Of a stretch of 55,435 bases of DNA, positions 1 through 55,435 are shown one piece after another. The notes beneath the pieces were generated by a model. The model was given only the letters and a program-made list of their open reading frames with translations, searched no databases and had not been told where the DNA came from. Both the position numbers and the translations under genes were made by a program. This DNA comes from a virus, in the IMG/VR virus record IMGVR_UViG_3300019880_000002, positions 1 to 55,435 of that record; one strand, 5' to 3'. Within the stretch, counting starts at the first letter, position 1. Each line of letters starts with the position of its first letter.

Positions 1-126
1 AGCCTTGAGGAACGGAACGATGAAGTTCCACACAGTTGTCACAACAGCTGATATGACATTCCAAGCAGCTGTCCACAATCCTACAATGCCCGCAACAGCC
101 CAACTGAATACGAACACAACAGACGT
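1..126. repeat. Terminal redundancy, left copy
   Basis: Bases 1-126 are identical to 55304-55429. The copies part at the next base: the left copy reads GTGACG and the right copy GTACG, a one-base deletion in the right copy. The left copy keeps the tape measure frame open, so the right end is probably an assembly error at the closure point. The repeat lies inside a coding region, which fits a circular or circularly permuted assembly better than a biological terminus. Confidence 0.95.
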
Positions 127-2478
127 GACGAACAAGTTGATGGATGCAAAGATCAAATTTATGATGGCAATGACGAACTGTCCGATGGAGCTGCCCCAGA
201 AGGTTTGCCATATGGTTGTAATGATAGCAGAGTAGCGACTGACCATCTCTACTATACCTGCCCAGATGCCTTGGAAGAAGCTAACAATGCCATTCCAAAT
301 GCCTACGAAGAATGCAGCAATGCTATTCCAGATGGCGACAGTATGTTCAGCTACCCAGCTCCAGCCCTTAGGAACGTTCACTACGAGCCAGTCGATCAAC
401 CACTTGATACCAACAACCAGTGCTACGATAGCGACGCCTACAGCTACGACAGCTGCAACGAAGGCTAGCATCGATAGGAGCACAGCACCAACGAATGCAC
501 CAGCTAGGATGACACCGACTACAACAGCTACCTTCATGAACTGCTTCACAAGCCATACCAGTGCACTGACGATCATGTCGATCGAACCCTTGTGTTCCTG
601 GTACTGCTTAGACAGCCATTCAATCGCGGGAGCGACTACGTGAGTAATGACCCAACCAACAGCTTGGAAGGCAGTCGCTAGAATCGACTTGATGAAGTTG
701 GCAACCTCTTTAAGAGCCGGAAGCATCTTCGAGATGAACAACTGGAACAGTTCTCGAACACTAGGCCCGACACGATTCTCCATGATGTCTGCAAGCTTAG
801 TCAACGCAGGACCCATATACTGATCCCATGCAGCCTTGACACCTTGTGCCGCAGGGACAACTACGTCGAGCCAGAACGACTTAAGAGCACTCGCCATGTC
901 GTGTAGAATGCCTCGGAAGGTAGCACTCTTCACCCAGGCAGTTACAAGTATTGCAGCGAATGCACCTAGCGCTGCAATAAGACCTACGACGACACCGATC
1001 ATCCAGAAGAAGGATGCACCAGCACCAATAATCGCAGCTGTGATACCTGCCAGCGCACCTAGAACGATAAGCACAGCGCCTGCAATGATCCCAAAGATGC
1101 TTACGATCAGAATACCAATTGCAATAACCTTCTGCATGCTAGGACTCAAGGCGTTGAAACCTTGCAGTAGCTTGTTCGCCCACTTCAATAGAACAATGAA
1201 GGCAGGCGTAACAGCATTGCCCATAGCTACCTGGAGGACTTTCCAGTTGTTACGTAGGAGCTGAGTTTGCGCAGCCATAGTACTAGCCATGGTGTTGTAT
1301 GCATTCTCGAATGCTCCATTAGCATTCTGCATGTCGTGCAAGAAGCCGATGTACTCATCGAGCTCACCTGGACGCAGCAATACTTGGTCTAGGAATCGCC
1401 GTGCTTGAATCGTTCCGCCAGCACCCTTGAAGATCTCAACCAGTGCCTTAACACGATCAGCATTCGGAAGTGCCAAGAGGTATGTCTGCAGGTTCTTAAG
1501 TGACTGCTCCATTGGCAACATGTTACCTGCTGCATCGCGAACCTTAATGCCTAGGTTCTCCATGCTAGTAACAGCCTTAGGATTCGACATAGCGTCGAGT
1601 GCTCGTGCAGCAGAAGAGGAAGCCATTGCAGCTGTAAGACCGTTACGAGTCAAGTACGCAAGCATGGCCGCGACAGTCTCAAAGCTCTGTCCAGCACGAG
1701 TCGCTGATGGAACAACTCGACCGAACACACTAGAGAAGTCTGCGTAGGTGCCAACACCCTTACGAACCAACTGGAACTGAATATCCAGCACGTCGTTAAC
1801 CTTCTCAAGCGGAATGTTGAACGCGTTGAGAATTGGAATCGTGCCTGAAGCTGCATCCTGAATAGACACCTGTCCAGCCACAGCTGTCTTAGCAAACGCA
1901 CCTAGCAGCATCTCGGCTTGCCCTAGGTTAGCGTTGGTCGAAGAGAGAATGTTATACAGTGCAGGCTGAATCTCTTCGAATGGTACAGCAATGTTTCTAG
2001 CGACCTTAAGACCTACCTGAGAGATCTCTTCCAGACTCGCCTTAAAGTTATCGACCTGGGTAGCTGTCAATGAAACTTGACGAGCGTACTCTTTAGCGAC
2101 ACTAATAGACTGACCCAGGAATACTAAACCAACAGCGCCCGCGATAGCTACACCAGAACCAACAGTGATTAGGGTAGCACTAACCGTATGCAAAGCATTG
2201 GCGTACCTAACAGCTTGACGATGAGCTCGTTCGAGTTCAGCCGCCTGCTGGTTAAGCTGACGTGCGATAAGCTTTTGTCCATCGATCTCGGCTCGGCTAG
2301 CTCCAGTAGCTGCAAGGTACGCAGCCCGCTCTGCAGCCAGCCCAGCACGATTTCGAAGGTTCTCAGCTTCCGCCAAGCGTCCGGCTCTGGTCAGCTCGCG
2401 ACCGAAACCTCGGATGACACGAGAGGCCTCGTCCCTTGCCTTAAGGACGAGGTAGAGGTTTCGTGTCGCGAGAGCCAT
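1..2478 (-). CDS. Tail tape measure protein (N-terminal part, continues at 55303)
   Basis: This frame is open from ATG 2478 to base 1 (826 codons) and continues in frame at 55303 down to a stop at 54635, giving a reconstructed protein of 1048 aa. It has the usual tape measure look: helical, Ala/Val rich, with hydrophobic stretches near residues 98-120, 445-500 and 650-690, and Trp-rich AWN-type motifs near 740-890. It should span the tail tube and set its length; at about 0.15 nm per residue that predicts a tail near 157 nm. The start lies directly after the chaperone T stop (2479-2481), a conserved gene order. It is split only by where the contig was opened. Confidence 0.93.
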   Translation of the reverse strand, partial: MALATRNLYLVLKARDEASRVIRGFGRELTRAGRLAEAENLRNRAGLAAERAAYLAATGASRAEIDGQKLIARQLNQQAAELERAHRQAVRYANALHTVSATLITVGSGVAIAGAVGLVFLGQSISVAKEYARQVSLTATQVDNFKASLEEISQVGLKVARNIAVPFEEIQPALYNILSSTNANLGQAEMLLGAFAKTAVAGQVSIQDAASGTIPILNAFNIPLEKVNDVLDIQFQLVRKGVGTYADFSSVFGRVVPSATRAGQSFETVAAMLAYLTRNGLTAAMASSSAARALDAMSNPKAVTSMENLGIKVRDAAGNMLPMEQSLKNLQTYLLALPNADRVKALVEIFKGAGGTIQARRFLDQVLLRPGELDEYIGFLHDMQNANGAFENAYNTMASTMAAQTQLLRNNWKVLQVAMGNAVTPAFIVLLKWANKLLQGFNALSPSMQKVIAIGILIVSIFGIIAGAVLIVLGALAGITAAIIGAGASFFWMIGVVVGLIAALGAFAAILVTAWVKSATFRGILHDMASALKSFWLDVVVPAAQGVKAAWDQYMGPALTKLADIMENRVGPSVRELFQLFISKMLPALKEVANFIKSILATAFQAVGWVITHVVAPAIEWLSKQYQEHKGSIDMIVSALVWLVKQFMKVAVVVGVILAGAFVGAVLLSMLAFVAAVVAVGVAIVALVVGIKWLIDWLVVNVPKGWSWVAEHTVAIWNSIAAFFVGIWNGIVSFFQGIWAGIVEMVSRYSAIITTIWQTFWGSSIGQFVIAIINLIFASINLFVTSVVFVFSWAVAGIVGLWTAAWNVISAVVTTVWNFIVPFLKA

Positions 2479-2715
2479 TTAAGCCGCCTTCTGCTTCGCC
2501 CTATCGAGTGCCGCCTTTTCGTTGTCAGCAATAAGGACTTGCTCGAATAGGAAAACGAAATATGCATCTTGGTCAAGAAGACCGCCAGCGCCTGGTAAGA
2601 CCTTCAGATTTTGACACATTCTCACCAAGCTAAGAATCTGACCTACTTCGTAGTCAGCTTCCCGATTCATGATGATTGATGCCCTGATCCGAAAGATGAG
2701 ATCAGGCTTGGTTAT
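2479..2715 (-). CDS. Tail assembly chaperone T extension (reached by -1 frameshift)
   Basis: This 78-codon extension has no need for its own start. Slippage by -1 at the heptamer 2721-2715 carries ribosomes from the G frame into it and yields a G-T fusion of about 225 aa. It is acidic and helical. G and GT proteins coat the tape measure during tail assembly in siphoviruses (family knowledge). The position between tail tube and tape measure, and the stop abutting the tape measure ATG, are diagnostic. An internal ATG at 2670 exists but is probably not the main start. Confidence 0.85.
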   Translation of the reverse strand: MTKPDLIFRIRASIIMNREADYEVGQILSLVRMCQNLKVLPGAGGLLDQDAYFVFLFEQVLIADNEKAALDRAKQKAA

Positions 2716-3155
2716 TTTCCCAACTCATCCTTAAGCGAAGTCTTTGCCTCACGCTCGAAGTCGTTCATGTCGCCAATGAGTGTGGAAATCTCATCGCCAA
2801 CACGAGGGTCGAGATTCTGCACGTCAGCTGGCTTGCGAAAGTCGAGTGGACGCTCACCCTTCGACTCGTCGTTCTCATCGATGAGTCCCGTCAAGTTGTG
2901 ATCAACAATACACTTGGCAAACTCTGCCAACGTAACGAACTCATTGATCAGGGACACTTCAGCATCGACGTTCCGCGAACCTTCTTTGGAGCTATCCATC
3001 GCGAAGCGCATCTTCATCGCTTCGGCATCCTTATGGAGTTTCTCTCCATAAGCCAAACGACGGAGCTCGACCCAACCACCTGCATCCCCGTTTACACCAG
3101 GAAGCGTAGTCAGTTCGAATCGCTCCGTCGTCTTTACAACTGTAGCCCTTGCCAT
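2712..3155 (-). CDS. Tail assembly chaperone G
   Basis: This 147-aa protein starts at ATG 3155 behind GGAGGGTGAAGAGA. Upstream in-frame starts exist but lack a ribosome-binding site. It ends in the slippery sequence just before its TAA (2714-2712). By gene order and the frameshift it is the shorter tail chaperone, made in excess over the GT fusion. The N-terminal half is rich in beta-type residues and the C-terminal half is acidic and helical. No enzyme motif is visible. Confidence 0.85.
   Translation of the reverse strand: MARATVVKTTERFELTTLPGVNGDAGGWVELRRLAYGEKLHKDAEAMKMRFAMDSSKEGSRNVDAEVSLINEFVTLAEFAKCIVDHNLTGLIDENDESKGERPLDFRKPADVQNLDPRVGDEISTLIGDMNDFEREAKTSLKDELGK
2715..2721 (-). other. 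Programmed -1 ribosomal frameshift site
   Basis: Read on the minus strand, the last G codons contain the heptamer G GGA AAA directly followed by the stop TAA. This is a classical X XXY YYZ slippery site. After slippage the frame reads ATA ACC AAG and stays open to 2479, joining the T extension. It occurs exactly where tail chaperone frameshifting is expected. Confidence 0.88.
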
Positions 3156-3205
3156 TCTCTTCACCCTCCGATATGACGTGGTCAGCCGGTCCGTGTGTTT
3201 GTAAG

Positions 3206-3339
3206 CCCACAGGGCGGCTTTAAGTAATGCAAGTCTCAACCTAAGAGACCTTTGTTAGACAAACCTGCTGGTGTTTGTATCTAGAGTGTAGATTCATTTA
3301 GTCTCTTGTGGTATCTCTATGGTCTTATTAACGTCTCTT
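3206..3339. repeat. Intergenic hairpin element (AAGAGAC family, copy 1) with CCCTGTGGG box
   Basis: AAGAGAC at 3243-3249 can pair with GTCTCTT at 3301-3307 or 3333-3339, with inner TTAGACAAAC and GTTTGTATCTA also able to pair. The same arrangement recurs near 19.5, 30.5 and 47.8 kb. A palindromic CCCACAGGGC box lies beside it at 3206-3215. It sits between the small membrane gene and the tail chaperones and overlaps the 3' end of the former. Confidence 0.5.
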
Positions 3340-3593
3340 ATGATTGCTAGGCTTTGATCAATTGGGACATCGATCTGGTGTGCCCGCAGAGCTTCAATGA
3401 GTGCGACTTGGTACCGCAGGGAGTCTGTACGCTGTTGGTTAACGAGCGTATGCACTTGCTCAACTTGTTCGTGTGTCTTCCTGCTTTGCCGTAAGATTGG
3501 AATCAGAACAGTAATAGCCGTCACCAAGCCACCTAGTGCTATAAGCACGGTTGCGCTGGCTGTGATGATCCCTGCTACTGTTGAGTCTGGCAT
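3294..3593 (-). CDS. Small membrane protein of the tail module
   Basis: This 99-aa protein starts at ATG 3593, one base from the upstream tail tube stop, with AGGAG about 14 bases upstream, so translation may be coupled. One strong membrane segment lies at about residues 7-33 (Val/Ile/Leu/Ala rich). It is followed by a charged, Gln-rich, probably coiled-coil region and an acidic tail. I do not recognise a family. A single-pass membrane protein inside the tail module could be a holin-like or anti-holin factor, but this is a guess. A longer in-frame start (3650) would add an Arg-rich stretch overlapping the upstream gene and is less likely. Confidence 0.7.
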   Translation of the reverse strand: MPDSTVAGIITASATVLIALGGLVTAITVLIPILRQSRKTHEQVEQVHTLVNQQRTDSLRYQVALIEALRAHQIDVPIDQSLAIIRDVNKTIEIPQETK

Positions 3594-3594
3594 A

Positions 3595-4857
3595 TTAGGA
3601 AACGTTCTCCTGCGTCTTGATCGTGATCGTGTACGAGTTGCCCGCACCATCGATTGCCATCTGGTACGCGATGCTTCCTCGGATCAGATCACCTTCACCA
3701 CTCAAGCCCAGCTCGTAAGTGTCCTTGACAGTCACCGGAGTCAGAAGAGCAATAGAGTTGTTCGCACCCTTGGAAGCTGTGAGCGTAACCGTCTGGGACG
3801 TCAGTGCCTTGAAGGCATCGAAGTCCGTTCGATCGACGAAGTCCCGCTCCGCCGTAAGGCTCATTGAACGCTCACCGAACTTGATGAACTGAGCCCCGCG
3901 TCCAGTGTTCTTGAGACGGTACTGAGGCTCGGCATTGTCTTCGCAGGTCCACTCGAAGGAGTCAACATCGAAGACAGCCGTGGCGGTCGGGATCTCCATG
4001 CTGTACTGACCGGCACCGAACGGTACGGACGTAGTGAACGAAGGCACAGGAAGTGACTGCGAAGCTTCGTCACGACCGACGATGCCTACCGTCAGCATGA
4101 GCATGCCATCTGTGATGGTAAACTTAAAGCTCCCGACAACGCATCCAACGAATCCGAACACGGCACCATTGCGTTCGATCGTCACGCTCAGTGTGCGCTG
4201 TGGGACTGCCGCAGGTGTAGGCGTGCACACGTAGGTGAAGTTGGTAGGTCCACCAGACTTGACGATTGCAGTTCGCGAAGCGTACAGCCAATGGATGACG
4301 ACGTCTTCCAACGCCTCCATCTCGATGTCACCTTCAACGTGTACGTCACCAGCAACAGCTCCGACGATGTCTGCCGTCTTACGAATCGGACGACGCCAGT
4401 TCGTTGCCTGCTGGAACTGAAGCGACTCGGAGTTGATCGGGAAGAACTTCCCAGGTGCTACGTACACGCCACCATTGCTGGCTGTGTTCACCAATGGGAA
4501 AGCTCCCGCAGGTGCTCCGACTGCTGCATCATTGAACGTTGTAACTGCGCCGACAGTCGTAAGCAAGAGCTCAGAGCCTGTAGCACCAGCAGCAGCTGTC
4601 CGATAAATCTTGTAGCCAGTAGCACCTGATACTGCAGCCCAGAGAAGGGTAAGTGTAAGGTTACCGGCTGAGGTTGTTCCGGTGAGCTCGTTCGAAATCG
4701 TCGTCTCACCGAAGGTGTTGATCGCCGTGATGTAGTACTTGTACGTTCCAGCGGTAAGAGCACCGCCGGCAACAGGTGTAGCAGAAGTGGCAACAGGCGG
4801 CAGCAATACCTCGGCGGCAAGGCCACACTGTCCACTAGCACCAATGCCCGGTGGCAT
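3595..4857 (-). CDS. Major tail tube protein with N-terminal Ig/FN3-like domain
   Basis: This 420-aa protein sits between the head-tail connectors and the tail chaperones, the position of the major tail tube protein. Residues about 20-110 look like a fibronectin-III/Ig-type beta domain (TYKYYITAINTFGE, then a GYKIYR strand). The rest is a beta-rich tube fold with a C-terminal Thr-rich strand. A similar FN3-like unit occurs in the protein at 18409-18942. Added Ig-like domains on tail tubes are common in siphoviruses and are thought to aid adsorption. Confidence 0.82.
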   Translation of the reverse strand: MPPGIGASGQCGLAAEVLLPPVATSATPVAGGALTAGTYKYYITAINTFGETTISNELTGTTSAGNLTLTLLWAAVSGATGYKIYRTAAAGATGSELLLTTVGAVTTFNDAAVGAPAGAFPLVNTASNGGVYVAPGKFFPINSESLQFQQATNWRRPIRKTADIVGAVAGDVHVEGDIEMEALEDVVIHWLYASRTAIVKSGGPTNFTYVCTPTPAAVPQRTLSVTIERNGAVFGFVGCVVGSFKFTITDGMLMLTVGIVGRDEASQSLPVPSFTTSVPFGAGQYSMEIPTATAVFDVDSFEWTCEDNAEPQYRLKNTGRGAQFIKFGERSMSLTAERDFVDRTDFDAFKALTSQTVTLTASKGANNSIALLTPVTVKDTYELGLSGEGDLIRGSIAYQMAIDGAGNSYTITIKTQENVS

Positions 4858-5085
4858 TTAGACCTCCTCTGTTTCGGTCGCGTCCTGCTCCTCGATGACC
4901 CGAGCAGTAAGTACAACGGACGGCGCGAAGTTGCCCTTGCCGATCTTGTACCCATTGATCTTCTCGAACAGCTCGAGAGTGTGTGCGCTTAGCACCTTGG
5001 TCTCACCAGCGACGAACTCGCCGACCGTCGGAATCTGGCAAGGGTACTCTGACCTCACCTCGAACTGTATACTCACTGCAGTCAT
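4858..5085 (-). CDS. Hypothetical protein between tail terminator and tail tube
   Basis: This 75-aa protein starts at ATG 5085, after AAGGAGTACC. It is mainly beta-type with an acidic tail ending EEQDATETEEV. Its stop abuts the ATG of the tail tube gene, so the pair is translationally coupled. I do not recognise the family. The place in the order suggests a tail or neck accessory protein. Confidence 0.75.
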   Translation of the reverse strand: MTAVSIQFEVRSEYPCQIPTVGEFVAGETKVLSAHTLELFEKINGYKIGKGNFAPSVVLTARVIEEQDATETEEV

Positions 5086-5098
5086 GGTACTCCTTGTC

Positions 5099-5572
5099 TC
5101 ATGCTACCGGCAGCGACGTTTTGTTCTTGCCGTACCAAGTCAGTCGAGCCGACCTGTACAACGTTTCCCTCTTGTACGTGTATCCTGATTCGTTGTTACG
5201 AACGAAGCCATGAATCACGTTTGGTGTTACTCCACCATTTGTGAGTTGCAAGTCTTGGTGTACCAGCATCTCGATGTCGTATGCGATCTGGTCGCACTCT
5301 AGTCGAGTCAGCTGATTCTCCTGTACTTTATTATGGTAGACCAAGATATAAATCTCGAACTCGTTTTGTGTCATGCTAGGTGCGCCGTCGAGCTGGCGTG
5401 TCTTATCACCAGGCTCCACACAAACCGACGGAGTAGCAGGAATTCGATCTTGGTCGCCATAAAAGACATCAACTACAGGAACTCGAAACGTAGCTTTAGC
5501 TGCATCGATCTTAGCAACCAGGAGTTGCGCAATGACTGATATGTCTGACGTGTAAGGATATGGACCTGTCAT
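5099..5572 (-). CDS. Tail terminator / tail completion-like protein
   Basis: About 157 aa from ATG 5572, overlapping the end of the upstream gene by four bases. An in-frame TTG at 5584 would add four residues. Length, mixed alpha/beta pattern and location (after the gpG-like completion protein, before the tail tube) fit a tail terminator of the lambda gpU type. That family caps the tube and joins it to the head. The assignment rests mainly on synteny. Confidence 0.65.
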   Translation of the reverse strand: MTGPYPYTSDISVIAQLLVAKIDAAKATFRVPVVDVFYGDQDRIPATPSVCVEPGDKTRQLDGAPSMTQNEFEIYILVYHNKVQENQLTRLECDQIAYDIEMLVHQDLQLTNGGVTPNVIHGFVRNNESGYTYKRETLYRSARLTWYGKNKTSLPVA

Positions 5573-6258
5573 CCGAGGTTCCAACTCCTTCCGACTTGAT
5601 CAGCTCGATCTTCCATCCAGTCAATGAAGATCTCCTGGATCTCTTCGATGTCCGAGACTTGGAATAGAGCGAACTCTCGTGCAGGGATCACAATCTTGCT
5701 TTGCTTCTTAGCTGGAGTTGCGCCGAGGAACAACTCCATAGCACGATCCTGAATTTCCTGAGCAGTCGCTCGAGGTCCAAGTTGCTTACGTGCAATCTGT
5801 CCAATGCTGCCGTAGCCTTCCTGGTGGATGTTTCCATACCAGACTGCGGAAGGTAGTGCACGGATAGAAGCTGACGTTTGTCCGATAGTCCAGACGGAGA
5901 AGCTACTCGCTACAGCTCGCAGGGCACCAGTACGTATAAGGATAGGCCGAGAACTACCTCGGACCTTAACTGTGTACGATGCTAGTGGTTCCCAAGGTTC
6001 GGGCCTACCACCCTGCTCGAAGTTCTTACGAATGGATGGCATCATCACAAGTCGGATTGCCTTCTCAAGAGGCACTCTGTACGACCTGATATCAATGCCG
6101 AGTCGGTCGATATCCTTCGCGACGATACCCAGCGAAGGATGGAATGACCAACCAGCGTAGAGAACTCGATCGAACCGAACTCCACCATAAATGGATCGCT
6201 TGATATCCGACAAGCGCAGTGGGGAGTTTAAGATAGGTTCGCGAGGAAGATCAGCCAT
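5569..6258 (-). CDS. Mu gpG-like tail completion / virion morphogenesis protein
   Basis: 229 aa. The middle holds the pattern of the phage virion morphogenesis (Mu gpG / HK97 gp10-like) family: IRKNFEQGGRPEPWEPLAS, then TGALRAVASS and a Trp-Tyr-containing motif near residues 140-150. Proteins of this family sit at the neck or tail completion step. It starts at ATG 6258, ten bases after the preceding connector gene, with GGAGGGTG upstream. Confidence 0.75.
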   Translation of the reverse strand: MADLPREPILNSPLRLSDIKRSIYGGVRFDRVLYAGWSFHPSLGIVAKDIDRLGIDIRSYRVPLEKAIRLVMMPSIRKNFEQGGRPEPWEPLASYTVKVRGSSRPILIRTGALRAVASSFSVWTIGQTSASIRALPSAVWYGNIHQEGYGSIGQIARKQLGPRATAQEIQDRAMELFLGATPAKKQSKIVIPAREFALFQVSDIEEIQEIFIDWMEDRADQVGRSWNLG

Positions 6259-6268
6259 ACACCCTCCT

Positions 6269-6718
6269 CTAGAAGCGCATTCCCATCGAGAATGCGGCTG
6301 GACCTAGGGAAGGATCTTCCAACGTAGGCTCCATGGCAGAGGAGGCATCCGTTGGGTAGAACACAGGGGAACCGGAAATGTCCACGATCCCTGGAAGCTC
6401 AATAGTACCGGCGAGCAAACCTGCGATGAGGTTGTTTGCGTTTTCCTTCAGCCGGTCAGCGTAGTTGTTTCCAACCTCGATGTCCTCGGAGTACTGCTTG
6501 TCATACAACCAAGCTATGTACAGCTTCGAGATGATGGTGCGCACGAGCTTGGGAGTTGTGAGTGTGTCGACCCAAGTATCGGAAGTGTCAGTAATGCTTC
6601 CGAGCTGAACAACTACCTCTTCCTCGATATGCTCGAGAAGGGGTAGGTCGAGGGAGGCGATAGTCAGCTTCGTGCCTTCGGCCCATGCTTGCGCTTCCGC
6701 AATGCTGATCCTAGACAT
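6269..6718 (-). CDS. Head-tail adaptor (DUF1320-like)
   Basis: 149 aa, helical in the first two thirds, with a Gly/Pro-rich C-terminus. It follows the capsid genes and precedes the gpG-like protein, the place of the head-tail adaptor (HK97 gp6 / SPP1 gp15 type). The helical pattern with a KLYIAWLYDKQYSED stretch resembles Mu-type gp36/DUF1320 connectors. No catalytic motif is visible. The assignment is by position and general shape. Confidence 0.6.
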   Translation of the reverse strand: MSRISIAEAQAWAEGTKLTIASLDLPLLEHIEEEVVVQLGSITDTSDTWVDTLTTPKLVRTIISKLYIAWLYDKQYSEDIEVGNNYADRLKENANNLIAGLLAGTIELPGIVDISGSPVFYPTDASSAMEPTLEDPSLGPAAFSMGMRF

Positions 6719-6753
6719 ATCGCCACCCTCCCTACAACCTGTTACTTACTTGG

Positions 6754-7041
6754 TTACGGCTCGACCGGAGGTTCAACCGGCTCAGCAGAGGCCGCCTCGA
6801 CCTCGGCGTCGAGCTCAGTGTTCTTAGCGATCAGGTCGTCAACGGCAGTGAGCGCCGCGGAGGTATCGCCGGCCGCGATGAGACGACGTACGTCCTTGAG
6901 CAGCTCGACCTGTCCAGTCTGGAGGTCTGCAAGCTTCGCAAGCAGATCGGCCATGTTAGCCATGAACTGTTCTCCTTCTTGTATGAGGGACGTGAAACTC
7001 TGAATACTTTCGTAGAGCTTCAGAATTGCCGGATCAGTCAT
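6754..7041 (-). CDS. Small helical head-region protein
   Basis: 95 aa, almost entirely alpha-helical by composition (Leu/Ala/Glu/Lys periodicity, LLAKLADLQTGQVELLKDVRRL), likely a coiled coil. The acidic tail ends in Pro-Val-Glu-Pro repeats. Its start follows the upstream stop by two bases. The family is not recognised. It could be a small structural or scaffold-like factor of the head-neck region. Confidence 0.72.
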   Translation of the reverse strand: MTDPAILKLYESIQSFTSLIQEGEQFMANMADLLAKLADLQTGQVELLKDVRRLIAAGDTSAALTAVDDLIAKNTELDAEVEAASAEPVEPPVEP

Positions 7042-7043
7042 GA

Positions 7044-7433
7044 TTACTTCGCAGGAGGTGTCGTTGCCTTCTTAGGAGCCGGAGTTTCTTCCTTCTTCTC
7101 CGATTCCTTGACTTCGATGATCTCACCAGTCACCGTGTCACGAACGACCTCAGCATCGCCTGCAGGGCTCTCGCCCTCCGGCACAGCGTTCTCAGCATTG
7201 GTCTTGTCTGCACGAAGCTTGGAAAGTTCCAGCTCGAGGTCCGCGATCTTCTTATCGCGCTCATCCGGCTTCTCGTCGTCCGGATCACGCTCGGTCAGGA
7301 CTCCAGCTTCCCAAAGCGCGACCATCGCTTCCTTGGAGAGGCCCTCGACTACGTCACCGGGCTGGAAGACCTTGTCCTCATTCGGAGCATCGCCGTGAAC
7401 GATCTTGCTCGTTGCAAAGTACTGCTTCGCCAT
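7044..7433 (-). CDS. Head-region protein with N-terminal beta domain and coiled coil
   Basis: 129 aa. Residues 1-50 form a compact domain (FQPGDVVEGLSKEAMVALWEAG) of the kind often seen just after phage major capsid genes. Residues 60-80 look like a short coiled coil, and the C-terminus is low-complexity Lys/Glu/Pro/Ala. It starts 14 bases after the capsid stop behind GGGGAGGTGTAAG. The function is unknown; a neck or capsid accessory role is inferred from position. Confidence 0.72.
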   Translation of the reverse strand: MAKQYFATSKIVHGDAPNEDKVFQPGDVVEGLSKEAMVALWEAGVLTERDPDDEKPDERDKKIADLELELSKLRADKTNAENAVPEGESPAGDAEVVRDTVTGEIIEVKESEKKEETPAPKKATTPPAK

Positions 7434-7446
7434 CTTACACCTCCCC

Positions 7447-8439
7447 TTACGCTACAGCGGTCTTGATCAGGTAGCCGGCAATGGCCTTACCAGCATCGGC
7501 GGTGCCCGGGTCGCCCTGAGCAACCAGCTTGAGGTCGTAGTAACGGCAAACCCGAACCAGATCGGACTTCCGCTTCTCCTCACGCCAGCGATCCACGTAC
7601 TGCATCGAGCCACCCGGGTTGCCGGACCAGCCGAACTCGTACCCGAAGGCAGGAACCTTCAGGCCAGCACGCTCTGGTACCCATGCCAGGATGATGTCCT
7701 TGCCCCAGAGGTAACCGAGCGACGCCGGTTGACCCAGAAGAGCATTGTCGATGCCAACGCCTGGGATGATAACCTCACCCAGACCAATCACCGCGGCGAT
7801 CAGCTCGGACGAAACGATGCCTCGCTCCGAGTACTTGATGCGCTCGATGAAGTCGGGGTGATCCTCCAGGATAGTCATGACCTGGTAGGGAATCACCGCC
7901 TTGTTTGGCTCCATGAAGATGCGAGCGTGTACAGCCGACTTGCCCGTACGGAGCACCGAGATCGGATCCGAGTTGACATAGTCGTTGAACTGTGAGGTAC
8001 CAGACAGCGTCACCGTGTTGGTCGAGGCGTAGTTGGCAGCAGTCGTGGCGAGGTCCTTCATGGCCTTCTCGCGACCGAGCCACACCTTGGACGTGACGAG
8101 CTCAGTGCCATCGCGATCCGGAGACAACGGACTGTCGGCGTTCCACCGCTCTTCGTCAGTCACCGGAATCTGAAGCGAGTGCTCCTGTGCGTAGTACGTA
8201 TCGGTCGAAAGCGCGAAGCCAGGAATCTCATTGGCTTCCGTTCCCGGCGCACGAACGTCGTTCTGAACGCTCCAGCCTTCACGGCCGAAGACGTAGTACT
8301 TGTCAGACTGCTTACGGACAGGAACGACGGGGAAAAGACGTTCTCCCACGAGACCGTTGTTTGGCCATGCCACACTGATGTTCGTAAGAATCTGATCGAT
8401 GTGAACGTTGACCGAACCTGTCGGGTTGTAAACTGGCAC
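7447..8439 (-). CDS. Major capsid protein
   Basis: 330 aa, encoded after the protease-scaffold and decoration genes, as expected for the HK97-fold coat protein. The sequence has features of coat proteins of this size: an N-terminal arm with VGERLFPVVPV, a long central helix region, EPNKAVIPYQVMTILEDHPDF in the middle, and a C-terminal segment RVCRYYDLKLVA before the final beta strands. It starts at ATG 8439 with GAAGGGAGGGAAG upstream. It should form the capsid shell. Confidence 0.88.
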   Translation of the reverse strand: MPVYNPTGSVNVHIDQILTNISVAWPNNGLVGERLFPVVPVRKQSDKYYVFGREGWSVQNDVRAPGTEANEIPGFALSTDTYYAQEHSLQIPVTDEERWNADSPLSPDRDGTELVTSKVWLGREKAMKDLATTAANYASTNTVTLSGTSQFNDYVNSDPISVLRTGKSAVHARIFMEPNKAVIPYQVMTILEDHPDFIERIKYSERGIVSSELIAAVIGLGEVIIPGVGIDNALLGQPASLGYLWGKDIILAWVPERAGLKVPAFGYEFGWSGNPGGSMQYVDRWREEKRKSDLVRVCRYYDLKLVAQGDPGTADAGKAIAGYLIKTAVA

Positions 8440-8457
8440 TTCTTCCCTCCCTTCAGG

Positions 8458-8907
8458 TTACGATAGGACCGCGCCGACGCCAGGCGTCAGCAGCACATCG
8501 ATGAGGTCGCCGGCGGCAGGAGTACCGATCGGCACGGGGCCAACTACGATGCCGAGCACGGCGTTGGTTGTAACTGCCAACTTGACGCCGCCTGAGTTCG
8601 CGCCTGTACCGCTTGGCGCAACCCTCGAACCAAGAACGATCGTACCAGGCGTGTCAGAAACACGCACCTTGGTGATGCCCAAGATTCGAACATCGACCAC
8701 AGCCTTGCCAAGAGCAACCTTGGTAGCATCGACGTTCTCCTGGACAACACCAATGCTGAATGCCGTAGCAGTAGCATTCAGGTCGATCTTGCCGGTCGCG
8801 CTGTTGATCGCAACACAACGGTACGCGAGCACACCAGCCACAGCGGAAGAGTTGTACGTCGCAAGGACATCAAAGCCCTTGTCAAGTACGTAGTTTGCTC
8901 CAGCCAT
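8458..8907 (-). CDS. Capsid decoration / head stabilising protein (DUF2190-like)
   Basis: 149 aa, rich in Val, Ala, Gly and Thr with almost no aromatic residues. The pattern of short beta strands (GVLAYRCVAIN, FSIGVVQENV, VALGKAVVDVRILG) is typical of the DUF2190 capsid-decoration family that follows Mu-like protease genes. The position between scaffold-protease and major capsid supports it. The start is ATG 8907 with GGGGAGGTGAAC just upstream. Confidence 0.75.
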   Translation of the reverse strand: MAGANYVLDKGFDVLATYNSSAVAGVLAYRCVAINSATGKIDLNATATAFSIGVVQENVDATKVALGKAVVDVRILGITKVRVSDTPGTIVLGSRVAPSGTGANSGGVKLAVTTNAVLGIVVGPVPIGTPAAGDLIDVLLTPGVGAVLS

Positions 8908-8922
8908 CTAGTTCACCTCCCC

Positions 8923-10089
8923 TTACGCCTTGAACTGGTAGGTAGCTTCGCGGTAGTCAGCGAAGAGCTGCGGGTTCTCACGAGCGATGACCTCAACGGC
9001 CGACCCGTAGTTGGAACCCTTGTTGGTGTCCATGTACTGCTGAATCATGTCGTTGAAACGCTTGGTGGCATCAGACTCTTCAAGCCGACGACCAGAGTGA
9101 CCCAGTTCGGACAGATCCACCATCGCGGTACCGTTCATGACCTTGCCCATGAACTCAAACAACGCCTTGGCCGCCTCAGGAGTCGACTTCAGCATGATGT
9201 TCTTGACTTCCTCTTTGACAGAAGGAGCCAGGGCGTACGTCTTGCCACGCTGCAGCTCGGCGAGCTGGGAGTTAACCTCCGTCAGCCGCATTGCCGTCTG
9301 CATCTCGGTGAGCTTCTTGTCCTTCTCCTGAACCTCAGCGAACATCTTTGCGAACGCGGGGCTCGCTTCGACGAGACGCATGAGCTCCGGGTCAAGGCCC
9401 TCGGTCGGGTCCTTCTTCAGCTTCTCGACTTCTTCGCCGAGCTTCTTGTTGTCTTCCGTCAACTTGACGACGCCCGAGGCCATCTCACCCAGCTTGGCGA
9501 GTACTTGCTCTTCGGTCGAAGTTTCGGCTAGACCAAGAAGCGTGCACAGCTTCTTTAGATCCACTTCTGCCTCCGGTGTGGGTGGTGCCTTGGGCGGTCC
9601 TTCAGACAGAAGCTCCGACAAGTTCACAGGCAGGAGGTTCTTCATAAATGGCCGATTAGTAAGACCACCACCGAAGAGAACGTCCTTGTGTGACGAGCCA
9701 GTAGCGTCCGTCCACTCGTCGACGAACTCCGCCGAGAAGTAACGGTACTCCTTGTCCTTGATCGACTGGGCTGCAGCAGGCGTAAAGTCAACCTGCAAAT
9801 GCAAGCCATCACTTTCGACCTTAGCATCCTTGACCCATCCAGCAGCCAAGTTACCCTTTACAGGGTCAGCCTTATGATCGTAGTCGATATCAGGATCGAT
9901 ACCGCGCGTCTTGGTCTTGACACTATTCGCCAGCGCGGTCAACTTAGATGCGTCGAAATCCATCTTGCCGTACAGCGGATGCTGGTACTGACCGAATGGA
10001 AGTGCATGCACCCAGGTCGTAGCACCTCCGCTTGTATCACTCAGAGTAACCTTCGCGAGGTCGACCCACCAGCCAAAGTGCTTTTCCAT
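8923..10089 (-). CDS. Mu gpI-like head maturation protease fused to scaffold
   Basis: 388 aa. The N-terminal half (about 1-165) matches the Mu prophage I-protein protease pattern: Gly-His-Pro-type start region, PDIDYDHKADP, then YRYFSAEF and FGGGLTNRPFM. The C-terminal half (about 170-340) is a charged helical scaffold with a coiled coil (KKLGEEVEKLKKDP). Such fusions self-cleave after assembly and trim capsid proteins (family knowledge). It is the first gene behind the 10.1-kb late promoter. Confidence 0.85.
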   Translation of the reverse strand: MEKHFGWWVDLAKVTLSDTSGGATTWVHALPFGQYQHPLYGKMDFDASKLTALANSVKTKTRGIDPDIDYDHKADPVKGNLAAGWVKDAKVESDGLHLQVDFTPAAAQSIKDKEYRYFSAEFVDEWTDATGSSHKDVLFGGGLTNRPFMKNLLPVNLSELLSEGPPKAPPTPEAEVDLKKLCTLLGLAETSTEEQVLAKLGEMASGVVKLTEDNKKLGEEVEKLKKDPTEGLDPELMRLVEASPAFAKMFAEVQEKDKKLTEMQTAMRLTEVNSQLAELQRGKTYALAPSVKEEVKNIMLKSTPEAAKALFEFMGKVMNGTAMVDLSELGHSGRRLEESDATKRFNDMIQQYMDTNKGSNYGSAVEVIARENPQLFADYREATYQFKA

Positions 10090-10112
10090 CTTTGCGGTAC
10101 CTCCTCACATTG

Positions 10113-10163
10113 ATTATATCATATCCAACGCTTCCGGGCCAACAATTCACTATATCTCAGTCT
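10113..10163 (-). promoter_or_regulatory. Late promoter (capsid genes)
   Basis: Read on the minus strand, TTGTTGGCC at 10145-10137 is followed after exactly 18 bases by TATAAT at 10118-10113. It lies 24 bases before the protease-scaffold start. An upstream box, CTGAGATATA then GTGAA, is shared almost letter for letter with the promoter at 19.4 kb. It would add transcription of capsid and tail genes. Confidence 0.8.
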
Positions 10164-11706
10164 ATTTACCTCCCGAGGCATCCCTACCACTATTCGCCGC
10201 TATCGGCTTAGCAGCCGGTGCAGCCTTCTGTCGGGGTGGTCCTGCCCGTGAAGGTTCGGGAGCTCCAGGTGCATTGGGATCTCCTTCAGATGGATCTGGC
10301 TGAGGAGCCAATACACCAACAAGGCGTGACGTTGCTGTATCCATTGGAGGCAGGTCAGTCTCTTCACGTAGCTGCGCTTCCAAAACATCGTCAGGAGTAA
10401 TAAGACCAGCTCCGACGAAGTTACGAATCGCAAAGCTTAGGGTACGAAGATCATTCCATTCGCCAATACGCCGGGCACGCAGCTTGGGGTACTTGCCCCG
10501 CTTGAAGTTGAGATCGACAAGCTGTCTGATGATATGCTTGTTGAAGATGTTCGAGATACCATTAGCGAGGTACCTTGTGGACTTGAAGAACATGTCGGTG
10601 GACGTCTCTTGAGGTGACGCTTCGTCCATGAAGGGTGCAAGGATGTTTGTCTTGATCTGGTCATTGTGGTGGTCGATCGATTCGATACACGAAACTGGTT
10701 GCCCTTCCAATTTCGCAAACAGGATCTCCCAGTTCGCAGGTACCACGATGTGAGCACGATCGTTAGTTCGAAGGTTACGACCGAGTTGATCCGCGAGCTT
10801 CTTGTCGTCGGGCGAGAAGCCAGGCGGAAGCTTAATAACAGGTACCCCGATACCGTGCCGCTCTTTTTGAATAGCGTCGATCTTGTAGAGCGTGTCTTTG
10901 TAGTACCAATGCTTATAAGCCGACCGAAGTACCGAGATGCCACGAAGGTCACCAGCCTCTGGCTCAAGTGAGAAGACTGCAAGCTTGCGGATTGGAATGA
11001 ACTGACCCAGATTCAAATTGGGTCCCCCAACATCAAGTGGTGCGAAGTTGTTGTACTGATTACCGTACGGAACGAATGGCTCCATAATGATACCTGCAGG
11101 CCCTCCTTGGTCGTCGAATACCCACTCCCTGATATCCAAGGGATGACGAGGACCAAGCTTTCGAAGGACAACCTTGCCATCATCGTTGAAGGTGTAGACC
11201 TTCTCGAAGACCATGTAGCCGTACTCGAACATCAGCAACACATCGTCGAGTACTTGCGACCAGTCCACATTCATATCGTCGAACAGGCAGTTCTCGACGA
11301 ACTTGGCAATGTTCGTATCCAGCGCACTATCACTGGCTGGTTGGATAAACCAATGGGCAGCTTGGATAGGTGTCTTCAACAAACGAAGCGAACCACGAAT
11401 TGCCCCATCGTTGCGCTTCATATCGTACCACTTACGAATACCAAGCTTGTCTCGAAGCTCCGGGATCATCTCATCACGAGTCCAGGCAGTCCATGGGCTC
11501 ATCGACGTGTAGCCCAACTCCTGAATGTCCAGGAGATCAGGCTGCGCCAACTTGATAGAGGAACCACGCTCAGCTACGACAATGTGTGTACCTACTCCAG
11601 GAAGTGATCCCAGATCAGCACTCACAATGTCGTACCGTTCCATAAGCTCTTGAATGGTAGTTTCACGGTACTGTGAGAGTGCCGCGCTACCCGGGTCCGC
11701 GCTCAT
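10162..11706 (-). CDS. Portal protein (Mu gp29 / DUF935-like)
   Basis: 514 aa, the usual size for this family. The central region carries the DUF935 portal pattern: MKRNDGAIRGSLRLLKTPI, AHWFIQPASDS, DVLLMFEYGYMVFEKVY and later FSPDDKKLADQLGRNLRTND. The C-terminus is Pro/Ala/Gly rich. It should form the dodecameric ring through which DNA enters and leaves the head. It precedes the protease gene, as in Mu-like head modules. A CCCACAGGGCCG box lies just upstream of the start (11719-11730). Confidence 0.9.
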   Translation of the reverse strand: MSADPGSAALSQYRETTIQELMERYDIVSADLGSLPGVGTHIVVAERGSSIKLAQPDLLDIQELGYTSMSPWTAWTRDEMIPELRDKLGIRKWYDMKRNDGAIRGSLRLLKTPIQAAHWFIQPASDSALDTNIAKFVENCLFDDMNVDWSQVLDDVLLMFEYGYMVFEKVYTFNDDGKVVLRKLGPRHPLDIREWVFDDQGGPAGIIMEPFVPYGNQYNNFAPLDVGGPNLNLGQFIPIRKLAVFSLEPEAGDLRGISVLRSAYKHWYYKDTLYKIDAIQKERHGIGVPVIKLPPGFSPDDKKLADQLGRNLRTNDRAHIVVPANWEILFAKLEGQPVSCIESIDHHNDQIKTNILAPFMDEASPQETSTDMFFKSTRYLANGISNIFNKHIIRQLVDLNFKRGKYPKLRARRIGEWNDLRTLSFAIRNFVGAGLITPDDVLEAQLREETDLPPMDTATSRLVGVLAPQPDPSEGDPNAPGAPEPSRAGPPRQKAAPAAKPIAANSGRDASGGK

Positions 11707-11748
11707 GTTCTGTAACCTCCCACAGGGCCGAGTAATTCTGGTTGCGAA

Positions 11749-13758
11749 TTAAATCTCGTCATCGATGATGACAACTAGGGTTTCCGGATCTTGATATTCG
11801 ATGGTTTTGGGTTCGTAGTAGTAAATTGCATCTGTAGTAACTATTGCCTGGACGGTAGGCTCTGTATACCATACGACGTCTATTTCAACTTGGTACCCGA
11901 TAAAAGGCTGTCCAAGTTTTTGACTGCTTACGATGCCATGTGCTTGAACTTGTAGTGCGAGGAGGCCCAGACTTACAATAGGACTTCCAACTGCCTGTGA
12001 ACTTGTGATGCCTTGCGGAGTAACAGTTACAGATCCAGTAGTGATTACAGCATTGCCGAATCGTTCACTCGAAGTTATTCCCTGGGCAGCTACAATAGCT
12101 GCGGCAGCTATACTTGGTTGGCCAAGGCGCTCCGAGCTTGGAATGCCTTGTGCTGTAACTGTATAGGTTGCCGTTACTTGTGGATTACCAACCCGCTCAG
12201 AGCTTGGAATGCCTTGACTGTTAACTGCAACAATAACAGCGATGCTCGGTTGGCCAACGCCTTCGCCTGTCGAGATAGAAGTCGCTTGGACCGATGTAAC
12301 AGTGCCAGCATTGGCGTTACCTACCAGTTCTGAACTTGTGATACCTTGTGCATTGACTGTTACCGTGGTAGCAATGCTTGGTTGACCAACACGTTCTGAA
12401 CCTGGAATACCCTGAGCCACTACGGATGTAGCTGTAATGACTGCCGGATTACCAACTGTTTCAGATGAAGGTATACCTTGAGCATTTACAGTTACAGTTG
12501 AAGTGACTGCTGGATTACCTACGCGTTCGGAGCTAGTTATACCTTGTGCGTTTACGGCTGTGATAACGGTTACGGAAGGGTTACCTAGTTGTTCGCTACT
12601 CAGGATACCATGTACAGGAACGTTAACTGTTGACGTGATTGTTGGTTGACCAAGACGTTCAGATGTCGTTATGCCTTGTGCGTTTACAGTTACCGTTGTC
12701 GTTATACTTGGTTGCCCGAGTTGTTCACTGCTGGTAATACCGTGCACAGCTACTGTTGTGATAGTAGCTACGTTAGCATTACCAACTGCTTCACTACTCG
12801 GAATACCTTGAGCTGGGACTGTAACTGTAGTCGATATTGTAGACTGTCCGAGCTGTTCACTACTTGGGATGCCTTGAGCATTTACGGTTATCGCAATAGA
12901 AGGCAAACCGAACTTTTCGTCATTCGGAATGCCTTGCGCCGCTACGTTTTGATCGGGTGCAGCTGCCTGGGCATACGATGCGTACCTTGAGTTGTGGGCT
13001 AGAATCAACTCGAACAGCTGAAGCGGCGTCATGTTGATTCTGTATGTGGAACCTATTGCTGGACTACTTCCAGGCTCTTCAAGGACTTCTGCATATGTCC
13101 AAGATAGGTTTGTACTCGTTGCTGGAAGGGTTACGTTAAGTGTATTTCCGGCGCCGTTGACATCATCTGCAGAAGTTCGACGGAAGAACCCGTATGTGAT
13201 AGAAGTACCAATATCAGTACTGCCACCGTCTACAATTGTGCATCCGGTACCTGCTGTTTGTGACCCCATAACGTCCCAGTCACAAACTACAATGAAGCCC
13301 TGACCATTTGTACCTTGTGCTGTATAGTTTTGGGCAATGGTCGCTGCTGATGCCGAACCAGCTTTGCCATGAGCACCAATAGGGCTAGCGATGTTCTGAC
13401 CTGTTATTACTAATACCTTAAGGGCCGCTGCACGAAATCCTGATGCCGCGCCATTAGTAATAGTAACGGTCATTGCTGCACTAGTACCAACTACTGCCCA
13501 CCATGTAGCTGCTTGACCATCTTTGGTTGGTGAGTCTGCTCGGCTCTGCCAATCGAGTAGAGCCCAACTTAAATGAACACCGAGGTTGTCCGTTATAGAA
13601 GGTGCACTAGGCGGCGTTGTGTTTTGTGAGTTACCAGACCATCTAACTAGGAGTAAAGATCCTGCTGGTGGTGTGAAGCTAGCACTAGTGACTGTAGCTA
13701 TAGTGCCGTTGCTCTGCGTGGCAATGATAGGGGTTGAAGCATCGATAGCCAGTGCCAT
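11749..13758 (-). CDS. Surface/fibre protein with 16 tandem 22-aa repeats
   Basis: 669 aa. Residues 1-230 form a beta-rich domain of the phage virion carbohydrate-binding or lectin type (SLLLVRWSGN, GFIVVCDWD). Then about 16 units of roughly 22 aa follow with the pattern GI-x-SSE-x-x-G-x-P-x-[IV] (AQGIPSSERLGQPSI), ending in a short acidic C-terminal domain. Similar GI-SSE repeats occur in actinophage structural proteins and probably fold as stacked beta hairpins. The placement next to TerL and portal suggests a capsid fibre or decoration. The exact role is unknown. Confidence 0.72.
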   Translation of the reverse strand: MALAIDASTPIIATQSNGTIATVTSASFTPPAGSLLLVRWSGNSQNTTPPSAPSITDNLGVHLSWALLDWQSRADSPTKDGQAATWWAVVGTSAAMTVTITNGAASGFRAAALKVLVITGQNIASPIGAHGKAGSASAATIAQNYTAQGTNGQGFIVVCDWDVMGSQTAGTGCTIVDGGSTDIGTSITYGFFRRTSADDVNGAGNTLNVTLPATSTNLSWTYAEVLEEPGSSPAIGSTYRINMTPLQLFELILAHNSRYASYAQAAAPDQNVAAQGIPNDEKFGLPSIAITVNAQGIPSSEQLGQSTISTTVTVPAQGIPSSEAVGNANVATITTVAVHGITSSEQLGQPSITTTVTVNAQGITTSERLGQPTITSTVNVPVHGILSSEQLGNPSVTVITAVNAQGITSSERVGNPAVTSTVTVNAQGIPSSETVGNPAVITATSVVAQGIPGSERVGQPSIATTVTVNAQGITSSELVGNANAGTVTSVQATSISTGEGVGQPSIAVIVAVNSQGIPSSERVGNPQVTATYTVTAQGIPSSERLGQPSIAAAAIVAAQGITSSERFGNAVITTGSVTVTPQGITSSQAVGSPIVSLGLLALQVQAHGIVSSQKLGQPFIGYQVEIDVVWYTEPTVQAIVTTDAIYYYEPKTIEYQDPETLVVIIDDEI

Positions 13759-13784
13759 TGCTCAACCCCCAATCGTCAAACAAA

Positions 13785-14096
13785 CTAAACGTTCAGGCCG
13801 ATCAGGTGCTTAGCGTCGAAGTAGAAGTCGTTGGTTGCTGGCTGTGTAGTAAGTCCCTTTGCGATGTTCGAAAGCGTTTTCATGGCTGCGAATGCCGCAC
13901 GAATCTGGGTAATCTCTGGTGAGGTATAGCCGAGGCCACCACTCACACCTAGAAAAGCGTCAGTACCAAGTGTAGCATCGTCGAGGAAGCCATCCTTAAA
14001 TTGTACACAGGCTAGCAAAGCACCTCGGACATCTACAATCATTGCGCCCATACGATTGTCGAGGTCGGCCTTTGTCACGGTATAACCAGTAGTCAT
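13785..14096 (-). CDS. Small hypothetical virion-module protein
   Basis: 103 aa from ATG 14096, with an in-frame ATG one codon earlier. It has a helical N-terminus (TKADLDNRMGAMIVDVRGALLACVQF) and a Gly-rich middle. This pattern recurs in actinophage proteins encoded beside repeat-bearing fibre proteins. No known fold is recognised. It is tightly packed between the two surface-protein genes. Confidence 0.7.
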   Translation of the reverse strand: MTTGYTVTKADLDNRMGAMIVDVRGALLACVQFKDGFLDDATLGTDAFLGVSGGLGYTSPEITQIRAAFAAMKTLSNIAKGLTTQPATNDFYFDAKHLIGLNV

Positions 14097-14105
14097 CAAG
14101 TCCCC

Positions 14106-14672
14106 TTAGTTGAGTCGCTGACAGGTGATGTTGTACGTAGTTACGGTATTACCAGCAGCCGAAGCGTTCCAGGTCCAAGAAACGCCGATACGATTGTCTA
14201 CTGTCGTGTTAATAGCTACAGTGCGAAGGGCAGCAGTGATCGGGATCGGTGTACCTGCAAAGGCGATTAGTGACGTGCCGAACTCTATATCGCCCTCACC
14301 AATCATCGTTCCTGCTGCGCCTGTCTTAAGAACCTTACCTCGCCACTCCATTCTCCACGGCCACGCTACTGGAGTTGTACCAGTAGTGATCGCTGAAGCA
14401 AGTGCAATGTCAGTTACGACAGTAGGAGTCACACCATCATCGAGGTATGTACCAAGATGCAATCCTGGTGTAGCAATGACACCAGTTGCACAACTGTACT
14501 CGCCCTCAGCTTCGATCTTGATGACATCGCCGGTGAAGAGTGTACCAGCAGGAATACGTGGAATCGGGAGAGGACTAACATCCCTCTTGGTCGTGAACGT
14601 GTTAGCCGCTGTACCGCTTACGGTTGCAAAGGGACCGAAGCACTCAACGATCGAAGCGCCACCTAATTTCAT
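14106..14672 (-). CDS. Putative virion surface protein (beta-sandwich type)
   Basis: 188 aa. It is rich in Thr, Val, Ile and Gly with regularly spaced strands, ending GVSWTWNASAAGNTVTTYNI, a strand pattern found in jelly-roll capsid-fibre or tail-spike heads. It begins ten bases after the previous gene in the cassette. I infer a structural, surface-exposed role from composition and neighbours. Confidence 0.65.
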   Translation of the reverse strand: MKLGGASIVECFGPFATVSGTAANTFTTKRDVSPLPIPRIPAGTLFTGDVIKIEAEGEYSCATGVIATPGLHLGTYLDDGVTPTVVTDIALASAITTGTTPVAWPWRMEWRGKVLKTGAAGTMIGEGDIEFGTSLIAFAGTPIPITAALRTVAINTTVDNRIGVSWTWNASAAGNTVTTYNITCQRLN

Positions 14673-14681
14673 GAGTGCTCC

Positions 14682-15554
14682 TTACAGCTTGAAGATCTTG
14701 TTGACGCCGTTATCCCACGTAACAACGATGTTGCCTCCGTTAGGGGTAACCGGAAGTCCTGAGCCGGTGTTCGGAGCAAGGCCACGGGCTCCGGCAGTAA
14801 CGGTGGTGGAGGAAACCGTGAGAGATCGATCTCCTGCATTTGCCAGTGCTGTGAGAGTTGCCGACTGTCCTGTGGAAAATGCAATAACAGTTCCGTTAGG
14901 AATTCCATACTTCAGAGGCTCCACCAGAAGAGTTGTACCAGCCGCCAGGTTTGTGTTCGCCACAACGATCTGCTTGCCTGTGATGATTGCTACCATCTCA
15001 GACGTGGCAGCTACGGTAGTGTCTCGGATAATCCCGATCACTTCTACCTGGTTGCCCGTGATCGCCGTGAACGTCGTGTCGTTAGCATCTGCCACGCCAC
15101 CAACGATCGTATTGCCTGCCAGGTTGACCTTGCCTGCAGCAGCTCCTACGAGAGAGGCATCGAAGTCATCCCAGAAGTCAGCTGAAGTTGAACGTCCGAG
15201 GTTGATGCAGTAGCCACCAGCTCCGACACCGTTACCGACAGCGTTAGCTCCTGTGACGGGGTCAGTCAGGCTAAACACGGAACCCGAGGCAGCTGCAATC
15301 ACCCACAGGCCGTTACCTGATGTTCCTGTGGCAATACCATCGACGTAAACAACATCGCCTGTAGTGAAGCCGTGCGCAACTGCAGTAGTTACGACGATTG
15401 GCGTAGCGTTGGTGCTCGAGGTAATCTGTCGAATACCTGCATCTGAAGTAGTAGGTGTGACATCCATCAGCACAGCAGAGAAGGTTTGGCCGTCCCAGTC
15501 CAGGGAGCCTCCAAGGAACTTCTCTCGGGCCAGTTCGAACAAAGCATTGGTCAT
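14682..15554 (-). CDS. Putative virion fibre/appendage protein
   Basis: 290 aa. The N-terminus (TNALFELAREKFLGGSLDWDG) resembles the start of a family of actinophage structural proteins with a short anchoring helix and a DW-type motif. The remainder is beta-rich and low in charge (Thr/Val/Gly/Asn) with irregular repeats. Its start overlaps the upstream stop by four bases, implying coupled translation. Likely an appendage of the head or neck; receptor binding is possible but unproven. Confidence 0.65.
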   Translation of the reverse strand: MTNALFELAREKFLGGSLDWDGQTFSAVLMDVTPTTSDAGIRQITSSTNATPIVVTTAVAHGFTTGDVVYVDGIATGTSGNGLWVIAAASGSVFSLTDPVTGANAVGNGVGAGGYCINLGRSTSADFWDDFDASLVGAAAGKVNLAGNTIVGGVADANDTTFTAITGNQVEVIGIIRDTTVAATSEMVAIITGKQIVVANTNLAAGTTLLVEPLKYGIPNGTVIAFSTGQSATLTALANAGDRSLTVSSTTVTAGARGLAPNTGSGLPVTPNGGNIVVTWDNGVNKIFKL

Positions 15555-15901
15555 GGTCGTGTTACCTCCGGACTGAGTGAAGCGAATCCTTGAGCGAGCC
15601 TAATTACATTTGTCGGGCCTGTGTATACTTCAATATCCCAGTATCCATCTGTCCAGACCATAGGAGCAGTGATGTCAGCACCGACATTGATCGTGACAAT
15701 ACCACCTGGACCGTTAATGCTAATCCTACCATCTTCTGTCGTGCCTGACATCAAGACAACTGCAGATGGTGGCGTTGCTCTAACCTGGAATCTACCCAGG
15801 TATCCGACAAGACTCTTAACTGTCCTGTCTTTGTTGAACGCCGCGATAGACAACTGGAAGTTAGCGCCCTGAGGTACGGTAATGTCGTGCTTGGTTGTCA
15901 C
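15551..15901 (-). CDS. Hypothetical structural protein, BppU N-terminal-like
   Basis: 116 aa, all-beta by composition: GANFQLSIAAFNKDRTVKSL, then YLGRFQVRATP, and a final strand WDIEVYTGPTNVIRLAQG. This layout resembles the small beta-sandwich N-terminal domains that attach baseplate or fibre proteins (BppU-like). It is the first gene of the surface-protein cassette after the large terminase. Confidence 0.62.
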   Translation of the reverse strand: MTTKHDITVPQGANFQLSIAAFNKDRTVKSLVGYLGRFQVRATPPSAVVLMSGTTEDGRISINGPGGIVTINVGADITAPMVWTDGYWDIEVYTGPTNVIRLAQGFASLSPEVTRP

Positions 15902-15985
15902 TACTCACCTCCTGGAGTTCCTCTAAAACGTTAATTCAAACGCGCTGAATCAACATTAATCGCAAGATCCGTGTAATCACTAAGG

Positions 15986-17485
15986 TCAGAACCGGCCAAG
16001 GAGTTCCGACTGGAAGAACGAGGAGGCGCTACTGTCGAAGACAGAATCGCTAGCTCTTACAAGGTCTTCCAGGTTATAGATTTCGCTCAGCTTTGCTGTT
16101 GCACCGAGCTTGAAGATGTGCATAAAAGCATACCGGATCGCGTCAAGCGCATGGTTGTCGTGCTGCCTTGCGTCTTCACGGACGTTTCGGAGTTGCTTAC
16201 CCATGTCGGGTGCCCGGTAGTTGTTGAACTCTCGAATGGTATTCCTACAGCTATGGTCGACGAACAGCCACGGCTCAAGGATAGGGGTTCCGTATTCATC
16301 GAGAATTCCTACTTCCCTCGTCTGGAGGAAGCCCTTAACGAGCTCTACACCTTCACGCCATCCGGATTGGGAGCTGTGACGACCTTGGTACTCGTTACTA
16401 ACCTTCGCCGTGCCTGACTTGGATCGAGGATCCGCATAGCAAGGCGCAAGCGTGGTGGAAACTTCCAGTACTGATTCTGGGCTCGCTGCGTCCCCAAAGG
16501 CAAGGTCGATCTTCCAACCAGCAGGATTCGGCCTCGCCTTGATCTCGCGAATGTGCTGGGAGAGCATCATACCGGCCTTGTAGTGCTCCCGCCATATGTA
16601 CACTCTCCCCCAAGGGTCGACCTGGAACTCGATACACGCAAGCGGGTTCGTAAAGCCCCAGTCGAACGCCATGTAGTTAGGCCAAGCTGGATTGTACACG
16701 TGCTGTCTAACGTGTATAGTCTCTTGAAACTCTTCATAGATCTTACCGACGAAGGCATTGAACATAGCTGCGATCTCCTGATCGAAGAACGCAGGTAGTA
16801 CCGTCGCCTTAATCAGTGCTACTTCCGGGTCGTCAATGCCTCCGGGGTAGACATATGGATTGTCCCAGCTCGGGAACTGCCACGACGCGTAGTCCTTGAA
16901 CACCGGATCCGGACTACGCCCAAGCGCCCAAAGGTCGTACAACCAATTGAAGCCCTCAGGAGTAGTAGGAAAAGTAGCCCATCCCTTTGCATCCGCAAGC
17001 GCCGGTCGAATAAATCGCTCCCACGTATCCTTGCGGTGCTTGGCAGCTTCCGACATGATAGCCCCGTTGAGCTTCTCGCCAACAAGGTTTTCAGGATGGT
17101 CTGCTGAGCGGCACTCAATCCTTGTCTGCCACGGGAACTCGATCCACATCTCGCCGCCGCGCTTGGAGTACGCCTTCTTAACACGCTTATCCAACCCTAG
17201 CTTCTGACCGATAATCAAGTCGTCCCAGATGACCCGAAACTCTTTTTCGGCCAGGTCGTACGTAGGTCCGACGATCCAGAATCGGGATTTTGGCAAAAAC
17301 AACTCCGCCCCACAGTCTCGGCCCGCCATGTGCGACTTCCCGAATCGCCGCCCGCAACAAGGAACACGGAAGCGACTCGGGGAGTCATGGAAGAGCTTCT
17401 GCTTGGGGTGTGGTACATACCCCACTAGGTCGAAGTACTTCTGCTTGGATAGCATGAGATTACGTACGATCCCGGAATCGTCCAA
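15986..17485 (-). CDS. Terminase large subunit
   Basis: 499 aa with the two domains of TerL. The ATPase part has a Walker A-type CGRRFGKS (about 44-51) and a SEAAKHRKDTWE region; the nuclease part has FDWGF (about 264-268), a candidate metal-binding Asp, and DNHALDAIRYAF near the C-terminus. It cuts and pumps DNA into the head through the portal. The best-placed start is TTG 17485, overlapping the holin-like gene by 26 bases; ATG 17455 is an alternative. No small terminase is recognised nearby except possibly the 18999-19328 protein. Confidence 0.9.
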   Translation of the reverse strand: MDDSGIVRNLMLSKQKYFDLVGYVPHPKQKLFHDSPSRFRVPCCGRRFGKSHMAGRDCGAELFLPKSRFWIVGPTYDLAEKEFRVIWDDLIIGQKLGLDKRVKKAYSKRGGEMWIEFPWQTRIECRSADHPENLVGEKLNGAIMSEAAKHRKDTWERFIRPALADAKGWATFPTTPEGFNWLYDLWALGRSPDPVFKDYASWQFPSWDNPYVYPGGIDDPEVALIKATVLPAFFDQEIAAMFNAFVGKIYEEFQETIHVRQHVYNPAWPNYMAFDWGFTNPLACIEFQVDPWGRVYIWREHYKAGMMLSQHIREIKARPNPAGWKIDLAFGDAASPESVLEVSTTLAPCYADPRSKSGTAKVSNEYQGRHSSQSGWREGVELVKGFLQTREVGILDEYGTPILEPWLFVDHSCRNTIREFNNYRAPDMGKQLRNVREDARQHDNHALDAIRYAFMHIFKLGATAKLSEIYNLEDLVRASDSVFDSSASSFFQSELLGRF

Positions 17486-17738
17486 AGCTCTCTGCAGCTG
17501 GCAGTGGAGGCATTGTCTCCTCGGGCTCGGAGTGCTTACTGGTGATCTCCAGCGTGGATGTAGAGGAGGTCGTACCAGTATTCGGTACTCCCCAGATTAC
17601 GCCGAGAGACAACAGCGCCGTCACAACAATGGCGGACCACTCAGTTGCAGTGATACCACCATCTGCAATAGCAGTTCCCCATGTACCGGCCGCAGCTACC
17701 AGTGCGCCGATAATCGCTTTTGCGTACTTGTCTAACAT
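17460..17738 (-). CDS. Holin-like membrane protein
   Basis: 92 aa. A first hydrophobic segment (IIGALVAAAGTWGTAIA) is followed by DGGITATEW, then a second segment (IVVTALLSLGVIWGVPN) and a Ser/Thr/Pro-rich tail. This two-helix layout with DG-x-T-x-x-EW between helices and VPN at the end is typical of actinophage holins. GGAGGGTGGTACAGAA precedes the ATG. Here it lies beside terminase, far from the M15 peptidase gene. Confidence 0.72.
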   Translation of the reverse strand: MLDKYAKAIIGALVAAAGTWGTAIADGGITATEWSAIVVTALLSLGVIWGVPNTGTTSSTSTLEITSKHSEPEETMPPLPAAESFGRFRDRT

Positions 17739-17779
17739 TTCTGTACCACCCTCCCCTTATATAATAGAAGGCAAAGCTT

Positions 17780-17926
17780 TCAGATGATAAACGTCAGGGA
17801 CGCCAGTGCAAGTCCAAGGCTAATCAGCTCGACTCGGCCCCAACTGGACGTCCCGAACAAGGTACGCAGGAACGAAAGCGCAAAGCACAGGAACGCAAAG
17901 ATCCAAAGTAACCGATCAACACTCAT
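17780..17926 (-). CDS. 48-aa two-helix membrane protein
   Basis: ATG 17926 follows GGAGGTGTTTGCA. The product has two hydrophobic segments (LLWIFAFLCFALSFL, then LISLGLALASLTFII) joined by a short Gly/Ser/Arg loop. It may act with the neighbouring holin-like protein, for example as an anti-holin; that is inference. Confidence 0.7.
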   Translation of the reverse strand: MSVDRLLWIFAFLCFALSFLRTLFGTSSWGRVELISLGLALASLTFII

Positions 17927-17944
17927 TGCAAACACCTCCACTCC

Positions 17945-23963: not shown

Positions 23964-24041
23964 AGAGTGGCGCAGCTTCAAAGTAGCGGCCACTCTTTCG
24001 ACCGGAATGCCCCTGTGGGAATTAGGAGACAGGGACCCGGT
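23964..24041 (+). ncRNA. Structured intergenic RNA with two hairpins
   Basis: AGAGTGGC (23964) pairs with GCCACTCT (23989) and TTT follows, so it may end transcription. A second element has ACCGG (24001) with CCGGT (24037) and an inner CCCTGT (24011) with ACAGGG (24029). The inner stem carries a CCCTGTGGG box. It ends just before the ribosome-binding site AGGAGG (24047) of the next gene, so it could also be a translational control element. Confidence 0.5.
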
Positions 24042-24057
24042 TGAACAGGAGGGTGAA

Positions 24058-24471
24058 GTGAATCAGATGGTGGAATACACCGACGTAGCCTGCAAGCGTT
24101 GTGGCTCTGAGCGAGGAGAACGGTGTGTGAATGCAAAGGGGCATGAAGTACCCCCTTCGCTTTCGCATAAGGCTCGTAGGGACCTAGCGATCGAGCTATC
24201 CAATCGGCGTGAAACTGAAGGCGCCAAGGGCGATGCATACTTCGCTGGAAGGGAAACCGACCTCACGAGGAAGGTACCTGAGGGATGGCAGCCAGATAGT
24301 ACAGGCGCCTTGGTGAACGGCATAAATCCGACGCTCGAGAAAGAGCGTCGGATCAAGCAGGTATTGTGGTCGATCAACTTCGCTCGTAAGGTTATGGGTG
24401 TATCGCAAGACCAGCTTGACCTCAACTTGGCCGAGATGATCGTTGATGGAGGCGTCGATGTTTCCTGCTAA
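24058..24471 (+). CDS. Phage zinc-finger protein (C-x2-C...C...H-x2-R)
   Basis: About 137 aa from GTG 24058, chosen because AGGAGG lies five bases upstream. Residues 10-45 read CKRCGSERGERCVNAKGHE then HKARRD, matching the small actinobacterial phage zinc-finger pattern C-x2-C-G-x5-C...H-x2-R. The C-terminal half is helical. The same finger occurs in the protein at 24989-25222. DNA binding is likely. Confidence 0.7.
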   Translation: MNQMVEYTDVACKRCGSERGERCVNAKGHEVPPSLSHKARRDLAIELSNRRETEGAKGDAYFAGRETDLTRKVPEGWQPDSTGALVNGINPTLEKERRIKQVLWSINFARKVMGVSQDQLDLNLAEMIVDGGVDVSC

Positions 24472-24751
24472 GGGTGCTCACCTCGAGCTGAACGAGAAGT
24501 ACCTTGCATGGATGCAAGGACGTCTGATCGAGATCGAGGCCGAGTATTCGGACGAGAACGCAGACGACGACAAGGATGCCGTCCTCGATGCTATGCTCGA
24601 ATACGAAGGTTGGGCCGAAGAGAAGGACAACTTCGGCCGTAAGGTCTTCGCTGCGACACCATACAAGGAAGGCGAGCTTCGCATCACTGTGGTTCACACC
24701 AAGCGAGGCGAGATCAGGCTCGACATCAGAGAATGGTTTGAAGGTAAGTAG
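24458..24751 (+). CDS. Hypothetical acidic protein
   Basis: 97 aa from ATG 24458 with GGAGG at 24448-24452, overlapping the preceding gene by 14 bases. Long helix ELNEKYLAWMQGRLIEIEAEY, acidic stretch DENADDDKD, then a beta hairpin (GELRITVVHT, EIRLDIREW). No known family. Acidic small early proteins of phages sometimes mimic DNA, but nothing here proves it. Confidence 0.7.
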   Translation: MFPAKGAHLELNEKYLAWMQGRLIEIEAEYSDENADDDKDAVLDAMLEYEGWAEEKDNFGRKVFAATPYKEGELRITVVHTKRGEIRLDIREWFEGK

Positions 24752-24810
24752 ACTTCCTACTTTGATCGTCGGCGAATGCAAGTTCGTCGTCGGTCATGGA
24801 AGGAGGTATG

Positions 24811-25065
24811 GTGAAATACGCCGAAGCACTTCGCCGGTTGCACAACTGCTTCTTGGGCGAAGAGGATCTTGAGATCCGAATTGTCCTTACCGACCGACCA
24901 GATCTAGTTTATAGGGGCGGCACGCAGCTTGATGTCGTTCGAGTACACAAAACCCCCACCGGTGTTGTCATGATCGAAGGAGCTATCAGTGAATCCTGTG
25001 CTGAGCAGCCGCCAGTCGAAGGCACTCGAAGTAGGATGCCCGTACTGCGGACAGCAAAAGGGTAA
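24811..25065 (+). CDS. Hypothetical protein
   Basis: About 84 aa from GTG 24811 behind AAGGAGG. N-terminal helix KYAEALRRLHNCFLG, then LEIRIVLTDRPDLVYRGG and VVMIEGA strands. The last 26 codons overlap the next gene in another frame. Unknown function. Confidence 0.6.
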   Translation: MKYAEALRRLHNCFLGEEDLEIRIVLTDRPDLVYRGGTQLDVVRVHKTPTGVVMIEGAISESCAEQPPVEGTRSRMPVLRTAKG

Positions 25066-25222
25066 GAAGTGTATCACCAAGGGTAAGTTGAATGCTGTCC
25101 CCCACAGCGCTCGACTGGTACAAGCATCCGAAGTGGCTGAGTTCAAGTCGAAGAAGCATCAGCGTCGTGCCGTTAACCACGGCTTCGTCGATGCTGGTGA
25201 GAAATTGACCTTCTCCGCGTAG
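24989..25222 (+). CDS. Phage zinc-finger protein, second copy
   Basis: 77 aa from GTG 24989 with AAGGAG seven bases upstream. CPYCGQQKGKKCITKGK followed by HSARLVQ repeats the C-x2-C-G-x5-C...H-x2-R finger of the protein at 24058-24471, here as a stand-alone unit with a Lys-rich C-terminus. Likely DNA binding. Confidence 0.7.
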   Translation: MNPVLSSRQSKALEVGCPYCGQQKGKKCITKGKLNAVPHSARLVQASEVAEFKSKKHQRRAVNHGFVDAGEKLTFSA

Positions 25223-25280
25223 CTTTAATCGTCGATGCACGGGGGCATCGGCGGTTATGGATACGAAGGACAGGAGAAAC

Positions 25281-25568
25281 ATGTACGACCTAACTTGGTA
25301 TCAAGAGGAAGCAATTCGCAACTACGGGCTGTACATGGAAGTCCAGAAGAAAGTAAGCGCGCTGGAAGCGAATGCGCTCAGGTCAGCAGGAGGGTCTGTC
25401 AAGGCGCAATCGCAACTGCTAGGCGACGCAAGGACAGAAGCAGGATTTGAGTACAAGATTCGTTGCCAGCAGAGGACAACCTACCAGACGATAACGCTCC
25501 TGAACGTACAGATGGCAATCATGATGCAAGGACGAATGGCTTCCGTACCAATGCAGCGACAGGTTTGA
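25281..25568 (+). CDS. Hypothetical helical protein
   Basis: 95 aa from ATG 25281 with CAGGAGAAAC upstream. Helical throughout (EEAIRNYGLYMEVQKKVSAL), Gln-rich, ending MASVPMQRQV. No domain recognised. A hairpin (CAC-GGGG-CC / GG-CCCC-GTG, about 25570-25604) follows its stop and probably ends the transcript before promoter P3. Confidence 0.7.
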   Translation: MYDLTWYQEEAIRNYGLYMEVQKKVSALEANALRSAGGSVKAQSQLLGDARTEAGFEYKIRCQQRTTYQTITLLNVQMAIMMQGRMASVPMQRQV

Positions 25569-25600
25569 GCACAGGGGGCCCGAGTGTAAACTTGGACCCC

Positions 25601-25631
25601 GTGTAGTCAGACTTAGTTGTCACGGTATAAT
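25601..25631 (+). promoter_or_regulatory. Early promoter P3
   Basis: GTGTAGTC at 25601-25608 (lacking the first CT of the consensus), 17 bases, TATAAT at 25626-25631. It precedes the gene at 25659 and the first tRNA-like element. Confidence 0.7.
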
Positions 25632-25658
25632 TAAGGAAGACTAGTCAAAGGAGTACAA

Positions 25659-25850
25659 ATGCATCGCAGTAGCAACATCATCCAGCCCGTACAGGCGAGC
25701 AAGTTGAGCTGGCCGGATAAGTGGCGTCGGTACCTTCGGACATTCGATCGTTCGAAGCGAAGCCATGCACAAGCTGGATGGACAGTAGGACTGGTACTCG
25801 ATATATGGAACACGATTGATTCGTGTATGTCAATGCCAGCGAAGGCGTAA
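25659..25850 (+). CDS. Hypothetical 63-aa protein
   Basis: ATG 25659 with AAAGGAGTACAA upstream. Basic N-terminal half (KWRRYLRTFDRSKRSH) and hydrophobic C-terminal half (AGWTVGLVLDIWN). No known family. A CCCACAGGGCCG box (25856-25867) follows its stop. Confidence 0.65.
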   Translation: MHRSSNIIQPVQASKLSWPDKWRRYLRTFDRSKRSHAQAGWTVGLVLDIWNTIDSCMSMPAKA

Positions 25851-25933
25851 GGAATCCCACAGGGCCGCTTTGAATAATTGGCGCATTATAGAGGAGATAG
25901 CTTAGTAGCGAATCCTAACTACATAGGTACCAT

Positions 25934-26017
25934 GGAGATGTAGCTCAATGGTAGAGCGAGTGGTCACCGGAGAGATCTGGTTGTAAACTGTTGTAGGTTC
26001 GATTCCTACCGTCTCCA
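25934..26017 (+). tRNA. tRNA-like element A (no standard anticodon arm)
   Basis: The acceptor stem GGAGATG/CGTCTCC (7 bp), D arm GCTC-AATGGTA-GAGC and T arm GTAGG-TTCGATT-CCTAC are all standard and a discriminator A follows. Between D and T arms are 35 bases that do not give a normal five-pair, seven-base anticodon arm. Instead ACCGGA-GAGA-TCTGGT (25966-25981) forms a hairpin, and an outer AGTGG/CTGTT pairing relies on G-U. It may be a decayed tRNA, a tRNA with an insertion, or a tRNA mimic serving as an RNase P/Z cleavage signal. A small gene begins 16 bases downstream. Confidence 0.5.
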
Positions 26018-26032
26018 CGGAAAGGAAATACC

Positions 26033-26179
26033 ATGCCGAAAGACGTAACGTACGTCGCGTTTCATCCGAAGGCGAAGATGCGTGCTGCACTTCTCCTTGC
26101 CAGTGTCTTGACATGTGGACTAGCCGCACCGATCTGGATAGGCTGGGAAATCAAGACGTGGAACAAGGTCTATTCTTAG
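26033..26179 (+). CDS. 48-aa membrane protein
   Basis: ATG 26033 behind GGAAAGGAAATACC and 16 bases after tRNA-like element A. One membrane helix (RAALLLASVLTCGLAAPIWIG) with a basic N-terminal side. Its neighbour downstream is also a small membrane protein. Function unknown. Confidence 0.6.
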   Translation: MPKDVTYVAFHPKAKMRAALLLASVLTCGLAAPIWIGWEIKTWNKVYS

Positions 26180-26188
26180 GGGAGTACA

Positions 26189-26386
26189 ATGCGGTTCGAT
26201 GGTAACGATCTCGTTACGCTCTGCATCGGTTTTACTGGCGGCGTACTCTACTCGTACGTAATCTTACTCCTTCAGAAGTGGGTGCAACGTAAGCTTAACC
26301 AGCTCAGTAAGGATTTAGAGGATCTTGGCCGCTTGACAAAGGTTGATAGGCCGCCACATGAAGCTAGGAACCACGACTTTCTTTAA
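26189..26386 (+). CDS. 65-aa membrane protein
   Basis: ATG 26189 with GGGGAGTACA upstream. A single helix (LVTLCIGFTGGVLYSYVILLLQKW) is followed by a charged cytoplasmic-type tail. Nine bases separate it from the previous membrane protein, so the two are co-translated. Function unknown. Confidence 0.68.
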   Translation: MRFDGNDLVTLCIGFTGGVLYSYVILLLQKWVQRKLNQLSKDLEDLGRLTKVDRPPHEARNHDFL

Positions 26387-26393
26387 GAGACAC

Positions 26394-26425
26394 CTTGTAG
26401 TCCAGCTATATACCCAGCGTATAAT
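26394..26425 (+). promoter_or_regulatory. Promoter P4, driving a structured RNA
   Basis: CTTGTAGTC at 26394-26402, 17 bases, TATAAT at 26420-26425, a full match to the phage promoter consensus. No gene follows for 340 bases; the predicted start (about 26432) lies ten bases before the first hairpin of the structured RNA. Confidence 0.8.
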
Positions 26426-26431
26426 TGAAGT

Positions 26432-26741
26432 AGAACAGCAAGGAAATGCCGGTGAAGAGCCATTGAGAATGGTCGGTACATTTCCTTGTCGATCTGCCAA
26501 GACTGACAAAGATGGGAGGCTATCATGCGGCCCATTAGATAGTAAAGGGGTCTGTCAAAGACCACTGCACGTGACAGGACGCTGTGCTGAAGGTATGAAC
26601 TCTTTTCCCTTCCCAGGGGTCCTGCGTCCTGTCACCAAGACCGAATAGCTTATCGGTAGAGCATCATAAGGTCAGATTGTTTTCCCACCCTGCATCGGAA
26701 ACAGCCTTATGAAAGAGTAGGTTCGACTCCTACTTCGGTCA
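26432..26741 (+). ncRNA. Multi-hairpin non-coding RNA ending in a tRNA-like domain
   Basis: This gap has no credible gene but is filled with helices: GGAAATG/CATTTCC enclosing CCG/CGG and CCAT/ATGG (26442-26485); TTGTC/GACAA (26486-26509); ATGGG/CCCAT (26512-26535); GGTCT/AGACC (26549-26563); and a perfect 11-bp stem GTGACAGGACG/CGTCCTGTCAC (26571-26635). Three bases later the tRNA-like element B begins. Promoter P4 lies directly upstream, so this looks like a dedicated RNA of about 310 nt. I do not recognise the family. Confidence 0.7.
26639..26741 (+). tRNA. tRNA-like element B (extended anticodon arm)
   Basis: Acceptor GACCGAA/TTCGGTC is a perfect 7 bp; D arm GCTT-ATCGGTA-GAGC; T arm GTAGG-TTCGACT-CCTAC; discriminator A. 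At the anticodon position TCATAAGG pairs with CCTTATGA (8 bp) and, instead of a seven-base loop, encloses 33 bases with a further stem TGTTTTCC/GGAAACA. So the cloverleaf is intact but the anticodon loop is replaced by a long bipartite hairpin. An intron is possible but would be very short. It forms the 3' end of the structured RNA starting near 26432. Confidence 0.6.
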
Positions 26742-26769
26742 CGCAACACTCCATTCATCAGGAGGACAT

Positions 26770-27039
26770 GTGAAGACACTCCGCATTACAAGTACAGTAA
26801 CGGTCGTCACGAACGTCCCGTACAACGAGCACCACTACGGAAAGATGACGATCGAACAGGCTGTCGAAGCTGAGAGGGACACTGACCCTAAAGTCGTCTG
26901 GGAAGCTATTCAGATGGCTGTCCAGTCTGGGGAGTGCGAAGGCTCGCAGCAACGCAATGTCGACGTGATCGACGAAGACAATAGCGATGGAGCTGCAAGG
27001 TTCGCCCTCAGTGACATTGCAAGGAGCCTTCAAGCATGA
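26770..27039 (+). CDS. Hypothetical protein
   Basis: 89 aa from GTG 26770 with AGGAGGACAT upstream, 28 bases after tRNA-like element B. Begins KTLRITSTVTVVTNVPYNEH, a beta hairpin, then helix EQAVEAERDTDPKVVWEAIQ. Acidic. It overlaps the next gene by four bases (ATGA). Unknown function. Confidence 0.72.
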   Translation: MKTLRITSTVTVVTNVPYNEHHYGKMTIEQAVEAERDTDPKVVWEAIQMAVQSGECEGSQQRNVDVIDEDNSDGAARFALSDIARSLQA

Positions 27040-27344
27040 CTACGTTGAAGACACACTTGCAGGAATGTCAGGCACTCTTCGACCAGAATGGCGACGTTGA
27101 AATCGTCGTCGAGTTGGTTGGTGGAGGGGATGCCACGCTTGAACGAGTAGAGTACGATGCAGAAGAGAACGTCGTCGTGTTCACCATCGTGCCCGACGAG
27201 ACCTCAGAGATTCCAGGACTGCCGCCAGGTGGCATGGAATTCAGAAATCGTCCTGACGCCCGCTACAGGGATGAAGGACCACTGACCAAGCCGCCCGCCG
27301 ACAGCCTGCCGGGCTTCGGGGTTGCCGAGCAGCCTGGTCAGTAG
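27036..27344 (+). CDS. Hypothetical acidic protein
   Basis: 102 aa. Helix TLKTHLQECQALFDQNG, then DVEIVVELVGG and ENVVVFTIVP strands, and a Pro/Gly-rich C-terminus. It resembles the 24811-25065 protein in layout (helix, then a beta pair). It is translationally coupled to the previous gene. tRNA-like element C starts nine bases after its stop. Function unknown. Confidence 0.72.
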   Translation: MTTLKTHLQECQALFDQNGDVEIVVELVGGGDATLERVEYDAEENVVVFTIVPDETSEIPGLPPGGMEFRNRPDARYRDEGPLTKPPADSLPGFGVAEQPGQ

Positions 27345-27352
27345 CAAGGTGT

Positions 27353-27412
27353 TGCCTGTATGGTTACAAGCTGGTCTGGGAGACAGCTGTAGGTTCGATT
27401 CCTACTAGGCAC
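27353..27412 (+). ncRNA. tRNA-like element C (compact)
   Basis: T arm GTAGG-TTCGATT-CCTAC is identical to element A. The acceptor is short (TGCCTG with TAGGCA), a D-like hairpin TGTA-TGGT-TACA overlaps it, and the anticodon place is taken by AGCT-G-GTCT-GGG-AGAC-AGCT, a strong hairpin with a three-base loop. There is no variable region. It cannot be a normal tRNA. Confidence 0.5.
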
Positions 27413-27423
27413 GCGGAGTAGGA

Positions 27424-27452
27424 CCTTGAAATAGCCCCAAAAACATTTCAAG
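27424..27452. terminator. Hairpin upstream of P5
   Basis: CTTGAAAT and ATTTCAAG form an eight-base-pair stem around an A/C-rich loop. There is no U-run. It probably separates the element C transcript from promoter P5. Confidence 0.45.
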
Positions 27453-27458
27453 ATCCCT

Positions 27459-27489
27459 CTTGCAGTCCAACTAGCTCAACCTGTATAAT
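27459..27489 (+). promoter_or_regulatory. Early promoter P5
   Basis: CTTGCAGTC at 27459-27467, 16 bases, TATAAT at 27484-27489. It lies 43 bases upstream of the gene at 27532. Confidence 0.8.
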
Positions 27490-27531
27490 AAACATAGAAG
27501 GCAATACAAAACAACGTAGAAAGGCAACACC

Positions 27532-28026
27532 ATGACAACTCCAAACTTCGACGACACCGAGACCAAGTCGGAAGAGGCTGACCTTGATGTTGAGGTCAAC
27601 GACGACGACAACCTCGATGTGGACGTTCCGGATGACACCGATGACGCCCCCAGCGAGACCGTTGCCGAAGCCAAGCCTGCGAAGGCCACTGGTACTCCTC
27701 GGACGAAGGCGCCTGAAGGCTTCGTGAAGCCCGTTGAGTTCGCGAAGGTCCTCTCGGCGCACCTCGGCAAGACCGTTCCGCCGCAGGTGGTGTACTCGTA
27801 CATCAAGAACAACTCCGGTGAAAGCGCTCGCAACCCGTTCCCCGTGCACGAGCTCGACGGGTACGCGTGGTACGTCAAGCCCGAAGAGGGTCTGGCGTGG
27901 TGGGACGCAAAGAACGGCCGTGTCGCGGCGTCCAAGGAAGAGCGTGCTGCGAAGGCAGCCAAGAAGGCTGCAGCGCCTGCCGCTGAGGCTCCGGCCGATG
28001 AGACCCCGGCTGTTGAAGCTGAGTAG
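27532..28026 (+). CDS. Putative DNA-binding protein with acidic and Ala-rich tails
   Basis: 164 aa. Residues 10-55 are strongly acidic with Asp/Val repeats. The centre (about 65-130) has VPPQVVYSYIKNN, the helix-turn-helix-like stretch also found in the 20233-20532 protein (PQMMYNYLRNG). The C-terminus is Lys/Ala/Pro rich, like histone-like or Lsr2-type tails. Likely an abundant nucleoid or regulatory protein. Its own promoter P5 precedes it, and structured RNA follows. Confidence 0.72.
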   Translation: MTTPNFDDTETKSEEADLDVEVNDDDNLDVDVPDDTDDAPSETVAEAKPAKATGTPRTKAPEGFVKPVEFAKVLSAHLGKTVPPQVVYSYIKNNSGESARNPFPVHELDGYAWYVKPEEGLAWWDAKNGRVAASKEERAAKAAKKAAAPAAEAPADETPAVEAE

Positions 28027-28040
28027 TACATAGTAAGGTA

Positions 28041-28531
28041 GGATCCGAAACCAGCCGTGAGGGCGTCCAATCGAATTGGGCCGGATCTACGAGCACAGCC
28101 AAGCTATTCCATTACCGTATCAGCCTCCCAAAGACTGAAGGAACCGGAAGCTTGGCTGTGCGTAAATATAACTCCACTCATCAAGGAGAATACCATGCCG
28201 AGAAGTAGTCTGGTGACTACGCCCTTTTGAGATTGGGATAGGTGGGTTCGATTCCCACCTCGGACTCTGCTACGTTAGCATTGGGTATACGACCATACCT
28301 GGCTAGCGGGTCCATTACAAAGCAGCTGCCTCCCGCGGCGTACGAAGTGAGCTAGGGAGATGGACGAAGTGAGGAGACCAAGCCAGGTTAGGACGGCCTC
28401 ACATTTGAAATGGTAAGGCCCTGACGTGGAGTGGAGTCGACAGAATACCACGCTGGAACTTGATCTTCGCATCCAGCTAGGACCCCTAAAAGGGTCGGTG
28501 GGAGACTGAGAAGCGTTGAAGCGTCAGGGCC
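28041..28531 (+). ncRNA. Large structured RNA region containing tRNA-like element D
   Basis: The 523 bases between two genes hold no credible reading frame but many long-range helices. These are GATCC/GGATC (28042-28087); a perfect 13-bp stem GCACAGCCAAGCT/AGCTTGGCTGTGC (28093-28161); tRNA-like element D; GGTAT/ATACC (28284-28299); CCTGGCT/AGCCAGG (28298-28387); GTCCAT/ATGGAC with CTCCC/GGGAG (28310-28365); and a perfect 10-bp stem GGCCCTGACG/CGTCAGGGCC (28417-28531). The last encloses CGTGG/CCACG, GCTGG/CCAGC and GACCC/GGGTC. The final domain is a multi-branch junction. It ends 19 bases before the next ATG. GOLLD-type phage RNAs are large and can include a tRNA, so kinship should be tested; I cannot confirm it. 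Confidence 0.65.
28196..28266 (+). ncRNA. tRNA-like element D
   Basis: T arm GTGGG-TTCGATT-CCCAC and a short acceptor CCGAG/CTCGG. The D-like arm GTAGTC-TGGT-GACTAC has six pairs and the same TGGT loop as element C. The anticodon position has only CCC/GGG around a ten-base loop. It lies within the larger structured region. Confidence 0.5.
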
Positions 28532-28549
28532 GAACCTCCAAGGAGTAAT

Positions 28550-29104
28550 ATGGAATACACAGAGCCTTCATGGCAACGTCAGTTTGTGTGGAGCCCGTCT
28601 GGTAGGTTGATCTCGACCTGGAAGTCCGACGGGTACGGGCTTTACAATACAAACGACTTCAAGGCCATTAGCCACGAGATCGATGCCCTTAGGGATTCGA
28701 TTGTTGCCTCCTTTAGCAGGCCGTGGCCTACCTCCAAAAACGATAAGGGTGAAAAAGTGGGAGTATATACCGACCAGATGGACATCGGTACCGAAGTCGA
28801 TACCGTCGTGATGGACAAAGTTCGGCAGGCGACGATCGACAAAGAGGTCGCCAAGAAGATGACCTTCATCGAAGCGTACGGAAACGATCCATTCACCAAC
28901 GGAGACGTTCTTCGCTTCACGAAGCGTTTCGCAGTTGGCGCTCCCGATGGATACTTGTACGCAGCCATCAAGGTGGATAAGTACTGGTACACAACGGGCC
29001 CACGTGGTGCGAAGTTCACGTGGGACGAGTTCGTTGCCTGGCTCGTTGCAGGTAGCAACCCGGTCACGTTCGACGAGATCGAAAGCATGACGCCTTCGTA
29101 CTAG
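28550..29104 (+). CDS. Hypothetical protein
   Basis: 184 aa from ATG 28550 with CCAAGGAGTAAT upstream. Mixed alpha/beta, with RQFVWSPSGRLISTWKSDG at the start, a Lys-rich loop and GYLYAAIKVDKYWYTTGPRG followed by FTWDEFVAWLVAG near the end. The last part suggests a small domain that binds a ligand or nucleic acid. No family recognised. It lies between two structured RNA regions. Confidence 0.75.
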   Translation: MEYTEPSWQRQFVWSPSGRLISTWKSDGYGLYNTNDFKAISHEIDALRDSIVASFSRPWPTSKNDKGEKVGVYTDQMDIGTEVDTVVMDKVRQATIDKEVAKKMTFIEAYGNDPFTNGDVLRFTKRFAVGAPDGYLYAAIKVDKYWYTTGPRGAKFTWDEFVAWLVAGSNPVTFDEIESMTPSY

Positions 29105-29111
29105 CACGACA

Positions 29112-29207
29112 GGGAAGCTCACGTAGGGCACGGTAAAGCATCAGGCGAGAAGGCCGACGGGTCGCGTCGAGTCAGATGTCCAGGAGGTTCGAATCCTCCA
29201 TTCCCAC
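29112..29207 (+). ncRNA. tRNA-like element E
   Basis: T arm GGAGG-TTCGAAT-CCTCC and a five-pair acceptor GGGAA/TTCCC. Between them a D-like GCT...AAGC with GGTAAAGC, and a five-pair hairpin CGACG-GGTCG-CGTCG in place of an anticodon arm. The weakest of the five elements. Confidence 0.4.
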
Positions 29208-29233
29208 GTAACAAGCTTTACTGGAGGGTGAAA

Positions 29234-29320
29234 GGTGCGCGGGTGATGGCGCGGCACCACATGAAAGGGGTCGGCTGAGTTCGGCAAGCAGCTGAACAAG
29301 GTCGGCCCCTTTCTTTCTGC
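29234..29320 (+). terminator. Hairpin and rho-independent terminator
   Basis: GGTGC/GCACC (29234-29258) is followed by GAAAGGGG (29263-29270) paired with CCCCTTTC (29306-29313). The latter encloses GTTC/GAAC and ends in a T-rich tail. It ends the RNA-rich transcription unit. The remaining bases to 29410 show only a GCCCTGTGGG box (29355-29364). Confidence 0.75.
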
Positions 29321-29410
29321 GTCTTAAACGATCATGCGCCACTAACCTGATCCCGCCCTGTGGGTATCTGATCAACATGTACCGGTTGCCAAGGGTCATC
29401 AATTCGTTCC

Positions 29411-29442
29411 CTTGTAGTCAACACGGTATCCTATAGTATAAT
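29411..29442 (+). promoter_or_regulatory. Early promoter P6
   Basis: CTTGTAGTC at 29411-29419, 17 bases, TATAAT at 29437-29442, 17 bases before the next start. It opens the operon of the helicase region. Confidence 0.8.
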
Positions 29443-29459
29443 AAAGGATGGAGGTAAAA

Positions 29460-29675
29460 ATGTTGAAAGATCAGCTCCGTCTTAGTGAAGAAGATGCAGA
29501 ACTACTCGACGAGATCCTCGAGCAGAGTATCACCATCGAGGAAGAAGTCCTCGACACGGTGATTGACCAAGATCAAACTCCTGATACCATCGAAGGGTTC
29601 ATGGAGGTAGTGAGCACACAACAAGAGCGCATTGCACTACTGAGGCAGATGCGAGAGCGTTTAGGGGGACAGTAG
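29460..29675 (+). CDS. Hypothetical acidic helical protein
   Basis: 71 aa from ATG 29460, preferred over ATG 29448 because GGAGG lies six bases upstream. Very acidic helical protein (LSEEDAELLDEILEQSITIEEE), coiled-coil-like. The last base is shared with the next GTG start. Function unknown. Confidence 0.72.
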   Translation: MLKDQLRLSEEDAELLDEILEQSITIEEEVLDTVIDQDQTPDTIEGFMEVVSTQQERIALLRQMRERLGGQ

Positions 29676-30154
29676 TGCCAATTGATGCACGGACAGCAGA
29701 GCCAACTGACCCATTACCGGGTGACCTAACAGTTATCCCGGCCATGTTCGAGCATGCGAAGCTAGTTTACAACACCATGCTCGAGACAGCAAAGTTGGAT
29801 CCTGAGAACAACCTACCAACGTACGAAGGTCACTTGACGAACTTATTCAAGGGTCTTCGTCTTAGTGTTCCGTATTACACCACGATCAAGAACATGCTTG
29901 TCCAGATGGGTTGTATCGAACAGACCCGTCGTGGAGGAGGTAATGGAACGAGCAAGTGGGTACTATGGAAGCCTCCAGAACTTGAAACTTGGAAGGCAGC
30001 CGAGTTCAAGAACCCTCGGCATGGCAACAAGCAGACACGTACGGAGCAAATGGTTAAGGACTTGACGACCCGAATGAGGGAACTCGAGAACGTAATCATG
30101 AAGCAGCAAGACCAACTCAACGCACTAAAGGAGTGGACAAAGTTCAATGTCTGA
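29675..30154 (+). CDS. Putative DNA-binding protein with coiled coil
   Basis: 159 aa from GTG 29675, sharing a base with the upstream TAG. The centre (about 45-105) resembles a winged helix: helices, then YTTIKNMLVQMGCIEQTRRG and GTSKWVLW as the wing strand. Residues 120-155 form a coiled coil (LTTRMRELENVIMKQQDQLNAL). Likely a dimeric DNA-binding regulator or replication accessory. Confidence 0.68.
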   Translation: MPIDARTAEPTDPLPGDLTVIPAMFEHAKLVYNTMLETAKLDPENNLPTYEGHLTNLFKGLRLSVPYYTTIKNMLVQMGCIEQTRRGGGNGTSKWVLWKPPELETWKAAEFKNPRHGNKQTRTEQMVKDLTTRMRELENVIMKQQDQLNALKEWTKFNV

Positions 30155-30500
30155 ATCAGTACAGACGACACTGGAGGAAGCTAGCCGCTGCCCGAAGTGC
30201 AACGAGGTCGGGGAGCTCCTCAAGAAGACACCAATCGCATCGCGATCTCCTAACGGAGCTCGACGTGAGGTGACTATTGGAGCACAACTTCACCACTTCA
30301 TGTGCATGAACACACGATGCAAGTGGTACAATGAAGTATGTCGACTCGTCCAGGTCAACCCTGATGGGTCGATTCCGCCGCCACAGGTGAAGAGGATCAA
30401 AGAGTTCCCGGTTGTGCCTGATCGTACGAGGGAAGTCAACGACGCGCTCGAACGTCAATTGCGTCTGGAGCTTGAAGGTGGCGCTGAGGTCTCACGCTAA
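30147..30500 (+). CDS. Zinc-ribbon-like protein
   Basis: 117 aa. CPKC (about 15-18) and CMNTRC (about 53-58), with a nearby His, fit a zinc ribbon. The C-terminal part is charged with a helix NDALERQLRLELEGG. Overlaps the previous gene by eight bases. Probably nucleic-acid binding. Confidence 0.68.
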   Translation: MSESVQTTLEEASRCPKCNEVGELLKKTPIASRSPNGARREVTIGAQLHHFMCMNTRCKWYNEVCRLVQVNPDGSIPPPQVKRIKEFPVVPDRTREVNDALERQLRLELEGGAEVSR

Positions 30501-30575
30501 GAGACCTTAGTTAGACAAACAGCTAGGTAAAGTATTCTAAACACCAGATTCCTTTGGTCTAATAGCTCGTCTCTT
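30499..30575. repeat. Intergenic hairpin element (AAGAGAC family, copy 3)
   Basis: AAGAGAC (30499-30505) pairs with GTCTCTT (30569-30575); inner GTTAGAC pairs with GGTCTAA. The first 20 bases closely match copy 1 at 3243 (AGAGACCTT then TTAGACAAAC). It begins in the stop codon of the upstream gene, so it may act as a terminator. Confidence 0.6.
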
Positions 30576-30670
30576 AGGTCTTTTCTACTAGTCTATAGCT
30601 TTGCTAGCTTAGGATTACGTTGACCTTGACGAGCTATTATACGAGTGGTATCCGGACGAAAGAGGGTAGC

Positions 30671-31180
30671 ATGGCAACGCGCCGTGAGATGGGATTGTCT
30701 GCTCGATCTGACATGAACATCCTTAGTGCTGGCTGGGCCGAAGTCTTCATGTCAGGCAACGAAGCTGAACAGACTAGCAAGGTAGCACAGGATATGTTCC
30801 ATTGTCCTCCCGGGCTTCGTAGCTTTCTCGAAGACGTAATCGAAGAAGGAATCGATCATGTCAATAGTGACATCACTCGGATGTACGAGAGTGGTCAACT
30901 TGAGGCTGGAACCGAAGAAGCATATAACCAGATCATGTACAGATTGGTTCATCTCACACGCTTCGTTAGCACTAGGATGTACGTACTCGGTCAGCACATG
31001 GTAACACGTTTGCCTTTTGACAAACTGACTCCGTGCCCATGTGACGTGTTGTACGAAGATGAGCTGGAAGACTTCTTGAAGCAGGCTTCGTACAACATGC
31101 AAGGCTATCGGAAGTCATTGAGAGGGGATGGGTTCGTAATCTTGAACTGGAACCCTGACAAGAAGCCGGAGCAGACATGA
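30671..31180 (+). CDS. Hypothetical protein
   Basis: 169 aa from ATG 30671 with AGAGGGTAGC upstream. Helical, acidic (SFLEDVIEEGIDHVNSDITRMYESG), with a small CPCDVLYEDELEDFL segment near the C-terminus. No family recognised. It overlaps the next gene by four bases and leads the helicase operon. Confidence 0.75.
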   Translation: MATRREMGLSARSDMNILSAGWAEVFMSGNEAEQTSKVAQDMFHCPPGLRSFLEDVIEEGIDHVNSDITRMYESGQLEAGTEEAYNQIMYRLVHLTRFVSTRMYVLGQHMVTRLPFDKLTPCPCDVLYEDELEDFLKQASYNMQGYRKSLRGDGFVILNWNPDKKPEQT

Positions 31181-31323
31181 AGCGTTGGATAAACCAGTAC
31201 TTCTATTCGTGTGGACTCCTACACTTGATTGGCAAACGGGCCTGGCCGTGGAATGTACGTATCGCCTGGTCTGAAGCCGGAAAGCGTTTGGAGAAAGCAC
31301 GTAAGCAGGGCTGGAGAGTGTGA
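31177..31323 (+). CDS. 48-aa basic protein
   Basis: ATG 31177 overlaps the preceding stop (ATGA) and its own stop overlaps the helicase ATG. Trp- and Arg-rich (KRWINQYFYSCG, then GKRAWPWNVRIAWSEAGKR). Possibly a helicase cofactor by position; unknown. Confidence 0.62.
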   Translation: MKRWINQYFYSCGLLHLIGKRAWPWNVRIAWSEAGKRLEKARKQGWRV

Positions 31324-32843
31324 TGAAGTTATACCCGTTTCAAAAGGACATGGTTGATAAGTTTGAATACGTTCCAAGTGTCCTTTGCGGGGATGACATG
31401 GGTACCGGCAAGACGTTCGAAGCCCTTGCATTGGACCTACGTAGACGAACAAAGCAACTAGACGGATACAAACAGACAGACTGTAAGACGTTAATTGTTA
31501 CACCGTCAACAGTTATGTCGTCGTGGGTTGATCACATCAAAGCCATTTGGCCCGGAGCCAAGGTAGCCGTGATCAACCCAAAAAGTCGAGGCGTCCTGAT
31601 CGCACAGCTTCAGGACAACTACCATTACTACATCATCCATTGGGAAGCACTTCGCCTGATAGATGAACTACGAGACGTTCATTGGTGGCACATCATCGCC
31701 GATGAGGTTCACCGCGCCAAGAACCGTAAGGCGCAACAGACACAAGCATTGTGGAAGCTCAAGACCAGTTACAAGACAGGCTTGTCTGGCACGCCAGCAG
31801 ACAATGCACCACAAGATCTATGGGCCATCTTGCACTGGTTGTACCCAAGGTATTGGTCAAGCTTTTGGAAGTTCAACAACTACTACGTCAAGATCCAAGT
31901 ACACACCAAGGGAGCCTGTACGGCCTTTACCATTAAGCCAGATGGCGAACAGGAGATGTGCGGAGGGTATCACAAGAACGGCTACCAAGCAGTAGTAGGA
32001 GTAGCTCACGTCGATGAACTCATGTCGATAATAGAACCCTACTACCTTCGTAGGCTTAAAGAAGACGTCATTGGAGACCTTCCCGACAAGTACTATACGG
32101 AGATCAAGGTCCAGCTTGCGCCAAGGCAACGTCGCATTTACGATCAAATGCGTTCGAACATGTTGGCTTGGGTAGGTAAGCACGAGCACGAACCAATCGC
32201 GGCTCCGATCGTAGTCGCACAGCTAGTTCGATTGAAGCAGTTTGCTCTAGGCTATGCAGAGCTAGAGACATTCAAGAGGAAGAACCGCGAGACAGGCATT
32301 GTAGAAGAACGTCAACGTGTCAAGCTGTCGGAGCCATCATCCAAGCTTGATGCAGTCATGCAGAAGATCGAGGACAACCCCAATAGGCAGGTGGTGGTAT
32401 TCAGTGAGTCGAAGCAAATTATCAATTTGTTTTCAGTTCGCCTACAAGCCGCCAGGATTCCACACGTTCTCCTCACCGGTGATACTCCGCAGACAGATCG
32501 GGGTGGTGTGGTGGATAGTTTCCAAAGAGGGACTGCCAGAGTTTTCGCTGGGACAATACATGCTGGTGGCGAGGGAATTACACTCACGGCCAGCTCCACA
32601 GTTATATTCCTTGACAGGACGTGGAACCCTTCGAAGAATAGGCAGGCTGAGGATCGTTGCCACCGCATCGGTCAGACGAATGCAGTCGAAGTAATCGACA
32701 TCATCGCAGATGATACAGTTGATCGTGGACGTTTGCAAACGATCAAGCTCAAGTGGTCGTGGCTCAAGCAACTGCTAGGCGACAAGACAGTGGAGAACGA
32801 TGACGACCTACACACCAACATGGACGAGCACGCATCGAAGTAG
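31323..32843 (+). CDS. SNF2-type DEAD/DEAH helicase
   Basis: 506 aa. Domain 1 has Walker A GDDMGTGKT (about 26-34), the Walker B/DEAH equivalent ADEVHRAKN (about 122-130) and motif III SGTPADN. Domain 2 has VVVFSESKQ, FAGTIHAGGEGITLT and motif VI DRTWNPSKNRQAEDRCHRIGQ. This is a compact SNF2 ATPase without extra domains. Phage members are thought to remodel or displace proteins from DNA during replication or transcription. The ATG overlaps the upstream stop. Confidence 0.92.
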   Translation: MKLYPFQKDMVDKFEYVPSVLCGDDMGTGKTFEALALDLRRRTKQLDGYKQTDCKTLIVTPSTVMSSWVDHIKAIWPGAKVAVINPKSRGVLIAQLQDNYHYYIIHWEALRLIDELRDVHWWHIIADEVHRAKNRKAQQTQALWKLKTSYKTGLSGTPADNAPQDLWAILHWLYPRYWSSFWKFNNYYVKIQVHTKGACTAFTIKPDGEQEMCGGYHKNGYQAVVGVAHVDELMSIIEPYYLRRLKEDVIGDLPDKYYTEIKVQLAPRQRRIYDQMRSNMLAWVGKHEHEPIAAPIVVAQLVRLKQFALGYAELETFKRKNRETGIVEERQRVKLSEPSSKLDAVMQKIEDNPNRQVVVFSESKQIINLFSVRLQAARIPHVLLTGDTPQTDRGGVVDSFQRGTARVFAGTIHAGGEGITLTASSTVIFLDRTWNPSKNRQAEDRCHRIGQTNAVEVIDIIADDTVDRGRLQTIKLKWSWLKQLLGDKTVENDDDLHTNMDEHASK

Positions 32844-33249
32844 TACAGGATACGGCCCCAAGCTCAATAACGGAACCCTGATTGGTGAGTATAAACTCAT
32901 AACAAAGATGGACCTCGGTGAAGAGTACGAGGTCAAGATCGTGTTGGAGATGGGCAACGAGACTACCTACGGAGATCTTCCATGGGTACTCTCGTTGCCC
33001 TTTCCTGCGCTCTTAGTAAGGGGGCATGCACTTTGTAAGCGAGGGTTATATACAGCGTATGGAGCTGTGCCCTTCTTTATCGAATCTCGTCATGATCGCT
33101 TTACGCTTTGCGGATACAAGCAAGATGGCAAGTTCTTACAGTACAAGGACTCGGTCGGCCCTCTCAAGCCTCTCACTTGGCGAACAGCTGACAGGCTTGA
33201 GATTGAATTGTACATGATAAGGAGACCTTATGCACCAGTACTTCCATAG
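32800..33249 (+). CDS. Hypothetical protein
   Basis: Up to 149 aa from ATG 32800, overlapping the helicase gene by 44 bases, with GTGGAGAACG upstream. Beta-rich centre (YEVKIVLEMGNETTYGD, LSLPFPALLVRG) and basic end. A later start near 32908 is possible. No domain known. Confidence 0.6.
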   Translation: MTTYTPTWTSTHRSSTGYGPKLNNGTLIGEYKLITKMDLGEEYEVKIVLEMGNETTYGDLPWVLSLPFPALLVRGHALCKRGLYTAYGAVPFFIESRHDRFTLCGYKQDGKFLQYKDSVGPLKPLTWRTADRLEIELYMIRRPYAPVLP

Positions 33250-33535
33250 CAGTGGCATAACTGATCTCGATGCAATTCACAAGGAAGCAATGTATCGACT
33301 CATAGATAAGAAGTACCCCGAAGAGTCACTCATTCATTTGCACCCCAAGTACGTCAAAGGGATAAGTAAGGATATTCCTTGCGAGGTCACAACAGTTGAT
33401 CGCCTTAGGGACGAAGAGGATCTGAAGAAGGATCCAGATCACGAGTGGATCCTCTTCAGCAGAATCGATCCGGCATATGTACATCCTGGTACAGGAGCTC
33501 TAACCTGGAAGGAGAAAGATGCTGGGTCCGAGTGA
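33230..33535 (+). CDS. Hypothetical protein
   Basis: 101 aa from ATG 33230 with AAGGAGACCTT upstream, overlapping the previous gene by 20 bases. Mixed fold with His/Asp/Glu; KDPDHEWILFSRIDPAYVH near the end. Unrecognised family. Confidence 0.7.
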   Translation: MHQYFHSSGITDLDAIHKEAMYRLIDKKYPEESLIHLHPKYVKGISKDIPCEVTTVDRLRDEEDLKKDPDHEWILFSRIDPAYVHPGTGALTWKEKDAGSE

Positions 33536-33725
33536 TGATGACGACCGAATCTGTGTGAACGCTACAGCTATCTGCACGTCAGAGAATGAAGTCGCAAGAG
33601 TAGCTGAAGTGTTAGCTCGAGCTGTAACTGGCCTAGCTCTTGAAGGCATAAACATCAATATGGGGTTCGTTCGAGTACCTGCCGACGAACCAATCGGACC
33701 ATTTGGACCTATCAATGGAGCCTAA
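33519..33725 (+). CDS. Hypothetical protein
   Basis: 68 aa from ATG 33519 with AAGGAGAAAG upstream, overlapping the previous gene by 17 bases. Acidic start (GPSDDDDRICVNATA), helix EVARVAEVLARAVTGLALEG, Pro/Gly-rich end. Unknown. Confidence 0.65.
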   Translation: MLGPSDDDDRICVNATAICTSENEVARVAEVLARAVTGLALEGININMGFVRVPADEPIGPFGPINGA

Positions 33726-33727
33726 CA

Positions 33728-33835
33728 GTGGAGCTACTCCTCAAACTTACAGCCCTCGCTTTAGGAATCTGGATACTACTACTAGCGACGTTTCTTGGTA
33801 TCATCATCGTCAAGGGAGGCAAGCGTACCGAATGA
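33728..33835 (+). CDS. 35-aa membrane peptide
   Basis: GTG 33728 behind GGAGCCTAACA. The peptide is a single helix (LKLTALALGIWILLLATFLG) followed by a basic GGKRTE end. Its stop overlaps the next ATG (ATGA). Confidence 0.6.
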   Translation: MELLLKLTALALGIWILLLATFLGIIIVKGGKRTE

Positions 33836-34134
33836 GCATCGAAAGCAATACCATCCCTGGAGAAGTTGTACCAGATGGTTACCTCGAAATCAGGTTCCTC
33901 GAAACGTCCATGTTGTGTTTCAATTTCGAGGAGATCAAAGGTTGGCGTCTCGAGCACGGCTGGCTTCGAGTCTTCCTGAATACTCGTAACATAAGCTGGC
34001 CCTTCCATCGCATTGACACTGTCACAGTAGTATACAATTCGGCTGAAGTACAAGAAGCAATAGACGCTTCTAGAAAAGGTAAAGGTCCTACCGACACCTT
34101 CAGTTGTAACAAATGCGGAGGTGAAATCAAGTGA
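33832..34134 (+). CDS. Hypothetical protein with C-terminal Cys pair
   Basis: 100 aa from ATG 33832. Beta-rich (GYLEIRFLETSMLCFNFEE, DTVTVVYN), ending CNKCGGEIK, a half zinc ribbon. ATGA-type coupling on both sides. Function unknown. Confidence 0.68.
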   Translation: MSIESNTIPGEVVPDGYLEIRFLETSMLCFNFEEIKGWRLEHGWLRVFLNTRNISWPFHRIDTVTVVYNSAEVQEAIDASRKGKGPTDTFSCNKCGGEIK

Positions 34135-34481
34135 AGTATGTCGTGTTGGAATTCGATAGCGATGACGATGCCGACGCGTTTGCGAGTACGATGCAAACCG
34201 TTCACGAAGAACCAACCCAGACCATCAGGGTGAGAGGCATCTTCAAGAAGCCTTCGCAGTTCTGTGAATGCCCTCCATCGAAGACAAGTGTGCGAGGACA
34301 GAAATGGGGATGGTGGATTCATAAGGACTGTGGTAAGCCAAAGCGTGGTCAGTGGCAACATGCTCGTAACCTCCTCGACCCGATTGACATCCCAGCAAGC
34401 GAGCGCAACATCTGGCTCGGAGTGGTAGAGGGAGGGCCCAAGTATGGTCGAACGGGTAGCTGGAAACCCTCGAACGTGTAG
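34131..34481 (+). CDS. Hypothetical protein
   Basis: 116 aa from GTG 34131. Starts KYVVLEFDSDDDADAFASTM, a ferredoxin-like beta-alpha start. It then has CECPPSK, WGWWIHKDCGKP (a Cys/His set that may bind zinc) and a basic end. No family recognised. Confidence 0.65.
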   Translation: MKYVVLEFDSDDDADAFASTMQTVHEEPTQTIRVRGIFKKPSQFCECPPSKTSVRGQKWGWWIHKDCGKPKRGQWQHARNLLDPIDIPASERNIWLGVVEGGPKYGRTGSWKPSNV

Positions 34482-34632
34482 GTATTGTTCAGTTCAACTA
34501 AAGTGGAAAGGTGAGAAGTGGGTTGACCTTGAAACTTTAGCGGAGAAATGTCCTGAGTTCCATTGGGGACATCGACCCTCCAATGCACTTCGACCTGATC
34601 AGAAGAAAGCAATCGGACAGACGAATGTATGA
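34444..34632 (+). CDS. Small Cys/His protein
   Basis: 62 aa, with GGGAGGG upstream and a 38-base overlap with the previous gene. CRYCSVQLKWKGEKW followed by C and H residues (KCPEFHWGH) suggests a small zinc site. Basic C-terminus. Unknown. Confidence 0.6.
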   Translation: MVERVAGNPRTCRYCSVQLKWKGEKWVDLETLAEKCPEFHWGHRPSNALRPDQKKAIGQTNV

Positions 34633-34676
34633 ATGCCGGTTGGGTTAGCAGCATCCCCACAGGGCCGAAATAGGAA

Positions 34677-34937
34677 ATGGATGAACTCTTGAATAAGAAA
34701 ACCATTGTCGGTTTGGGTTTGGTTGTTGTCGCTACATTGAGTGGTGCATCAGCTTGTCCTGAGCAAGGGCAGAAGCCAGAAGGTCCTCTCAAGACTTACC
34801 TCATCACACCTGCACCGGGAGCAATCGAGGGCCAGCCTTGCACTCGTGAGAGCCAAGAAAAGCTCGACGTTGGCTCTGGTGTGAACTACGTTTGTGCACG
34901 TGACATCTCGCGAGGATTGATCTGGAAGGTCCGCTGA
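34677..34937 (+). CDS. Putative secreted lipoprotein or exported protein
   Basis: 86 aa. N-terminus with KK, a hydrophobic core (TIVGLGLVVVATLSG) and ASAC at residues 24-27 resembles a lipoprotein signal peptide. The mature part is polar with two Cys (QPCTRE, YVCARD) that could pair. A phage lipoprotein expressed early could block superinfection; that is inference. A CCCACAGGGCCG box (34656-34667) lies just upstream. Confidence 0.62.
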   Translation: MDELLNKKTIVGLGLVVVATLSGASACPEQGQKPEGPLKTYLITPAPGAIEGQPCTRESQEKLDVGSGVNYVCARDISRGLIWKVR

Positions 34938-34946
34938 GTTGAAGGC

Positions 34947-34986
34947 GTCTCAGAATCACAGACAGTGATATAGATGATTCTGAGAC
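34947..34986. terminator. Perfect 11-bp hairpin before P7
   Basis: GTCTCAGAATC pairs with GATTCTGAGAC around an 18-base loop. There is no long U-run. It lies directly upstream of promoter P7 and likely ends the previous operon. Confidence 0.6.
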
Positions 34987-34988
34987 CC

Positions 34989-35020
34989 CTTGAGGTCAAC
35001 AGGGTGTTCAAGGGTATAAT
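34989..35020 (+). promoter_or_regulatory. Early promoter P7
   Basis: CTTGAGGTC at 34989-34997, 17 bases, TATAAT at 35015-35020. It precedes the recombination and replication genes. Confidence 0.75.
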
Positions 35021-35047
35021 TAAGTATAGTATAGGGGAGGTTAAAAA

Positions 35048-36352
35048 TTGAACATAAACGACTACATCGAATTGAAACTTACACACTCCATTCACACAAG
35101 CGAACGACTTAGTTTCCGAGGATGTCGACGCCGTCATCACTGGCTTTTTGTCGACAGATGGTACCCCCAAACGACTCCGAAGCCGCTAGAGTTCGGCTCA
35201 GCCTTTCACATGGCGATGGAAACGTTATATGATCCACTTCTATGGGGTAAGGACGCTGAGACTCGCGAGACACTAGCTCTGCTCGCATTCAAGAACAAGT
35301 GCATTGAGCAGAAGAACTACTACGTACAACAGAACAACGGACAAATTGACCCAGAGCTTGATCAGGACTTCAAAGAGCGCGTAGAGCTTGGCGAAGGAAT
35401 GCTTAGGTACCACTGCAACAAGGTCAGTCCCAAACTAGATGGGCACCTCAAACCGATCAAAGTCGAGATCGAGTTCGAGGTGCCTATTCGTGACCCTCAA
35501 GGCGAGCTTGTCTGGTGCAAGTGTGACCAGTGTTTTAAGCTTTGGGGAGGCTCCAAAGAAGGTGCTGTTCACCACGACAGGTGGCAAGAGTCTCTTGACC
35601 GCGACGTTGCTCAACAGTGGCTCGAAGATCGCATTATGGAAAGTATTTACCGCCGCAGCGTCTGGGAAGGTCTGCCGCTTACTTATGGTGGTCGCATCGA
35701 CTGTCTGATGGAAGATGATCTCGGCAAGCTTTGGATCGTCGATTGGAAGACAGCAGCAAGGTTGACCGGACAAGAAGAGGGCGATGGCCCCGACGAGTAT
35801 ATCTTGCTCGATGATCAGATCACATCCTACTGTTGGGCTCTGTGGGTGTTGGGCATCGACGTTGCCGGATTCATTCACCACGAAGTCAAGAAGGCATTTC
35901 CAGTAGAGCCTGAGCCCAATAAGCAGCAGCGCAAAGGGTGTTGGTACTCTGTCAACAAGATGCAGAACACTTCGTACGATCTCTACCTCGAGACCGTCAG
36001 TGAAGGAGATCCTGGAGGTTTAGCTAGTGGAGCGTACGATGACTTCCTCGCTTGGCTCAAAGAAGAAGGTCCAAGGTTCTACAGTCGGAAACAAGTTTTT
36101 CGTACGCCGACGGAACTGGGTCATGCAGGATATAACATCTGGCAAGAAGCGATGGACATCATCGATCCGGCCCTTCGTGTTTACCCTTCTCCTGGACGAT
36201 TCGCATGTACGTTTTGCGCTTATCGCCAACCTTGCCTTGGTACGAATCGAGACGAGGATGTGGAATACATGTTCCTTTCGAACTTTGAAAGGCGTGAACG
36301 TCGGTACTGGGAAGTCGAACCGATGAGCACGGAGAGTAAGGGCGGACGATGA
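35048..36352 (+). CDS. PD-(D/E)XK nuclease (Cas4/RecB-like)
   Basis: 434 aa from TTG 35048 behind GGGGAGGTTAAAAA. N-terminal CRRRHHWLFVDRW, then LEFGSAFHMAMETLYDP (motif I region). The catalytic core YGGRIDCLMED...WIVDWKT (about 216-238) has the Asp and Lys of the fold. The C-terminus has FACTFCAYRQPCLG, Cys residues that with an N-terminal Cys may hold an iron-sulfur cluster. It probably acts as an exonuclease in recombination with the Sak4-like ATPase downstream. First gene after P7. Confidence 0.85.
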   Translation: MNINDYIELKLTHSIHTSERLSFRGCRRRHHWLFVDRWYPQTTPKPLEFGSAFHMAMETLYDPLLWGKDAETRETLALLAFKNKCIEQKNYYVQQNNGQIDPELDQDFKERVELGEGMLRYHCNKVSPKLDGHLKPIKVEIEFEVPIRDPQGELVWCKCDQCFKLWGGSKEGAVHHDRWQESLDRDVAQQWLEDRIMESIYRRSVWEGLPLTYGGRIDCLMEDDLGKLWIVDWKTAARLTGQEEGDGPDEYILLDDQITSYCWALWVLGIDVAGFIHHEVKKAFPVEPEPNKQQRKGCWYSVNKMQNTSYDLYLETVSEGDPGGLASGAYDDFLAWLKEEGPRFYSRKQVFRTPTELGHAGYNIWQEAMDIIDPALRVYPSPGRFACTFCAYRQPCLGTNRDEDVEYMFLSNFERRERRYWEVEPMSTESKGGR

Positions 36353-36435
36353 ATCGCTGGGTAGTCATTGACGCAGTTGCATTTGTCCTTATTTGTGGGG
36401 GCGCTGTCTTTATCACTTTCGGCCTGTTAGGATAA
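36349..36435 (+). CDS. 28-aa membrane peptide
   Basis: ATG 36349 overlaps the nuclease stop (ATGA). The product NRWVVIDAVAFVLICGGAVF continues into a short hydrophobic end: a single membrane helix. One base separates it from the next gene. It may be real because of tight coupling on both sides. Confidence 0.5.
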   Translation: MNRWVVIDAVAFVLICGGAVFITFGLLG

Positions 36436-36436
36436 C

Positions 36437-37354
36437 ATGAGAATAATCGAAGGTCAACTTGCTAAAGTGACCGAACTCACACCTAGAACCATCGCAGGTC
36501 TGAAGCTGGAGAGAGTGGCAGATGTACCGCCGCACTTTAACCTACTCGTATACGGGAAGTCCGGTGTCGGTAAAACACGACTTGCCGGCTCAGCTTATGC
36601 TGTTCCAGAGATGCGTCGAATCCTCTACATCGACATTGAAGGTGGTGTGCTCACACTGCGGAAGGAATTCCCAGGGGTCGAGCGAGTTCGTATTACCACC
36701 TGGAAAGAGATGCAGATGGTATACGATGCCCTCTACGCTGGAGGGCACGGTTTCGCCACAGTCATTCTCGACAGTCTAACTGAGATCCAGAAGTTTAACA
36801 TGAACGAGATCATGTTGCAGCTCATCGAAGGCAAGGGCGACGAACGTGATATGGACGTCCCCAGCATTCGAGAGTGGGGAAAGAATCTCGAACAGATTCG
36901 ACGGTTCGTTCGCGCATTCCGAGATCTTCCGATGAACGTTATCTTCACAGCGTTGGAGCGAGAAGACAAGGACCGGATGAACCGTCCGATTAAGCTCCCG
37001 TCATTGAGCGGGAAGATGGCCCAGGAGGTTGCAGCCTTCTTGGACATCGTACTGTACTACAATATCAAGGAGGTGACCGAGGACGGCGAGACAAAGCAGG
37101 CCCGTATCCTGCAGTCAGCTGCTACCGAGTCAACGGTTGCAAAGGATAGGTCGGGGCTACTACCTCCTGTTCTTATCGATCCTGACATGGAACAGCTGTA
37201 CGACATCATCGTCCGACAAACGGCACTAGCCAGCCAAAAGAAAATGGCAATCGAAACCAAAGAAACTCCACCCACTCCTGAAGCAGCACCTGCAAAACCA
37301 GACATGAAAGTAACCGACGAAATGATCGCAAAAGCGATGGGAGTTAGCAAGTGA
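36437..37354 (+). CDS. RecA-like AAA ATPase (Sak4-type recombinase)
   Basis: 305 aa. Walker A YGKSGVGKTRLA (about 39-50), Walker B-like VILDSLTEI (about 111-119), ERED and an Asn-Arg-Pro motif in the second half, and a Pro/Ala/Lys-rich C-terminus. The single-domain layout and the nearby nuclease and ssDNA-binding protein fit phage Sak4, which promotes single-strand annealing. Four-base overlap with the next gene. Confidence 0.85.
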   Translation: MRIIEGQLAKVTELTPRTIAGLKLERVADVPPHFNLLVYGKSGVGKTRLAGSAYAVPEMRRILYIDIEGGVLTLRKEFPGVERVRITTWKEMQMVYDALYAGGHGFATVILDSLTEIQKFNMNEIMLQLIEGKGDERDMDVPSIREWGKNLEQIRRFVRAFRDLPMNVIFTALEREDKDRMNRPIKLPSLSGKMAQEVAAFLDIVLYYNIKEVTEDGETKQARILQSAATESTVAKDRSGLLPPVLIDPDMEQLYDIIVRQTALASQKKMAIETKETPPTPEAAPAKPDMKVTDEMIAKAMGVSK

Positions 37355-37905
37355 GTGAATACGACGAGCCGGCGTACGAGCAGGATGACGATGGTGGCCT
37401 ATATGTCAACTTCTCGGACGAGGAAGCGGCGTCTGAGTCGAGGGACATCGAGCCTCTCCCGACAGGTAAGTACCTGGTGACCATCACTGATGTCATCCTG
37501 AAGGAGTGCGGGCCGGATAGCAAGAACCCCGGCAAGGCGTACTATGCAATCGAGTTCACCGTTGGAGCTGATCGCAAGGCTGGACAGTATGTCAACCGCA
37601 AGTGCTGGACGAACGCAATGCTCTTCAACCCAGCACTGTACACCATCTCGAACCTGATGAAGGCATTCGGGCTGGTGGTTAGTCCAGGACGGATGAAGGT
37701 TCCTTCGGCTGAATGGTTCGTTGGCAAGGTCCTCATGATCGGTGGACTGTACGTCGGCGAGACCAAGGACAAGAAGGACCCCAGCAAGACCTACTCTCCG
37801 AAGTTCGAGCCGAAGGGCTTTTGGCCGGAGAGTAAGTGGGAAGAGTCGGGTGGTACTGCTACCGCCAAGAGTACTACGGGAGCCCGATCTTCTCTGTTGT
37901 CATAA
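37351..37905 (+). CDS. Putative ssDNA-binding protein (DUF669-like)
   Basis: 184 aa from GTG 37351. Acidic start, then GKYLVTITDVILKECGPDS...YYAIEFTVGAD, an OB-like strand set, and a low-complexity Ser/Thr/Gly C-terminus as in many phage ssDNA-binding proteins. It is encoded between Sak4 and the primase-helicase. Confidence 0.72.
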   Translation: MSEYDEPAYEQDDDGGLYVNFSDEEAASESRDIEPLPTGKYLVTITDVILKECGPDSKNPGKAYYAIEFTVGADRKAGQYVNRKCWTNAMLFNPALYTISNLMKAFGLVVSPGRMKVPSAEWFVGKVLMIGGLYVGETKDKKDPSKTYSPKFEPKGFWPESKWEESGGTATAKSTTGARSSLLS

Positions 37906-38020
37906 TGTACTGTAAAGAACCTCGTTAGGGTTCAGTTACAGTAGAAGACGAACCAGTACACCTTAGCGCTGCTACTGTCGGTGGGAGTAGACCGACGACC
38001 AACTGAGGTGTACTGGTTCC
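37906..38020 (+). ncRNA. Structured intergenic RNA before the primase gene
   Basis: Two strong elements fill the 141-base gap. TACTGTAA/TTACAGTA (37908-37943) encloses GAACC/GGTTC. A perfect 13-bp stem AACCAGTACACCT/AGGTGTACTGGTT (37951-38018) encloses GTCGGT/ACCGAC. The next ATG is 27 bases downstream. It could be a terminator with read-through, an RNA leader or a binding site. Confidence 0.6.
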
Positions 38021-38046
38021 TTCTTAACTGAATAGGACGGTGAGTA

Positions 38047-40317
38047 ATGACCGCACCGGCTACGCCGGAAGAACAACGCCTTCGTCAGGAAATGTTCTTC
38101 AAGCTGCTGTTCGGAACAGACGTAGAAGGGTACGTTTGTCTTGCCTACATGAATATGCTAGGTGGCAAAAAGAACTTTACGGAGGAGTTCTTCATGTACC
38201 CTGATGAGCTCCCCCGAATGATTCACAGCATAGCTCAAAACCGTTCCAGCAACAATGTGTACTTCTGTCCGCAGATACTCAAAACTAACCAACGTGCGCC
38301 TGGACAAAAGAGCGCAAGAACGAAAGACAATATCAAAGTTTGCACGGCAGCTTGGGCAGACCTTGACACATGCAATCCATCACTGCTCCTCGTTCCCCCA
38401 TCCATAAGCTTAGAAACGTCGGACAACCGATTCCACGCCCTGTGGGTGTTTGACAAGCCAGTTGCCCCCGAAATCGCTGAACAGATCAGTAAGAACATTG
38501 CATACCACCATGTCAATGATGGAGCTGACAAAGGCGGTTGGGACTTAACCCAATTACTTCGTGTACCGGCAACATTCAATCTAAAGTACCCCCTGCCCTA
38601 TGAAGTACGAATTGCGAAAATCTCACGCGATCAAGTTCTGCTTGAAGAGTTCAGCGTGTATCGTGAGTCGAGGATCAACACACTTACTCACGATCCAATG
38701 CCTGAGGTTCTTCCGACAGATACTGGAAATGACATCCTGCAGAAGTATCGTAGGTCGATCAATTCCATCGTGTTCAGCATTCATAGTCAAGTACCTGGTG
38801 ATGTAGAAGAGGAAGGTGGTTGGAGCAAACCTCTTTGGCAACTTCAAATGCTTTGCTTTGAGGCAGGAATGTCTCGAGAGGAAGTATTCATTGTAGCCTC
38901 AGATGCTGCATGCAACAAGTACAAAAGAGATGGTAAGCACCCACGCCTTTTATGGGACGAAGTATGTCGGGCGTATCTCACGACGGTTGAAAAGCTTAAC
39001 ATTCTGGTACCTGAAACGGAAAAGCAATCGCCGCTGATAACGTCCGAGGAACTTAAGTCGTTGGAGGGTTATGAAACGTTTGTAGAAAGGTACATCCAAT
39101 GGGCAAGTACCCTTGGGGACGCGGCGAAAGCATACCACCAAGCCGGCGCGCTTATGATCCTGTCCTCTTTGTTGGCTGGAACGATTCGCTTGCCGACGTC
39201 GTTCGGCGTTATCATGCCGAATCTGTGGTTCATGCTCCTAGCGGACACGACTCTGACACGAAAATCGACTGCTATGGACATAGCGATGGACATGCTGGAC
39301 GCAGTGGACGACAACGTGCTGCTCGCCACAGATGGGTCCCTCGAAGGTCTTATGCAGTCATTAGAGATACGACCAGGCAAGCCATCGATGTTCCTGCGCG
39401 ACGAGTTTTCCGGGCTTATCGAGGCCATGACCCGAAAAGACTACTACGCTGGTATGGCCGAAGCACTTACAAAACTATACGACGGCAAGACAATGAAAAG
39501 AGTACTAAAACGTGAAACAGTAACGGTTAGGGAACCATGTCTTCTAATTTTTGCAGGAGGGATCAAAACAAGGGTCCAATCACTCCTGACACTGGACCAT
39601 GTGTCTTCTGGTTTCGTTCCGAGGTTTTTGTTCTTGACTGCGGAGTCAGATGTCTCTACCTTGCAACCTTTAGGTCCACCCACCCCGGAGAACCTGGAGG
39701 GCCGACAAGAACTGATCGAGGAACTGGAAGAGCTGAGGGATAGATACATCGTCACCCATGAAGTCATTGTTAAGGGTAACGTCGTTGATATCTCCGAGGC
39801 AAGGTGGGATGCCAAGCTAACTCCTGAAGCTTGGCAAAGGTACAATCAGCTCGAAGCTACTCTGTTGTACTCAGGTGTTAATAGTGATCAACCGGACATT
39901 ATGACACCTGTGTATGACCGACTAGCCAAGTCAATCTTGAAGGTAGCCGTACTCATTGCAGCAACAAGGCCACAAGAGGAACTCGTGGTCGTCGAGATAG
40001 AAGACCTACTGCAAGCCATCATGTACGGCGAAGGCTGGAGAACATATGCTACCGAGATCGTAAATGGTATCGGGCGCTCCGCAAACGAGATTCTACTCCA
40101 GCGCGTCTTCAAGAGTATTCGAAAGCACCCTGGAATTGCTAGGTCGGTACTAATGCAATGGTACCACCTAGAAGCTAGACAAGCCGACATCATCTTTGGT
40201 ACGCTTGAACAACGAGGACTTATCCTGGCGACCAAGATGAACAGAACGTTCGTATACGAAGCAGCTGGGAGGCTGAAGTTCAATGACCCAAAAGCCCTTA
40301 GCCCTAGCCGTACTTAG
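38047..40317 (+). CDS. Primase-helicase (AEP/RepB-type primase with DUF3987-like ATPase)
   Basis: 756 aa. The N-terminal third has the archaeo-eukaryotic primase pattern: AWADLDTCNPS (catalytic Asp pair, about 99-109), NRFHALWVFDKP (His, about 127-138) and GWDLTQLLRVPATFNLKYP. The C-terminal part (about 350-560) is a DUF3987-like ATPase with ADTTLTRKST as P-loop (about 399-408), LRDEFSG and FAGGI motifs. It should prime and unwind DNA at the fork. Overlaps QueC by 35 bases. Confidence 0.85.
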   Translation: MTAPATPEEQRLRQEMFFKLLFGTDVEGYVCLAYMNMLGGKKNFTEEFFMYPDELPRMIHSIAQNRSSNNVYFCPQILKTNQRAPGQKSARTKDNIKVCTAAWADLDTCNPSLLLVPPSISLETSDNRFHALWVFDKPVAPEIAEQISKNIAYHHVNDGADKGGWDLTQLLRVPATFNLKYPLPYEVRIAKISRDQVLLEEFSVYRESRINTLTHDPMPEVLPTDTGNDILQKYRRSINSIVFSIHSQVPGDVEEEGGWSKPLWQLQMLCFEAGMSREEVFIVASDAACNKYKRDGKHPRLLWDEVCRAYLTTVEKLNILVPETEKQSPLITSEELKSLEGYETFVERYIQWASTLGDAAKAYHQAGALMILSSLLAGTIRLPTSFGVIMPNLWFMLLADTTLTRKSTAMDIAMDMLDAVDDNVLLATDGSLEGLMQSLEIRPGKPSMFLRDEFSGLIEAMTRKDYYAGMAEALTKLYDGKTMKRVLKRETVTVREPCLLIFAGGIKTRVQSLLTLDHVSSGFVPRFLFLTAESDVSTLQPLGPPTPENLEGRQELIEELEELRDRYIVTHEVIVKGNVVDISEARWDAKLTPEAWQRYNQLEATLLYSGVNSDQPDIMTPVYDRLAKSILKVAVLIAATRPQEELVVVEIEDLLQAIMYGEGWRTYATEIVNGIGRSANEILLQRVFKSIRKHPGIARSVLMQWYHLEARQADIIFGTLEQRGLILATKMNRTFVYEAAGRLKFNDPKALSPSRT

Positions 40318-41218
40318 CGGCGGGCTCGACTCCACTACGATGGTGTACGAGCTTATCGAACAGGGCTACCAAGTTGACTGCGTCTCGTTCAACTACGGGC
40401 AGCGTCACAAGAAGGAACTGAAGTTTGCAGCATCGACCTGTGCGATGTTGAATCTCAAGCACGACACCGTCGATCTATCGGGATTGACACACCTCATCTC
40501 GAACTCGGCACTCACCTCAGGACGTGCAGAGACTCCAAGTGAGGAGTTCAACAACGATTTCAACCAGCTTATCGACGTGCCTGAGGGTCACTACGCTGAA
40601 GATACTATGGCAGCTACAGTCGTACCAAATCGAAACATGATTATGATCTCCATCGCTGCTGGCATCGCTGTGAATCGTCAGGCGAAGACGATCGGTGTTG
40701 GAGTACATTCCGGAGACCACTTCGTCTATCCTGATTGTCGTCCGGAGTTCATCTTCGCTGCAGGGCAAGCCATCATCATGGGCAACATGGGCTTCCATAA
40801 CTTCGACATCGAGTTCGATCCTGAGGACCCTAAGTACGTGGATCTCGTTGTGCAGGGTTGGACGCGTATGGCGAAGCCTTTAACGACACCTTTCATGGAA
40901 TCGTCGAAGGCTGATATTGCCTTCAGGGCGCTCGAGCTTGGCGTTCCGCTCTTCATGACGTGGAGCTGCTATAAGGGTGGCGACAATCATTGTGGACGTT
41001 GTGGCACGTGTGTCGAGCGTCTCGAAGCAATTGACGAGGCCCAGAAGCGATGGGTTTGGGAGAAGCCAGGTATGAGTGTGCCCGTTGACCAAACGGTGTA
41101 CGATGACGAAGAGTACTGGCAGGTTGTCGTTCATGAGGCGAAGAAGGCAACTGCCGAAGAAGAAGAAGAAGAAGAAGAAGATGAAGGCTTCATGGATAAT
41201 CACTCCGAGGTATACTAA
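40283..41218 (+). CDS. queC: 7-cyano-7-deazaguanine (preQ0) synthase
   Basis: 311 aa. PP-loop SGGLDSTT (about 12-19) for ATP, VPNRNM (about 113-118), and a zinc site C-x7-C-x2-C-x2-C (CYKGGDNHCGRCGTC, about 233-247). QueC turns 7-carboxy-7-deazaguanine into preQ0 using ATP and ammonia. It is longer than usual (about 230 aa) because of a C-terminal extension with a run of eight Glu encoded by GAA repeats. First gene of the deazaguanine cluster; QueE begins at its stop. Confidence 0.93.
   Translation: MTQKPLALAVLSGGLDSTTMVYELIEQGYQVDCVSFNYGQRHKKELKFAASTCAMLNLKHDTVDLSGLTHLISNSALTSGRAETPSEEFNNDFNQLIDVPEGHYAEDTMAATVVPNRNMIMISIAAGIAVNRQAKTIGVGVHSGDHFVYPDCRPEFIFAAGQAIIMGNMGFHNFDIEFDPEDPKYVDLVVQGWTRMAKPLTTPFMESSKADIAFRALELGVPLFMTWSCYKGGDNHCGRCGTCVERLEAIDEAQKRWVWEKPGMSVPVDQTVYDDEEYWQVVVHEAKKATAEEEEEEEEDEGFMDNHSEVY
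41158..41181 (+). repeat. GAA trinucleotide run
   Basis: Eight in-frame GAA codons encode a poly-Glu tract near the QueC C-terminus. A simple repeat of this type can change length by slippage. Confidence 0.8.
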
Positions 41219-41955
41219 TGGTATGGATCAACGAGATCTTCGGACCAACAATCCAAGGTGAAGGATCCGCAGCAGGTAGACACTGCATGTTCATTCGTGT
41301 TGCGGATTGCAACCTAGAATGTTCCTGGTGTGATACAGCTTACACCTGGGCGTTCACTGCATCCAAGGCAGGCGCAACCGAAAGCGGACGGCTTTACGAT
41401 AAGGCTAGTAATCGCTACGTGATGATGTCATCTGAGGTTATTGACCGCCTACGCAAGCTATGGGATGTTAAGAGGCATCCGACCACAATCGTCATTTCTG
41501 GTGGCGAGCCTCTAATGCAGGCTCGTGACCTAGTTCCTATTATACAGGAGCTGAGCCAATGGGGTAACCAGATTCACATCGAAACGGCTGGCACACTCTT
41601 CTCACCTACCGCATTCGATTGCTGGGTAACACAATACAACGTATCGCCCAAGCTTATGAACAGTGGGAATTTACTTTCGAAGCGACGTAAAATCGAAGTG
41701 CTTCAAGACTTCGCAGAGAAGCCGCACGCATGGTTCAAGTTCGTTGTGCAGGATACTCCTGACTTTGGGGAAATCGATGAGCTAGTGGAGATGCTCAACA
41801 TCAATCCGAATCGAGTCATGGTTATGCCGGAAGGTGTAACTGCAGAAAGAAACATCGAAGTCGCACGTCGAATTGCCACACATGCTGTTAGTCGAGGCTA
41901 TGGACTTTCGTTCCGTACGCACATCCTGCTATGGGAATCTACAAGAGGGAAGTAA
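41218..41955 (+). CDS. queE: 7-carboxy-7-deazaguanine synthase (radical SAM)
   Basis: 245 aa. EIFGPTIQGEGSAAGRHCMFIRV leads into CNLECSWC, the C-x3-C-x2-C variant that binds the radical-SAM iron-sulfur cluster. ISGGEPLMQ is the SAM-binding motif. QueE forms the 7-deazapurine ring from carboxy-tetrahydropterin. Starts with the last base of QueC. Confidence 0.93.
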   Translation: MVWINEIFGPTIQGEGSAAGRHCMFIRVADCNLECSWCDTAYTWAFTASKAGATESGRLYDKASNRYVMMSSEVIDRLRKLWDVKRHPTTIVISGGEPLMQARDLVPIIQELSQWGNQIHIETAGTLFSPTAFDCWVTQYNVSPKLMNSGNLLSKRRKIEVLQDFAEKPHAWFKFVVQDTPDFGEIDELVEMLNINPNRVMVMPEGVTAERNIEVARRIATHAVSRGYGLSFRTHILLWESTRGK

Positions 41956-41956
41956 A

Positions 41957-42307
41957 ATGGGAATGCATGGAAGCAACATTTTCCTGGATGATGGCCCGGG
42001 CGATAGTAGTTACCTCGCTAACACTCTGGAAGCAATTGTTCCAATCGAGTATCGTGTTGAGGTGTACAACGGATCAGCAGAGCCAGTCTTGACCCTAAGG
42101 ACGTGGGGCGGATGGAACATCGAGGGTTCATTCCTCTGTGTTCATGACGTGAATGGTTTGAAGGAAGCTCACATCATCGCCGAGGACGTGGAATACATCA
42201 AGACAGTCGAAGTTGCTGAGTACATGGCAGCCAAAGAAGACAAGCTAGCCATCATTCCTGGCGACAACAACTTCCTCAGTGCTACTGAGCAGATGGAGGT
42301 ACAGTGA
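41957..42307 (+). CDS. Unknown protein within the deazaguanine cluster
   Basis: 116 aa from ATG 41957 with GAGGGAAGTAAA upstream. Beta-rich, acidic (YRVEVYNGSAEPVLTLRTWGGWN), no catalytic motif recognised. Embedded between QueE and QueD with a four-base overlap to QueD, so a role in the pathway or its regulation is possible. Confidence 0.7.
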   Translation: MGMHGSNIFLDDGPGDSSYLANTLEAIVPIEYRVEVYNGSAEPVLTLRTWGGWNIEGSFLCVHDVNGLKEAHIIAEDVEYIKTVEVAEYMAAKEDKLAIIPGDNNFLSATEQMEVQ

Positions 42308-42759
42308 ATAGCTTCAGAGCAGGACTCTTCGTAAGACACAACGCGGAGATTGCACATCGTCTCTTGTTGTTGCCTGGCAAGTGTCAGCAAATCCATGGAC
42401 ACTCACTCGATGTCGAACTGAGCATCGCTGGACACATCGATGCAAATGGTATTCTAGCTGGTTTGGACTTCTCGAACGTGAAGAGTGTCTTCCGGGATTA
42501 CCTCGATACGATGTTCGACCACCAACTTCACTTGAACGCTGATGATCCATGGGCAAACATCCTGCATGCAGAAGATGGCGATGTAATGCTGATCAATACG
42601 ATGGGAGGGCTGCCAGGTCTTCGTACATGGCCTGGAGATCCAACCACTGAAAACTTCGCAAAGTGGATGTGTGAACACATGCACGAGAAGTTCGGATTGC
42701 CTGTCAAGATCGCCATCATCGAAACCCAAAGCAACGGTGCAGAATACGAGTTGGGATAA
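42304..42759 (+). CDS. queD: 6-carboxy-tetrahydropterin synthase
   Basis: 151 aa from GTG 42304. AEIAHRLLLLPGKCQQIHGHSL holds the zinc histidines (first His, then HGH) and the catalytic Cys; DHQLHL and PTTENFAKWM follow. The family converts dihydroneopterin triphosphate to carboxy-tetrahydropterin, feeding QueE. Four-base overlap upstream. Confidence 0.92.
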   Translation: MNSFRAGLFVRHNAEIAHRLLLLPGKCQQIHGHSLDVELSIAGHIDANGILAGLDFSNVKSVFRDYLDTMFDHQLHLNADDPWANILHAEDGDVMLINTMGGLPGLRTWPGDPTTENFAKWMCEHMHEKFGLPVKIAIIETQSNGAEYELG

Positions 42760-43094
42760 TGGCCAAGAGAAATGGAAAGCAAAGTCGATTCTCACTTAGT
42801 GATCGACTTGCATCGATGGCCGAAAAGGCTGAAATCCGGCGCATGAAGAAGGAAGGCGCTAGCAGGGAAGAGATTGCACAAGAGCACCGATGGACGCCAG
42901 TACCTAACCGTAAGCACCTCCGAAGTGTGGGCATCAACATCACTCACTCAGCTTCGATGTACGGACGGCTTGTTCGCTACCGTCTTACTCCATGTTCCCT
43001 CCAAACGTCCGTTGCGATCCACACCATAGGATCTGATGGCAATACCAAGAAGTTCATTGTGCCTCGTGATCGATACGAAAACAAGGACGCCTAA
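42759..43094 (+). CDS. Unknown basic protein within the deazaguanine cluster
   Basis: 111 aa from ATG 42759, sharing one base with the QueD stop. A basic helical N-terminus (RLASMAEKAEIRRMKKEGASREEIAQEH) resembles a small helix-turn-helix of the resolvase type. The C-terminal half is beta-rich. Could be DNA binding. Unknown. Confidence 0.68.
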   Translation: MAKRNGKQSRFSLSDRLASMAEKAEIRRMKKEGASREEIAQEHRWTPVPNRKHLRSVGINITHSASMYGRLVRYRLTPCSLQTSVAIHTIGSDGNTKKFIVPRDRYENKDA

Positions 43095-43756
43095 TGCCAG
43101 GCGAGTCTGTAGTACCAGAAGAGTTCAAGGATATATTGAAAAGGCTTGGTGCAGATCTAGTGAAGCAGAATCCTAACATGTTAGGCTTCAAAGCCTTGGC
43201 CGATCCGGAGAAGGAGTCGATCGAAGCTGCAGAGGTTCTTCTTCGTACTGCAGCTGGCCTCGACGTGAATGACATGCATGGCAAGGACACACCAACGCGC
43301 TTCGTTCACATGTTGAAGGAGCTTACAGAGCCTCTTCCGATCAAGTGGAAGACGTTCCCGAACGATGGAATGGACGAGATGATCATCGTCCGCAACATTC
43401 CATTCGTTTCACTTTGTAATCACCACGTCATTCCTTTCATTGGAAAGGCTGACATCGGCTACGTTCCGGACGAGTCTGTAGCAGGCTTGAGCAAGTTTGC
43501 CCGAGTCGTACACCACTTCTCCAAGGCACTTCAAGTTCAAGAACGACTGACACAACAGATTGCCAACTTCCTTGAAGAGAACCTCAAGCCTAGAGGGGTA
43601 GCTGTTGTTATGGAAGCCGAACACCTCTGTATGACGATTCGAGGTGTACAGACACCAGGTACTAAAACGTATACGGCAGTCATGTCTGGTGTATACAATG
43701 ATCACGCTCGTACTGCAAAAGCCGAGTTTTTGGCAAGGCTGAATGGCGGACACTAA
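43094..43756 (+). CDS. folE: GTP cyclohydrolase I
   Basis: 220 aa. SLCNHHVIPFIGKADIGYVP carries the zinc Cys and the catalytic His pair. KFARVVHHFSKALQVQERLT and EAEHLCMTIRGV (second zinc Cys) complete the signature. It opens GTP to dihydroneopterin triphosphate, the first step to preQ0. Confidence 0.93.
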   Translation: MPGESVVPEEFKDILKRLGADLVKQNPNMLGFKALADPEKESIEAAEVLLRTAAGLDVNDMHGKDTPTRFVHMLKELTEPLPIKWKTFPNDGMDEMIIVRNIPFVSLCNHHVIPFIGKADIGYVPDESVAGLSKFARVVHHFSKALQVQERLTQQIANFLEENLKPRGVAVVMEAEHLCMTIRGVQTPGTKTYTAVMSGVYNDHARTAKAEFLARLNGGH

Positions 43757-44124
43757 TGCCTGACATAACTGACGACTTCAAGCGGCAGGCTGACGAAGAG
43801 CACATGACCATTCGTGGATCGGCTAAGGCTGAAGAAGCAGCACTGTCCTTCGCACAAATAATCGCAGACCTAAGCGTTGAGTATGACGAGATGTCTATAA
43901 CTCGTCATGGTCTAGGCGCAGAGAAGTATGGTCCAGGAAAGTTCCTGGTCGTCGATACCATCCAGGAAGCACTAGAAGAGATTGTCGACCTTGGTAACTA
44001 CGTAAGGTACACCTTCATCAAGCTCCGACTCCTCCAGGAATCCATTGCACAGTCCTTGCCACCGGAAGGACTTGAGACAGGATTCATCAAGGCCAAGACG
44101 GCCACGTCAGTAAAGGAAAAGTAG
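43756..44124 (+). CDS. MazG-like protein (tentative)
   Basis: 122 aa. DTIQEALEEIVDLGNYVRYTFIKLRLLQ contains the E-x2-E-E-x3-D-type helix of the MazG/dUTPase all-alpha superfamily, and HGLGAEKYGPGKF precedes it. It could clear normal nucleotides or control the pool for base exchange. The call rests on one helix pattern. Confidence 0.5.
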   Translation: MPDITDDFKRQADEEHMTIRGSAKAEEAALSFAQIIADLSVEYDEMSITRHGLGAEKYGPGKFLVVDTIQEALEEIVDLGNYVRYTFIKLRLLQESIAQSLPPEGLETGFIKAKTATSVKEK

Positions 44125-44879
44125 TGCGTGCAGCTTTAATTCCCCCGAAAGGCTTTGAGCATACGGCACTCGAGAGTGACATCCACCTCGTGCTACCACT
44201 TCCCCCACTGCTCAAGCGTCCAGACTACATTCGGACGTACGTCGAAGCTCGTAAGCGAGGCGACTACGTCATCCTCGACAATGGATGTGCTGAAGGTCAG
44301 CTCGTTGAAGGCAAGACGCTTCTGGACTTTGCCAAGATAATCAAGGCGCACGAGATTGTCGCTCCCGACATTATGGGCAACGCTGCACAGACGTTGGAAG
44401 CGACAAACATGTTCCTGGATGAGAACCCAGAGGCAGCTGACTACAACATCATGGCTGTACTCCAAGGTGAAACTCCAAACGAGATCCAATTCCTTCTCGA
44501 TCAGTTTGCCAAGCGTGACGAGATCGTTACCATCGGAGTACCGAAGGTACACGTCCAAAAGGCTGACACACCGATCCGTCGAGACATAGTCACAATGATT
44601 CACAGGCATTACCCAGGCAGGTTCCAGATTCACTTGCTCGGACTCAGCAATCAGTTCGCTGACGAAATGCTGGCAATCAAGTTCGATCCAGGCACCGTCC
44701 GCTCGATGGATTCCGCCCAGCCTTACAAGATCACTGAACGTGGCTGGTACATGTCAGCTACCTTTGCTGCTTCAGTAAGGCGGACTGGATACTTCACTTA
44801 CAAGAAGGAGGTCGATCTCAAACTACTGTCTGCGAACATCGCTACGTTCAAGGAATGGGCTGCGAGGCATGAAAGCTGA
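44124..44879 (+). CDS. dpdA: DpdA-like DNA guanine transglycosylase
   Basis: 251 aa from GTG 44124, shorter than bacterial tRNA-guanine transglycosylase but with its barrel landmarks in order: YVILDNGCAEG (in place of DSGGFQ, about 50-60), VAPDIMGN (about 76-83), MAVLQGE (about 110-116), IGVPKVH, IHLLGLSN (about 169-176) and SMDSAQPYK with a candidate nucleophile Asp. Phage DpdA enzymes put preQ0 into DNA. Its place at the end of a complete preQ0 set supports this. The tRNA enzyme's zinc Cys set is absent. Confidence 0.75.
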   Translation: MRAALIPPKGFEHTALESDIHLVLPLPPLLKRPDYIRTYVEARKRGDYVILDNGCAEGQLVEGKTLLDFAKIIKAHEIVAPDIMGNAAQTLEATNMFLDENPEAADYNIMAVLQGETPNEIQFLLDQFAKRDEIVTIGVPKVHVQKADTPIRRDIVTMIHRHYPGRFQIHLLGLSNQFADEMLAIKFDPGTVRSMDSAQPYKITERGWYMSATFAASVRRTGYFTYKKEVDLKLLSANIATFKEWAARHES

Positions 44880-47259
44880 ACATCTTGGCGCTGACTGCTC
44901 TCACTGCCCGCTGCGAGACGGTGCGTATGTGCCTTCACAACACCCACAGGGAGTGCGGGAGCGAGTAGATGGCGAACGTAGATTAGTTGTAGTCGGTGAG
45001 GCTCCTGGATTTTACGAAGGGACCTACGGAAGACCGTTCACAGGACCTAGCGGAAAACTGCTGGATGCTGTCTTAAAGCATCATGGTATAAAACGAAGCG
45101 AGGTACTACTAACCAATGCTTGTCTATGCAGGCCTGAGAATAACGCAACTCCTCCTCGTAGCGCGATTGTTGCATGTAAGAATCGTCTCGCGAGGGAAAT
45201 TCGAGAATTCGAAACTACAGATATCGTTGCACTTGGTGGGACCGCAGGAACTCTTCTGGTTGACGATCCGGGCACAATTACCACGCTGCGAGTTGGGCCG
45301 CCTAAACTTGGCGCAAGGTTTCTCAATGCGCCGGAGGGGCCTGATAATACTATCCGAGTTATTCCGACTTGGCACCCGGCGTACTGTCTGCGAAATGCAG
45401 ATGCGTTCCCGGCCCTCGTATCCGACATTGGAAAACTGAAGGAGAGCAGTCGTGAGCCTTGGAGTGAACCTCAATGGCGAAGCTTTGACGATCCTGATCA
45501 GGCGCTCGCCGTCATCGCCGAACTGGGAGAGCTTGAAGGCCCTCTCGTCATTGATATTGAAGTCGGCATTGAAAAAGACGTTGCCGGAGACGATCACCCG
45601 AACAACTATTCTCTCCTCTGCGTGGGAATTGCTTACGCAAGGCGACGAGCAGTGGTTCTGGGTGAGCGTGCACTTGAAGACAGTACAGTGGTCGATGAAC
45701 TGCGGAAACTCTTCCGCGGAAAACGACTCATCGCCCACAATGGTAAATTTGATCTTGCCGGACTCTATCCAAGACTCGGCGCCTTGGAACTCTGGTTCGA
45801 CACCATGCTTGCCAGCTACTGCCTCGATGAACGACCAGGCAACCATGGTCTTAAGGTACTAGCTGTCGAAAAGCTTGGAGCTCCAAAGTACGACGACGAG
45901 ATCAGGCGCTTCATCCCGAAGCGTGGTAACTATGGTGATATCCCGCGCCCTATCCTTTACAAGTACAATGCAATGGATGTTGCTTGTACTTGGGACTTGT
46001 ACGAGATGTTCACGGAAGCAATGGAACGTGAAGATGTTCGTATGGTCCACGACTTCCTGATCAAGGCTTCTAACCAGCTCATGTACCTCGAGCTGAATGG
46101 AATCCACATTGACAAGGAAGCCATGGCTAAGCTTGATGCAGAGTACATGGGACGTCTCGAGCAACTCGAAACCGAGATGAACGAAGTCATCCAGAAGTCA
46201 ACAGGGCACCTGGACGATGGTAAGTGGCTCGGCATTAACCCAAGATCTCCAAAGCAAGTAAAGGGTTACCTGGAGACGCAGGGGGTCAACGTTGCATCTA
46301 CGAACGAAGAAACACTCACAGCGCTGCTCGCCAGATTGCCTGTCGGGAGTGCCCGAAGAGAGTTTGTCCGAGTTCTTCTTAGGTATCGACGCCAGCACAA
46401 GCTCTACAGTACATATATCGCTGGAATCCGTAAACGACTATACCGCGGACGTGTTTACACTACTTACATGCTCCACGGTACTACGAGCGGACGGCTGGCA
46501 TCTCGAAACCCGAATCTCCAAAACATTGTCCGTGATAAGGAGATCCGACGGCAGTTTGGTGTCACTCGACCAGACAACGTTCTGATCCAGTGTGACTACG
46601 CTAACGCGGAAGCACGTGTCATGGCTACGCTAGCCCAAGATGATTATCTTAAAACCATCCTCAGTAACCAAACACCAGGATATAAGTTCTTCAACGAACT
46701 ATCCGACCAGTTGTACGGTGCAGGCAAATGGGGCAAGGAGGAGTACATTCGTACGAAGGCATTCTTCTACGGCATTGCGTATGGACGTGAGTCGTGGTCG
46801 ATTGCAAGAGAGTACGGATTGTCAGCAAGAGAAGGTGAACGCCAGTATCGAGAGTTCCTGAATCTATTCCCTGGCGTGATGCAATGGCAAGAAGATATTA
46901 AGCACCATGTCTCGTCAGGTAAGCCTTTGGTCACACCATTCGGAAGGCGCAGACGGTTCTGGCTAATCACTGATAGTAATCGGAAGGATGTGATGAATGA
47001 AGCGCTGTCCTATTTGCCGCAAAGTACCGCAAGCGACATTTGCCTTAGCGCCCTTATACGTGTGCGTCCAATGTTGCGTGGTCTGGGTTTCCTCCGACTT
47101 ACTATTCACGACGCGCTCGTTGTCGAGTGCGCTGAGAGTCGTGCCGAGGAAGTATCAACACTTCTTAGTTCGGTCATGGTCGATGAGGGAAGACGGTACA
47201 CCGATTACATCCCCTTTCCCGTCGATAGTTCTATAGGCAAGAGTTGGGGTGACCTGTAA
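44869..47259 (+). CDS. DNA polymerase I with N-terminal uracil-DNA glycosylase domain
   Basis: 796 aa. Residues 1-185 are a family-4-like UDG: CSHCPL, GEAPGFYEGTYGRPF, NACLCRPENN and HPAYC. Then comes a 3'-5' exonuclease: VIDIEVG (about 222-228), AHNGKFDLAG, YNAMDVACTWD. The polymerase follows: CDYANAEARVMA (motif A), RTKAFFYGIAYGRE (motif B), TIHDALVVEC (motif C, HDA instead of HDE). There is no 5' nuclease. This is the phage replicative polymerase of the type found in many actinophages. Overlaps the DpdA gene by 11 bases. Confidence 0.92.
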   Translation: MKAEHLGADCSHCPLRDGAYVPSQHPQGVRERVDGERRLVVVGEAPGFYEGTYGRPFTGPSGKLLDAVLKHHGIKRSEVLLTNACLCRPENNATPPRSAIVACKNRLAREIREFETTDIVALGGTAGTLLVDDPGTITTLRVGPPKLGARFLNAPEGPDNTIRVIPTWHPAYCLRNADAFPALVSDIGKLKESSREPWSEPQWRSFDDPDQALAVIAELGELEGPLVIDIEVGIEKDVAGDDHPNNYSLLCVGIAYARRRAVVLGERALEDSTVVDELRKLFRGKRLIAHNGKFDLAGLYPRLGALELWFDTMLASYCLDERPGNHGLKVLAVEKLGAPKYDDEIRRFIPKRGNYGDIPRPILYKYNAMDVACTWDLYEMFTEAMEREDVRMVHDFLIKASNQLMYLELNGIHIDKEAMAKLDAEYMGRLEQLETEMNEVIQKSTGHLDDGKWLGINPRSPKQVKGYLETQGVNVASTNEETLTALLARLPVGSARREFVRVLLRYRRQHKLYSTYIAGIRKRLYRGRVYTTYMLHGTTSGRLASRNPNLQNIVRDKEIRRQFGVTRPDNVLIQCDYANAEARVMATLAQDDYLKTILSNQTPGYKFFNELSDQLYGAGKWGKEEYIRTKAFFYGIAYGRESWSIAREYGLSAREGERQYREFLNLFPGVMQWQEDIKHHVSSGKPLVTPFGRRRRFWLITDSNRKDVMNEALSYLPQSTASDICLSALIRVRPMLRGLGFLRLTIHDALVVECAESRAEEVSTLLSSVMVDEGRRYTDYIPFPVDSSIGKSWGDL

Positions 47260-47351
47260 TGAAGTGGAAGACCATCGAGAAGATTCTGGTGGTCGTTGGT
47301 GCCCTAGTGGCTTTGCTATCGTACGCTACAGTATCTGGGGTGAAACTATAG
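47259..47351 (+). CDS. 30-aa membrane peptide
   Basis: ATG 47259 overlaps the polymerase stop, and its TAG overlaps the next GTG. Basic start then a helix ILVVVGALVALLSYATVSG. Probably translated by coupling. Confidence 0.52.
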   Translation: MKWKTIEKILVVVGALVALLSYATVSGVKL

Positions 47352-47671
47352 TGCCTAGAGGACAAGCATCCGAAATAGGTGCGGAGCGAGTAGCTCCTAA
47401 TGGGTACAGGTATGTAAAGACAGGTACTGGCTGGGAGCTCTGCAGCCGCCTCATTGCAGAGAACCGGCTTGGTCGTAAGCTTCGAGCTGACGAGTATGTC
47501 ACGTTCAAGGATACCGACAGGACCAACCTCGACCCGAACAACCTACTGGTTCAACGACGTGGACGCTCATCCCTGAAGCGTCAGCTAGCTTTGGTCGACG
47601 CCCGCATCTTAGAATTGACAGCAACAAAGAAGGAACTGGAACGCAGGCTCAAGATTCAGCAGAAGCTATGA
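47351..47671 (+). CDS. Degenerate HNH-like protein
   Basis: 106 aa from GTG 47351. APNGYRYVKTGTGWELCSRLIAENRLGRKL followed by YVTFKDTDRTNLDPNNLLV follows the layout of phage HNH endonucleases. The expected HH before the Gly/Asp loop is TF here, and the asparagines remain. So the fold may be kept for DNA binding while cleavage is lost. The C-terminus is a coiled coil (LKRQLALVDARILELTATKKEL). Confidence 0.62.
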   Translation: MPRGQASEIGAERVAPNGYRYVKTGTGWELCSRLIAENRLGRKLRADEYVTFKDTDRTNLDPNNLLVQRRGRSSLKRQLALVDARILELTATKKELERRLKIQQKL

Positions 47672-47757
47672 TCCTTCGCTTCTTAATCTGGTTGGGTATG
47701 ATCGATGTGTACACCTACCCAGAGAATCTAGATGTAAGCGTTAAGATAGACAATTAG
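47668..47757 (+). CDS. 29-aa peptide
   Basis: ATG 47668 overlaps the previous stop. Hydrophobic start ILRFLIWLGMIDVYTY, then polar. Weak evidence apart from coupling. Confidence 0.4.
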   Translation: MILRFLIWLGMIDVYTYPENLDVSVKIDN

Positions 47758-47766
47758 AAAGACCTA

Positions 47767-47841
47767 AGAGACGTATAGAGAGACAAAATGAATGAGGGCT
47801 TTAGCTACAAGTACCTATCGTTTTGTCTCTCTTACGTCTCT
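47767..47841. terminator. Long hairpin (AAGAGAC family, copy 4)
   Basis: Bases 47767-47788 pair with 47821-47841: 21 pairs with one unpaired T, around a 32-base loop. The stem starts AGAGACGTA and ends in an A/T run next to the loop. It resembles the elements at 3.2, 19.5 and 30.5 kb and probably stops transcription after the polymerase operon. A CCCACAGGG box lies at 47862-47870. Confidence 0.65.
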
Positions 47842-47902
47842 CTGTTTGCGTAAGCTCAACACCCACAGGGGCTACTAGCGGCAAAAGGGAATGGATGCAT
47901 AC

Positions 47903-48037
47903 ATGAGTGCTACACAACTTGCATTGGGAATCATTATCACGTTTGCCTTCATGGTCGTAGCGCTAACTGCTATCGATGCATGGAAGAAAGTCAACGGAGC
48001 ACGTCTTGAGGACGATGGAAAGGACCCCGACGCGTGA
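47903..48037 (+). CDS. 44-aa membrane protein
   Basis: ATG 47903 (or ATG 47891, four codons longer). One helix ALGIIITFAFMVVALTAIDAW followed by an acidic tail. The stop overlaps the next GTG. Confidence 0.6.
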   Translation: MSATQLALGIIITFAFMVVALTAIDAWKKVNGARLEDDGKDPDA

Positions 48038-48477
48038 TCATTGTTGCAGGTGGTAGAAGGACAGGTAAGACGGAAGCGATCCTTCGATGGATTGCAGAGA
48101 GTCCTGAGATGCGTTGTGTCATCGTTAAGGACAATGATCGAGCAGCGTATATCATCGATAGGCTGCGCAGCTACATCAAGGACTACCCATGGAGGCAGCA
48201 TGTCATCACTGCTGGTCAGATTGCAATCGGCGGATACACACGAGGAAGGAACCCTGCGTTCCACTTCCCTGAGGTAGCCATCGACGACGCTGAAGAGGTC
48301 TTCTCCGTCATGTTCGGTGTGACTCTTGAGTTCATGTCGATGAACGCTACATACATCCCACTCGGACCTCAGCAGCCAGATGTCGTCAGAGCTCGTGCAA
48401 CGATTCAGACTGAGATCCATGATAGGCCTGTGCTCACCCTAATTGAAGGCGGAGAGTATGACTCCGATAAGTGGTGA
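48034..48477 (+). CDS. Small P-loop protein
   Basis: 147 aa from GTG 48034. Walker A AGGRRTGKTEA at the very N-terminus (about 5-15) and VAIDDAEEVF as a likely Walker B. Too short for a helicase; it could be a nucleotide-binding partner of the RuvC-like resolvase that overlaps its 3' end by 20 bases. Confidence 0.7.
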   Translation: MIIVAGGRRTGKTEAILRWIAESPEMRCVIVKDNDRAAYIIDRLRSYIKDYPWRQHVITAGQIAIGGYTRGRNPAFHFPEVAIDDAEEVFSVMFGVTLEFMSMNATYIPLGPQQPDVVRARATIQTEIHDRPVLTLIEGGEYDSDKW

Positions 48478-48997
48478 GAGGCCTCCAAAGCTGATCATCG
48501 CCATCGACCCCGGAGGTACAACAGGCATTGCTCACTGGATGCCTGCGGCTCATGACAAGCTCGATGGCTTTTGGGATCGCGAAGAAATCCCGGGGTGCGA
48601 TGATGATCAGGCACTAGCTTTCCTGTTCAGCCGACTGCGTCTGATTATCTCACGCACGGAACCCTTCACAACAATACCAAGGATTCACTTCCTCTACGAG
48701 AGCTTCGACTTCCGAATGAGCGAGAGGCACCGAGACAAGATCGACTACACAGCTGCAGAGGTCATCGGCGCCATTAGGCATTGGGGCCTCGGGTGTTCTC
48801 ACATCAAGTTTATTCGAGCAGGTGCCGGGCTCGGCAAAGGCTTCTGGTCGGATGACAAGATCAAACAAGCGGGCCTGTGGGTGCCTGGAAAACGTCACGC
48901 GATGGATGCCACGCGGCACTTGTTGAGATACCGTGCCTTTATCCTTAACGACCACTCACTCTTCGAACCGTTTCGACCTATAGCGGAGAGCGAATGA
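48458..48997 (+). CDS. RuvC-like Holliday junction resolvase
   Basis: 179 aa. IIAIDPGGTTGIAHW (catalytic Asp, about 13-27), FLYESFDFR (Glu) and KRHAMDATRHLLRY (Asp near the C-terminus) give the RuvC acidic set on an RNase H fold. Phage versions resolve branched DNA before packaging. GGAG lies just before ATG 48458. Confidence 0.82.
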   Translation: MTPISGERPPKLIIAIDPGGTTGIAHWMPAAHDKLDGFWDREEIPGCDDDQALAFLFSRLRLIISRTEPFTTIPRIHFLYESFDFRMSERHRDKIDYTAAEVIGAIRHWGLGCSHIKFIRAGAGLGKGFWSDDKIKQAGLWVPGKRHAMDATRHLLRYRAFILNDHSLFEPFRPIAESE

Positions 48998-49185
48998 AAT
49001 ACAAGTACACCTTCCACTTCGTATACGGCAGCGTCACCAGCATCGATGCTGGTGGTCATCGAGATGAGGGACCCCCTTTTGCGTCAATTCTCCTGTTCGA
49101 AAAGCTAGGTAGCATCGAGCCTGGACTGATTGGCAAGGTCTACAAGGCGCACCTGTTGTACTGGACCCGTAGCGAAAACGAGTAA
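48994..49185 (+). CDS. Hypothetical protein
   Basis: 63 aa, ATG overlapping the RuvC-like stop. Beta-rich (YKYTFHFVYGSVTSIDAGG) with a second hairpin. Last gene of the plus-strand arm. Unknown. Confidence 0.65.
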   Translation: MKYKYTFHFVYGSVTSIDAGGHRDEGPPFASILLFEKLGSIEPGLIGKVYKAHLLYWTRSENE

Positions 49186-49187
49186 AA

Positions 49188-49238
49188 CACTAGCCGGCAG
49201 CTGAGGGGAGGGTGAATGCCCCAGGCTGCCGGCTAGTG
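49188..49238. terminator. Bidirectional terminator between convergent operons
   Basis: CACTAGCCGGCAGC (49188-49201) pairs perfectly with 49225-49238 around a 23-base loop. It is preceded by AAAA and followed by GTGT. It lies between the last plus-strand gene and the end of the minus-strand tail operon, where a two-way terminator is expected. Confidence 0.85.
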
Positions 49239-49250
49239 GTCTGTGTAAAA

Positions 49251-50051
49251 CTAGTAAGGCTGGAACCAGGATAGGTCGACTCCGACTACGCTAATGACCT
49301 GCGTCCTGATTGTGCCTGCGCCACCAGTTCTACGATGTTCGAGGTTCAAGGCTGCTACGTTACCATTGCTACCCTGCGATACCATGGATGAACGTTTTAC
49401 GATGAGATCCATGTACTGGAAGGCACCAGAGGGTACTGAGGTGGTCTGTGTGAACGTTCCACCATTTTCGGTGACGCGAAGCTCACTAGTGTTGCCGCCA
49501 TCGTTCTGAACGAGAACACGAATCCTGCAGTGCGCGTGATACATGTACCATTCAGCCGACATGATGAATGCGAACGTTCCAGACGTACTACTCTGGTACA
49601 CACCAGTAGTGAACGACTGATGCATGATCGGATCGTCCATACCACGTCGGTAGTTGGTAGAGTCAGACAAGATTGTGTCGCCTGACTTATCCATCACGCG
49701 GACTGTGGGGAAGCAGAAGGAAGGGTCAGCGACAAAGCCATCGACAGTAGTTAACTCGAGCGAAGGCTGACCTGAAGTAAAGTCCGCTCCAGGTACTGTA
49801 TCTGATCGATACACAACTAGTGACATACCGTCTTCGCCGTTGACAACGACGTTCGATCCTGCCGATATCCTACCTTCATTCGTAGCATCGTCACGAATTA
49901 CATCAAGGACTCCACCCTTGATTGTAATTCCACCAGTGTTCACGCCTGTGTTAGGTGCTTGTGGCGTACGCTCCAGAGCTGATAACCGTCGCTCGAGCTG
50001 TACGATCCTATCGATGAGGTCTGGATCGTTTCTATATCTGCCTCTACTCAT
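49251..50051 (-). CDS. Minor tail / receptor-binding-region protein
   Basis: 266 aa from ATG 50051, preferred because AGGAGACGAAA precedes it and upstream starts are buried in the previous gene. A short coiled coil (PDLIDRIVQLERRLSALERT) at the N-terminus, then a small trimerisation-like GGITIKGGVLDV segment and a beta-rich C-terminal domain: the plan of a trimeric tail tip fibre. Last gene of the late operon. Confidence 0.72.
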   Translation of the reverse strand: MSRGRYRNDPDLIDRIVQLERRLSALERTPQAPNTGVNTGGITIKGGVLDVIRDDATNEGRISAGSNVVVNGEDGMSLVVYRSDTVPGADFTSGQPSLELTTVDGFVADPSFCFPTVRVMDKSGDTILSDSTNYRRGMDDPIMHQSFTTGVYQSSTSGTFAFIMSAEWYMYHAHCRIRVLVQNDGGNTSELRVTENGGTFTQTTSVPSGAFQYMDLIVKRSSMVSQGSNGNVAALNLEHRRTGGAGTIRTQVISVVGVDLSWFQPY

Positions 50052-51129
50052 TTTCGTCTCCTGCGAAGAACAGGGAGAACTCGTCAGTGTTCTCTGACGA
50101 TTGAGGTTGAAGAGTCCACTTCGTGATGCGAGTCTGGAAGGTGAAGGTCGATGGGAAGCGTGCATCAGTCATAGTCACGCTACATGCATCGCCAAGGCTG
50201 AAGCTTCCGAACTCTGGAATCTTCTCCGCCTTAAGCGTTGGCTTGATGACCAGCATGGGGGGCCTTCGAATGATTGCTTCCTGTTCGGCAAAGCTAGCGA
50301 GCTGAGCTGCATCGTCGATATCCTTGCGAGGCGCGATCACATCCCAACGAGGTGATCCACCATCGATCATGTCCTGGTGAACAACTTCCTCAAAGAGCAT
50401 CGATGAGCCTTCACCAGATCCTAGCGTGAAGACATTCGTGCCAGCGTCGACCATCGATTCGGTAGCGTAGTAGTTCAAGAGGCTGCCCGGATACTCGAAT
50501 GTCAGCCGTGTGGGATCTGGACTACCTAGTGCCGGGTATCCGTAGCGCAATGTCTTGATGTACTGGATTCCTGACTTGGCGACGTCAATAGTCCAGTCGA
50601 AGCCATTAGAGGAATCCGACAACGTCGACATAACCTCGTCGTAGAACTTGAAGTCTGTGTCATCAACTTCTACTGCCTTACTCACTAGGAGTGGTGGCGT
50701 ATCTGATGGAAGGTTGATGTTTACGTTTCGCCCATCTACAGCTTGCATGTGTGTCCAAAGGTCCCTAAACAGAACGAGTTGTTCGATAGGACCTGTATGG
50801 ATTGAGGAGCGAATTAGTTGATGGGTTGGATAGTACTCAAAGCTCTGGCAGTATAGCTGTACTGACTTTGCCTGACTCTGATACGTACGACTCCAAACAT
50901 AACCACACCAAATGGGAATACCGTTCCGCTCGCACACAACGAATGTGCGTCCAGGAATAGTTGCATCCATTAGTGTCTGGTTGTCGTAGCCAGTCATGTC
51001 AAGGTGGAAAGATCCATCAAGTCTTCCACCGACATTAAGTTCCATGTCCATGTACGTACCATTCAAAGGGATCTCAGCGATCACCTGCTCGGTACGCATA
51101 GAGCTGAATACAAAGTTGTAGTCAGTCAT
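50044..51129 (-). CDS. Minor tail protein (siphovirus ReqiPepy6 Gp37-like)
   Basis: 361 aa. The sequence fits the Gp37-like baseplate family of actinophages: RTFVVCERNGIPIWCGYVWSRTYQSQ near residue 80, then LFRDLWTHMQ and a long beta-rich second half. It probably forms part of the tail tip with the distal tail protein. Overlaps the next gene by eight bases. Confidence 0.78.
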   Translation of the reverse strand: MTDYNFVFSSMRTEQVIAEIPLNGTYMDMELNVGGRLDGSFHLDMTGYDNQTLMDATIPGRTFVVCERNGIPIWCGYVWSRTYQSQAKSVQLYCQSFEYYPTHQLIRSSIHTGPIEQLVLFRDLWTHMQAVDGRNVNINLPSDTPPLLVSKAVEVDDTDFKFYDEVMSTLSDSSNGFDWTIDVAKSGIQYIKTLRYGYPALGSPDPTRLTFEYPGSLLNYYATESMVDAGTNVFTLGSGEGSSMLFEEVVHQDMIDGGSPRWDVIAPRKDIDDAAQLASFAEQEAIIRRPPMLVIKPTLKAEKIPEFGSFSLGDACSVTMTDARFPSTFTFQTRITKWTLQPQSSENTDEFSLFFAGDENE

Positions 51130-51153
51130 CGTGCTTCACCCTTTCCCACGATG

Positions 51154-51405
51154 CTAGCACTCGAAGCGCTTCTTCAGCTCCGCCATTGTGGCTGCAAGCT
51201 GCTTCCCGATCGGCGTTTGTGGCGGGCTCGTCCGATAGGCATCATCAAGCACATTCACGAGATCGCACCACTGTTGATTGCTCGATCGGTCGACATAGTT
51301 GGTGTACTGGATTGCCACCACACCCATGATGATCGAGGAGAGGAACGCGACCGCAAGTACGTACCAGACCGACTTATTTACGGTGGAGGTCTTGGGTTGT
51401 GTCAC
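51154..51405 (-). CDS. Membrane protein, lysis-related candidate
   Basis: 83 aa from GTG 51405 with GGAGGTGGGAG upstream. One helix (WYVLAVAFLSSIIMGVVAIQ), then a polar domain with two Cys. It overlaps the preceding membrane-protein gene by 32 bases. A holin or spanin-like helper of the nearby M15 peptidase is plausible. Confidence 0.65.
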   Translation of the reverse strand: MTQPKTSTVNKSVWYVLAVAFLSSIIMGVVAIQYTNYVDRSSNQQWCDLVNVLDDAYRTSPPQTPIGKQLAATMAELKKRFEC

Positions 51406-51661
51406 CTCCCACCTCCGAAGATCTCGGCGACGAATGCGACGAGCCCTGCTGCGGTTCCGAAGGCTGAGAAGGCGATGACTGCGTAGCGGTATTGCGTAAA
51501 GCCCAAAGAGCCGCCGCCCCGGGGAGGCCGATCATAGCGGTGAACACCAACAGTAACAGGGCGTCTACCTTGCCGGTAAACTGTTGGTACGCTATTCCCG
51601 CCAGGCCGCCCGTAAACAGTAGAACGTCCTTCACGATAATAACGAGTTTCTCTGTCTTCAC
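51374..51661 (-). CDS. Holin-like membrane protein
   Basis: 95 aa with two hydrophobic segments (VIIVKDVLLFTGGLAGIAY; ALLLLVFTAMIGLPGAAALWAL) and a Ser/Pro/Gln-rich tail. The size and two-helix plan, 39 bases after the M15 peptidase gene, fit a holin. A frame read one base off gives an Arg/Tyr-rich product and is rejected. Confidence 0.68.
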   Translation of the reverse strand: MKTEKLVIIVKDVLLFTGGLAGIAYQQFTGKVDALLLLVFTAMIGLPGAAALWALRNTATQSSPSQPSEPQQGSSHSSPRSSEVGGDTTQDLHRK

Positions 51662-51699
51662 GCATTCCCTACCCTTTCATCAGTAATGCGATCTCACAG

Positions 51700-52539
51700 T
51701 CAGGCTTTGGCAGGTCCGGAAGAAGCTGTACCACTTCCGCTGCCGGTAGTCGAGACTGTTATTGAGATCGGGACGTCGTGAGTGTGTGGCGCAAGGCCAC
51801 CTCCGCCAACGCCTAGCTCGTCGACGTTCTTGCCGAGGATGCCCGCATTGAACTGGGCATGCGTGATGAAGCGTTCTGGACCTGGAAAGGCAGCTTTCCA
51901 GCTATTGTACGTGTCGATGTCCTTAGCATGCTGGTACGTTCCGCCTCCGACTTTGCCAGCCTCGTGCAGATGCGGTCCAGCGTCACTGATGACGTAGTAA
52001 TCCATACCACCCAAATCCTTTCGTGCCAACCAAGCTTCCCAGGTCTCTCCTGAGAGCACTGATAGAATCATTTCCTGAGCAGGCCACTGATTACAGTAGA
52101 AAGACCACTCACTAATGTGTATATGCCATAGGTGCGAGGTGTCCGAGGTGACAGACACCCACGTGCCACTATCCGTGTTGCGCGACAGTCCATAGACCGT
52201 CGTTCCATTGAGTGTGCCGTAGAACTCACGCACTCCCAAAAGTCGATCGTCATTTGGATGAAGTGCAGCAGCTCGAAGCAATCCAGTTCGCTTCTTCATC
52301 TCTGCGTCGCTCAGCGTAAGGTCGATCGCTCGGGCCTTATCTTGCGGACCCTTTAGATCGAGTGGCAGCTTGATGCAGTAAGCACCTGGCCAGTTTGCCT
52401 TGTTCGCCTTGACGCTGTTGTGATAGCATACCTTATTGGCATAGATCCCACTAAGGCGTACACCTGGAAGGACAGCTGAACAACCTTCCCACAGGGCCCA
52501 CATCTCGTTGGTGATCATAGCCGGATTTGGATTAGCCAT
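51700..52539 (-). CDS. M15-type peptidase (endolysin or tail-associated lysin)
   Basis: 279 aa from ATG 52539, overlapping the previous stop. Zinc-peptidase landmarks: CYHNS (about 38), KARAIDLTL with Asp (about 68-76) and SHLWHIHISEW (about 136-146), the H-x-H of M15 D-Ala-D-Ala type enzymes. The C-terminal part from about 170 is a separate domain (HLHEAGKVGGGTY, then a Gly/Ser-rich end). It cuts peptidoglycan cross-links at lysis or entry. Confidence 0.78.
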   Translation of the reverse strand: MANPNPAMITNEMWALWEGCSAVLPGVRLSGIYANKVCYHNSVKANKANWPGAYCIKLPLDLKGPQDKARAIDLTLSDAEMKKRTGLLRAAALHPNDDRLLGVREFYGTLNGTTVYGLSRNTDSGTWVSVTSDTSHLWHIHISEWSFYCNQWPAQEMILSVLSGETWEAWLARKDLGGMDYYVISDAGPHLHEAGKVGGGTYQHAKDIDTYNSWKAAFPGPERFITHAQFNAGILGKNVDELGVGGGGLAPHTHDVPISITVSTTGSGSGTASSGPAKA

Positions 52540-52715
52540 CACTTCAACCCCTTCGGGTTGACACCTTCGGAACGCCACTGATCGAACTCTTCATCAGTTA
52601 GGACAATGAGCCTCAAAGGGTTATCAACTCTACGAACTTTCCACTGACCGTCGATACGTCGGACCTGGTAGAGGTGCTCTTCGTCGAACAAATGCCAATC
52701 GTGATCGTCTGTCAT
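52539..52715 (-). CDS. 58-aa protein
   Basis: ATG 52715 behind AGGAGGGTGAA. TDDHDWHLFDEEHLYQVRRI, then a basic strand (WKVRRVDNPLRLIVLT) and DEEFDQWR. This small acidic-basic pattern is common in actinophage tail-tip operons. Stop overlaps the peptidase ATG. Confidence 0.68.
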   Translation of the reverse strand: MTDDHDWHLFDEEHLYQVRRIDGQWKVRRVDNPLRLIVLTDEEFDQWRSEGVNPKGLK

Positions 52716-52725
52716 TTCACCCTCC

Positions 52726-53781
52726 TTAGACGTCGTACGTTATGTCCATGTCGCACCCATCGCCGGAAGCAAACGGAAATGGGTTAGTAGCAGTTACGAA
52801 TCCTACACAGCCTGGGCATATCTGAGTGTCAGTAATCAAATGCGTACTACCAGCGTGTGGACCATCCGAGCTGATGTCGTAGAACATGGCACTACCAGAA
52901 CGCTTGCCCATAGTAACGATTGCAGGCCCAGGCACAGTTGGCAAAGTGAAAAGCCAGAAACCGGAACCGAACGTCGTGGTCGACCCTACCGAAAGGTTGA
53001 CATGAACATTGACGGTGTTACCAGTCCACTTGTACTTACCTGATAGCGAGCCATTGCCAACTGCCGGTGAGGATGCGTTTGTAGTCCAGATCGGAGTATA
53101 AGCTGTCCAAGCGTTTACGAAGACGAACAGCCAGGTTGTTCCGCCATCCAACGTGATCAGGACATCGAGGGTGTTGATCTCGAAGATCATCTGACCGACG
53201 GGAACAGTCCCAGCAGCTGGTCTGGTAGTAGAAGTACAGGGGATTGTTCCAACAGGAAGCCATGTGCGCCTGTCAGTGATGTTCGCGTTGGTAATCGATG
53301 ATACTGCAGCACCAACAGCTATCTGAGCAAGGATCAAAGAGTTAGCAGGTGCAGCTGGAACAGCAGGTGAACCCGAAGGTGTACCTGCAATAACAACCAG
53401 CGAGCTAGAGTTCGTAGCACCGGAGTACTGCGAGTCCTGAACCTTGTAGCAGACGAGGTCGATACGAGCTAGCGTAGCATGTGCTGCGGTAACGCTCAGC
53501 GTGACATCAGCATCGTTCATTACACCATAGGCACCCTGGCTAGCATTCTCTGTACCAGGTACCCAAGCAACACCAGACTTGATGATGACTGCCATTGATG
53601 GCGAACCCGTCTGGGTTACCAACAGCTTGTTGCCTAGCGCACCATTTACTCCGCCACGTGAAACCAGGGAAGCTGATGCATTCGCTCCTGCGAGCAATCC
53701 GCTGATGTAGTTACGCTGCTGCACAGCAGTATGTGTAGCGCCAGCGTTCTGCAACCAGCCAGGAGGGTTAGTCTCTGCCAT
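52726..53781 (-). CDS. Minor tail / tail fibre protein
   Basis: 351 aa from ATG 53781 with GGAGATAACA upstream. N-terminal region (AETNPPGWLQNAGATHTAVQQRN) and PDV-like beta segments are typical of actinophage tail fibres that attach to the tip. The C-terminal domain is beta-rich with Gly/Thr/Asn. Overlaps nothing; follows the distal tail protein. Confidence 0.75.
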   Translation of the reverse strand: MAETNPPGWLQNAGATHTAVQQRNYISGLLAGANASASLVSRGGVNGALGNKLLVTQTGSPSMAVIIKSGVAWVPGTENASQGAYGVMNDADVTLSVTAAHATLARIDLVCYKVQDSQYSGATNSSSLVVIAGTPSGSPAVPAAPANSLILAQIAVGAAVSSITNANITDRRTWLPVGTIPCTSTTRPAAGTVPVGQMIFEINTLDVLITLDGGTTWLFVFVNAWTAYTPIWTTNASSPAVGNGSLSGKYKWTGNTVNVHVNLSVGSTTTFGSGFWLFTLPTVPGPAIVTMGKRSGSAMFYDISSDGPHAGSTHLITDTQICPGCVGFVTATNPFPFASGDGCDMDITYDV

Positions 53782-53783
53782 TG

Positions 53784-54635
53784 TTATCTCCAAGCATTTC
53801 TGTAGCTGACAGTTAGCGTTCCTGAACCGGATGCGCCGCCGAACCTAATGAACGTACTTCCAGCTCTGAATAGGAACCAGTCGGAAGATAGCATCGAGCT
53901 TCGACGGTTGGTTGTACCATTCAGAACAACTGTGCGAGCCGCAAGATCGATGACTAAGGTATCGCCACCCAGAAGAGTGATACTGAATGGTAGAACTTTG
54001 CCATCAGTATCGTTGGTGATGCGAGGGTCTACAACAGGTCCTGTGATGGTTAGGAGTGCTGGCGTAGGTCTGTTGCCTGAGTTAATGATGAACTGACCAT
54101 TGGGTGGTACAGTCGCACCGAAGCTTAGATTGAATCCGTAGCTGAACGCATAGCCTGTAGTTGCTGAGCCGCCGAATGGGATAACTATGTTGTTCAAGAG
54201 GTTGTCATAGATCCGAGGGTCTTCAGCATACATCAGGAACTGAACAGGACTCGCACCAATTCGTCGAGCAGTATCCCAATCGTACTTTACGCCACGAGGC
54301 TTAACGAAGATGACTCGCTCAGCTACTCCAGGCGCTTTAAGTACCAATGGAATAGGACTAGTCACAGGTGCATAGTTACCCTTGAGCGAATCGAAGTAGG
54401 TCTCTGAGGTAGTCACACTAGCGTAGGCAGTACCTTCAATGGAAAGGTCTCTACCAGTTTCGAACTCAGCATCGATGAAGCCACCATCTGTACCTTCATG
54501 GTCTCGGATCGTTTCTCTATAAGGCGCAGAGTCTAATCCGACCACCCGATCAACGTCGACGAAAGGAATACCGACACTATCGTCGTTCAGGACCACACCT
54601 GAATTGAGCTGGAACGTATAATCGGTGAGTGGCAT
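53784..54635 (-). CDS. Distal tail protein
   Basis: 283 aa directly after the tape measure gene (sharing one base with its stop). N-terminal beta barrel (DYTFQLNSGVVLNDDSVGIP), HEGTDGGFIDAEF, and a galectin-like C-terminal half. Position and length fit Dit, the hub that joins tube and tip. Confidence 0.82.
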   Translation of the reverse strand: MPLTDYTFQLNSGVVLNDDSVGIPFVDVDRVVGLDSAPYRETIRDHEGTDGGFIDAEFETGRDLSIEGTAYASVTTSETYFDSLKGNYAPVTSPIPLVLKAPGVAERVIFVKPRGVKYDWDTARRIGASPVQFLMYAEDPRIYDNLLNNIVIPFGGSATTGYAFSYGFNLSFGATVPPNGQFIINSGNRPTPALLTITGPVVDPRITNDTDGKVLPFSITLLGGDTLVIDLAARTVVLNGTTNRRSSMLSSDWFLFRAGSTFIRFGGASGSGTLTVSYRNAWR

Positions 54636-55435
54636 TATAACCTACCATTCAGCAGGAAGCCTAATTCGGATGCGTGCCTCTGCGGCCGAATCTCTTGGGT
54701 AGTAATATTGAAGACCTGCTGGACACTCGAACCACCTGTTGCAGGGGCCTCAGTCAATCTATTGCTCAGCTTGCCAAGTGCTGAAGTAACTCCAACGCCT
54801 AGTGAGGGTTCTTGCGAAGCCATACCATCTGCGATCATCTTCACGATCTTTTGACCAGCTAAGAAAGGACTTCCCTTCCCTGACAGCGGACCAATCTTGG
54901 CCGGTGAGAATGGAAGGTGATCCCTAATGAGCTTGGTGATGTTACTGATGATCGAGGTAACCTGATTGATCTTGCTAGTCATACCATCAATCAGGCCCTG
55001 AATGATATTCTTGCCAGCCTGTACCAACATACCACCAGCATTGGAGAACAGGCTCTTGATGTCGTTCCAGATGTTATTGATGTTGTCTCTCGCCCTTCCA
55101 AACGCGGCGGAGATAACTGCAGTGACGTTATTCCAAATAGCTGAGGCCTGATCCCTAATTACATTCCAAACCCCAAGAACGAACCCGCGAATGAGTCCCC
55201 AATAGAACGTAGTCAATGCATAGATTGCGTTCCATGCACCAGAGAAGATACCAGACCACGTATTCCACGCTTGCGTCGCAAGAGCTGTAATGGTAGACCA
55301 TGCAGCCTTGAGGAACGGAACGATGAAGTTCCACACAGTTGTCACAACAGCTGATATGACATTCCAAGCAGCTGTCCACAATCCTACAATGCCCGCAACA
55401 GCCCAACTGAATACGAACACAACAGACGTACGAAC
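54635..55435 (-). CDS. Tail tape measure protein (C-terminal part)
   Basis: Continues the tape measure begun at 2478. The last unique codons are 55303-54635 (222 aa). From 55304 on the sequence repeats the window start, and one base is lost at 55430, so the frame breaks there if read through. Repeated W-x-x-I/AWN motifs, then GKNIIQGLIDGM, PFSPAKIGPLSGKGSP and the C-terminal QQVFNITTQEI are typical of tape measure ends. Confidence 0.92.
   Translation of the reverse strand, partial: VRTSVVFVFSWAVAGIVGLWTAAWNVISAVVTTVWNFIVPFLKAAWSTITALATQAWNTWSGIFSGAWNAIYALTTFYWGLIRGFVLGVWNVIRDQASAIWNNVTAVISAAFGRARDNINNIWNDIKSLFSNAGGMLVQAGKNIIQGLIDGMTSKINQVTSIISNITKLIRDHLPFSPAKIGPLSGKGSPFLAGQKIVKMIADGMASQEPSLGVGVTSALGKLSNRLTEAPATGGSSVQQVFNITTQEIRPQRHASELGFLLNGRL
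55304..55429. repeat. Terminal redundancy, right copy
   Basis: Identical to bases 1-126. The next base is missing relative to the left copy. Joining at 55303/1 restores one uninterrupted tape measure gene. Confidence 0.95.

Follow-up and report, generated by a model that had tools for sequence, protein, structure and literature searches.

tRNA-shaped shells with other folded RNA in place of the decoding loop in a group of uncultured bacterial viruses

A group of uncultured bacterial viruses carries sets of small RNA genes that keep the outer shape of a transfer RNA but have other folded RNA in place of its decoding loop, apparently using the tRNA-processing machinery of the cell to make RNAs that cannot be tRNAs. 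Five such elements, A to E, are present on the + strand of the window, i.e. the complete stretch of 55,435 nucleotides analyzed here (IMG/VR virus record IMGVR_UViG_3300019880_000002), which had no DNA match among 50,697 phage records at the settings used. All five have a full T arm and an acceptor stem, whereas none of them passes the test for a canonical anticodon arm. A scan of the window found these five T arms and no other on either strand.

In detail, element A (25934-26017) has a 7-bp acceptor with one G-U pair, a 4-bp D stem with GG in its loop, a 5-bp T stem with a TTCGATT loop and discriminator A at 26017, and its anticodon region is replaced by a CCGGA-GAGA-TCTGG hairpin. It scores 50.2 bits with the Rfam tRNA model (cut-off 29) and is followed by an ATG with an SD-like sequence at 26033. 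Element B (26639-26741) has a 7-bp acceptor, D and T arms and an anticodon stem TCATAAGG/CCTTATGA of 8 bp, which carries a second hairpin instead of the anticodon loop; it scores 49.4 bits with the Rfam tRNA model, has a folding z of -3.4 and lies 28 nt upstream of a GTG start. Element C (27352-27413) starts 7 nt after the stop codon of ORF 27036-27344 and has a perfect T arm, one hairpin inside the shell and six acceptor pairs with the outermost one open; it shows the weakest fold (z -1.0). Element D (28196-28264) consists of a 5-bp acceptor (28198-28202 with 28259-28263), a 6-bp D-type stem with a 4-nt loop, a 3-bp stem and a 5-bp T arm, and gave only a weak tRNA-Sec match (26.4 bits, cut-off 47). 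Element E (29112-29206), 7 nt after the stop codon of ORF 28550-29104, has a 5-bp acceptor GGGAA/TTCCC, a D-type stem, a long branched insert and a 5-bp T arm (z -2.4). C, D and E, with their imperfect acceptors, score below the tRNA cut-off of Rfam.

Several further structures were found on the + strand around these elements. B is preceded by a leader hairpin (26571-26635) with a perfect 12-bp stem, a 41-nt loop and a CAA spacer before B, and further upstream by a non-coding hairpin at 26432-26495 (z -3.2). A non-coding perfect 13-bp stem with a 43-nt loop lies upstream of D (28093-28161, z -5.8) and a long non-coding hairpin lies between D and ORF 28550 (28412-28536, z -4.2). A promoter-like TTGCAGTC-N16-TATAAT (27460-27489) is found after C and before the gene of a 164-aa protein, and a terminator-like stem with a T-rich tail (29291-29314) follows E. 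However, promoter and terminator scans were near chance, so that the promoter is a candidate only and transcript borders are guesses, although the terminator-like stem is situated within the stretch 29111-29340 that is 81% identical to L009, one of the related contigs (L with a number denotes a locus of a viral contig, and the number after a colon an element in it).

The observation made in the preliminary description, namely five tRNA-like elements between genes with acceptor and T arms but replaced anticodon arms, is confirmed by our analysis, with the corrections that C starts at 27352 and not at 27353 and that the acceptors of C, D and E are imperfect. Its interpretation is supported in part. 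It was right in that these are real, non-random RNA elements which are not decoding tRNAs and which keep the arms that RNase P, RNase Z and the CCA enzyme recognize. Both findings it had named as speaking against it, ordinary tRNAs with valid anticodons in standard models and homologs without conserved pairing, were looked for: standard models did not find ordinary tRNAs with valid anticodon arms, and the homologs keep the pairing. Of its suggestions, the decoy for anticodon nucleases is the least supported, because the anticodon loop, the substrate of these enzymes, is exactly what is missing. The conservation throughout the family, the exchangeable interior, the hairpin 2-5 nt upstream of many elements and the tRNA-type 3' base were not visible to it.

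Nineteen related uncultured viral contigs carry such elements in the same neighbourhood. Over the window and these contigs, i.e. 20 genomes, 66 T arms were found on the coding strand and none on the other, and 46 of the 66 have a 7-bp acceptor with at least 6 Watson-Crick pairs, against 4.1 (maximum 9) in permutations; strand bias and permuted acceptors together reject chance. The T arm itself is present in all 66 by selection. In an alignment of twelve equivalent elements (class 2), 13 of 18 pairs were changed on both sides, with 51 double-change cells against 14.3 expected and none of 500 shuffles as high. The counterpart of D, L043:6910, keeps all 19 pairs with 4 compensatory changes, a number reached by 33 of 500 shuffles. 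Base-pair counts on the scan hits are biased towards pairing, so this claim rests on the permutation test and the two alignment tests. At the T-stem pair that the scan does not require, ten G-U and no A-C were counted, which disfavours hairpins acting at the DNA level.

A canonical anticodon arm occurs in only 6 of the 66 elements, three of which are real tRNAs in distant relatives. Among the 32 elements with a D stem, an anticodon stem in register is present in 22, against 9.3 (maximum 15) expected, but U33 in only 8, and the loop of B in register lacks U33 as well. A C follows the discriminator in 62 of 66, as it does in 343 of 354 tRNA-type 3' ends of other viral loci, while no CCA is encoded. 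A leader hairpin of at least 9 bp ending 2-5 nt upstream was found in 13 of 66 elements against 0.45 expected, and an SD-like sequence plus start within 45 nt downstream in 27 of 66 against 7.0 (maximum 13). Two elements can share a shell but not an interior. The shell of C is identical in 27/31 positions to that of L009:3288, whose interior is unrelated, and in an unrelated virus L106:6926 and L106:4593 share 26/26 and 23/24 shell positions although their interiors are no more alike than shuffled ones. E is 95% identical to its counterpart in L009, whereas the coding DNA before it is only 65% identical; the core of E occurs in no other viral contig than that of L009.

We consider it somewhat more likely than not (about 0.55) that the elements are natural tRNA scaffolds, i.e. 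small RNA genes which keep the tRNA parts needed for maturation and stability (acceptor stem, T arm, often D arm and anticodon stem, templated C74) and put another folded RNA, the cargo, in place of the anticodon loop. In this view they would be co-transcribed with the surrounding genes, host RNase P would cut at the 5' end, often just after a leader hairpin, and RNase Z followed by CCA addition would finish the other end. This would release stable, non-decoding RNAs, and the same cuts would leave the downstream mRNA with a short leader ahead of its ribosome-binding site. The shell would be kept for its shape, whereas the cargo, exchanged or conserved on its own terms, would be the functional part. 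The structure, its conservation at the RNA level, the loss of the anticodon, the conserved placement, the tRNA-type 3' base and the exchange of shell and cargo have been demonstrated by our analysis; transcription, cleavage by RNase P and RNase Z, CCA addition, stability and the role of the cargo are however inferred from sequence alone, and that the cargo binds a host protein or RNA is merely our leading guess. There are also observations which do not favour this view. The interiors fold only moderately better than shuffled ones (median z -1.1; 17 of 66 below -2), their longest complementary runs to the own locus equal those of shuffled sequences (9.39 against 9.41), so that no cis-antisense target supports a regulatory cargo, and most cargos share nothing between genomes, which would also fit an unconstrained filler. 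In addition, C, D and E with their imperfect acceptors fall below the tRNA cut-off of Rfam, and the leader hairpin and the close SD plus start are each present in a minority of the elements only.

Other explanations are less likely. The elements might serve as pure punctuation, as in mitochondria, making RNase P and RNase Z cut polycistronic phage mRNA at gene borders with no role for the released RNA. The frequent SD-like sequence plus start downstream, the beginning of several elements 7-8 nt after a stop codon and the leader hairpins, which could protect the upstream 3' end, would agree with this unlikely but strongest alternative; it does not explain, however, the high identity of E and its L009 counterpart, interiors of up to 186 nt or two shells in a row between the same genes (L016:6531 and 6612). 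A sponge for proteins that bind the acceptor/T half of tRNA (processing enzymes, EF-Tu, modification enzymes or defence enzymes acting on that half) remains possible though still less likely, as the shape of this half is kept while its sequence varies and several copies exist per genome. No target protein was identified, the neighbouring window proteins that were tested gave no defence-family match except QueC/QatC, and a sponge accounts neither for conserved interiors nor for the placement next to start codons.

Cis-acting leaders, in which the tRNA shape in the 5' UTR controls translation of the next gene by binding a tRNA-recognizing protein as in thrS-type leaders, are doubtful: about 15 of 66 elements end 13-33 nt before a start codon, but others appear to end a transcription unit or lie far from any conserved start, and interiors are exchanged freely. 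Ordinary tRNAs which are intron-bearing, odd or decayed are the least likely of these readings. Default ARAGORN labels C as Tyr(gta) and D as Leu(gag) and does not call A, B or E, and with introns allowed it labels A as Arg(ccg, 8-nt intron) and B as Sec(tca, 30-nt intron). However, the compensatory changes exclude plain decay, a canonical anticodon loop after removal of the insert, as expected for a tRNA with a self-splicing or BHB intron, is not obtained, U33 being found in only 8 of 32 elements with a D stem, three of them the real tRNAs, and inserts of 8 and 30 nt are far shorter than the self-splicing introns of bacterial tRNAs.

The closest object described so far is RNAC (species 1 RNA) of phage T4, with its neighbour RNAD. 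RNAC is a phage-encoded small stable RNA that ends in a perfect T arm (CCGGG TTCGAAT CCCGG) after hairpins standing where D and anticodon arms would be, and its function is called unknown (PMC9697503, PMC3014915, PMC12685909). The resemblance is shown for form only. The acceptor of RNAC is imperfect from its annotated 5' end, and it lies inside a cluster of real tRNAs with one or two per genome, whereas here up to six per genome are spread among genes in phages where the window has no ordinary tRNA gene. In engineered tRNA scaffolds of the Ponchon and Dardel type (PMC3753655), a foreign RNA is reportedly placed at the anticodon of a tRNA so that host enzymes mature and protect it; those are man-made, while the present elements evolved, are multiple per genome and have linked leader hairpins and gene-border placement. 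In mitochondrial tRNA punctuation (PMC8601606), tRNA-shaped RNA at gene borders is excised by RNase P and RNase Z, but there the tRNAs decode, which they do not here, and here genes seem to lie in several transcription units. The tmRNA has a tRNA-like end domain without an anticodon arm; no tmRNA match was obtained in the window at E up to 5 or by ARAGORN, and in relatives there was only a T-arm match of 16.2 bits (cut-off 84). Other RNA families gave no match in the window either. The TMERs of the herpesvirus MHV68 are several viral tRNA-like RNAs that do not decode and have hairpins attached, but they are RNA polymerase III transcripts of a eukaryotic virus with hairpins 3' of the tRNA, whereas here hairpins are 5' and the insert is inside the tRNA.

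Phage tRNA genes are usually read as codon supply or as replacements for tRNAs destroyed by host or defence, the latter in PMC13096335. A conserved set of tRNA-shaped RNAs that cannot decode needs another reason; it would mean that phages use the tRNA-maturation line of the host to make stable non-tRNA RNAs, and it gives a comparative handle on the unexplained T4 RNAs RNAC and RNAD. A more far-reaching suggestion, which is tentative only, is that phages have a general, modular class of non-decoding RNA, in which a tRNA shell is used as a maturation and stability cassette for different functional RNAs, several per genome, exchanged between slots and genomes under selection from the host. T4 RNAC would then be a member known for decades without a function, and unrelated viruses (L106, L159, L117, L115) would use the same device. 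The elements are also a warning for annotation, as default ARAGORN, matched by position, made no call for 51 of the 66 and gave odd-sized anticodons to 5 more.

Among cultured phages no DNA match was found, the helicase and capsid proteins were at best about 31% identical and the 164-aa protein had no relative. No helicase relative was found in bacterial genomes, and a search with ORF 28550 as query found nothing.

For the collection of the 66 elements, the scan required GG/CC and a TTCRA loop, so that variants are missed; L043:4780, called Lys by ARAGORN, is for instance not included. Left out were loci of contigs already taken (L006-L008, L010-L012, L045, L046, L063, L064, L066-L069, L076), near-copies from other samples (L001-L003, L044, L048, L051, L061), loci without a hit (L013, L070, L071) and the 26 distant helicase loci L017-L042. 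The assignment as near-copies is based on equal match statistics and, for L002, L048 and L051, on equal scan hits, not on an alignment. Of the distant helicase loci, many of which have little DNA upstream of the helicase, 6 (L019, L020, L029, L037, L039, L042) had any T arm, three of them holding an ARAGORN-called tRNA there. The ends of four elements (window D and E, L005:7388, L009:4978) were set by hand, and the shell scores of D and E, being out of register, were therefore not used. Finally, a scan for the ACGTAA pattern gave at least 120 stretches, of which 80 were examined: 60 of 83 matches had a canonical ARAGORN call and 23 did not, and of 406 T arms with a 7-bp acceptor in these stretches, 54 lacked such a call.

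The virus record, an IMG/VR entry of 55,435 bases, contains terminase, portal, capsid, helicase, primase and DNA polymerase genes. No DNA match was found in the phage collection when positions 24000-31000 were compared with blastn or positions 1-25000 with megablast. Five tRNA-shaped elements, A to E, lie on the + strand between genes at 25934, 26639, 27352, 28196 and 29112, respectively. Elements A and B are scored by the Rfam tRNA model at 50.2 and 49.4 bits (cut-off 29), whereas C, D and E fall below this value and D shows a weak tRNA-Sec match. All five possess a complete T arm, while the acceptor stems range from 7 bp (A, B) to 5 bp (D, E). The folding z-scores of A to E are -2.8, -3.4, -1.0, -2.5 and -2.4.

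The first relatives were identified by searches with the helicase and further ones with the 164-aa protein at 27532-28026 and the 159-aa protein at 29675. Over the window and 19 related viral contigs (denominated by L numbers; single elements are given as contig and position), 66 distinct T arms of the form NNNGG-TTCRANN-CCNNN were found on the coding strand and none on the other. Each of the 20 genomes contains at least one, the window contains five and the richest genome six. In detail, 46 of the 66 have a 7-bp acceptor with at least 6 Watson-Crick pairs within 55-200 nt, whereas acceptor halves swapped between genomes gave 4.1 on average and 9 at most in 200 trials. Of the 66 elements, 62 lie outside conserved reading frames. 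The other four, L005:6023, L005:6936, L015:7091 and L057:4704, overlap frames that were drawn from the first possible start codon, and for the first three we take these frames to be over-long.

Twelve elements from 11 genomes share one architecture (class 2), with a D-type stem with a short loop, a small hairpin and GGAAG or a similar sequence before the T stem, and all of them are located upstream of the gene for the 164-aa protein. In their alignment 91.2% of the cells are paired, 13 of 18 pairs are changed on both sides and 51 double-change cells are observed against 14.3 in shuffles, with 0 of 500 shuffles as high, while sliding the partners drops the pairing to 35–50%. Element D and its counterpart in L043 keep all 19 pairs with 4 compensatory changes, although with only two sequences 33 of 500 shuffles do as well. 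Element E is 95% identical to its counterpart in L009, and the stretch 29111-29340 is 81% identical there, while the coding DNA before it is 65% identical. The outermost T-stem pair, which is not required by the scan, is Watson-Crick in 53 of 64 cases, G-U or U-G in 10, G-A in 1 and A-C in none, as expected for RNA of this strand. Taken together, the structure of these elements is under selection at the RNA level.

The elements are however not decoding tRNAs. A canonical anticodon arm occurs in 6 of 66 (shuffled mean 2.1, maximum 7), and three of these six are plainly real tRNAs in distant relatives (L058:7050 and L060:1283, both Met, and L060:1798, Gly). Of 32 elements with a D stem and GG in its loop, 22 keep a 5-bp anticodon stem in register (shuffled mean 9.3, maximum 15), but U33 is present in only 8 of 32, three of them being the real tRNAs just mentioned. 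So the anticodon stem is often kept and the loop replaced. When the calls of ARAGORN in its default mode were compared by position, 10 of the 66 were given a three-letter anticodon and 5 an odd-sized one, and no call was made for 51. The lengths of the elements run from 60 to 186 nt.

In contrast, the 3' end is of the tRNA type. The base after the discriminator position is C in 62 of 66 and CG follows in 54 of 66, but no element encodes CCA. As a yardstick we used 354 T arms with 7-bp acceptors in 80 other viral loci (L080-L159), most of which are called as tRNAs by ARAGORN. In these, C is found at this position in 343, followed by A, G, T or C in 117, 99, 83 and 44 cases, respectively. These 80 loci had been picked by one such trailer, and that match was left out of the count. 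The C is thus a mark of phage tRNA 3' ends that is shared by the elements, while the G is a habit of this family. As only 44 of the 343 continue with a second C, a templated C74 without CCA seems to be a general habit of phage tRNA-type 3' ends. In one of these contigs, L152 (- strand), four tRNA-type 3' ends are each followed by ACGTAA.

In 13 of 66 elements a perfect stem of at least 9 bp ends 2-5 nt before the element, against 0.45 at random positions (maximum 2), and the stem preceding B comprises 12 bp with a CAA spacer. An SD-like sequence and a start codon follow within 45 nt in 27 of 66, against 7.0 (maximum 13) at random positions. Others start 7-8 nt after a stop codon, namely elements C and E of the window, L004:5986, L005:5974 and L005:7388. 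These placements fit excision from mRNAs at gene borders. The gaps between the elements hold further strong hairpins.

Comparison of the tRNA shells with their interiors, the putative cargo, showed that the two can be exchanged against each other. Element C and L009:3288 sit in the same slot with 27 of 31 shell bases identical and without interior similarity (z -0.2), and several other pairs behave alike, while some interiors are similar. In an unrelated virus contig, L106, two elements share 26/26 of the 5' and 23/24 of the 3' shell bases although their interiors are no more alike than shuffled ones, and the interiors of three further elements there are also unrelated. The elements of L106 lie at 4494-7219 on the - strand, and this contig as well as L143, L159, L117, L115 and L093, all unrelated viral contigs, hold tRNA shells with 98-159-nt or similar interiors and no canonical ARAGORN call in default mode. 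On the other hand, L005:6885 and L015:5696, which are located in different slots of different genomes, share the interior motif AYGACATACCG (at L005:6935 and L015:5743), which is found in no other of the 66. It is accompanied by a matching GCGACCG-type 3' side and looks like a conserved asymmetric internal loop. So interiors are exchanged against the shell and are sometimes conserved in their own right. They show no antisense signal to their own locus.

The structure of the elements and its selection, the loss of the anticodon, the placement, the tRNA-type 3' base and the exchange between shell and cargo are shown by the sequence comparisons, whereas the processing of the elements is inferred from established knowledge of tRNA maturation and any function of the cargo is hypothetical. 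RNase P and RNase Z recognise the acceptor/T half of tRNAs, and in this view their cuts would free a stable RNA and leave the downstream mRNA starting just before its SD sequence. We consider this reading, in which the elements serve as natural tRNA scaffolds, somewhat more probable than not (roughly 0.55). A pure punctuation function is possible but unlikely and a sponge for tRNA-binding proteins less likely still, while a cis-regulator or ordinary, intron-bearing or decayed tRNAs appear improbable, the latter being the least favoured.

Phage T4 encodes two small stable RNAs, RNAC and RNAD, beside its tRNAs, and RNAC ends in a perfect tRNA T arm after hairpins that stand in for the other arms. 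Their function is called unknown in reports from 2022 (PMC9697503), 2010 (PMC3014915) and 2025 (PMC12685909), the last of which describes a host-adaptation mutation in the rnaD region of a T4-like phage. RNase P cuts several non-tRNA RNAs, phage RNAs among them (PMC11143913). In addition, tRNA scaffolds are an engineering tool. The literature searched showed no description of the family analyzed here, although this is a weak negative as only open-access papers were covered, and T4 RNAC has to be regarded as a precedent in form.

The 164-aa protein at 27532-28026, which has an acidic N-terminus and is 60–79% identical in close relatives but shows no family match, is encoded between C and D and may bear on the RNAs. 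Just upstream of the promoter-like site before its gene, a non-coding stretch at 27429-27470 (AGCCCCAAAAACATTTCAAGATC and neighbours) is 88% identical in L005 and lies in longer matches to L009, L014 and L065. At 40283-44879 the phage also encodes a 251-aa protein (44124-44879) which, although it has no Pfam match, could by resemblance be a DpdA-type DNA transglycosylase, and the same region contains a 7-deazaguanine (preQ0) set consisting of QueC, a radical-SAM protein in QueE position, a PTPS/QueD-type protein and GTP cyclohydrolase I.
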